A DNA stretch of 30,604 nucleotides, from IMG/VR virus record IMGVR_UViG_3300017730_000051, positions 1 through 30,604 of that record; one strand, given 5' to 3'. Below, piece after piece: positions 1 through 30,604 of this stretch. The stretch comes from a virus. The notes under the pieces were generated by a model that had not been told where the DNA came from, did not search any database, and worked only from the letters and a program-made list of their open reading frames with translations. The number at the start of each line of letters is the position of its first letter. The stretch's first letter is position 1. Made by a program: the position numbers and the translations under genes.

Positions 1-395
1 CAATTTCCTACAGAAACAAAATCGGTGTTAGCATCTAAATCAAAACTATTTCCAGATATAACATCATTTGATTTTTTGTCTTTTATAGCTACATAAAAAT
101 TAGTGTCTGTATCCGTTCCAGTTAATTGATCAAACAATCCAGTAAAGCTTTCTTTTTTTCTTATAGAAAAATTAACATTCGGTGCCAAATATGATTGTTT
201 TTGAGCAAACTCCTTATTGCCAATTTCTCTTACTAATTTTTCATTTACATTAAAAGATATTTCAACCCCATCTACCAATGGTATAAAAGAAATACCAGTT
301 GAGTCATTGGACGCAGTGTTGTGTGCTGGACCACTACTTTGAAATACAGCAATATTTTCGTATGTTATGGTTGGTCTCTGGGGATTTATAGCCAT
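1..395 (-). CDS. Tail-tube-like structural protein, 3' part cut off by window edge
   Basis: An open frame of 131 codons begins with ATG at 395 and runs off the left edge, so the C-terminus is not visible. It starts MAINPQRPTITYEN. The visible part is beta-rich, with a stretch NVNFSIRKKESFTGLFD followed by NFYVAIKD at about residues 74-110. This matches the spacing and character of the segment VSFDTSYLLSDGFNEMALGF followed by NYYILT in the tail tube candidate at 13471-14619, so I read it as another member of that family (by-eye similarity only). Its ATG shares a base with the stop of the upstream tail-tip gene (TAATG), so translation is probably coupled. A virion role, such as tail tube, tube cap or tip component, is inferred from context. 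The exact role is unknown. Confidence 0.55.
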   Translation of the reverse strand, partial: MAINPQRPTITYENIAVFQSSGPAHNTASNDSTGISFIPLVDGVEISFNVNEKLVREIGNKEFAQKQSYLAPNVNFSIRKKESFTGLFDQLTGTDTDTNFYVAIKDKKSNDVISGNSFDLDANTDFVSVGN

Positions 396-3211
396 TAAAG
401 TTGTGGGATTAAGGGGGTTACTATTTCTACAAAGGTAGTTTTTATTGTATTTGAATTTTTATAATTAAAAGTATGACTCCAGCTTGGGCAGTAGTAAACT
501 TTATTTTTGTTTAATGCGTTTATGTTATGGCGATAAACAAAATGTTTATGTCCTAAATGAGATTCTAAAAAATGTAATAATGAATAAGCTTCTTTATCTG
601 TTCTATTACTAAAAGTTAATTCAATTCGTTCTATTCTATTTTGATTGTGGGCTACATTTAATTGTTTATGAAAAGATCCCTTAAATTTGTTTATTCTAGA
701 GCTATGATCAAATATGACGGGTACCGATCTGTCTGGCTCCCAAAAGAAAGTTCTTGTTGCTCCTATACCGCCAGTAAATCCCGCTTCTCCTTGCAATTCT
801 GGGCCAATGCTTTTTGTATCTCCACTAACGTAGTAATAATTATGTAAATCATGAGTTTTGTTCTGAGAATTTGTATTACCAATAATTCCATTATAACCAA
901 CTAACACTTCTTCATCCGCGGATGTATCATTAATAAATATAGCAACTGGACAAGTCGATTCAAACTTCCATAACTGAGAGTCATTAAACGGAAGGAAAGG
1001 CTCATTTCCAGCAACCGATGGCCTTCCAGCTTGAGAAGAAGAGCTATAAAATACCGCTCCTCCATTTTCCATTCTTGAATATACTAGATGGGCTTTTACT
1101 CCTTGCGGAAAATTTGTTCTAGTGAGTTCGGCCGCAGTTAAACCAACTCCTCCTGTTAAAGAATGTGTGTGCATACTTCTCCATGAGTCACCAGTATAGT
1201 AAGACACTGTGATACTGCCAGAATATGGCGTTACTATTGCGTAATCTTGAAGTTTATTTCCATAAGAAGCATAATTATATAAATTATGTATACCAAGACT
1301 TTGTGTTCCGTCCCCACCAGCACCATCGCCTATTTCTGTGGATGACACACCAGAGGCATGATAAACACTAAAATCGGATTCAAATGTAGCAAGGCTATTT
1401 ATTATCGCAGCATCTTGTCCATTATTTCTTCTCCTGTAAGTATATGTGTTCGTTAAATAAGGAAAAGCAGTCGGAGTTTGAAGATTATTCGCTTCTTTAT
1501 TGTATATAGTAACTGGCGTTAATAACATTTTGTCGGTATCATCAGTGGTCGAAGAAGTGCCTTCTGAAGTTATAGACATTAAAAAATTTTTCGGGAAACC
1601 ATCCGTAGCGGTTGTTCCAGTAAAAAAATGTGAGTCATTTTCAGTAAAAGGTAATTGTCCAGTTTGTCCTGCTCCTAAAGTAATTGACTGCACGGCAGTA
1701 CTATTTACCCCATCTGCTCCAATCATTCTACTTATTGTTTGAGTTTCAGAGTCTAAATTTAAAATGTAAGCCCTATGTGGAGTTGTTCTTGATGTTGTAG
1801 CCTTAAAAGATGCGCCCGCAAAACTAAATGGGGCCATAATGTGGTTTCTGTCTGACTTTGTAAAATTAGCGTATTTGGTCGCCCTATAAAATTTACCAGC
1901 AGTTACATCTATTGTAGTGTTTTGGGGCTTTGAACTCGCGGACACAATCTTGGTTCCTTGCGCTGACCCAGTAACTTGTGTCCAAGTTTCTTCATAAATC
2001 TCTGTATTGGGAAACGGTAAAGCTACTTTTACACTAGTAGCGCCACTAAAACAAACCCATTTAAAATCGCTGTCTCCAGTTTTTTGTATTACATCAAATT
2101 TTTTATAATTACCATTCCCCATTTGTAGATTAACTCCATGGCTATTAAGGTCACTTTGTAAAAAGCTATAACCGTTTGTTCTTAATAGTTCAATCGGCGT
2201 ATTAATATTATAAAGCGACAGGACTGGCCTTATAAAACCTTCACCATTATTTAATACAGAAGAAACTGTATTGTTAAATAAAGAAACATCAATTTTATAA
2301 GTATCTTTTCCTATATCAGTTACTGTAAAATCAGATACTTGAGACCCAGAAAAATTATTATATATTTCACTACCATCTAAATTTATTATAGTTGCGTTTC
2401 TTTTTCGAATTGTAATAGAATCAATTAATACCGATGTGTCAGTGGCGCCTGCGTCCGACATTCCTATCTCTAAAACGCTATTTGAATCATTAATTGTTCC
2501 AGTAAAAACAAAATTAGTATTATTACCCTGCACTGCATTAAAATATTTATCAGTAATAATATCTCGAGGCGAAACGCCATCTCCGTTTGTTAATGTTCTT
2601 GTTCTAAGTTTTGGAGTTGTCGATGTGCCATCCGTTTGATAGCTTCCAGAAACTATATATTCTCCAGATTCTTTAAACCCACTAAACTCTATTGCAAAAT
2701 ATGAAAATGTATCGTTCAATTTTAAAAATTTATTTTCTGCAGAGCCCAATGTAACTATTGAATCATTGCCTCCAGCAACTTCTCTAACGGTAAATTGATG
2801 ATTGTTTATAGTTCCATTATCTACAGAAAAACCTGCTGATTCAATATTTTCAAAATCATTAAAATAAAGAAGGGGATTATTTTCTTGTCCAAAATTAACA
2901 TAGTTCACATTGCCAGTAAAAGCCTGCTCTCCAGTCATTTGACCAGTTGTTACAGACTGCAAATATTGTAATAATGTTTTTGTTCTATCTAAACCTTCTA
3001 TAAACGAAAGTTGAGTGGTTAACATTAAATTATTTAAACCAACAGGTGAAACAAACTGAGAATAATTAGAGCCTTTCCATGTAGAATTTTCTGCGCTAAA
3101 ATTTATTTGCGCACCATACTGTGGGTTAAATGTAGCGCTAGAAACCACAGATCCATCCGATCCAGTAATATTATTTCTATTATAATTAAAATCTTCTATA
3201 AAACTACTCAT
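395..3211 (-). CDS. Large tail-tip / minor tail protein with lambda gpM-like ends and a carbohydrate-binding-like insert
   Basis: 938 residues, directly downstream of the tape measure, a usual place for distal tail and tip proteins. The start codon lies at the tape measure stop. The C-terminal part (about residues 855-938: LTFSNRTDKEAYSLLHFLES, later VYYCPSWSHTFNY and a final TTFVEI) has the pattern of minor tail protein M of lambda (Phage_min_tail-type): a helix that selects a residue range, a conserved F, then Y-x-C-x-x-W and a closing beta strand. An N-terminal segment at about 55-87 (PVGLNNLMLTTQLSFIEGLD, then a leucine-rich helix) looks like a second, partial copy. Between them are some 750 residues of beta-rich sequence. 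At about 115-270 there is a jelly-roll-like pattern with closing strands like those of carbohydrate-binding modules (family 4/9 type). I infer a tail-tip protein whose insert may touch the host surface. The domain assignment is by eye. Confidence 0.6.
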   Translation of the reverse strand: MSSFIEDFNYNRNNITGSDGSVVSSATFNPQYGAQINFSAENSTWKGSNYSQFVSPVGLNNLMLTTQLSFIEGLDRTKTLLQYLQSVTTGQMTGEQAFTGNVNYVNFGQENNPLLYFNDFENIESAGFSVDNGTINNHQFTVREVAGGNDSIVTLGSAENKFLKLNDTFSYFAIEFSGFKESGEYIVSGSYQTDGTSTTPKLRTRTLTNGDGVSPRDIITDKYFNAVQGNNTNFVFTGTINDSNSVLEIGMSDAGATDTSVLIDSITIRKRNATIINLDGSEIYNNFSGSQVSDFTVTDIGKDTYKIDVSLFNNTVSSVLNNGEGFIRPVLSLYNINTPIELLRTNGYSFLQSDLNSHGVNLQMGNGNYKKFDVIQKTGDSDFKWVCFSGATSVKVALPFPNTEIYEETWTQVTGSAQGTKIVSASSKPQNTTIDVTAGKFYRATKYANFTKSDRNHIMAPFSFAGASFKATTSRTTPHRAYILNLDSETQTISRMIGADGVNSTAVQSITLGAGQTGQLPFTENDSHFFTGTTATDGFPKNFLMSITSEGTSSTTDDTDKMLLTPVTIYNKEANNLQTPTAFPYLTNTYTYRRRNNGQDAAIINSLATFESDFSVYHASGVSSTEIGDGAGGDGTQSLGIHNLYNYASYGNKLQDYAIVTPYSGSITVSYYTGDSWRSMHTHSLTGGVGLTAAELTRTNFPQGVKAHLVYSRMENGGAVFYSSSSQAGRPSVAGNEPFLPFNDSQLWKFESTCPVAIFINDTSADEEVLVGYNGIIGNTNSQNKTHDLHNYYYVSGDTKSIGPELQGEAGFTGGIGATRTFFWEPDRSVPVIFDHSSRINKFKGSFHKQLNVAHNQNRIERIELTFSNRTDKEAYSLLHFLESHLGHKHFVYRHNINALNKNKVYYCPSWSHTFNYKNSNTIKTTFVEIVTPLIPQL

Positions 3212-6200
3212 TATTTGTTCCTTGTAAAGAGTGATCCAGAGACACGTTTTTCTTCGTTAATTACGTTTAATACAACGTCTTTAATCTTCTTAGAAAACTC
3301 TCTTGCTTGTTGCGGATCTTCTTCTCCAGAACCAGATGCTGAAGATGAAGCTCCTCCTTCTTTATCTATGTTTATTTCAATATTTAAAGTTCCTACATCT
3401 GCAGATCCACCAGATGATGCTGCTGACGAGCCTCCAACGCTGCCACCATTTGCATAATTTAAATTGTTCATGCTATTTAAAGTATCTGAACCTAAACTGC
3501 TTGCAGCCTCTGCGCCCATAACATATTCTCCATCCATAAGCAAGGCGTTTGAGTCTCCCGCCGCCAATAACCCACCATTAGAATATCTAGTAGGTTGTCT
3601 AAATACACCTGGAGTATTAAATATAAAACTTTGTGAGTTGGCGGCAGCTGCCCTTGATGAATCTAGAAGATCTGCACCCATTTGCGTTGGCGCGAGAACA
3701 GTCTTATTATATTCGAATCCTAAAAAACTTCTAGTTTGTGGAATCTCTTGAGTCGCTCCTGGAATAGTACGTATACTTGTGCCTGCCTCGACAACATTTC
3801 CATCATACATGCCAGCGGATGGGAGTTTTAAACCTTCTGTTGGGGCGGACCCAAAGAAACTGCCCCCCGCCGCTTGATTCTGCAATCCAGCAGTAACCCC
3901 AGCAACAGTTGCATTTACAAACGCCCCAACAACAGCTTGCTTAAATGCCCTAGACCTTGCTTTTTTAGCGTCACGGTTTTCTTGTATTACTCTATTTTCT
4001 TCGGCCACTGATTGGTTATACAAATCTAACGCTTGCGCTTGGGCTTCTTTTAAAGCTCTTTTAGCTGGGCTATCCCTTCTTCTGCCAAAAGCTGTTAGTC
4101 TTGTACTTTGATCTTCTAAATTTATAGACGCTCCTCCCGCTCTTTGAGATATTTGATCTGTAGCCCCACTAGTGTATCCTTGTTGAGAAAAAGCGAACAA
4201 GTTTTCTTTTCCTACAATTTCTCCAGCTCCTCTTTGCCCAGGAACAAAGAAGTTTCTTGTCTTAGCTTCCTCTAAAAATGCTCTAGATCTTGCTCCGCCA
4301 GCCCTATACCCAGAAGTATCTGACCAAAATTTTTCAGTTCTTACATTATCTGCGCCTTGAACATAGCCTCCAGATTGCATTCCATTTACAGACTGGTTAT
4401 TTAAGCGATCTAAAAAGTCTGCTCCATATTTTTGAACAGCGGATTTTCTTATAACAAATTCTCCTCCAGTTAATTTAGCTGGTATATCATCCGTTACGCC
4501 ATTTCCGCCAGTAACCAATCCTCCAGAATTTAAAGCTATTACTCTTTCTGGAGATCCCGTACCAGAACCGCCAGAACCAAAGGTGTTTCCAAATGCACTT
4601 CCTATGCCCTTAAATAATCCTTCACCAAGCCCTCCAGAACCTGTAAAACTTTCTACTAAACTCTTTGCAACCGCATCATTAATTTCTTTTTGTAAACTTT
4701 TTCCAAATTCTAGAGCTATGTTCAAAAATACATCTCCAATAGAATCATAAGTGCCAGCCGCCAGATTGTCCATTGCATTACCTATGGAGCTTTCTAAATT
4801 ATCAGCTAATCTTTTGGGAACATCTTCCGAAAGCTCTTTTAGTTGGTCTCTTCTGCCTTGATTAGCCGCTTCCAACGGAGTCAGTGCGGCCATTTCTTTT
4901 TGCTTATTTAAGATTTGTAACGTTTGCGCATCTGCAACCTTTAATTCATTATTCTGATCTTTATAAGAGTCGGTCGTCGCTATTACAGCTGCGAGTGATT
5001 TTGTGTCCTGCAACCCTTTGTCTGTTGCTAGTACATTAACTGCATCTAAAATTTCTTCAAATGATGCGCCAGCTGCTAATTGTTCCTCTAAAGCGGTTAA
5101 TTTATCTTTCTCAACAACTTTTCCCTCTATTTCTTTAATTACATTTGCCGCTAATTGACTACCTAATTCCCTAGATGTCTTAGCTTTTGTTAATTCAAAA
5201 TCAACAAGTTGTTTTTGTATTGCTAACCTTTCTCTTTCTAATTTTCCTAGACTTCCAGCTAGTTTTACTGCCATTTGTTGAGATTCAATAAGCTTGTTCC
5301 CACCTGCAGCTTGATTAAAATCTGGAACCCCAGATGAATTAAGTACTCCAGCAATTCTAGTAGCTTTACCCATTCTTTGATTTGCTTTTAATCTTTTCGA
5401 AGCGTCAGATAAAATTAAGTTTTTGTCTGCTTCTGTTTTTTGTTTTGTTGCGTCTGCTTGGCCCTGTACACTGTTTTTATATGCTTCTGTTGCCTTTGAC
5501 GCTTCTATAAGTTTTTCAATAAAAATATCTATATCAAAAGTTTTAGAGTTTCTTGTTCCTGTTATTGTTGATTCGTCAATTAAGTCTTGAACTTTATCCT
5601 GTCCAACTGTTGCAATTGCGCTAGAAAAAGTTTCTAAATCTCTAACGCCTCCGAACATGCCTCTATTAAATTTTTTCCTTCTACCACCTCTTTGAGCCAT
5701 CGTTAAACCTTTAACCTGTTGCTCTAGAACTTCTTCTTGGGTAGCTCCCTTCGTTAAACCAAGATCAGTTTTGGTTTTATTTAAATCTTTAACCCTTTGA
5801 GCTTCAGCTTCTAATGCTTTAACAAATCCACTAACGGCTTCGCCTTCACCCTTCGATAATTTGCTTAAATCAAGCTGGCCTAAAGATTCATTAAGCTTTT
5901 CAAATCCACTTTTAGTTTTCGACAAGGCCATTACTAACGGTATAGCTATAGACGCAATCATTGCTATTGGACCAAGCATACCTAAAGCTCTACCGCCCAG
6001 CGCCGCTGCTCCACCACCAAGTGCTCTGCCCCTATTTGCCATACTTTTACCCGCCGAAGTTTTTGCGAATTGTCCGCTTGCGGTCCTAAATCTTTTTGCA
6101 CTTTTATCGAAAGTTAAAGTTGTCAACTTTAGGGCTTTAGATGTTTCAGTTAACCTACTAGAAAAACCTTTTATTGACGGAGATATTAAACTAAATGTTG

Positions 6201-9120
6201 CAAAAGAAGTTATTGCAGTTGTTAAAGTGGTTATTAATTTTCCAGTAGTGCTTTCTAGATCTACAAAAGCTGAAGCTGCTCCCGCAATAGCTTGAGCCGC
6301 AAATATGCCACCCAAACCAGCAGCATTAAAGTTTGGAATTGCTCCAGTTGGTTCGTCTCTTGTATTTGTTACCGCAATACCTTTTGGGTTTTGAGCATTA
6401 CGAAGTTTACCACTTTGATTAACTCTAATTTGATTCATTGGAACTCCAGCTTGATTTTCTCTTGCTATTGCCTCTTCTAATGCTCCTCCAAAAAAGTTTG
6501 GTATATATCCTACGGCTCCCCTAGCTTTAATTGCTTGGGATGCAAATTTTGATTTTTGAGCTGTGCTAGATTTGTAATCTCCGTCTCTATAAAAGCCTGT
6601 CGGTAAACCAAATATTTCATTTAATGCTGCTGTATTTTTACCATTAAATTTAATATCAAGATTTCCAGCGGTGTCACCTCTAGCTCCACCAATAACCATA
6701 TCAATAATAGCTTCGAACATCGATCCCTTAAATGCGCCAAACGCTCCTTGTCCGCCTTCTTTTAAGAATTTACTTTTAGCAGATTTTGGAGATATTGGAG
6801 GTGTTGGACTTGTTTTTATACTTGGATAAACTTTTCCAATAATTGTATTTATAGACTCCGCCATAGCTGCTTCAAGCTCTTTATCTAAACCAACAAGGCT
6901 TGCAAATTTAGAATCTCTTTTTAGATTCTTATCTATTCCATAAGCTGATCCAGAAAAACCAGTGTAACCTTTCCTGGGTTTTTTAAATTGCATAGACAAC
7001 TCTTCTCTTAAACCTTTTTGCGGAACGAGCATTACAACGCCAACTTTATCTGCGTCAAATATCCCTGCGGCTTTTTTAGATTTTGACGCAGCCCTTTGCT
7101 GGCCTCTTAAATTTGCCGAATAGCCAGCAGCTGTGGCTTGCTCTTGTGTTATGTTTCCTCTCCTTAAATTAGCGGCTACCCCAGCGGCAGTCATACTTTT
7201 TCCGCCTATATTAAATTTATTAAAATTAGGAATATATCCTCCAGCCGCATTTAATTTTTTCGCTCCGCCAGGCAAACCCATTGTTTTAACCATATCTTTA
7301 TTAAATATAGCATCTCCGCCGCCCTTATAATTTGGCACAAAGTATTCACTAGTATTTGCGACCATCGTACCACGCTGGCCACCACCAAACGCGAAGTTTG
7401 GAATTGATACAACCTTAGAGCTTGCTGGTGCACCACCAACTCCACGAGATACGTCACGAGACTCTGCAGATATATAACCTCCAGCACCTCTTCTTGTGAC
7501 GCCGCCTTCTCCGCCCCTTAAGCCTCCTCTAAAAAGTCCAGGAGTAACAGTCGCGGCGGCTTTTGAAACTCTCGCTAAAGCGGCCGCTTGTTGAGTATAT
7601 ATTTTTAAAAGTAGTTGTTCTTGAGCAACTTTGTTACCTTCCAGTGCTATAATTTCTCTCTGTATAGCCTCGTTTTGTAATAAGGTTTGTAAAATAGATT
7701 GCTGTAAGGCTGTTTGTTGTTGGGCGGCTTTGTTTATTCCTAAAATTTGTTTTAATGAAGTTACGCCAAACTTAGCTAAGTCTATAAAAAGTTTTATAAA
7801 TATAGCTCCAACTAAAGCTATACCAGGTGTCAATGTGCCACCTATGCCTTTTACTAACCCCTTTGCAAACTTAGAACCAATTGATTCTCCTTGTAAAATA
7901 TCTGTAATAGAATTAACTATGTCTCCAAACATTTTAAGTAAGTCTTTTGCTGTATCTGTAAATCCTATTTCACCTAATACAGCAGCTAGTTTTTCTCCGC
8001 CTACTGTTAAATTATTAATTAAAGCCTCAAGAGTATCATTTAGTTTTGTATTTTTAGCATCTAGTGCTCCAGCGGCTCCAGCTGAAACTTCTAAAGATTT
8101 AGCAAACTGGCTCTGTCCACTATTTAAATCCTCAACCAAACTAATTAAAATATCACGCTGTCTAACGCCAGCTACTTTTTGAATAACCTCTCCAGCCTCA
8201 ACACTCTTTAATCCTAATTTATCTAATTCTGTTGCCAGTTCTTGAAAAAGTGGGACAGCACTTCTAATGTTTCCAGAAGTATCTAAGACACTTATCCCCA
8301 AATCTTGAAGAGCTTGCAAAGTATCTGTTCTGCCCAATCTGGCAAAAATAGTTTTAAAAGCATTACCAATAACAGCACCGCCACGCTGCGTTCTTTCTTG
8401 AACTGTTGTTATAACACCTAGTAATTCATCAAAAGAAACCCCAGCAACACGAGCTGATGCAGATGCTCGTTCCAAACCATTAATTAAATCTTCTGTAGAG
8501 ACAGCGAACTTTGTATCAACTTCTGCCAACTTGTCAGCTATTCCAGCAACAGTTAGTCCTGCTCCTTCAAATCCTTTAATCGCTGCGGTCAAACCAGCAA
8601 CAGCTTCTTTAGAATCTATACCAGCGACACGAACTAATTTAAGTGCGGTTTCTACTCGAGATAATGATTCAGCGACCCCTAAGCCTTGACGAGCTAGCTC
8701 CAAAGCTCCATCAGCAACTTGATCAAAAGACGTAGCTGTTTTTTGGGCTACTTTAAAAATTCCATCTCCAAATGCCTGTATTTCAGATTTAGTTCCGCCC
8801 AAAATAACATTAATTTTAGCAAATGCTGCTTCTACTTTAACCGTATTAGTCACCAAAGCCGCAAAAGCTTCAGATAGTTTATTGATAACAGCAACAGAGG
8901 CACCAAAAGCTAAAACACGAGCATTAGAAGCTTCTAGTGATTTTTGAAATTCAGAGGCTTGACCAGTTATTTTACCTAAAGGTCTAGATAATTTATTTAT
9001 TGATTCGGCACCTTTACCAAAATTAACACCCTTAGCTTGAGATTGTATTCTCGCTAAAGCCGCTTCTACTTTCCTAGTGTCTACAGGGTTAAATGATACT
9101 GGTACATTTGCCTTTGCCAT
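3211..9120 (-). CDS. Tail tape measure protein with embedded nuclease-like domain
   Basis: 1969 residues, the longest gene here. It sets tail length and is threaded inside the tube. Residues about 60-400 match the TP901-type tape measure core: alternating helices rich in A, G and L, including FDQVADGALELARQG and RGGAVIGNAFKTIFARLG. Hydrophobic segments lie near 425-448 and 1047-1066, followed by long charged helices to about 1500. Two C-terminal glycine-rich boxes, near 1530-1575 (DDIPAKLTGGEFVIRKSAV) and 1845-1890 (ALLMDGEYVM), are typical of tape measure C-termini. I/V-P-N-F/Y motifs occur at 573, 595, 630, 873 and 928. Between the third and fourth, residues about 685-865 resemble a PD-(D/E)XK nuclease fold (E803, D822, D848-Y-K850). 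The start follows GTGTAA by 9 nt, with no Shine-Dalgarno sequence. Confidence 0.93.
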   Translation of the reverse strand: MAKANVPVSFNPVDTRKVEAALARIQSQAKGVNFGKGAESINKLSRPLGKITGQASEFQKSLEASNARVLAFGASVAVINKLSEAFAALVTNTVKVEAAFAKINVILGGTKSEIQAFGDGIFKVAQKTATSFDQVADGALELARQGLGVAESLSRVETALKLVRVAGIDSKEAVAGLTAAIKGFEGAGLTVAGIADKLAEVDTKFAVSTEDLINGLERASASARVAGVSFDELLGVITTVQERTQRGGAVIGNAFKTIFARLGRTDTLQALQDLGISVLDTSGNIRSAVPLFQELATELDKLGLKSVEAGEVIQKVAGVRQRDILISLVEDLNSGQSQFAKSLEVSAGAAGALDAKNTKLNDTLEALINNLTVGGEKLAAVLGEIGFTDTAKDLLKMFGDIVNSITDILQGESIGSKFAKGLVKGIGGTLTPGIALVGAIFIKLFIDLAKFGVTSLKQILGINKAAQQQTALQQSILQTLLQNEAIQREIIALEGNKVAQEQLLLKIYTQQAAALARVSKAAATVTPGLFRGGLRGGEGGVTRRGAGGYISAESRDVSRGVGGAPASSKVVSIPNFAFGGGQRGTMVANTSEYFVPNYKGGGDAIFNKDMVKTMGLPGGAKKLNAAGGYIPNFNKFNIGGKSMTAAGVAANLRRGNITQEQATAAGYSANLRGQQRAASKSKKAAGIFDADKVGVVMLVPQKGLREELSMQFKKPRKGYTGFSGSAYGIDKNLKRDSKFASLVGLDKELEAAMAESINTIIGKVYPSIKTSPTPPISPKSAKSKFLKEGGQGAFGAFKGSMFEAIIDMVIGGARGDTAGNLDIKFNGKNTAALNEIFGLPTGFYRDGDYKSSTAQKSKFASQAIKARGAVGYIPNFFGGALEEAIARENQAGVPMNQIRVNQSGKLRNAQNPKGIAVTNTRDEPTGAIPNFNAAGLGGIFAAQAIAGAASAFVDLESTTGKLITTLTTAITSFATFSLISPSIKGFSSRLTETSKALKLTTLTFDKSAKRFRTASGQFAKTSAGKSMANRGRALGGGAAALGGRALGMLGPIAMIASIAIPLVMALSKTKSGFEKLNESLGQLDLSKLSKGEGEAVSGFVKALEAEAQRVKDLNKTKTDLGLTKGATQEEVLEQQVKGLTMAQRGGRRKKFNRGMFGGVRDLETFSSAIATVGQDKVQDLIDESTITGTRNSKTFDIDIFIEKLIEASKATEAYKNSVQGQADATKQKTEADKNLILSDASKRLKANQRMGKATRIAGVLNSSGVPDFNQAAGGNKLIESQQMAVKLAGSLGKLERERLAIQKQLVDFELTKAKTSRELGSQLAANVIKEIEGKVVEKDKLTALEEQLAAGASFEEILDAVNVLATDKGLQDTKSLAAVIATTDSYKDQNNELKVADAQTLQILNKQKEMAALTPLEAANQGRRDQLKELSEDVPKRLADNLESSIGNAMDNLAAGTYDSIGDVFLNIALEFGKSLQKEINDAVAKSLVESFTGSGGLGEGLFKGIGSAFGNTFGSGGSGTGSPERVIALNSGGLVTGGNGVTDDIPAKLTGGEFVIRKSAVQKYGADFLDRLNNQSVNGMQSGGYVQGADNVRTEKFWSDTSGYRAGGARSRAFLEEAKTRNFFVPGQRGAGEIVGKENLFAFSQQGYTSGATDQISQRAGGASINLEDQSTRLTAFGRRRDSPAKRALKEAQAQALDLYNQSVAEENRVIQENRDAKKARSRAFKQAVVGAFVNATVAGVTAGLQNQAAGGSFFGSAPTEGLKLPSAGMYDGNVVEAGTSIRTIPGATQEIPQTRSFLGFEYNKTVLAPTQMGADLLDSSRAAAANSQSFIFNTPGVFRQPTRYSNGGLLAAGDSNALLMDGEYVMGAEAASSLGSDTLNSMNNLNYANGGSVGGSSAASSGGSADVGTLNIEINIDKEGGASSSASGSGEEDPQQAREFSKKIKDVVLNVINEEKRVSGSLFTRNK

Positions 9121-9129
9121 ATAATGGTA

Positions 9130-9135
9130 TTACAC
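9130..9135 (-). promoter_or_regulatory. GTGTAA late-promoter-like motif before tape measure gene
   Basis: On the minus strand GTGTAA directly follows the TAG stop of the upstream gene and is 9 nt from the tape measure ATG, with TACCATTAT between. No Shine-Dalgarno sequence is present. It belongs to the repeated motif family described in the findings. Its function as a promoter is inferred. Confidence 0.5.
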
Positions 9136-10116
9136 CTAAACACCATGCAAATCCATGAATTCCTTCATATTCATCGTACCTCCCTTTTTCTTAATTTCCT
9201 TAGTTAAATCTATAGCATCTTGATCGTCGCTTTTCATTTGGGATATATCTTGTTTGTTTGCGCCAAAATAAGTTGTTCCCCCTTCTCCTTGTGAAGCTTT
9301 TCCCCGTTCTTTATTGGCGTTTTCTTTTTGCATATCATAAAAATCCATTAAAGCTTCTGGATCTCTAGCAATATGACTTGGTATTTCTTTTTGACTATTT
9401 TTAAATATATTTAAAAAGGTTCTAGCGTATGTTAATAATTTTAACTCAAACGCAGATAGATCTTTAATTGGTTTTCCGTACATATCATTAACATTTTCAC
9501 AATAAGATAAGTACGGAGAAAAAAATGGACATAAAGAAGCTTTTGAGATATTTTCATCAGACATTCTTAGGAAAAATTCTTCTTGCAGTTTATTTAATTC
9601 CGCCTCCTTCTCTATATCTGAATATTCTAATTCACTAAAAACAGAATTTTTAAATTTAATATCAGTAAAGAGTAAATATTCAAAAAACTCTTGGTTAACT
9701 TTTTTTTGCGCATATCTTTCAGCAGTTAAACCAATTAAATTAGTCCTTTCGTTTTCTAATTTTGTAAGTAATTCGGTTTCTTTTTTAATTAAGTTTTTAT
9801 GCTGTTCTCTTTTAGAAGGAATTTTTATTCTAGTTAAGCCTTTTTTTAAATTTTCTATTAGATTAGCCTTATTCTCTAAATTTTGTTCAGACTCTTCTGA
9901 CCACATTTCATCATCATTTAAAAGTTTTAAAACATCTTTAGTTAACATTAAACCCTTTTGCTGCGCCTCTTCCAAGTACTCCTTTTTTTTAGCAAAAGTT
10001 CTTCTTAATTCTAACTGTCCAAAATGCCTAACATAAATGGGGCCAAAACTTGAACTCAAGACAGTGACCCCATCGAATATCTCGGCTATAATATCTGCTA
10101 AATTTTCGTCATTCAT
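9136..10116 (-). CDS. Tail assembly chaperone-like protein (second of pair)
   Basis: 326 residues, mostly helical and charged. It has likely coiled-coil stretches near 80-145 (runs of K, E and L) and a C-terminal low-complexity part with GEGGTTYFG. The gene sits directly upstream of the tape measure and overlaps the preceding gene by 8 nt, with its ATG inside the end of that frame. In tailed phages this position holds tail assembly chaperones (lambda gpG/gpGT type), which coat the tape measure before the tube polymerises. I assign it by position and helical character, without a recognised motif. No working -1 slippery site links it to the previous gene, so it is probably made by coupled re-initiation. 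A tail-tip hub or other tail protein remains possible. Confidence 0.45.
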   Translation of the reverse strand: MNDENLADIIAEIFDGVTVLSSSFGPIYVRHFGQLELRRTFAKKKEYLEEAQQKGLMLTKDVLKLLNDDEMWSEESEQNLENKANLIENLKKGLTRIKIPSKREQHKNLIKKETELLTKLENERTNLIGLTAERYAQKKVNQEFFEYLLFTDIKFKNSVFSELEYSDIEKEAELNKLQEEFFLRMSDENISKASLCPFFSPYLSYCENVNDMYGKPIKDLSAFELKLLTYARTFLNIFKNSQKEIPSHIARDPEALMDFYDMQKENANKERGKASQGEGGTTYFGANKQDISQMKSDDQDAIDLTKEIKKKGGTMNMKEFMDLHGV

Positions 10117-10843
10117 CAGTCTGTTTTAAAAACTCATCAAGCTGTTCTTGCGTTACTTGATTGTTATAAAACCAAAATGATACGACACTCATTAATTTTG
10201 TTAATGCTTTTTGTTCTAATTCAGAACCGTTTTCGTCTTTTTCGTAAAGGTCCTCTAACTGATCTTCAAATAACAATCCCTTGAAAAATAAAACTTCTTG
10301 ATCTTCTTGAATAACTCTTGTTAATTGAATTGTATACCAAAGCAACATAGCCCTTTCGGATCTTGCATCTGCAGTATGATCATAAACACCCTGCATTGAC
10401 ATTTCTGTATCCGCAAGTTCTTTTCTTAAAACAAGAAGTCTTGAGCTTAAGTCTTCTATTTCTTTTTTGTTTTTATTTTTATCAGTGGCTGTTAAAAGTT
10501 GTATTTTATTACTTATCTCATTACTTTCTTGAAGCTTCCTAACCATATCTTTAGTTTCTTCTTCGCTTAGTGTACCTCCAGTATCTGCATACTTTTTTAC
10601 CAACATAGCCTTTGTAACAATGCCGCGCTTAATATTTTTACTCATCTCAATTGCGTATTGAGCTTCAGCTTCGTCCATGACTCGGCGTGTTGGTTTTTTA
10701 ATCAAAAACTTTACTGGAAGTTTTACTGTCTTATTTTGAATAACAGTTTCTGTTTCACCAGTTTCTTTGTTTTTGCGCTCTACTTCTACTTTTCGTTTTT
10801 CTTTAGTTTCTAAAGTAAATTCGTATATGTTTCCTTTTGCCAT
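10109..10843 (-). CDS. Tail assembly chaperone-like protein (first of pair)
   Basis: 244 residues. The N-terminus is a beta-rich, lysine-rich stretch that looks like a short beta-hairpin domain (to about residue 50). It is followed by a helical part with PTRRVMDEAEAQYAIEMSKN and a long charged helix near 100-150. The C-terminus has FWFYNNQVTQEQLDEFLKQT. The gene lies two genes upstream of the tape measure, and its ATG shares a base with the stop of the preceding gene (TAATG). The position and the beta-then-helix design suggest a tail assembly chaperone or a small tail protein that binds the tape measure. This is inferred from context, and no motif decides it. A TTTAAAA heptamer near its 3' end would give only a short, immediately terminated product after a -1 shift. 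Confidence 0.45.
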   Translation of the reverse strand: MAKGNIYEFTLETKEKRKVEVERKNKETGETETVIQNKTVKLPVKFLIKKPTRRVMDEAEAQYAIEMSKNIKRGIVTKAMLVKKYADTGGTLSEEETKDMVRKLQESNEISNKIQLLTATDKNKNKKEIEDLSSRLLVLRKELADTEMSMQGVYDHTADARSERAMLLWYTIQLTRVIQEDQEVLFFKGLLFEDQLEDLYEKDENGSELEQKALTKLMSVVSFWFYNNQVTQEQLDEFLKQTDE

Positions 10844-11133
10844 TATTGTTTAAATTTAAATTCAACCGTTAGAGTTTCTAACTCATTATTATAATCTCGC
10901 AAAACAGAATTTCCAATATCTAGAATTTTTTTTCTATAAATTTCGTAATGCTCTTTATCGAAATAGTCTGCCATTTCAACAATACCTTGATGTTCTTTTG
11001 GTAGATGTTCATACAATTTAGAAAAGTTTATTTCATGAACACTTTGCATTTCCTCAAGTGTAGCCAAAAAACTCTTAAATAAGTGTCTAATGTGATGATC
11101 AGAACGATCATACAAAAATTCTTTTGCAATCAT
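10843..11133 (-). CDS. Small hypothetical protein at head of tail operon
   Basis: 97 residues starting MIAKEFLYDRSDHHIRHLFK. It is helical, with many H, E and K residues, no cysteine pairs and no signal peptide. The open frame extends upstream to 11199, but that would run through the divergent promoter region and into the opposite gene. The ATG at 11133 is preceded by AAGGATAT, a plausible ribosome binding site, so I chose it. It is the first gene of the leftward tail transcript, and its stop overlaps the next ATG (TAATG). I do not recognise the family. Its place before the chaperone-like pair suggests a tail assembly role. Confidence 0.6.
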   Translation of the reverse strand: MIAKEFLYDRSDHHIRHLFKSFLATLEEMQSVHEINFSKLYEHLPKEHQGIVEMADYFDKEHYEIYRKKILDIGNSVLRDYNNELETLTVEFKFKQ

Positions 11134-11182
11134 AAATATCCTTATACCTATAATATTTACACAAAAAAGTGTAAAAGTAGAT
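11134..11182. promoter_or_regulatory. Divergent promoter region with palindromic paired GTGTAA motifs
   Basis: The 49 bases between two divergent genes contain a perfect inverted repeat at 11156-11175: arms TTTACAC and GTGTAAA around a run of six A. Each arm is one copy of the GTGTAA motif, facing outward. Leftward, GTGTAAATATTATA lies 23 nt before the ATG at 11133. Rightward, GTGTAAAAGTAGAT ends at the ATG at 11183. The arrangement fits two back-to-back phage promoters. A dimeric regulator operator is the main alternative. Confidence 0.6.
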
Positions 11183-11974
11183 ATGCCCACTTCTCTCATC
11201 TCAGACTCTCAAAAAAACACCATCAGCGCTATTATTGATGATATCCATGAAACTTTCGCTAGAAGCATCACAGTTTATGAAGAAGGAAAAAAAGTATTAA
11301 TTAGTGTTAATCGACAATTAAAGATAAATGGTTTTACTGGCGATAACGCCCATTTAAATGGAACTTATACACAAGTAAGCACTAACTCTTATACCCAAGA
11401 AAATGGATCTGGTGATATAACTCGTGTCGAGGAAGGTGTTGGAACTGAATCAGATCCTAACCTTGTACAATATCGCTGGGAGATAACAGATGGCAGTGAC
11501 AACGATCCTGGCACTGGGGATGCAGCATCAAACTATATATCTAAACAGAGTACTGATCCATCAGTATCACAACCATATGAAATGACCTGGAGCAGCTTGA
11601 CACTTACAGAATTTGTTATAGGAGACACATTTAATGGAGTATATGGTAGGAGCGTTTTTGGCAACAAAACGACCACAACAACCGCTGTTCAACACACTAT
11701 AAAAGCAAGAATCAAATACATAGATGCTAAAGAAGCAAACCTTACCGATGGCAATATAGGCAGTCAATTAGACATAGAGCTAGTAGATGGATCTGTAAGA
11801 ATAACTGTAGATGCGGCAGGATTTAATTTACTCAAAGAAGCAAAAAGATGTGAATTTGAGGGAGGTAAATATGAGATTGTGTCTAAAGGAAATCCAACTG
11901 GTATATTTGGGCCTCAATATTACCACTTCTACCTAAAACCAATAGAAGAACTACAAGACGCCTCAGTATCATAA
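11183..11974 (+). CDS. Neck / head-closure (stopper-like) candidate
   Basis: 263 residues, first gene of the inverted plus-strand cassette. The N-terminus (IDDIHETFARSITVYEEGKK, then LISVNRQLKI) and the C-terminus (GGKYEIVSKGNPTGIFGPQYYHFYLKP) look like two halves of a small beta-barrel of the head-closure/stopper type, with an acidic, threonine-rich beta insert between them (about 50-190). The ending 'property to be measured, then YHFYLKP' is common in small phage neck barrels. The next gene starts at the last base of its stop codon. Order in the cassette (this gene, gp10-like, terminator-slot protein, tail tube) matches siphovirus neck modules. The function is inferred from order and fold impression. 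The start has no Shine-Dalgarno sequence but has GTGTAA 8 nt upstream. Confidence 0.5.
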   Translation: MPTSLISDSQKNTISAIIDDIHETFARSITVYEEGKKVLISVNRQLKINGFTGDNAHLNGTYTQVSTNSYTQENGSGDITRVEEGVGTESDPNLVQYRWEITDGSDNDPGTGDAASNYISKQSTDPSVSQPYEMTWSSLTLTEFVIGDTFNGVYGRSVFGNKTTTTTAVQHTIKARIKYIDAKEANLTDGNIGSQLDIELVDGSVRITVDAAGFNLLKEAKRCEFEGGKYEIVSKGNPTGIFGPQYYHFYLKPIEELQDASVS

Positions 11975-12564
11975 TGCCTTTAGATCCAACAATTACAGCG
12001 AGTTTAATACGCCAATCCCCAAAGATTGCAAGAGTACAAGTACAAAGACAAGGTAAAGCCGCTTTTCAGAAAATGAAAAATAAAATGATAGCTGAATTCT
12101 TGAACCATCCAGTTACAAGAGAAATCAAACAGGGAGTAAGCTCGGAAAATATAAGCGGGACTTTGGGAGGAGCCACTAATTTATTTTCTTTTATTGGCTT
12201 TGAATCGGGGTTTAGAGACCCAACCAAAGCTATTGAAGATATACTGCAGCAAACTCGCTTTGAATTTGCTACTGCCAAACTTAATTCTATTGAATTTTCT
12301 ATTTATATTCCAGATGCAAAAGATGTTTTTGACGTGACTCCAATGCCTTGGGCGCCAGGAAGAAGTTGGGCCAAGGGTATTGAAAGTGGTATTTCTGGTC
12401 TTGGGTATTATTTAAAAGTAGAAAGAGAAAATAGTAGGTCGGGCTTAGGAATACAATCGCCAAGAAGAGTAAGAAAAGGTGGAACAAAATTTAGAAACAC
12501 TCAGTATATATCAGCTCTTTTAAAAAAGTATAAGAAAGAATTCGAGAACTTACAGCTTCCCTAG
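11974..12564 (+). CDS. Neck / tail-completion protein candidate (HK97 gp10-like slot)
   Basis: 196 residues. It has a basic N-terminal helix (AAFQKMKNKMIAEFLNHPVT), then a compact motif EIKQGVSSENISGTLGGATN with LFSFIGF. The C-terminal part is rich in basic residues (SPRRVRKGGTKFRNTQY) and closes with a lysine-rich helix. A segment HPVTREI...NISGTLGG...LFSFIGF is one I associate with conserved structural or neck proteins of large phages, but I cannot name a family with certainty. It overlaps the stop of the previous gene by one base (TAATG) and ends 14 nt before the next. Its place between the stopper candidate and the terminator-slot protein is where HK97 gp10-type proteins usually lie. Confidence 0.5.
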   Translation: MPLDPTITASLIRQSPKIARVQVQRQGKAAFQKMKNKMIAEFLNHPVTREIKQGVSSENISGTLGGATNLFSFIGFESGFRDPTKAIEDILQQTRFEFATAKLNSIEFSIYIPDAKDVFDVTPMPWAPGRSWAKGIESGISGLGYYLKVERENSRSGLGIQSPRRVRKGGTKFRNTQYISALLKKYKKEFENLQLP

Positions 12565-12569
12565 TGTAA
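12564..12569 (+). promoter_or_regulatory. GTGTAA late-promoter-like motif before gene 12579
   Basis: GTGTAA begins on the last base of the upstream TAG stop codon and is 9 nt from the ATG at 12579, with ATAATATTT between. No Shine-Dalgarno sequence is present. The layout is the same as at 27205-27210, and close to that at 9130-9135, on the other strand. Confidence 0.5.
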
Positions 12570-12578
12570 ATAATATTT

Positions 12579-13427
12579 ATGAAACCCCAGTATCAACATG
12601 AGTTAATGACTAGTTTCTTTTTGTGGTTCGATCACGAACTTTTACAAAAGGGAGAAGCTTATTCGAATAAAACTGGAACACTTTACGCCCAATCAGATAG
12701 CAGATTACCAAATAGTTACATCTCACTTCAAAGTAACTATAAACAATGGGTAAATGACTCTTCAATTACTGGAGCAATAAACCCAATAATCCCAACAGAC
12801 TTTGAAGGCAGCGGCAGGGCTAATGATATTGTTTTTGATTTTGAGAATGGCAGACTTATTGAAACTGGAAGCGTTGTCAGCGCAGGAGATACATTAACTG
12901 GCACCTTTGCAGTAAAAGATTTTAATGTGTATCTGACAAACGAAACAGAAGAAGATTTAATCATTGAAAACAAATTCAAATTAAACAGTAGATACGGAAC
13001 CCCTACAATGAGTGGTATAGAGCCTTACGATCAAGTCACGCCAGCAATATTTTTAAATGTAGAATTTAGCAGAAACGAAGGATTTGCATTAGGGGGTATG
13101 GACCAAACAAAATCCACGATCAAAGCTGTTGTACTGGCAGACAGTGATTATCAATTAGATGGAGCTTTATCTATATTTACAGATTCTGCTAGAAAAATTG
13201 TTCCTAAAATACCATTTAGCGGTCACCCATCAACAGAATATGGCGACATAAAGGGAGGCTCGTATAACTATACTGGACTAACCGCATCTTACACAGATGG
13301 TTCATTTTTTATAGACGATGTCACTGTTTCAAAATTTTCACAAAGAGCGCAAACGTCTATACCTGGAGACATTAAAGTTGGCTTTATAGACTTTGAGATA
13401 TCCACAGAAAGATTTCCCCGCTCTTAA
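12579..13427 (+). CDS. Tail terminator-slot structural protein
   Basis: 282 residues with an N-terminal helix (MKPQYQHELMTSFFLWFDHE), then beta-rich sequence. Near 170-205 the pattern NVEFSRNEGFALGGMDQTKS, STIKAVVLADSDYQLDGALS and a following SARKIVPKIP resembles the strand-helix order of small tail terminator proteins, in which a helix with D-x-x-R-x-x-P follows a strand. The family is not recognised with certainty. It lies between the gp10-like gene and the tail tube candidate, the usual tail terminator position, but it is longer than most terminators (about 120-200 residues), so it may carry an extra domain. The start is set by the ATG 9 nt after the GTGTAA motif. Confidence 0.45.
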   Translation: MKPQYQHELMTSFFLWFDHELLQKGEAYSNKTGTLYAQSDSRLPNSYISLQSNYKQWVNDSSITGAINPIIPTDFEGSGRANDIVFDFENGRLIETGSVVSAGDTLTGTFAVKDFNVYLTNETEEDLIIENKFKLNSRYGTPTMSGIEPYDQVTPAIFLNVEFSRNEGFALGGMDQTKSTIKAVVLADSDYQLDGALSIFTDSARKIVPKIPFSGHPSTEYGDIKGGSYNYTGLTASYTDGSFFIDDVTVSKFSQRAQTSIPGDIKVGFIDFEISTERFPRS

Positions 13428-13470
13428 TTTCACAATATAACAAAATAACTGTAAACAAATATAAAATATC
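13426..13470 (+). promoter_or_regulatory. Extended promoter-like element of tail tube gene (AATTTCACAA ... ACTGTAAACAA ... TATAAAAT)
   Basis: The 45 bases before the tube gene ATG align without gaps to the 43 bases before an internal ATG in the protease/scaffold gene (18408-18450). By hand count, 33 of the first 40 positions are identical. Identical blocks include AATTTCACAA at the left end and CTGTAAACAA in the middle, followed by TATAAA. No Shine-Dalgarno sequence is seen. Both products would be needed in many copies per virion or prohead. The element starts just before the stop codon of the upstream gene. Confidence 0.6.
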
Positions 13471-14619
13471 ATGGCTAATAATAGAATCATTTATCAATCA
13501 GACGCTCTCTTTGTGTCTAGTGGTGTTGATGCAGATGCTGCATCCGAACACATACAACTACGAAGAGTTCAATCCGCTAATTACTCTTTGAACGTTTCAC
13601 GTCAAGATGTTAATCAATACGGACAATTAGCAAGAATCGACTCATTGATTCTTGAATCGCCAACCGTTTCTTTCGACACTTCATATTTACTCAGTGATGG
13701 ATTTAATGAAATGGCATTGGGCTTTAAAAATTCCTCAAATTTAAATGCGGGATTTATTTCGGGTCAAATTAAAGCAGATGACGCCGACCGTAATTACTAC
13801 ATTTTAACTACACCAGAAGGTGTTGACGCTAACAGTCCCCGAGGCGCGGCAGCTAGTACAGACTCTGATATTAGTGTCATTGGTATTGGTAATGCTTTCA
13901 TTACTGACTATACTTTAGATGCGTCGGTAGGCGACCTTCCAACAGTCAGTCTTTCGGTCGAAGGAACTAACATGGTCGGTAATGCTAATGTTGTAGCTAC
14001 TAATGGAAGTCCTTATAGTTCAATCGTTGGTGCTGGAATTAACCCAGCAGATGGCACGGCTCGCACCTCACAATCTGAAATTAATCTTCCAGAAGCTGAA
14101 GAAGGAACAGGAGCAGCTATTCCTAACGCACTTCGCCCTGGAGACATTACTGTTAGTTTAACTAACGCTGATGGCAAATCTATTGTTGACCTCGACGACA
14201 CTGGTGCGGCACACGTACAAAGTGTTTCGCTTTCAATTCCTATGAGCAGAACTCCAATCGACAAGCTCGGAAGTAAGTTCTCCTTCGCTCGTGTTGTTGA
14301 TTTCCCAATTACGCCAACGCTTTCTATCTCTGCTATTGTTTCAGAAATCAAAGACAAACAGCTAACCGCTATGGTAGCTAATGATTCAGCTATCTCCAAT
14401 ATTGAAATTACATTTAAAGATGACTCAAGCAATGAAGTCGCTAAATATAAGCTTACGAATGTGAAAATAGATAGCGAATCATTTAGTTCGAGTATTGGCC
14501 CTAACAAGAGTGTTGATCTAGGATTTTCGCTCACTATTGGTGGCCCGAATGATACTACAAATAATGTATTCTTCTCTGGAGCCCATAGTTCTGCTATCTT
14601 TGGTAATGCCGCAGACTAA
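13471..14619 (+). CDS. Major tail tube protein candidate
   Basis: 382 residues, beta-rich, two similar halves. The first half holds YSLNVSRQDVNQYGQLARID and VSFDTSYLLSDGFNEMALGF. Near 144-163 is ITDYTLDASVGDLPTVSLSV, near identical in pattern to NNYSVNATVGELPTASFDLN in the protein at 28123-30021. The second half (about 230-370) opens with PGDITVSL and HVQSVSLSIPMSR and ends SVDLGFSLTIGG. This is the layout of tube proteins with tandem tube-fold domains. As the last gene of the neck cassette, with a strong own promoter-like element and a terminator behind it, it is the best candidate for the abundant tube subunit. The function is inferred from family pattern and position. Confidence 0.65.
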   Translation: MANNRIIYQSDALFVSSGVDADAASEHIQLRRVQSANYSLNVSRQDVNQYGQLARIDSLILESPTVSFDTSYLLSDGFNEMALGFKNSSNLNAGFISGQIKADDADRNYYILTTPEGVDANSPRGAAASTDSDISVIGIGNAFITDYTLDASVGDLPTVSLSVEGTNMVGNANVVATNGSPYSSIVGAGINPADGTARTSQSEINLPEAEEGTGAAIPNALRPGDITVSLTNADGKSIVDLDDTGAAHVQSVSLSIPMSRTPIDKLGSKFSFARVVDFPITPTLSISAIVSEIKDKQLTAMVANDSAISNIEITFKDDSSNEVAKYKLTNVKIDSESFSSSIGPNKSVDLGFSLTIGGPNDTTNNVFFSGAHSSAIFGNAAD

Positions 14620-14667
14620 ACCTTTAGGGTGGAGCGAATAGCTAAGAAGCCCTTCTAATTTACAAAG

Positions 14668-14691
14668 CCCCCTCATTCGAGGGGGTTTTTT
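14668..14691 (+). terminator. Rho-independent terminator of plus-strand neck/tube cassette
   Basis: Stem CCCCCTC (14668-14674) pairs with GAGGGGG (14679-14685) around a 4-base ATTC loop and is followed by six T. It lies 48 nt after the tube gene stop. Confidence 0.92.
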
Positions 14692-14697
14692 ATTGCC

Positions 14698-14726
14698 AAA
14701 AAAGCGCGACCCGAAAGATCACGCTT
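14698..14726 (-). terminator. Rho-independent terminator of minus-strand connector genes
   Basis: On the minus strand AAGCGTGA pairs with TCGCGCTT (one G-T wobble) across a 9-base loop and is followed by a T run (complement of the A run at 14698-14703). It stands back-to-back with the plus-strand terminator and ends the leftward transcript of the two connector-like genes. Confidence 0.82.
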
Positions 14727-14751
14727 AAAAAGATATATTTTTAAATTTAAA

Positions 14752-15216
14752 TTATTCTTCAGTTTTTTCCTGTGGGGCTTCAATTCCTCCCACTTGCCTC
14801 GGGCTAGCTTGAAAGCTGTTGTAGTTAGCTATAAGCGTCTCTAGTGCGTCGTAAGAGTCCCTTGCTAGGCTTTTATATACTTTTGATACCTCGTTCTTAT
14901 TAACGAACGTAATGGCGTTGTCGCCGTCTCTGACGCTAATAATGTTGCCATTGGTATCATCCGCAATTCCGCGAATAGTATTTCTAGTCTGTTTGGTATA
15001 GTAATGATAAAGGTACATCTCTTTATAGATGTTTTGTTCTTCTAAATCTAGCCCACTAACATCTCCAGCCGATCCAGAGAAACTAGTAAATAAAACATTA
15101 TTTAATTTCCCTAAATTTGCGTCTAACCATCCAGATATAGATGATACAGAGGGAGAAGCTGCAGAATCAAATTCTGTAGTATTAATTGATGTTGCTAGAT
15201 CGTTTAAATTGCTCAT
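14752..15216 (-). CDS. Head-tail adaptor-like protein
   Basis: 154 residues. The pattern SISGWLDANLGKLNNVLFTS, then DLEEQNIYKEMYLYHYYTKQ, then IISVRDGDNAITFVNKNEVS and a final helix DSYDALETLIANYN is helical with one beta hairpin. It resembles small head-tail connector (adaptor) proteins that bind the portal. The acidic tail ends QEKTEE. Its ATG overlaps the stop of the previous gene by 4 nt (ATGA), and it lies downstream of the capsid gene, where adaptors are usual. The assignment rests on pattern and position, with no catalytic motif to test. Confidence 0.55.
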   Translation of the reverse strand: MSNLNDLATSINTTEFDSAASPSVSSISGWLDANLGKLNNVLFTSFSGSAGDVSGLDLEEQNIYKEMYLYHYYTKQTRNTIRGIADDTNGNIISVRDGDNAITFVNKNEVSKVYKSLARDSYDALETLIANYNSFQASPRQVGGIEAPQEKTEE

Positions 15217-15887
15217 GATTGTCTTTGATACTCTTGTGTAATTACTTTAATTAATCTTTCTCTATCAAAGCTTGGATTAAACCCCAAACGAGCTGCGCTT
15301 TCTTGTAATTCTGACAAAGTTTTAGATTTTAATTTTTCCTCTAAAGAGTTTACACTTTCTGAGCCTTCGAAGGCCTTTGATGATGCGCCCTTTTCAGCTT
15401 TTTTTGTAATATCGGTTTGCGTAAAACTATTTGTAGAAGCCCAAGAATGAAATGCTCTAAGTAATTCTTCATGTTGGTCGCTTTTTGCTGTATATACTCT
15501 CGCTGCGACTCTTTCAGCTAAAGTTGTCATTTGGTCTCTAGACATCACTTCCAGCTTTTTTCTAAAAACTCTAACATCTCCCGTCTTAAATGGGCTTACA
15601 ACATCAACTCCATAAATCTTTTCCTGCTCTTCAACTAGATCTACTTCATCTCTTTGTTTTCCATCCGTATATTGTAAGTCATCCAGTTCTGGCTTGTCGC
15701 TAATTAGATCATCGACTTCTGGTTTCCCTACTACTTCATCATCATCTTCATCATCTTTATTATCTTCGATGCCAATAGATAAATCTAATTGATTTGGATC
15801 AACTACTTCCTTGTTTGCTTCTTCTTCGATTATTGACTCTTTCAAGTCGTAAAGTGATTCTGATTTGTTTTCTTGTGGATTTTCCAT
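15213..15887 (-). CDS. Acidic head protein with C-terminal SAP/HeH-like domain
   Basis: 224 residues. The first 90 are highly acidic and look disordered (runs of D and E, for example KDDEDDDEVVGKPEVDD). The middle (about 100-150) has a helical part with DVRVFRKKLEVMSRDQMTTL and FHSWAST. The C-terminus, LKSKTLSELQESAARLGFNP with FDRERLIKVITQEY, has the helix-extended-helix pattern of SAP/HeH or Rho-N-type domains, which often bind DNA. It lies between the capsid gene and the adaptor-like gene, behind a terminator and with its own GTGTAA motif, so it may be made at a different level from the capsid proteins. A head or neck role is inferred. Confidence 0.5.
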   Translation of the reverse strand: MENPQENKSESLYDLKESIIEEEANKEVVDPNQLDLSIGIEDNKDDEDDDEVVGKPEVDDLISDKPELDDLQYTDGKQRDEVDLVEEQEKIYGVDVVSPFKTGDVRVFRKKLEVMSRDQMTTLAERVAARVYTAKSDQHEELLRAFHSWASTNSFTQTDITKKAEKGASSKAFEGSESVNSLEEKLKSKTLSELQESAARLGFNPSFDRERLIKVITQEYQRQS

Positions 15888-15902
15888 ATTCTATATAATA
15901 CA

Positions 15903-15908
15903 TTACAC
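15903..15908 (-). promoter_or_regulatory. GTGTAA late-promoter-like motif after capsid terminator
   Basis: On the minus strand TTGTGTAATG is followed by TATTATATAGAAT and then the ATG at 15887 (15 nt gap). It stands 14 nt beyond the T run of the capsid terminator, so transcription would have to restart here to reach the two connector genes. This is the clearest positional argument that the motif is a promoter. Confidence 0.6.
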
Positions 15909-15921
15909 AATTTATTTTTCA

Positions 15922-15950
15922 ACAAAAAGAGCCACCCCGAAGGGTGGCTC
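15922..15950 (-). terminator. Rho-independent terminator after major capsid gene
   Basis: On the minus strand GAGCCACCC and GGGTGGCTC form a perfect 9-bp stem closed by a TTCG (UUCG) tetraloop, followed by TTTTTG. It starts 25 nt after the capsid gene stop. Confidence 0.95.
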
Positions 15951-15974
15951 AAGAAGTATTAGATTAGATTGTCT

Positions 15975-17054
15975 TTATGCTGTTACGTCAACAACACAAC
16001 CAACTAGTGCGCGATCATCAACAACGATGCGACCTTCTTCGATAGAACCGAAGTAACCGATCTTGTTTTGACGAATGCTGTACTGATCATCAGCGATGAG
16101 ATTAAACTCAGCGCCATTTTCAGAATCAACAGCAACTGGGCGAATCAATGAATCGCGTGTGCGGTCAATACCTACTACAAGATCATCAGTTCCTTGAGTA
16201 ATGCTGTTTGAGCCATCGTAAGATGAACCAGTGAACAATGCTTGGAACTTCTGTCCTGCACCAAGCTCATTAAGCTCGATAACATTAATTCCGTAGAACT
16301 GAGGTGAACCTGCAGCTCTGTATGCTTCTTCAGCGATAACATCAGCATTTGCTACACCATCACTTAGTGGGTTGTAAGCAATAGCTCTTAATTGCTCAAC
16401 AATTTCTGGAGAAACAAGGATATCTGTAACACCCTTGCCGCTACGTGCATCTGGAGTACCACCTGCGAATGAAGTAAGAATTCTCTTAGAACGAGTCATC
16501 ATTGCATTCAAATCAGCTAGTGCAAATGTATTACCAGCAGACTTAACAACGTGTGTTAAGCTGTTTGTGGAAGCAGAATCTAGAGCCTTCATAACAACGT
16601 TTGCAGAAATGCTGTTTTGCTTAACAAGAATTTCTTGTGCAACACGAGTCATTGTCTTAGCAACAACGTCCATGCGGCTCTTGGCTGCATAGCGACGATC
16701 GAAGCTTACTGCTGAGTCAAGGCTGTATGTAGCGATCTTAAGCTCAGAAGATGTTGGAAGAACTTCCGAAGTTGGAAGGCCACCAGCACGACTTTGGCTA
16801 TAAACTTGTACGTAGTCTTGGTCGGCAACGTCGAAATATAGATCCAACGGAATCGAAGGATTGTCGTCAGCGTTGTACTGAAGTGTTGTGAAAAGGTTAG
16901 AGATGGAAGGAGCTTGGTTGATCACTTCCGCTAAAACAGGTCCAATAAATTCTGCGAGAGCTGTTTGAGCTTCATAAGCAACATCGCGGTTGCGTGACGC
17001 CATAGCTTTAATAAGCTCGACTTGTTCTGGAGTATTTTTTAATGTAATTTTCAT
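15975..17054 (-). CDS. Major capsid protein (HK97-fold type)
   Basis: 359 residues. The N-terminal helical arm MKITLKNTPEQVELIKAMAS is followed by EFIGPVLAEVINQAPSISNL and SIPLDLYFDVADQDYVQVYS. The middle (RRYAAKSRMDVVAKTMTRVA) is the long spine-helix region. The C-terminal half has VTDILVSPEIVEQLRAIAYN, YGINVIELNELG and ends RIVVDDRALVGCVVDVTA. This order of extended arm, spine helix and a domain with a 'DILVSPE' strand-helix is typical of HK97-fold capsid proteins. A real Shine-Dalgarno sequence, AAAGGAAA, precedes the ATG. Upstream lie decoration-like and protease-scaffold genes, and directly behind is a strong terminator. All of this fits the main shell protein. No GTGTAA motif lies right at its start. 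Confidence 0.88.
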   Translation of the reverse strand: MKITLKNTPEQVELIKAMASRNRDVAYEAQTALAEFIGPVLAEVINQAPSISNLFTTLQYNADDNPSIPLDLYFDVADQDYVQVYSQSRAGGLPTSEVLPTSSELKIATYSLDSAVSFDRRYAAKSRMDVVAKTMTRVAQEILVKQNSISANVVMKALDSASTNSLTHVVKSAGNTFALADLNAMMTRSKRILTSFAGGTPDARSGKGVTDILVSPEIVEQLRAIAYNPLSDGVANADVIAEEAYRAAGSPQFYGINVIELNELGAGQKFQALFTGSSYDGSNSITQGTDDLVVGIDRTRDSLIRPVAVDSENGAEFNLIADDQYSIRQNKIGYFGSIEEGRIVVDDRALVGCVVDVTA

Positions 17055-17073
17055 TTTAATTTTTTCCTTTCGA

Positions 17074-17700
17074 TTAGCCTAGCTTCACGACTACATAGTC
17101 GCCAGAGAATTGATCTGTCAATCCACCAGAATTGGTGCGCGAACCAGTACCAATGACCATTCCAAGTGAAGAATCACCTAGAGCGTCGGCCACACCACTG
17201 ATCTTTCCGTCTGCAGTAGAAACTTCAAAACCTCCACCGATAGTGAAGATAGAAGCTGCTCCGCCATCAATAGCATTGACACCTAGAGTGAAAATACCTT
17301 TTGTAGCGATTGGAACTGCTTGACCAGGAAGAACAGCTTGTAGCTCTTCTTTTTTGGTAGTGTTATATAATAGTTTCTCACCGTTCTCATCAGCTTGTGC
17401 AGTTTGATTCAAGGTCAACCCCAAAGGAGCGTCTCCAGAATCAGCAGCAGTTACTTCAAGTTGAACAGTAGGATACATGTCTGAGCCAACAAACGGATAA
17501 TCGGTTTTGCCAAGGTAGCTATTAGAGCCGTAGCTTATTAGCTCTTGGTCGAAGTTTCCGTCTGCTACCTTAACAAAAACGCCGTTTGAGCCCTTACCGT
17601 CAACAGCAGTGCCAGTTAGAACATCAGCGTTTGTGAGAGCGAAGAGGTTTACAACGTCTTGCTCATCGTATTGTCTGAATGGGAGTAGTCTTAGTGCCAT
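17074..17700 (-). CDS. Capsid decoration/stabilisation-like protein
   Basis: 208 residues beginning MALRLLPFRQYDEQDVVNLF, a start often seen in head stabilisation proteins encoded beside the capsid gene. The rest is glycine-, threonine- and valine-rich beta sequence, with PGQAVPIATKGIFTLG in the middle and a C-terminus GDYVVVKLG. It lies 19 nt upstream of the capsid gene and 23 nt downstream of the protease-scaffold gene, the place of lambda gpD-type decoration proteins. No Shine-Dalgarno sequence and no GTGTAA motif are seen before the ATG, so it probably depends on transcription from upstream, including the internal scaffold promoter. The role is inferred from position and composition. Confidence 0.6.
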   Translation of the reverse strand: MALRLLPFRQYDEQDVVNLFALTNADVLTGTAVDGKGSNGVFVKVADGNFDQELISYGSNSYLGKTDYPFVGSDMYPTVQLEVTAADSGDAPLGLTLNQTAQADENGEKLLYNTTKKEELQAVLPGQAVPIATKGIFTLGVNAIDGGAASIFTIGGGFEVSTADGKISGVADALGDSSLGMVIGTGSRTNSGGLTDQFSGDYVVVKLG

Positions 17701-17723
17701 AATTTTGTGTTTGTTAAATTTTT

Positions 17724-18407
17724 TTAGATAGTGATATTTTCACGGCTGAAAGCAGCAGCAAATTTATCTTTTAAAGTGGTGGATGAAGCTTGTGCTTCGT
17801 TATTGTTTGGAATTGATTCCTCAGTAGCTTCTGCATTTTCAAGAGCTTCTTCAACATCAACTTCTTCAGCTACTTCTTCAGATGCTTCAGATGTGTTAAG
17901 GCGTTTTTCGATTTCAGCTTCTACACGAGAAGCAATTGCTTCTTCTTGTTTTGCTTTAGCTTCTTTACTTTTTGATGCCCAGAAAACAGAAAGTTCATCT
18001 TTGAAAGATGCAAAAGCTTCTTCACTTGCGTCAAGTCCTTTAATCTTTTCTGCGATGAAAGCGCTGTCACTTTCTTCTAATTCGTAAACTGAATCAATTT
18101 CTTCCATGCGAGAATTAAATGTAGCAACTGCTTCTTCAGCAGCTTTTGCAGATTCAAACTCGTTGATGCGTTCTTGAGCAACCTTAAGCTCTTCTTTGAT
18201 AGATTCCACAGAAGCTTGAAGCTCTTCTCTCGCGGATGCGATTTCAGCCTTCTCTTGTTCCGCAGCTTCAAGAGAAGCTTTGTACTCATCATCTTTTTGT
18301 TTAATGGCATCAGCGAATGTTGATGTCATGCTAGCGATAGACTCTTCTGAAAATTTCTTTTCAGTAAGAGACGCTTTGATTTCTGATAGTAGAGTTTCTA
18401 AGTCCAT
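17724..18407 (-). CDS. Scaffold protein from internal in-frame start (nested product)
   Basis: ATG at 18407 is residue 288 of the fused protein and would give a 227-residue scaffold starting MDLETLLSEIKASLTEKKFS. The start falls exactly at the domain border, after a lysine-rich linker. The 43 bases before it repeat the element found before the tail tube gene. Nested scaffold starts inside protease genes are known from lambda (C and Nu3). Here the sequence points to a separate transcript rather than only a ribosome entry site, because no Shine-Dalgarno sequence is seen. That the shorter product is made is inferred. Confidence 0.65.
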   Translation of the reverse strand: MDLETLLSEIKASLTEKKFSEESIASMTSTFADAIKQKDDEYKASLEAAEQEKAEIASAREELQASVESIKEELKVAQERINEFESAKAAEEAVATFNSRMEEIDSVYELEESDSAFIAEKIKGLDASEEAFASFKDELSVFWASKSKEAKAKQEEAIASRVEAEIEKRLNTSEASEEVAEEVDVEEALENAEATEESIPNNNEAQASSTTLKDKFAAAFSRENITI

Positions 18408-19268
18408 AATTTTATAATTGTTTACAGTATTTTTTATTTTTTGTGAAATTTTGGAAGATATTTTTTTTAATTGTGTAGCATGGCTATCACTTTTGTCCGA
18501 GACCGCTTGTTCTTTGACTTCTTCCTCGACTTCGGTTTCCTTATAATCATTGCTGATTACGCCTTTAACATTAGCGGCTGGTTTTAACGTAAATCCTATT
18601 CCAAGCGGATAGATATCTCCTACGATTAATCTATAAATTGGATCTCCATCTTCTGTTACTCCTTTTCCACCAAAAGCTCTTAACATGCCTTTCATTTCTT
18701 GAATTTGTTTTGGATCAGAAATGATTTTTGCATCTTTCAAATTTTTGCTACCAACGGCGATTTGATAATTACTAAATCCTATTTCCCAACTAGCGGAAAC
18801 AGTATTGTACATTTTGTTTTTGGGGTTTGTGCTTTTTTCTAGTAAATCGAAAAAATCCTTATCCACAGTTTTATAAACAACTGCGCCCAAAGCTATATGA
18901 AATGGGTCCTGTTTATCCCCGTCTACATTAATTAGAATATTACTGTCACTATAATCACTAAATCCCGCGTTGACTATGTGACCTACAATTTTACCTTTGT
19001 TATGCTCAATATTTGTTGGTTTGTGAATAAATTGCTGTACAGAATCAATCGCTGTCGCTGCGCTTATACCATCTCCATTTTTATTGAATTCATTAACTAC
19101 CGCCGCATTAAAAGCAACGCCCATTAAATCTATATTCTTTTTTAGATCAACAGACGTAGGTATAAGCGAACGAAGATTTTCTATATTAGCTTGGCTTAAA
19201 TTTATACCAGCTATTTCTTCGCAAGCTTTAACCTCAAAGTTAAAAGTTGTGGTGTACTTATATTGCAT
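17724..19268 (-). CDS. Prohead maturation protease fused to scaffold
   Basis: 514 residues in two parts. Residues 1 to about 245 form a prohead serine protease: KPTNIEHNKGKIVGHI carries the likely catalytic H89, and NTVSASWEIGF carries candidate serines S158 and S160 and E162. YPLGIGFTLKPAANVKGV closes the fold. The herpes-type prohead proteases of phages use a similar His/Ser layout (family knowledge, checked here by eye only). Residues about 288-514 form a charged, E/K/A-rich coiled coil with an acidic tail and a final KDKFAAAFSRENITI, typical of scaffolds that are later digested. Placement between portal and capsid is standard. The gene begins 8 nt after the previous stop. An internal start (ATG at 18407) probably makes the scaffold alone. 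Confidence 0.85.
   Translation of the reverse strand: MQYKYTTTFNFEVKACEEIAGINLSQANIENLRSLIPTSVDLKKNIDLMGVAFNAAVVNEFNKNGDGISAATAIDSVQQFIHKPTNIEHNKGKIVGHIVNAGFSDYSDSNILINVDGDKQDPFHIALGAVVYKTVDKDFFDLLEKSTNPKNKMYNTVSASWEIGFSNYQIAVGSKNLKDAKIISDPKQIQEMKGMLRAFGGKGVTEDGDPIYRLIVGDIYPLGIGFTLKPAANVKGVISNDYKETEVEEEVKEQAVSDKSDSHATQLKKISSKISQKIKNTVNNYKIMDLETLLSEIKASLTEKKFSEESIASMTSTFADAIKQKDDEYKASLEAAEQEKAEIASAREELQASVESIKEELKVAQERINEFESAKAAEEAVATFNSRMEEIDSVYELEESDSAFIAEKIKGLDASEEAFASFKDELSVFWASKSKEAKAKQEEAIASRVEAEIEKRLNTSEASEEVAEEVDVEEALENAEATEESIPNNNEAQASSTTLKDKFAAAFSRENITI
18408..18450 (-). promoter_or_regulatory. Internal promoter-like element for scaffold product
   Basis: Minus-strand DNA with AATTTCACAA at its left end, ACTGTAAACAA in the middle and TATAAAATT up to the internal ATG. 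It copies the tube gene element at 33 of 40 aligned positions although it also encodes protein (the linker residues KISQKIKNTVNNYKI). CTGTAA lies 14 nt before the ATG. Confidence 0.6.
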
Positions 19269-19276
19269 TAAAGATT

Positions 19277-19729
19277 TTAGCGGACAAGTTGCCCTGGTCT
19301 TGCCTTTTGCGTGAAAAGACTAGCGATACTCGCACCAGCTGGCTTATAAAGATCTGCTTCTGTTTCTTTAGTGATCTTGCCTTCTGATTTTAATCTTTTA
19401 ACAATAGCTTTTTGAAGTTCGATCGGAAGAGTTTTCTTTTGTTTTTCAGTAAGACCTGCAAGCATATGTTTCTTTTCAAAAATATTTGCTTCTATTTTTT
19501 GATACATAGCTTGTATGTCTTGTTGATATAAACTTGAACAACTTTTTGCTGTCGCGTTATCATCATCTTTTGATGTGTCTACGGCATATGTGTCGTACAT
19601 TGCGCACATTCCCATGAATTTTTCAAAAACAGGAGCTTCTGCTTCGCTATACTTTTTGGCCAAAGATATTTCAATTTCGCCCGTTGAACGGTTTATGTTC
19701 GCTACTAGTGGATTTTTAATTTCTTTCAT
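19277..19729 (-). CDS. Hypothetical protein between portal and protease
   Basis: 150 residues. It starts MKEIKNPLVANINRSTGEIE, inside the end of the portal gene (14-nt overlap), and ends 8 nt before the protease gene. The N-terminal hairpin is followed by helices with two cysteines near residues 42 and 64, a lysine-rich stretch (LTEKQKKTLPIELQKAIVKR) and a basic C-terminus, SLFTQKARPGQLVR. I do not recognise the family. The tight packing between portal and protease genes suggests a minor head or prohead protein expressed in equal measure with them by translational coupling. Confidence 0.6.
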   Translation of the reverse strand: MKEIKNPLVANINRSTGEIEISLAKKYSEAEAPVFEKFMGMCAMYDTYAVDTSKDDDNATAKSCSSLYQQDIQAMYQKIEANIFEKKHMLAGLTEKQKKTLPIELQKAIVKRLKSEGKITKETEADLYKPAGASIASLFTQKARPGQLVR

Positions 19730-21683
19730 ATTTTTTTGAGTGGTATAAAATTGCTGATGGATATATTTCTAATTCGTGAGCCTCGGAAACATTCAATATA
19801 TTTTCCATAGCTCCTAATTTTTCTATTTCGTTAAAATCATTTACACAAGAAATGAGACTTTCTGTCCAATTTTCTTTATCTGAGGCGCATACAATAGATT
19901 CGCATAATTTACTAACCATTTTTTCCTGGTCTTCATTTAATACTTCTGCTTGTAATTTTTCTAACATTTTTTCTTTAGCCAATGAGTTTAGGGCCTCGAT
20001 TTCATAAATAGTCGCTTGTATATTTTCTCTAGAAAATTGATCTGGAGATCCTTCTGGTCTTCCAGCTAACCCTCCTCCAGGAGCTTTTTGACTATCAGTA
20101 GGCTCGCTCGGATTATCGTCTTCAATCATAGGCACTCCGCCTACGAGTGGATTAAAGTATCCTTTTTCTCTTTGATCTACAAACTTGCTTTGTGCTTTTT
20201 CTAAATCCTCTGTAGCAGGAAATCTTCCTGTATGGAATAGATCCATTCCTTGCTCTGCGGTGATAACGCCTAACTCCATTAGTCTAGTCGCAACACGCAT
20301 TAATTGAACTTCGTCTCTTAAATCAATATCTTTAAATTTTACTGTTGGGTATTGTCTAAATCCTAAATCTTTAGCTATACGCTTTATTTCTGGTTGAAGA
20401 AAATCTTGAATAAATGCTTCACGAGCTTCTTTCAATCTATCTAAGAATACTCTAGCTTTAATTTCTGCCCCATTATATTTGTCATCGTTAAGAATAATAT
20501 TTTGCAAACCTTCTTTAATATCTTTATTGATGACTTCGTACTTTCCTGGCCCAACTACTTTGTTAATATCTGGAATAACAAAATCTGCTTTTGTTGTATA
20601 ATCCGATACAAGTACTCGACCAACAGATTCATTTTGGAAAAGTTTTTGCATAGCCTTAACATTATGCGGGTTTATACCACCCTTGTCTGGTTCTGCACCC
20701 ATCGTAATCATAAGAATAACATTTTCAACAGTTCTCATGATCGCTTGATCCATTTTTTTCATTTCCATTTTAGCGTTGATGTCCTCTAAAACTGGAAAGC
20801 CGAATGGAATAGCGAAAGGTTCGTAATCTTGTTTTTTGTAAAAACTGTAGGCTAGTCTATCATTTTTAAGATTAATCTTTAAACCATCTTTGAAATAACC
20901 TCCATCTTTAATCTGCTTTTTAACTTCTGGATCTAACGCTTCAAACACTTCCTTATCGTAGTCGTTCTTAGGATTAGCTAACCTTTCCATATCAAATTCA
21001 GAAAGTATCTTAGCGTACGCTCCATCTTTTGTGCTAAAAACCGTGCTTCTTTTTGCCACAATCTCAAAAGGATTTAAAACAATATATTTAAGAGGGAACT
21101 TGTTTAAAGACGGGCCCTCTGATACATTCTGTGCAAACTTTTTGTAATCATCTAAATTAAACTTGCCATCAATTCTATATAAGAAAATATTTCCACTTCT
21201 ATAATATTCTCTGAAATACTGATCTTTTAAATCCCATAATTTAATTCTATCAAATAGTTTTTCAAAAAAGCTTCTGGATGTCGCATTTCCGCCTTCGAGA
21301 TAAATTTCCGCATTAGCAAATTCTGACATCATATCTATTGTATTTCTAAAAATAGGTACATTCGAATATGCTTTTTGACAAAGCTCTATAGCTTCCCTAA
21401 CATTGATTCCATCAGATGAAATCTCGTATGGCAAAAGTCCTGCCCTAATTTGGCTGTACTTATTCCTTGGGGGACTTACAGAAGATCGATTAATTCTAGT
21501 ACTAGTGTTTTTTGAGGTTAGATTATTAACAGTACCCGACCGACTGTAAGACCCCTGTGAAATATGATATGCTTCCCCAGCAGTTGCTGGCTCCAAAGGC
21601 TCTAAGTTGGGAAGCTGTACCGCTTGTGGTTTCTGGAACTTATTCCAATATTGTGATTTTTTATTATATTTTCTTTTAGCCAT
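19716..21683 (-). CDS. Portal protein
   Basis: 655 residues. The N-terminal 75 residues are basic and probably disordered. The core then begins with GINVREAIELCQKAYSNVPI and FRNTIDMMSEFANAEIYLEG, the usual portal opening. YFREYYRSGNIFLYRIDGKF, LKYIVLNPFEIVAKR and a long central helix (AIMRTVENVILMITMG) follow. The clip/stem part contains LQPEIKRIAKDLGF and a helix-rich segment with LMELGVITAEQGMDL. A proline/glycine-rich stretch (about 520-555) leads to a helical C-terminus. Portals form the 12-mer at the capsid vertex through which DNA enters. The terminase gene upstream and the protease gene downstream support the call. The ATG has the GTGTAA motif 19 nt upstream. Confidence 0.9.
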   Translation of the reverse strand: MAKRKYNKKSQYWNKFQKPQAVQLPNLEPLEPATAGEAYHISQGSYSRSGTVNNLTSKNTSTRINRSSVSPPRNKYSQIRAGLLPYEISSDGINVREAIELCQKAYSNVPIFRNTIDMMSEFANAEIYLEGGNATSRSFFEKLFDRIKLWDLKDQYFREYYRSGNIFLYRIDGKFNLDDYKKFAQNVSEGPSLNKFPLKYIVLNPFEIVAKRSTVFSTKDGAYAKILSEFDMERLANPKNDYDKEVFEALDPEVKKQIKDGGYFKDGLKINLKNDRLAYSFYKKQDYEPFAIPFGFPVLEDINAKMEMKKMDQAIMRTVENVILMITMGAEPDKGGINPHNVKAMQKLFQNESVGRVLVSDYTTKADFVIPDINKVVGPGKYEVINKDIKEGLQNIILNDDKYNGAEIKARVFLDRLKEAREAFIQDFLQPEIKRIAKDLGFRQYPTVKFKDIDLRDEVQLMRVATRLMELGVITAEQGMDLFHTGRFPATEDLEKAQSKFVDQREKGYFNPLVGGVPMIEDDNPSEPTDSQKAPGGGLAGRPEGSPDQFSRENIQATIYEIEALNSLAKEKMLEKLQAEVLNEDQEKMVSKLCESIVCASDKENWTESLISCVNDFNEIEKLGAMENILNVSEAHELEIYPSAILYHSKKYERN

Positions 21684-21702
21684 AACCTATTATAAAGTTA
21701 AT

Positions 21703-21708
21703 TACACT
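21703..21708 (-). promoter_or_regulatory. GTGTAA late-promoter-like motif before portal gene
   Basis: On the minus strand AAAAGTGTAATTAAC is followed by TTTATAATAGGTT and the ATG at 21683 (19 nt gap). It overlaps the 12-bp palindrome ACTTTTAAAAGT at 21706-21717. It lies between the terminase stop and the portal start, so it could raise portal, protease and capsid expression above that of terminase. Confidence 0.5.
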
Positions 21709-21733
21709 TTTAAAAGTAACTTTTAAACTTTTT

Positions 21734-23584
21734 TTAAATAAACATAGGGGTGAATCCGTAGTTTTGTTCTTCTGGCATATCCATCATGTCGTAATATATG
21801 TTCATACCCCAATTGCCCAACACCAAAGCTGAATAAGAGTCCTTTCTTGGTCTGTCTACTCCCTTTTGTCTTTTAAGGTTACTTGGTAAATCAAAACTTT
21901 GCGTACCTCCTGTTGATGTAGAAACTTGTATAAGTGCACATTCAGCTTTTGTTAAGTCTATCATATCTTTTTGATGTTCTATAAATTCTATCATTTTAGC
22001 GCCAACATTTTTTTCATCTTCGTATTTGGAAAATTTAAGATTCTTAATTGGTATTTTTTTAGTTTTTTGCATTGAATAATTGTCGTCCATTGCTGTGGCT
22101 GCAAAGTATAATTTCTTTCTATCAAAAGCTGTTTGTAACATTTCGTTAGCACTTCTAATCCAGTTAGAAACTGGCTTCCTCAATATACATATAGTATTGC
22201 TGCTTTTGTTATAACCCCTTCTAGCATCCCTTAAATCTTTTTCATAATCATGGGGGTTATCTAACTTTGGATCGAAGACCCCTATTTCAAGTTTTTCTTT
22301 CTTGAACATGTCGCTCTCGTTACATGAATTTATAAACTGAACACCTCCATTGTAGTCTCCAACAATCATAATAATATTAAAATGATCTAAAATATATTTA
22401 AAGTAAGTCATGTGCTTTTTTAGATTTGTGCCAGGAAGGGCGTAACTGTGAACAATCACGCCTTTCTTTTTTTCTGGCATTAGCTTTATAACTTGTATGG
22501 CAAAATCGTCAGAAGTCTCCGACTCTGACCAAGAGGGGTCGAATGCCATAATATATTCTGCGTCCTTTTCTCCAGCCACTTCAACAGCGGGAGACTCACC
22601 ATCTTCAATCGTGCATTCTGCCATTTTGCTGATCTTAAAATAACCAGCGCTATCATCTGTGAATTGAGCGTTAAATTCTCGGTCAATCTGTGACTGGCTC
22701 ATCGTCCCTTTTGCTTGAGATATTAAGTTTTCATCATACAAGGCCTTTGGCGCACAATCGTAACTAAATTGCATAATGCATCTTCTACCTTGATTTTTTG
22801 CCCCAGGGTTAAAGATCATATTTTCATAGGCTTGATACATTTTATAGAGATACTCGAACTTATAGGATGCCGAAGACAGTCCAATCATTTTATTTGATGG
22901 CCACTCCGTCCTTTCGTCTTCCGTCATCTTTCCAGCCTCAATCATCGCGTCTTCTGCGTCTTTAATTTTTTGTCTCTCCGTTGGGTTTTCTACAACAGCT
23001 AGGAACGGCATAATAACTTCGTTTAATACTTTTTCTGGCATAAGCAGAAGCTCATCAATAATAATACGCTGAAAACGGAAACCACGAAGCTTTTCTCCGT
23101 CACCAAGCGGTAAGGCGGTGATACGACTCTTTCCGATTTGCATGGACCATTCATCATTAGACTTGCTTACTTTACCAATACACTGTCTAAATAGTTCTGA
23201 TTTTTTATCTAGTGATATATCTTCTATCTTTCTAAAAATCATTTTAGACTGTCTAAATGATTTTGAAATGATTCCAATATGAACACCTTGATTCATCATC
23301 GCATCTAATAAAGCAAAAATGCCAGTAGAAAAGGATTTAGACATACCACGAGACCATATACCCAAGAAGTAATCGTTTTCCATCATTGCTTTTACCGCCA
23401 TGTGTTGAAACGGAAACAGCTCGATGCCAGTGAGCAGCTCTGTGGCGAAGGTTACATTTTCTTTTAAAAATTTATACAACCATAATTTAGCTTTAGTATC
23501 ATCTAAGTATCCTTCAAGCTCCATTATTTGCTCATTTACTGGTTCCCTCTTTAAAGGTTTTTGGTTTCCTATATCCCAACTCAT
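21734..23584 (-). CDS. terL: Terminase large subunit
   Basis: 616 residues. The motor that packages DNA into proheads: an N-terminal ATPase and a C-terminal RNase-H-like nuclease. The ATPase has FPFQHMAVKAMM before a divergent Walker A, GIWSRGMSKS (75-84), and a Walker B, IIIDE (173-177). The nuclease has its first acidic residue in MAFDPSWSES (D348), a second in MIVGDYNGG (D409) and a third in PRKDSYSALVLGNWG (D581), the expected D...D...D set. The length is within the usual range. The ATG overlaps the stop of the preceding nuclease gene by 4 nt (ATGA) and has a strong Shine-Dalgarno sequence, AAGGAG. Packaging type (cos or pac) cannot be told from this sequence alone. Confidence 0.95.
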   Translation of the reverse strand: MSWDIGNQKPLKREPVNEQIMELEGYLDDTKAKLWLYKFLKENVTFATELLTGIELFPFQHMAVKAMMENDYFLGIWSRGMSKSFSTGIFALLDAMMNQGVHIGIISKSFRQSKMIFRKIEDISLDKKSELFRQCIGKVSKSNDEWSMQIGKSRITALPLGDGEKLRGFRFQRIIIDELLLMPEKVLNEVIMPFLAVVENPTERQKIKDAEDAMIEAGKMTEDERTEWPSNKMIGLSSASYKFEYLYKMYQAYENMIFNPGAKNQGRRCIMQFSYDCAPKALYDENLISQAKGTMSQSQIDREFNAQFTDDSAGYFKISKMAECTIEDGESPAVEVAGEKDAEYIMAFDPSWSESETSDDFAIQVIKLMPEKKKGVIVHSYALPGTNLKKHMTYFKYILDHFNIIMIVGDYNGGVQFINSCNESDMFKKEKLEIGVFDPKLDNPHDYEKDLRDARRGYNKSSNTICILRKPVSNWIRSANEMLQTAFDRKKLYFAATAMDDNYSMQKTKKIPIKNLKFSKYEDEKNVGAKMIEFIEHQKDMIDLTKAECALIQVSTSTGGTQSFDLPSNLKRQKGVDRPRKDSYSALVLGNWGMNIYYDMMDMPEEQNYGFTPMFI

Positions 23585-24501
23585 CTTTGCTCCTTATCTA
23601 AAAAATATTGTACATCTACGTTCCATAACTTATCGCCTAGAGAAAGTAGCTTAGGTATTACTTTTTCGCTATGCTCCCTGCTGTCTGTAAAAATAAATTG
23701 ACAGTTTCCAGCAAATTCGTGTTGTACGGAAATTAAATTAGAAAAAACCCACCCTAGTTTTGGTGCTCGTCTTCCTTTTGTAAATACGGCTTCTTTTTCT
23801 ATTGCTGTAAGAGATTTTTCTACGACAATGTACATATAGCTATCTAACTCAACGCATCTTTGCATCTCTCTTCTAAATCTATCTACTTGTCCCCCAAAGG
23901 TTGACAAGAAATCTCCAGCGCTTTTTCTATCTACAAATGTATTGGCAAAATTATCTCCGCCCAAAGTGTAATCCCCAAAATCTAATTTTAAAATTGAAGA
24001 TTTATTAAACTCTAATGGTTGCTGTTCCCTAGTGTCAATCAACACTTCAACATTTGTATCATTGTTAAATTCTTTTGGCATACCTTTATAAAATATAGGT
24101 TTCGATCCCATAGCCTCACAAGCTTGGGTGTACGTACCAAAGTGTTTTTTATATGTGTCTAAGTCTGGCAACTGCCTCTTAAGTAATTCCAAATAAAATG
24201 GAGCGTGTGTATATTTTTTTCTTTCGATTCTTTTTTTACCCAACTCAACTATATAATCTTTAACTTCTTCATCTGGTGCAGACTCGCACCACTTTACGAG
24301 TTGTGATCTATTAATAAAATCATTTGCAAAATATTCGTCCTTTTTCTTAAATGGTAATGGGTTACCATTCAACTTATTAAATCTCGGGTAATGTTTAACA
24401 TAGTAGTCACCGACATACATTTTATGAGCCTTAAGATGGCTGTGTAAGCTTTTTTCTGTTTCGAATTCAGCTCCACACTCTTTGCATTTATAAGACATCA
24501 T
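23581..24501 (-). CDS. C2H2 zinc-finger / ERCC4-type nuclease between terminase genes
   Basis: 306 residues from the ATG chosen at 24501. A TTG three codons earlier is possible but less likely. Residues 3-27 form a C2H2 finger (C6, C9, H22, H26: YKCKECGAEF ... HSHLKAH). Near 117-133, KKHFGTYTQACEAMGSKP resembles a homing-endonuclease-associated repeat. Residues 150-230 form an ERCC4/XPF-type nuclease core: IDTREQQPLEF (D156, R158, E159), FGDYTLGG (G176, D177) and VDRKSAGDF (D191-R192-K193, where families usually have E-R-K). These enzymes cut branched or structured DNA. The gene overlaps both neighbours by a few bases, so it is translated with both terminase genes, and a packaging or end-processing role is attractive. 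A homing or selfish endonuclease that settled here is the alternative. Confidence 0.72.
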   Translation of the reverse strand: MMSYKCKECGAEFETEKSLHSHLKAHKMYVGDYYVKHYPRFNKLNGNPLPFKKKDEYFANDFINRSQLVKWCESAPDEEVKDYIVELGKKRIERKKYTHAPFYLELLKRQLPDLDTYKKHFGTYTQACEAMGSKPIFYKGMPKEFNNDTNVEVLIDTREQQPLEFNKSSILKLDFGDYTLGGDNFANTFVDRKSAGDFLSTFGGQVDRFRREMQRCVELDSYMYIVVEKSLTAIEKEAVFTKGRRAPKLGWVFSNLISVQHEFAGNCQFIFTDSREHSEKVIPKLLSLGDKLWNVDVQYFLDKEQR

Positions 24502-25525
24502 CAATACCAATACCTAGAACGCGAGCCTTCCAAGCGGCCATGCCTTCTAGTTTTTCGGCTTCTTTTTTAATTATTTGTTTTTGCATCTCAGCTATGTGAA
24601 CCATGTTTTTTCTTTCTTCTTCTTCTTGAAAAAGTTGCACAATAGATAAGAATGATGAAGTTTCTTTTTGTCTATTAGCTAATCTAGCTCCCCTATCGCC
24701 TTGAAGTTTTTTTGTTAAGTTTTCTATTCGAGTTTCGCACTGATGATACTCAGAACTTTTAGCTTTTATAATTTCGGCTAAACGAACAGTCATTTCGTCT
24801 TGATCATCAGCACTTTCGAACATGTCGTTAAGTTTTTGCAAATGACCAGTAATCAATTCTAAATTAATTATTTCTTTAGCGACATTCATATAAAGATTTA
24901 ACTCATCTGCAGTAAGGTCTGGCTTATCCCAAGTAAGCCTAATAAATTCCTGCTCAAAAAGCTCCTTATCCCTAAAGTTGCTATAATTATTTACGATAGC
25001 AACAAATCTAGAGTTGCTTAAATTTATTCTTAGTTTATCGCAACAAGTATGATGGGTTCTTGACATTTTTATTTCCTCTAGACCATAGCCAGTTGAATCA
25101 TTAATTTTTTTGATTAGTCTAGATAAAGCATTAGGTGCCACGTAATTTACAGGGGCCTCTTCTTTTGCTTCTTCTCTATCTTGATGTAAAACTTCATTAA
25201 CAGCTCGCCACTCCGCAGATAATCTGGGCATGGTTTTATTAAATATTATATCAGTTATTTCAGATGTATTTAATCCGTCCCTTCTCATTGAATCTACAAG
25301 ATTAAGTTGATCGGGTGTTAACTTTATATCTTTTTGTTTTTCTCTTTTTGTGGTTTTTGCTTTGAGCCCATTCTCTGCTAAAAATTTAGTTACAGCCCTT
25401 CCTTCCTTGGATCTGCCATCTAAAGTTTCATCATCAAATACAATCTTTGTAATATTAATTATGTTTGGGTCTTTTCTAAAACTTTCTAGTATTAACTCTT
25501 TTTGTTCTTCTGTTAAATTTTTCAT
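24488..25525 (-). CDS. Terminase small subunit candidate (DNA-binding)
   Basis: 345 residues. Two helix-turn-helix-like repeats open the protein: about 5-58 (NIINITKIVFDDETLDGRSK with EGRAVTKFLAENG) and about 68-115 (LNTSEITDIIFNKTMPRLSA with EWRAVNEVLH). A central domain holds RTHHTCCDKLRINLSNSRF. Long charged helices with ERKNMVHIAEMQKQ end the protein and could form the oligomerisation part. Small terminase subunits typically join an N-terminal HTH to a helical oligomer domain and are encoded upstream of the large subunit, as here with one nuclease gene between. The length is more than usual for the family. The ATG overlaps the sigma-factor stop (ATGA) and has GAGGAAAATG as a ribosome binding site. 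Confidence 0.6.
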   Translation of the reverse strand: MKNLTEEQKELILESFRKDPNIINITKIVFDDETLDGRSKEGRAVTKFLAENGLKAKTTKREKQKDIKLTPDQLNLVDSMRRDGLNTSEITDIIFNKTMPRLSAEWRAVNEVLHQDREEAKEEAPVNYVAPNALSRLIKKINDSTGYGLEEIKMSRTHHTCCDKLRINLSNSRFVAIVNNYSNFRDKELFEQEFIRLTWDKPDLTADELNLYMNVAKEIINLELITGHLQKLNDMFESADDQDEMTVRLAEIIKAKSSEYHQCETRIENLTKKLQGDRGARLANRQKETSSFLSIVQLFQEEEERKNMVHIAEMQKQIIKKEAEKLEGMAAWKARVLGIGIDDVL

Positions 25526-26160
25526 ATAATATCATTTTCCTCTATAATTTTTCTAGCCTTTTCTTGAAAAATCTTTTTTAAGTTTTTGATTTGTTTATAA
25601 CCAGCAGATCTCTTTTTTTCGTTTGTTTTAAATCCTAAAAATATAGCAACCTCTTCTTCTGTTTTGTTTTGAACAAATAGCATTTTAAAAGCTTGAAATT
25701 GCCTACTATTTAACTGAGTTTGTATTTTAGCTGTTAACCTAATTGTAGCTTCGTCTAGATTAATGTTTTCGTCTGTTTTTTCGTGTATTTCATGAATATG
25801 ATTTTCCATGGTAACTGCTAATTTTATATCATATGCTGATTTTTTACTTTGACGCCACTTTGTGCAAATTGGGCAAGTCAACGGATCATGGTCACTTAAA
25901 TGTTGATCTGGACATGGGTTTGCATAATTACCATAATGATTCCTCAATAAATTTTTAAATTGATTAGATACCACCCTACTAAGCCACGGCTCTATAGGTT
26001 TTGATTGATCCCATAAATGCCATTTCTTATAAATGTGCGTCATGATGACTTGTTTAATGTCATCATAATCAATATATGTAACTGCGTCTAGATGCCATTT
26101 CGAACGTTTTCTTTCTAAAGCAGCTTCAATTTCTTTAAGCTTTTCTTCAAATGAATACAT
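25522..26160 (-). CDS. Phage sigma-70-family factor with zinc-binding insert
   Basis: 212 residues. Region 2 is seen at about 25-75: YIDYDDIKQVIMTHIYKKWH, then EPWLSRVVSNQFKNLLRNHY, the D-x-x-Q and W-L-x-R-V-x-x-N pattern that binds core polymerase and the -10 element. Region 4 is at about 148-205: LNSRQFQAFKMLF with NKTEEEVAIFLGF, an HTH, then a lysine-rich helix. Between them is an insert with C83, H87, C96 and C99 (CPDQHLSDHDPLTCPIC), which could bind zinc. The compact two-domain layout resembles ECF or T4 gp55-like late sigma factors. I infer that it directs late transcription, possibly from the GTGTAA motif. It overlaps neighbours at both ends (TAATG and ATGA). Confidence 0.75.
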   Translation of the reverse strand: MYSFEEKLKEIEAALERKRSKWHLDAVTYIDYDDIKQVIMTHIYKKWHLWDQSKPIEPWLSRVVSNQFKNLLRNHYGNYANPCPDQHLSDHDPLTCPICTKWRQSKKSAYDIKLAVTMENHIHEIHEKTDENINLDEATIRLTAKIQTQLNSRQFQAFKMLFVQNKTEEEVAIFLGFKTNEKKRSAGYKQIKNLKKIFQEKARKIIEENDII

Positions 26161-26474
26161 TACAATATGTCGTCTAATCTTTTTACATTATTTTTTCTTT
26201 TATTAGGTGCGGTTTTACCCCCTAGTGAACCCAAAGTCTGTTGAATATCATCTTTTTCTATTTCGTATTCTAATTTTGAAATATTTGGGACAAACTCTGC
26301 ATCTGTTTCGTTATCATTTACAGCTTTTGATTTTCTGATACTTTTAACATTTCTATTTAAAGGTTTTGATTCGTTTTGTGCAACTCCCATTGGAGTCCCA
26401 CAATTAGAACAAAATTTAGGGGGACTGAATTTATATTCAACCTTAGTGCCGCATTCTGAACAATATTTTATCAT
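26160..26474 (-). CDS. Small zinc-ribbon protein
   Basis: 104 residues. The N-terminus is a zinc ribbon: YCSECG (C5, C8) and FCSNCG (C22, C25). The rest is a basic, probably disordered linker and a short C-terminal helix with NISKLEYEIEKDDIQQTLGS, ending KRLDDIL. It is encoded directly before the sigma factor, with stop and start sharing a base (TAATG). Such small zinc ribbons often bind nucleic acid or RNA polymerase parts, so a transcription role together with the sigma factor is a fair guess, comparable to phage late co-activators. The sequence itself shows only the ribbon. Confidence 0.65.
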   Translation of the reverse strand: MIKYCSECGTKVEYKFSPPKFCSNCGTPMGVAQNESKPLNRNVKSIRKSKAVNDNETDAEFVPNISKLEYEIEKDDIQQTLGSLGGKTAPNKRKNNVKRLDDIL

Positions 26475-26502
26475 AATTTATTATAAGTTTAAAAATAATT
26501 TT

Positions 26503-27195
26503 TTAAATTTTATCTTCTAGTTTTGCTACGATAAACTTAAGTATTTCGCTTCTTTTTATATCTGCTGTTCCGAATCTTGTACAATATATTCCCTCCCCTT
26601 TAGATTCTTCATCATTAAAGGCGCTGAATATTGTTGAAAATCCACTGTTTTTTATATCACTTTGCATCATATCCCCACATATGATAATTTTAGAATCTTC
26701 CCCTATTCTAGTCAGTACGGTCATTAATTCATTATAAGTAAAGTTTTGAGCTTCATCTACTATTACTATTGAGTCATTCCAATTTGCGCCTCTTACGAAA
26801 TTTACTGGCATACATTCAAACTGTCTTTTTTCTCTTAAAAATTTTATATCGTGAGCGTGGAGCATCTCATCTAATTTATCGTAAAACGGACCAGCGAATA
26901 CTCCAAACTTTTCATCTATAGACCCAGGCAAAGATCCAAGGCTTCTTTGCGAGCTCTCAGCTATGCTTCTAATGTACAGAATATCTTTTTCAAGGTCAGA
27001 GCTAATAGACAACTGAAGAGCTGAATATACGGCCATATAGGTCTTTGCAGTTCCAGCTGGCCCAGCTAAAAACATAAGTTTTGTTTTAGGGCTTAAAGCA
27101 GTTTTTAAAAAATCTACTTGATTATCAGTAAAATTAAATTTTCTGTCTTTGAACTTAATCTTTTGATTTAATTGTCTGAATTCTAATTTAGACAT
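26503..27195 (-). CDS. phoH: PhoH-like P-loop ATPase
   Basis: 230 residues. Walker A GPAGTAKT at 45-52 and Walker B VIVDEAQN at 144-151, with the family segments FTDNQVDFLKTAL at the start, RSLGSLPGSIDEKFGVFAGP in the middle and IIICGDMMQSDIKNSGF after Walker B. This is the PhoH family, an ATPase/RNA-helicase-like group common in aquatic phages. Its exact task in phages is not settled; it has been linked to phosphate starvation and RNA metabolism. It begins the leftward run of transcription and packaging genes, has GTGTAA 9 nt before the ATG and lacks a Shine-Dalgarno sequence. The gap to the next gene is only 28 nt, so the zinc ribbon and sigma gene may share its transcript. Confidence 0.93.
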   Translation of the reverse strand: MSKLEFRQLNQKIKFKDRKFNFTDNQVDFLKTALSPKTKLMFLAGPAGTAKTYMAVYSALQLSISSDLEKDILYIRSIAESSQRSLGSLPGSIDEKFGVFAGPFYDKLDEMLHAHDIKFLREKRQFECMPVNFVRGANWNDSIVIVDEAQNFTYNELMTVLTRIGEDSKIIICGDMMQSDIKNSGFSTIFSAFNDEESKGEGIYCTRFGTADIKRSEILKFIVAKLEDKI

Positions 27196-27204
27196 TTAAT
27201 ACTA

Positions 27205-27210
27205 TTACAC
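27205..27210 (-). promoter_or_regulatory. GTGTAA late-promoter-like motif before phoH-like gene
   Basis: On the minus strand the motif starts on the last base of the upstream TAG stop and is 9 nt from the ATG, with TAGTATTAA between. No Shine-Dalgarno sequence is present. Confidence 0.5.
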
Positions 27211-28097
27211 TATATTAACAATTCTGTAATAGAAACACTTCCTCTAGCCAAATCTCCTCCAGCTAAAGATACATTTTCTGCATTTATCCTACCATCTACG
27301 GTAGCTGTCAATAAAGTAGCCGCAGAGGCATTTTTTATCTTTAATGACATGCTTCCTGGATTTGATCCAGTAATTGGTACTAATTTTTGTATATTATCTC
27401 CTTGGATCTGAAAGCTATGTTCTGCTGTGATAAGTTCTGCCCCTCCTGGGGTTCCTCCTTGTATGTTGTATGAGCCTATTTTATAAATAGGTAAGCGTTG
27501 TGCTGAAAATTGATAAGCTACTGATTCAACTACACCAATATCATCTAAAAAAGTTGCATTCTCATCGACTGTTTTTCCAAATGTGGAATAAACCCCATGC
27601 CCAAAAGCTCCAAAATCTAAATCATCTATAATACTGTTATTCGCCGCATCTGCAATAAAGCCTCCTTCAGAACTAATTGTAAGTGGATTATAAATAGCAA
27701 AGTCGGCTTGAAGTAAAACTGGCGCATATGGAGTAACCGTCATAGAATACGATGTTAAATATGCTCCAGATCCCTTGATGCCACTGGTAATATCGCCAAT
27801 AGCAAAAGTTGTACCTAAATTATGATCTCCAGTATAATCAGTAATATCAAATTCGGTAGATGCTCCTACATAAGCACTAAAAGAAAGAGACGCGTTGGGT
27901 GGGCCTGCTAAAGTGAAACTATCTTTTGTTGGGTCTTTACCAACTACTCTTGTTGGGGCTATGTTAGGGGTATAGTTTAATTGAACTTGAGCTGCAACCA
28001 CACCTCTGCTAACACTATCGCCTTCACCTGGAGCAGTATTGCTGTTTATAGTGCTTCCAAAATAAAGGGGTACATCTTTTGCCGCTACATATGCCAT
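27210..28097 (-). CDS. Tail-tube-family structural protein
   Basis: 295 residues, beta-rich, no cysteine or catalytic motif. It follows the same plan as the tube candidate at 13471-14619: a first half with ASLSFSAYVGASTEFDITDY and TSYSMTVTPYAPVLLQADFA (about 112-135), and a second half opening with VESVAYQFSAQRLPIYKIGS (about 187-206) and closing GDLARGSVSITELLI. The paired 'strand, short turn, strand' signatures occur at the same places in the two other full-length relatives. It starts 8 nt after a GTGTAA motif. With its neighbour at 28123-30021 it forms a two-gene structural pair next to phoH. Its role in the virion (second tube protein, tube initiator, or head/neck fibre) cannot be told from sequence. 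Confidence 0.5.
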   Translation of the reverse strand: MAYVAAKDVPLYFGSTINSNTAPGEGDSVSRGVVAAQVQLNYTPNIAPTRVVGKDPTKDSFTLAGPPNASLSFSAYVGASTEFDITDYTGDHNLGTTFAIGDITSGIKGSGAYLTSYSMTVTPYAPVLLQADFAIYNPLTISSEGGFIADAANNSIIDDLDFGAFGHGVYSTFGKTVDENATFLDDIGVVESVAYQFSAQRLPIYKIGSYNIQGGTPGGAELITAEHSFQIQGDNIQKLVPITGSNPGSMSLKIKNASAATLLTATVDGRINAENVSLAGGDLARGSVSITELLI

Positions 28098-28105
28098 ATT
28101 ATTTA

Positions 28106-28111
28106 TTACAC
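28106..28111 (-). promoter_or_regulatory. GTGTAA late-promoter-like motif before gene 27210-28097
   Basis: On the minus strand AATAAGTGTAATAAATAAT leads straight into the ATG at 28097, 8 nt after the motif. No Shine-Dalgarno sequence is present. Confidence 0.5.
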
Positions 28112-28122
28112 TTATTTTTTGC

Positions 28123-30021
28123 TTATAGTGCCAATCCTTTATTAAAAGGTGGGATAACTAACGTTTTGCCATTTAAAAGTGAAGGGTTTTTTATTCTTAT
28201 GTTGGCTGAGCATAGTATATTATTACTTCCGACCAATCCAACATTACTTGTTGTTTCTGATGATCCGTCATCCCCTAGTCCATAATCGCTACCAGGATGG
28301 TCTGCGGAATTTTGATAATTGATTGCATATAAAGGCATTACGCCCCTAACTCCTCGTTTTATCACATCTACATGATTTGTTATAGCGCTCGTGAGTTGAT
28401 ATGTTGTCCCACCAAAGTTAAAATTATTACTTGGAAAATCTTCCATTACAGCCAATGCTTGAAGATATATATCCATAGACGAAAACCCTGGGTGTTTCCA
28501 GGAGAGTGTATTGTAATCATTTGTTGTTGAAGTCTTTTGTATTAAAGAATTTATATTGAGAATAAAATTATCTCTTTCTGTAGCAACTCCTTCTACTTTG
28601 GCAATCTTTGTAAGAATAATATTCAAACTGCCAGCAGCACTACTTCTGTCGATGTTAGTTTGTAAAGAATTTGAATAATTGTCGCTTAAAAGATCTGATT
28701 TATTTACATATTGAGTTGGAGCATTCGTAATATAGTTTGTTATGGTCGGAATTATTGTAGGCTCTTCACTGTTAAATGTATTACGCAATTTTGTGGTCAC
28801 GTTAGATACTCCATTAGCAGCTAATGCCAATTGATCAGAACTAAATGGTAGAAAATTAGAAACGATTATTTCAAAAGAAAACGTTACAGGAGTTGCTGTT
28901 TGTGGTCTACTGCCTCTATAAGTTAAAGAAGCTATAGGTGTGCCTCCTGCACCCAATCCAATACTTTCATCTACCAAACTTGCATTTTGCAGTTCATATG
29001 TATTTTGAACTGGATTGCCTATTTCTAATTTTATTGTTCTATCTCTGTCTTTAGTTCCGCTTAAAAAAGAATAAGTTTCTTCTGCTTCATAATCTTCAAC
29101 TTCAATACTTATTGTCGCTTCTTGATTTATTTGACCAAGTTTTTGTATCTCTTTAGGTTTTTTATCTCCTAAGCCATAAACTGCTTCTTTATTATAACTT
29201 TCTGCGAAACTAAAAGATTGAACAGCGTTAGAACTATTTTTGTCAAAAGTTACTGTAAGATCAGTTGGAGATATAATTGTACCAGAAGGTTCTTGATAAG
29301 AGTCGCCGCTAATTGGAATTGATGCTCCACTTATGCCTCCGTAAATATTCAAATCAAATGAGGCTGTCGGTAGTTCTCCTACTGTTGCATTAACACTGTA
29401 ATTATTTAAACAAGCATTTTCAAAATTAAGTAGATTACCCCCATATACAAATTGTCCATTTATTCCCGTTTGCTCTTTAGCTAAAAATATAATATCTTTT
29501 TTGTTTATAATTTTATCTATAGAAGCTGCTGTTTGTGTCGGCCCAGTAATAGATTTATTTGAATTTTCTTTACCGACTATATTAACCTCTTCTTCTTGTA
29601 CGGTTTGCGAGAATGTTATATTTTGAATAGATTTTAAATTAGTTTGTGGAAAACCGTTTTTAAATACATCAAAGTTTCCCAAGGCTGCATCAACACCAAA
29701 ATTTAATTGACTACTTACTGACCCTGTAATTTGCCATGGATATTCTGGGAGATTACTGCTAGCCATTATAAGTGTGTTTGATATAAAACTATCATCCGCC
29801 CTTGAATGAGTTGTAAAACTCCATCTATTAGATGCTATCTCTCCCACAGAAATTTTATTGTAGAAACTTCCGCCAGGATTATCTCCGCTCCATGTCTGTG
29901 TTCCGATTTTTACATATTCGTCATTTCTGCTTGCTGTCGTGCTTCCAGTTAAAGTAAATGAGGTTATGCCTTCCTCTGCTTTGATGTGTATACTTGAATC
30001 GTGTGCTCCCTCTACTGCCAT
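28123..30021 (-). CDS. Long tail-tube-family structural protein with extra N- and C-terminal domains
   Basis: 632 residues. Residues about 80-385 repeat the tandem tube-domain layout: SVSSQLNFGVDAALGNFDVF, NNYSVNATVGELPTASFDLN (about 207-226, close to the tube candidate), then SPTDLTVTF and AVQSFSFAESYNKEA, and YELQNASLVDESIGLG before a closing strand. The first 80 residues are a separate beta domain (MAVEGAHDSSIHIKAEEGIT). The last 245 mix helices (TKLRNTFNSEE; LNIILTKIAKVEGVATERDN) with a closing part VIPPFNKGLAL, and are not recognised. It is the first gene of the leftward late block and is followed after 25 nt by a shorter paralogue. It may be a tail tube variant, a tube-end protein or a decorated tail protein. 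A GTGTAA motif lies 8 nt before the ATG. Confidence 0.5.
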   Translation of the reverse strand: MAVEGAHDSSIHIKAEEGITSFTLTGSTTASRNDEYVKIGTQTWSGDNPGGSFYNKISVGEIASNRWSFTTHSRADDSFISNTLIMASSNLPEYPWQITGSVSSQLNFGVDAALGNFDVFKNGFPQTNLKSIQNITFSQTVQEEEVNIVGKENSNKSITGPTQTAASIDKIINKKDIIFLAKEQTGINGQFVYGGNLLNFENACLNNYSVNATVGELPTASFDLNIYGGISGASIPISGDSYQEPSGTIISPTDLTVTFDKNSSNAVQSFSFAESYNKEAVYGLGDKKPKEIQKLGQINQEATISIEVEDYEAEETYSFLSGTKDRDRTIKLEIGNPVQNTYELQNASLVDESIGLGAGGTPIASLTYRGSRPQTATPVTFSFEIIVSNFLPFSSDQLALAANGVSNVTTKLRNTFNSEEPTIIPTITNYITNAPTQYVNKSDLLSDNYSNSLQTNIDRSSAAGSLNIILTKIAKVEGVATERDNFILNINSLIQKTSTTNDYNTLSWKHPGFSSMDIYLQALAVMEDFPSNNFNFGGTTYQLTSAITNHVDVIKRGVRGVMPLYAINYQNSADHPGSDYGLGDDGSSETTSNVGLVGSNNILCSANIRIKNPSLLNGKTLVIPPFNKGLAL

Positions 30022-30029
30022 GCCTTTAT

Positions 30030-30035
30030 TTACAC
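30030..30035 (-). promoter_or_regulatory. GTGTAA late-promoter-like motif at start of leftward late block
   Basis: On the minus strand AAAAAGTGTAAATAAAGGC leads into the ATG at 30021, 8 nt after the motif. This case also has AAAGG, a weak Shine-Dalgarno sequence. As the first copy of the leftward block it could drive the genes to its left. Confidence 0.5.
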
Positions 30036-30079
30036 TTTTTACCTTTTAAAATTTTTTTTTTATTTTTTTTAAATTTTAT

Positions 30080-30087
30080 GTGTAATA
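30080..30087 (+). promoter_or_regulatory. Plus-strand GTGTAATA motif in the divergent non-coding region
   Basis: GTGTAATACTATT on the plus strand, 45 nt from the leftward copy at 30030-30035 and facing away from it, much like the pair at 11156-11175. There is no ATG close behind. The next signal downstream is a terminator 60-100 nt on, so any transcript started here would be short unless it reads through to the gene at 30228. Confidence 0.35.
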
Positions 30088-30149
30088 CTATTCACTACTA
30101 TCTGCTTAATAGCGTGGTATGTATTTGCTATCGGTCGTAACAAATTTAT

Positions 30150-30187
30150 GCCCCATTTTCCTTTCCCCAGGATTATGGGGCTTTTTT
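30150..30187 (+). terminator. Rho-independent terminator in non-coding switch region
   Basis: GCCCCAT (30150-30156) pairs with ATGGGGC (30175-30181) over an 18-base loop, followed by six T. No annotated plus-strand gene ends before it. It may close a short untranslated transcript from 30080 or insulate the gene at 30228 from read-through. Confidence 0.6.
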
Positions 30188-30210
30188 ATTTCACATTGGC
30201 ACGATTCTTA

Positions 30211-30227
30211 CTGTAATATAAGTCGTT
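30211..30227 (+). promoter_or_regulatory. CTGTAATATAAGT promoter-like sequence before gene 30228
   Basis: CTGTAA at 30211-30216 is 11 nt from the ATG and resembles the CTGTAA form of the repeated motif. TAATAT or TATAAG could also serve as a -10 box, with TTGGCA at 30194-30199 as a badly spaced -35. No Shine-Dalgarno sequence is visible. Which polymerase reads it is open. Confidence 0.4.
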
Positions 30228-30509
30228 ATGGAACTACTAACATATGGAACCGTTTGGCTTGTGCTTTGTATTCTTTTCGCGGCAATACTTCTTGAGGCTT
30301 CTCCTCATTACAATCGTAATTCAAAGAAGAGCGGATTAAGAGTAGCGTATGAGATCACACTACATAAGGCTGAACAATTAGAAATACTAAAACATAAGTG
30401 GTTTGAGTCTGAAAGGGCTGGTCATGACATCGGTATGGAAAGCGCCCAAGAATCTTGGCGTAAACTTCATGCTGACAAATGGAGAGCAAGCAAAGACAAA
30501 GCTGCTTAA
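30228..30509 (+). CDS. Small membrane-anchored hypothetical protein
   Basis: 93 residues. An N-terminal hydrophobic segment of about 20 residues (LTYGTVWLVLCILFAAILLE, 3-22) should anchor it in the membrane. A charged helical part follows with HKWFESERAGHDIGMESAQE and WRKLHADKWRASK. The conserved-looking 'KWxxSERAGxDIG' stretch reminds me of a small uncharacterised family, but I cannot name it. Codon choice and base composition look less AT-rich than the structural genes. It is the only gene of its transcript in this window, with a promoter-like motif before it and a strong terminator 20 nt behind. Its opposite strand and position at the border suggest an early or regulatory gene rather than a virion component (inference). 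Confidence 0.7.
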   Translation: MELLTYGTVWLVLCILFAAILLEASPHYNRNSKKSGLRVAYEITLHKAEQLEILKHKWFESERAGHDIGMESAQESWRKLHADKWRASKDKAA

Positions 30510-30528
30510 TTAAATCAGAAAATGAGCT

Positions 30529-30564
30529 AGAGTCACCTTCTTAATTGGGGGTGGCTCTTTTTTT
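30529..30564 (+). terminator. Rho-independent terminator after small membrane gene
   Basis: AGAGTCACC (30529-30537) pairs with GGTGGCTCT (30550-30558) with one G-T wobble, 12-base loop, then a run of T to 30564. Confidence 0.9.
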
Positions 30565-30565
30565 G

Positions 30566-30595
30566 TTGACATGTTTAGATTTCTGTGCATAATAC
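30566..30595 (+). promoter_or_regulatory. Consensus sigma-70 promoter pointing out of the window
   Basis: TTGACA at 30566-30571 and TAATAC at 30590-30595 with an 18-nt spacer (or ATAATA with 17). The -35 box is a perfect consensus. It follows a terminator directly and has no gene behind it in this window, so it should serve a rightward gene beyond 30604. A full host-type promoter here, in contrast to the GTGTAA motif of the structural genes, suggests early or host-driven transcription. Confidence 0.75.
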
Positions 30596-30604
30596 ATTAT
30601 ATGC

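What the first reader, a model, noticed from the sequence alone, without database searches (positions are those of the whole stretch)
6240..7410. PD-(D/E)XK-nuclease-like domain inside the tape measure, framed by I/V-P-N-F/Y motifs
Residues 795-866 of the tape measure read as GxxFE (E803), GNLDI (D822), then DGDYKSS (D848, K850) and a helix with AQKSKFASQAIKARG: the D ... D-x-K order of PD-(D/E)XK nucleases. Motifs SIPNF, FVPNY, GYIPNF, GYIPNF and AIPNF stand at 573, 595, 630, 873 and 928, so the segment could be an inserted unit. The stretch between the last two (AIARENQAGVPMNQIRV ... NPKGIAVTN ... DEP) looks like another repeated module that I associate with tape measures of aquatic phages. 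A tape measure is ejected into the host ahead of or with DNA, so a nuclease cargo could act on host DNA or on rival phage DNA on entry.
Basis: partly seen in the sequence, partly recalled or inferred. Interest (0 to 1): 0.75.

Follow-up and report, generated by a model that had tools for sequence, protein, structure and literature searches.

The report
Swappable enzyme cassettes in phage tape-measure
The tape-measure protein of this uncultured aquatic phage carries a nuclease-like domain in a slot bounded by a short I-P-N-F motif; in many related phages the same slots hold different enzyme-like modules, which suggests that the tail's internal ruler doubles as an exchangeable payload carrier injected into the host.

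Summary
In 117 non-redundant relatives that share only about 20% identity, the near-invariant positions are G799, F802, E803, D822, D/E848, K850 and K/Q862. That is an E..D..(D/E)xK..(K/Q) nuclease signature. Two confident AlphaFold models are mixed alpha/beta, but neither matches a solved nuclease, so the fold is unproven. DNA homology between close relatives stops at, or within two residues of, the IPNF codon at 633 and again near 931. Tape measures with 97-100% identical N-termini carry different sets of modules between IPNF motifs. One module is a GNAT acetyltransferase by Pfam; other enzyme labels are my motif readings. IPNF motifs are about 300 times commoner in these tape measures than in neighbouring ORFs, and absent from clostridial relatives. 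Best explanation: the tape measure carries exchangeable effectors, and this cassette is a PD-(D/E)XK-type nuclease delivered at infection. Delivery, activity and target are inferred. The closest known kinds are polyvalent injected proteins and the Streptomyces tape-measure-related nuclease Tme. I found no description of this arrangement in the literature searched.

The parts
3211..9120 (-). Tape measure protein, 1969 aa, carrier of the cassettes
   Evidence: PhageMin_Tail, PHROG tape-measure families
8212..8754 (-). PhageMin_Tail domain, residues 123-303, within the conserved N-terminal region
   Evidence: Pfam PF10145 3.3e-27; 31-sequence alignment A3, mean column identity 63%
7393..7404 (-). 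IPNF motif, residues 573-576
7327..7338 (-). VPNY motif, residues 595-598
7222..7233 (-). IPNF motif, residues 630-633, upstream border of the cassette
   Evidence: DNA homology with 16 of 18 clade members ends at residues 633-635
6505..7221 (-). Nuclease-like cassette, residues 634-872
   Evidence: alignments A1 and A4, models m210194071d16 and m08f73341a9dd, conservation
6712..6714 (-). E803, putative metal ligand on a helix
   Evidence: E in 110 and D in 4 of 117
6655..6657 (-). D822, putative metal ligand next to a short strand
   Evidence: 114 of 117
6577..6579 (-). D848 of (D/E)xK
   Evidence: D 76 or E 37 of 117
6571..6573 (-). K850 of (D/E)xK
   Evidence: 113 of 117
6535..6537 (-). Q862, K/Q position on the following helix
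   Evidence: K 96 or Q 17 of 117
6493..6504 (-). IPNF motif, residues 873-876, downstream border of the nuclease cassette
   Evidence: homology resumes at about 867-893 in most clade members
6340..6492 (-). Recurring 'RDEP' module, residues 877-927, function unknown, usually last in the array
   Evidence: RDEP-type motif in 111 of 145 long tape measures; architectures
6328..6339 (-). IPNF motif, residues 928-931, end of the second conserved block
   Evidence: homology block ends at residues 929-935 in 15 of 16 clade members
5923..5985 (-). Transmembrane-like segment 1046-1066 following the array
   Evidence: Kyte-Doolittle window score 2.17
7762..7824 (-). Transmembrane-like segment 433-453 preceding the array
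   Evidence: Kyte-Doolittle window score 1.86

Best explanation
This tape measure protein carries a cassette array. Short [AS]-x-G-[FY]-[IV]-P-N-[FY]-A motifs mark slots between the conserved N-terminal region and a hydrophobic segment; slots are filled by exchangeable modules. In this phage the slot holds a PD-(D/E)XK-type nuclease-like domain (E803, D822, D848, K850, Q862), followed by the usual terminal RDEP module. Shown here: the sequence signature, its conservation, the purifying selection, the slot borders on the motifs and the exchange of whole modules. Inferred: as part of the tape measure the domain travels in the tail tube, is ejected at or ahead of the DNA, folds in the host and cuts nucleic acid there. 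The targets I think most likely are host chromosome, plasmids or a competing phage, with replacement of the domain driven by conflict with hosts or rival phages. Acetyl-CoA- and probably ATP-dependent modules in sister arrays point to the cytoplasm as the site of action.
For: Top conserved columns of 117 non-redundant cassettes are exactly G799, F802, E803, D822, D/E848, K850, K/Q862. Slot dN/dS 0.15-0.35, so not decaying. Models: pLDDT 82 and 90, mixed alpha/beta, E on a helix, D beside a short strand, (D/E)xK at a strand end, K/Q on the next helix. Module exchange: window against five sisters, 82-89% identity before residue 630, 24-27% in the slot for four of them, 71-93% after; DNA homology ends at 633-635 in 16 of 18 sisters; tape measures 97-100% identical in the N-terminus differ by whole modules, e.g. 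L092 and L093, L098 and L103, L080 and L081. GNAT module above Pfam cut-off. Motif 668 times in 445,000 aa of tape measures, 3 times in 594,000 aa of other ORFs, all 3 in one tape-measure fragment. Clostridial homologues lack the motifs and the domain. Domain found only in tape-measure contigs in 686 sampled genomes.
Against: No Foldseek or VIA match to any solved nuclease for either model. No Pfam, PHROG or PDB sequence-profile match. hhalign to Mrr_cat and PDDEXK_1 not significant, although a control comparison of those two true families also failed. No direct evidence that any part of the protein reaches the host cytoplasm. No immunity or self-protection gene identified. Only the GNAT module is a family hit above cut-off; the other enzyme labels rest on motif reading.
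Confidence: 0.6

Rival explanations
1. The domain is a real PD-(D/E)XK-type nuclease or DNA binder, but it serves the phage's own DNA: gripping or trimming the genome end in the tail, or aiding its entry, rather than attacking foreign DNA.
For: Present in almost all related tape measures (139 of 157), as expected of a core function rather than an optional weapon. Tape measures lie next to the genome end (general knowledge).
Against: Extreme replacement of the domain between sisters with near-identical N-termini is unusual for a core genome-handling role. Neighbouring slots hold unrelated enzyme-like modules such as GNAT.
Confidence: 0.17
2. The domain is not a nuclease: a different enzyme or a structural domain whose conserved E, D, DxK serve another purpose.
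For: High-confidence models match no nuclease structure, and no family library recognises it.
Against: Order, spacing and near-invariance of E, D, (D/E)xK and K/Q, with these positions dominating conservation at about 20% identity. hhalign places G..FE, D and K in register with Mrr_cat, though without significance.
Confidence: 0.14
3. A selfish homing endonuclease, with or without an intein, lodged in the tape measure gene.
For: Homing endonucleases are known to interrupt tape measure genes, as in ICP1 (PMC10448857).
Against: No intein, LAGLIDADG, HNH or GIY-YIG match in the whole protein (E up to 1). The frame runs through, the slot is almost never empty, and unrelated enzyme modules occupy equivalent slots.
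Confidence: 0.05
4. The modules are spacer domains: only their length matters for the tail ruler and their apparent enzymes are fossils.
For: Tape measure length sets tail length (general knowledge), and these proteins vary in length from about 1400 to over 3700 aa.
Against: Catalytic residues are the most conserved positions and dN/dS is 0.15-0.35.
Confidence: 0.04

Closest known systems
Polyvalent proteins of phages and conjugative elements (Iyer et al. 2017, PMC5512222)
   Same: Many disparate enzyme domains in one polypeptide (there including GNAT, kinase and peptidase domains), predicted to be injected with the DNA and encoded among virion genes
   Different: The carrier here is the tape measure protein and slots are delimited by one short motif; the paper's main text does not contain the word 'tape' and describes MuF, portal and other carriers
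Tme, tape-measure-related effector of the Streptomyces davawensis contractile injection system (PMC11126660)
   Same: Tape-measure-like protein with a nuclease domain that has demonstrated DNase activity
   Different: Tme's nuclease is C-terminal and EndA-like (DRGH motif), in a cellular injection system; here it is internal, with an E..D..(D/E)xK signature, in exchangeable slots of a phage
MuF-domain effector fusions and T4 Alt (as reviewed in PMC5512222)
   Same: Virion protein that brings an enzyme into the host
   Different: Head proteins, not the tail ruler
Mrr_cat and RecB-like (PDDEXK_1) PD-(D/E)XK nucleases
   Same: Order of E, D and (D/E/Q)xK residues
   Different: No significant profile or fold match; long helical stretch and a beta-meander before the catalytic part; no clear strand between the E helix and the D
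Homing endonucleases in tape measure genes (ICP1; PMC10448857)
   Same: Nuclease coding sequence within the tape measure gene
   Different: Those interrupt the gene and are spliced out; this one is in frame and part of a cassette array

Membership tests
PD-(D/E)XK nuclease superfamily | Ordered E .. D .. (D/E)xK catalytic residues, often followed by Q/K on the next helix | tested here: met
   E803/D 97%, D822 97%, D/E848 97%, K850 97%, K/Q862 97% of 117 non-redundant sequences
PD-(D/E)XK nuclease superfamily | Restriction-endonuclease-like alpha/beta core | tested here: inconclusive
   Models are mixed alpha/beta, pLDDT 82 and 90, but no Foldseek or VIA match to a nuclease and no coordinates to inspect
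PD-(D/E)XK nuclease superfamily | Profile similarity to a recognised member family | tested here: inconclusive
   No Pfam, PHROG or PDB hit; hhalign to Mrr_cat and PDDEXK_1 not significant, and the control Mrr_cat against PDDEXK_1 was not either
PD-(D/E)XK nuclease superfamily | Metal-dependent nucleic acid cleavage | not testable with these tools
   needs purified protein
Tape measure protein | Long tail gene with the PhageMin_Tail region | tested here: met
   PF10145 3.3e-27, PHROG 4211 3.7e-43, next to a minor tail gene
Polyvalent injected proteins | Several unrelated effector domains in one polypeptide | tested here: met
   Met for relatives; the window protein itself shows one enzyme-like cassette plus the RDEP module
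Polyvalent injected proteins | Delivered into the host with the DNA | not testable with these tools
   inferred from the tape measure carrier
Intein / homing endonuclease | Splicing or known homing nuclease domain | tested here: not met
   Whole-protein Pfam scan at E up to 1 found only PhageMin_Tail

The most novel reading that the evidence does not exclude
Tape measure proteins of a broad lineage of uncultured aquatic phages are general-purpose effector carriers. They hold two to several motif-delimited slots loaded with interchangeable enzymes (nucleases, acetyltransferase, kinase-like, P-loop, peptidase-like and others) that are shuffled by recombination at IPNF codons and injected through the tail as a first strike on the host, its defences or rival phages.
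Probability: 0.5. Interest if true: 0.92.

Novelty: new variant of a known kind. Interest (0 to 1): 0.8.

Why it matters
Tape measures are thought of as rulers and channel formers. If they also deliver exchangeable enzymes, every infection of this phage lineage begins with a protein payload that is missed by annotation, because the gene is simply labelled 'tape measure'. The IPNF motif would give a simple handle to list many new phage effectors and to study how folded cargo passes a tail tube.

Tried and rejected
Domain-only tblastn against INPHARED phages: nothing. Domain-only scan of viral contigs with a single sequence: nothing; the whole tape measure worked. Fold searches of two models against PDB and one against BFVD: no credible match; weak Ras/GIMAP-like rows at Z 4.1 or less treated as noise. 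Profile against PDB sequences: nothing. hhalign against Mrr_cat and PDDEXK_1: not significant, and the positive control failed too, so uninformative. VRR_NUC gave no reference sequences in the sampled genomes. An iterative profile that drifted into the conserved flanks was discarded and redone with motif-trimmed segments. Profile comparison of the nuclease cassette with other modules: unrelated. PADLOC: only single weak hits. Intein/homing-endonuclease reading rejected. Literature searches for IPNF or tape-measure cargo found no description.

Full report
What was checked. The window is a 30.6 kb linear virus record. ORF 3211-9120 on the minus strand encodes a 1969-residue tape measure protein (PhageMin_Tail 3.3e-27; PHROG tape-measure families). 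The five [IV]PN[FY] motifs compare with 0.015 expected in shuffles, and no other ORF in the window has one.

Relatives. A scan with the whole protein returned 65 related tape measures from IMG/VR. A second scan, with the RDEP module of one relative and not with the nuclease, returned 45 more loci; nearly all hold tape measures of the same kind, most of them with the same nuclease-like domain. A third scan, with an alignment of the conserved N-terminal region only, gave a sample not biased by modules: at least 442 matches, 80 kept, plus 17 loci in genome assemblies. The assembly contigs are mostly binned with Flavobacteriaceae/Flavobacteriales, Halobacteriovorax and Verrucomicrobiales. This is weak evidence on hosts because they may be mis-binned phage contigs. 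Cultured phages show only 20-30% identity in the N-terminal region.

The nuclease-like domain. After trimming to the segments between motifs, the domain was found in 139 of 157 tape measures. Some of the remainder are truncated or have their slot missed by the motif split (for example L053 and L059 were detected), and several are deep-branching relatives with other modules. In 117 non-redundant sequences the best-conserved columns are G799 98%, D822 97%, K850 97%, E803 94% (plus D 3%), F802 92%, K/Q862 97% and D/E848 97%. This is the E..D..(D/E)xK..(Q/K) arrangement of PD-(D/E)XK nucleases (established knowledge of that superfamily). AlphaFold with a 50-sequence alignment gave pLDDT 82 and pTM 0.70 for the window domain. 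With 82 sequences a relative (L135) gave 89.8 and 0.80. Both have a beta-meander, a helical stretch, a long helix with the E, a short strand next to the D, a strand ending in (D/E)xK and a helix with the K/Q. Neither model matched a solved nuclease, so membership of the fold is open. An hhalign test against Mrr_cat and PDDEXK_1 was not significant, but a control between those two true families was not either.

The cassette. The window protein and its sisters are 82-89% identical up to residue 634. They fall to 24-27% between 635 and 872 (54% for the closest), rise again to 71-93% in 873-931 and fall after that. At DNA level the first homology block ends at residue 633, the last residue of the IPNF motif, in 13 of 18 sisters and within two residues of it in 16; the second block ends at 929-935 in 15 of 16. 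Many mutually very divergent versions of the domain occupy the slot in this one clade, each keeping the catalytic pattern. Slot dN/dS is 0.15-0.35, against 0.03-0.17 in the N-terminal region, so the cassettes are under purifying selection and evolve faster than the carrier.

Other cassettes. Tape measures whose N-termini are 97-100% identical differ by whole modules between IPNF motifs, for example L092 [M2 NUC M1 M12 RDEP] and L093 [NUC RDEP], L098 and L103, L080 and L081, L164 and L170. The commonest array is nuclease then RDEP (51 of those classified), which is also the window's. One module is a GNAT acetyltransferase above the Pfam cut-off (7e-7). A P-loop module occurs in 20 tape measures, with only weak Pfam AAA matches. 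Other modules read as kinase-like (GDLHGSN..DPGD), HAD-like (DWDGT), HExxH and further ExK nuclease-like domains; these are motif readings by me without family support. The motif consensus is [AS]-x-G-[FY]-[IV]-P-N-[FY]-A. Strings matching G-x-[IV]-P-N-[FY] occur 668 times in 445,000 residues of tape measures and 3 times in 594,000 residues of other ORFs, all 3 in one tape-measure fragment. More distant clostridial homologues have neither motif nor domain. In 686 sampled genomes of two groups the domain was seen only in contigs with such tape measures.

How it most likely works. The tape measure fills the tail tube and is ejected ahead of the DNA (established knowledge; for lambda the tape measure is the main phage protein labelled at the inner-membrane entry site, PMC13190303). 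Its slots therefore give any enzyme a ride to the entry point. Acetyl-CoA- and presumably ATP-dependent modules in sister arrays suggest that at least part of the array reaches the cytoplasm (inference). I commit to an injected effector with nuclease activity at 0.6. Fast replacement of the domain in otherwise near-identical carriers argues for conflict with the host or rivals rather than a housekeeping role. What the IPNF motif itself does is unknown: it could be a cleavage site, a docking peptide or just a conserved hinge that became the recombination border. How the phage spares its own DNA is also unknown.

Comparison with what is known. Polyvalent injected proteins (PMC5512222) are the same idea on other carriers; that text does not mention tape measures. 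Tme of Streptomyces davawensis (PMC11126660) is a tape-measure-related protein with a C-terminal EndA-like nuclease and shows that a tape-measure-like protein can carry an active nuclease. Homing endonucleases interrupt some tape measure genes (PMC10448857) but are spliced out. I found no description of IPNF-delimited cassettes, within an open-access library that lacks most subscription journals and preprints.

Limits. The fold, activity, delivery and target are untested. Sampling is from public viral contigs, some incomplete. Module labels other than GNAT and the P-loop are provisional.

Noticed in passing
window 23581-24510 (-): Gene beside the terminase large subunit with an N-terminal C2H2 zinc finger and an ERCC4-type nuclease domain (PHROG 3490 2.9e-13, Pfam ERCC4 5.4e-6); an unusual combination in a packaging module.
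   Followed up: no
window 11183-14619 (+): Block of four plus-strand genes inside an otherwise minus-strand structural operon, starting at the gene upstream of the tape measure cluster; only one weak tail-protein match.
   Followed up: no
window 26503-27195 (-): PhoH-like gene, PHROG 170 1.7e-59.
   Followed up: no
L019 tape measure residues 1261-1450; also L032, L072, L081, L082, L088, L099, L101, L110: IPNF-framed P-loop module (GPxG[SA]GKS), zeta-kinase-like by eye, weak Pfam AAA hits only.
   Followed up: partly
L194:13610-14341 and L203:15647-16285: IPNF-framed modules with LYRG...S(F/R)T...E pattern that read like ADP-ribosyltransferases to me; no Pfam match.
   Followed up: partly
L074:4447-5016, L089, L090, L099, L112: GNAT acetyltransferase module inside tape measures (Pfam Acetyltransf_1 7.2e-7 in L074).
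   Followed up: partly
window 6340-6492 (-), residues 877-927: Recurring RDEP module (NPxGLAVTNTRDEP) nearly always last in the array; no family match, role unknown; two copies in L019, L034 and L104.
   Followed up: partly
L112-L121: The same tape measures sit in contigs binned with Flavobacteriaceae, Halobacteriovorax, Verrucomicrobiales and Neomarinimicrobiota assemblies, a lead on hosts.
   Followed up: no
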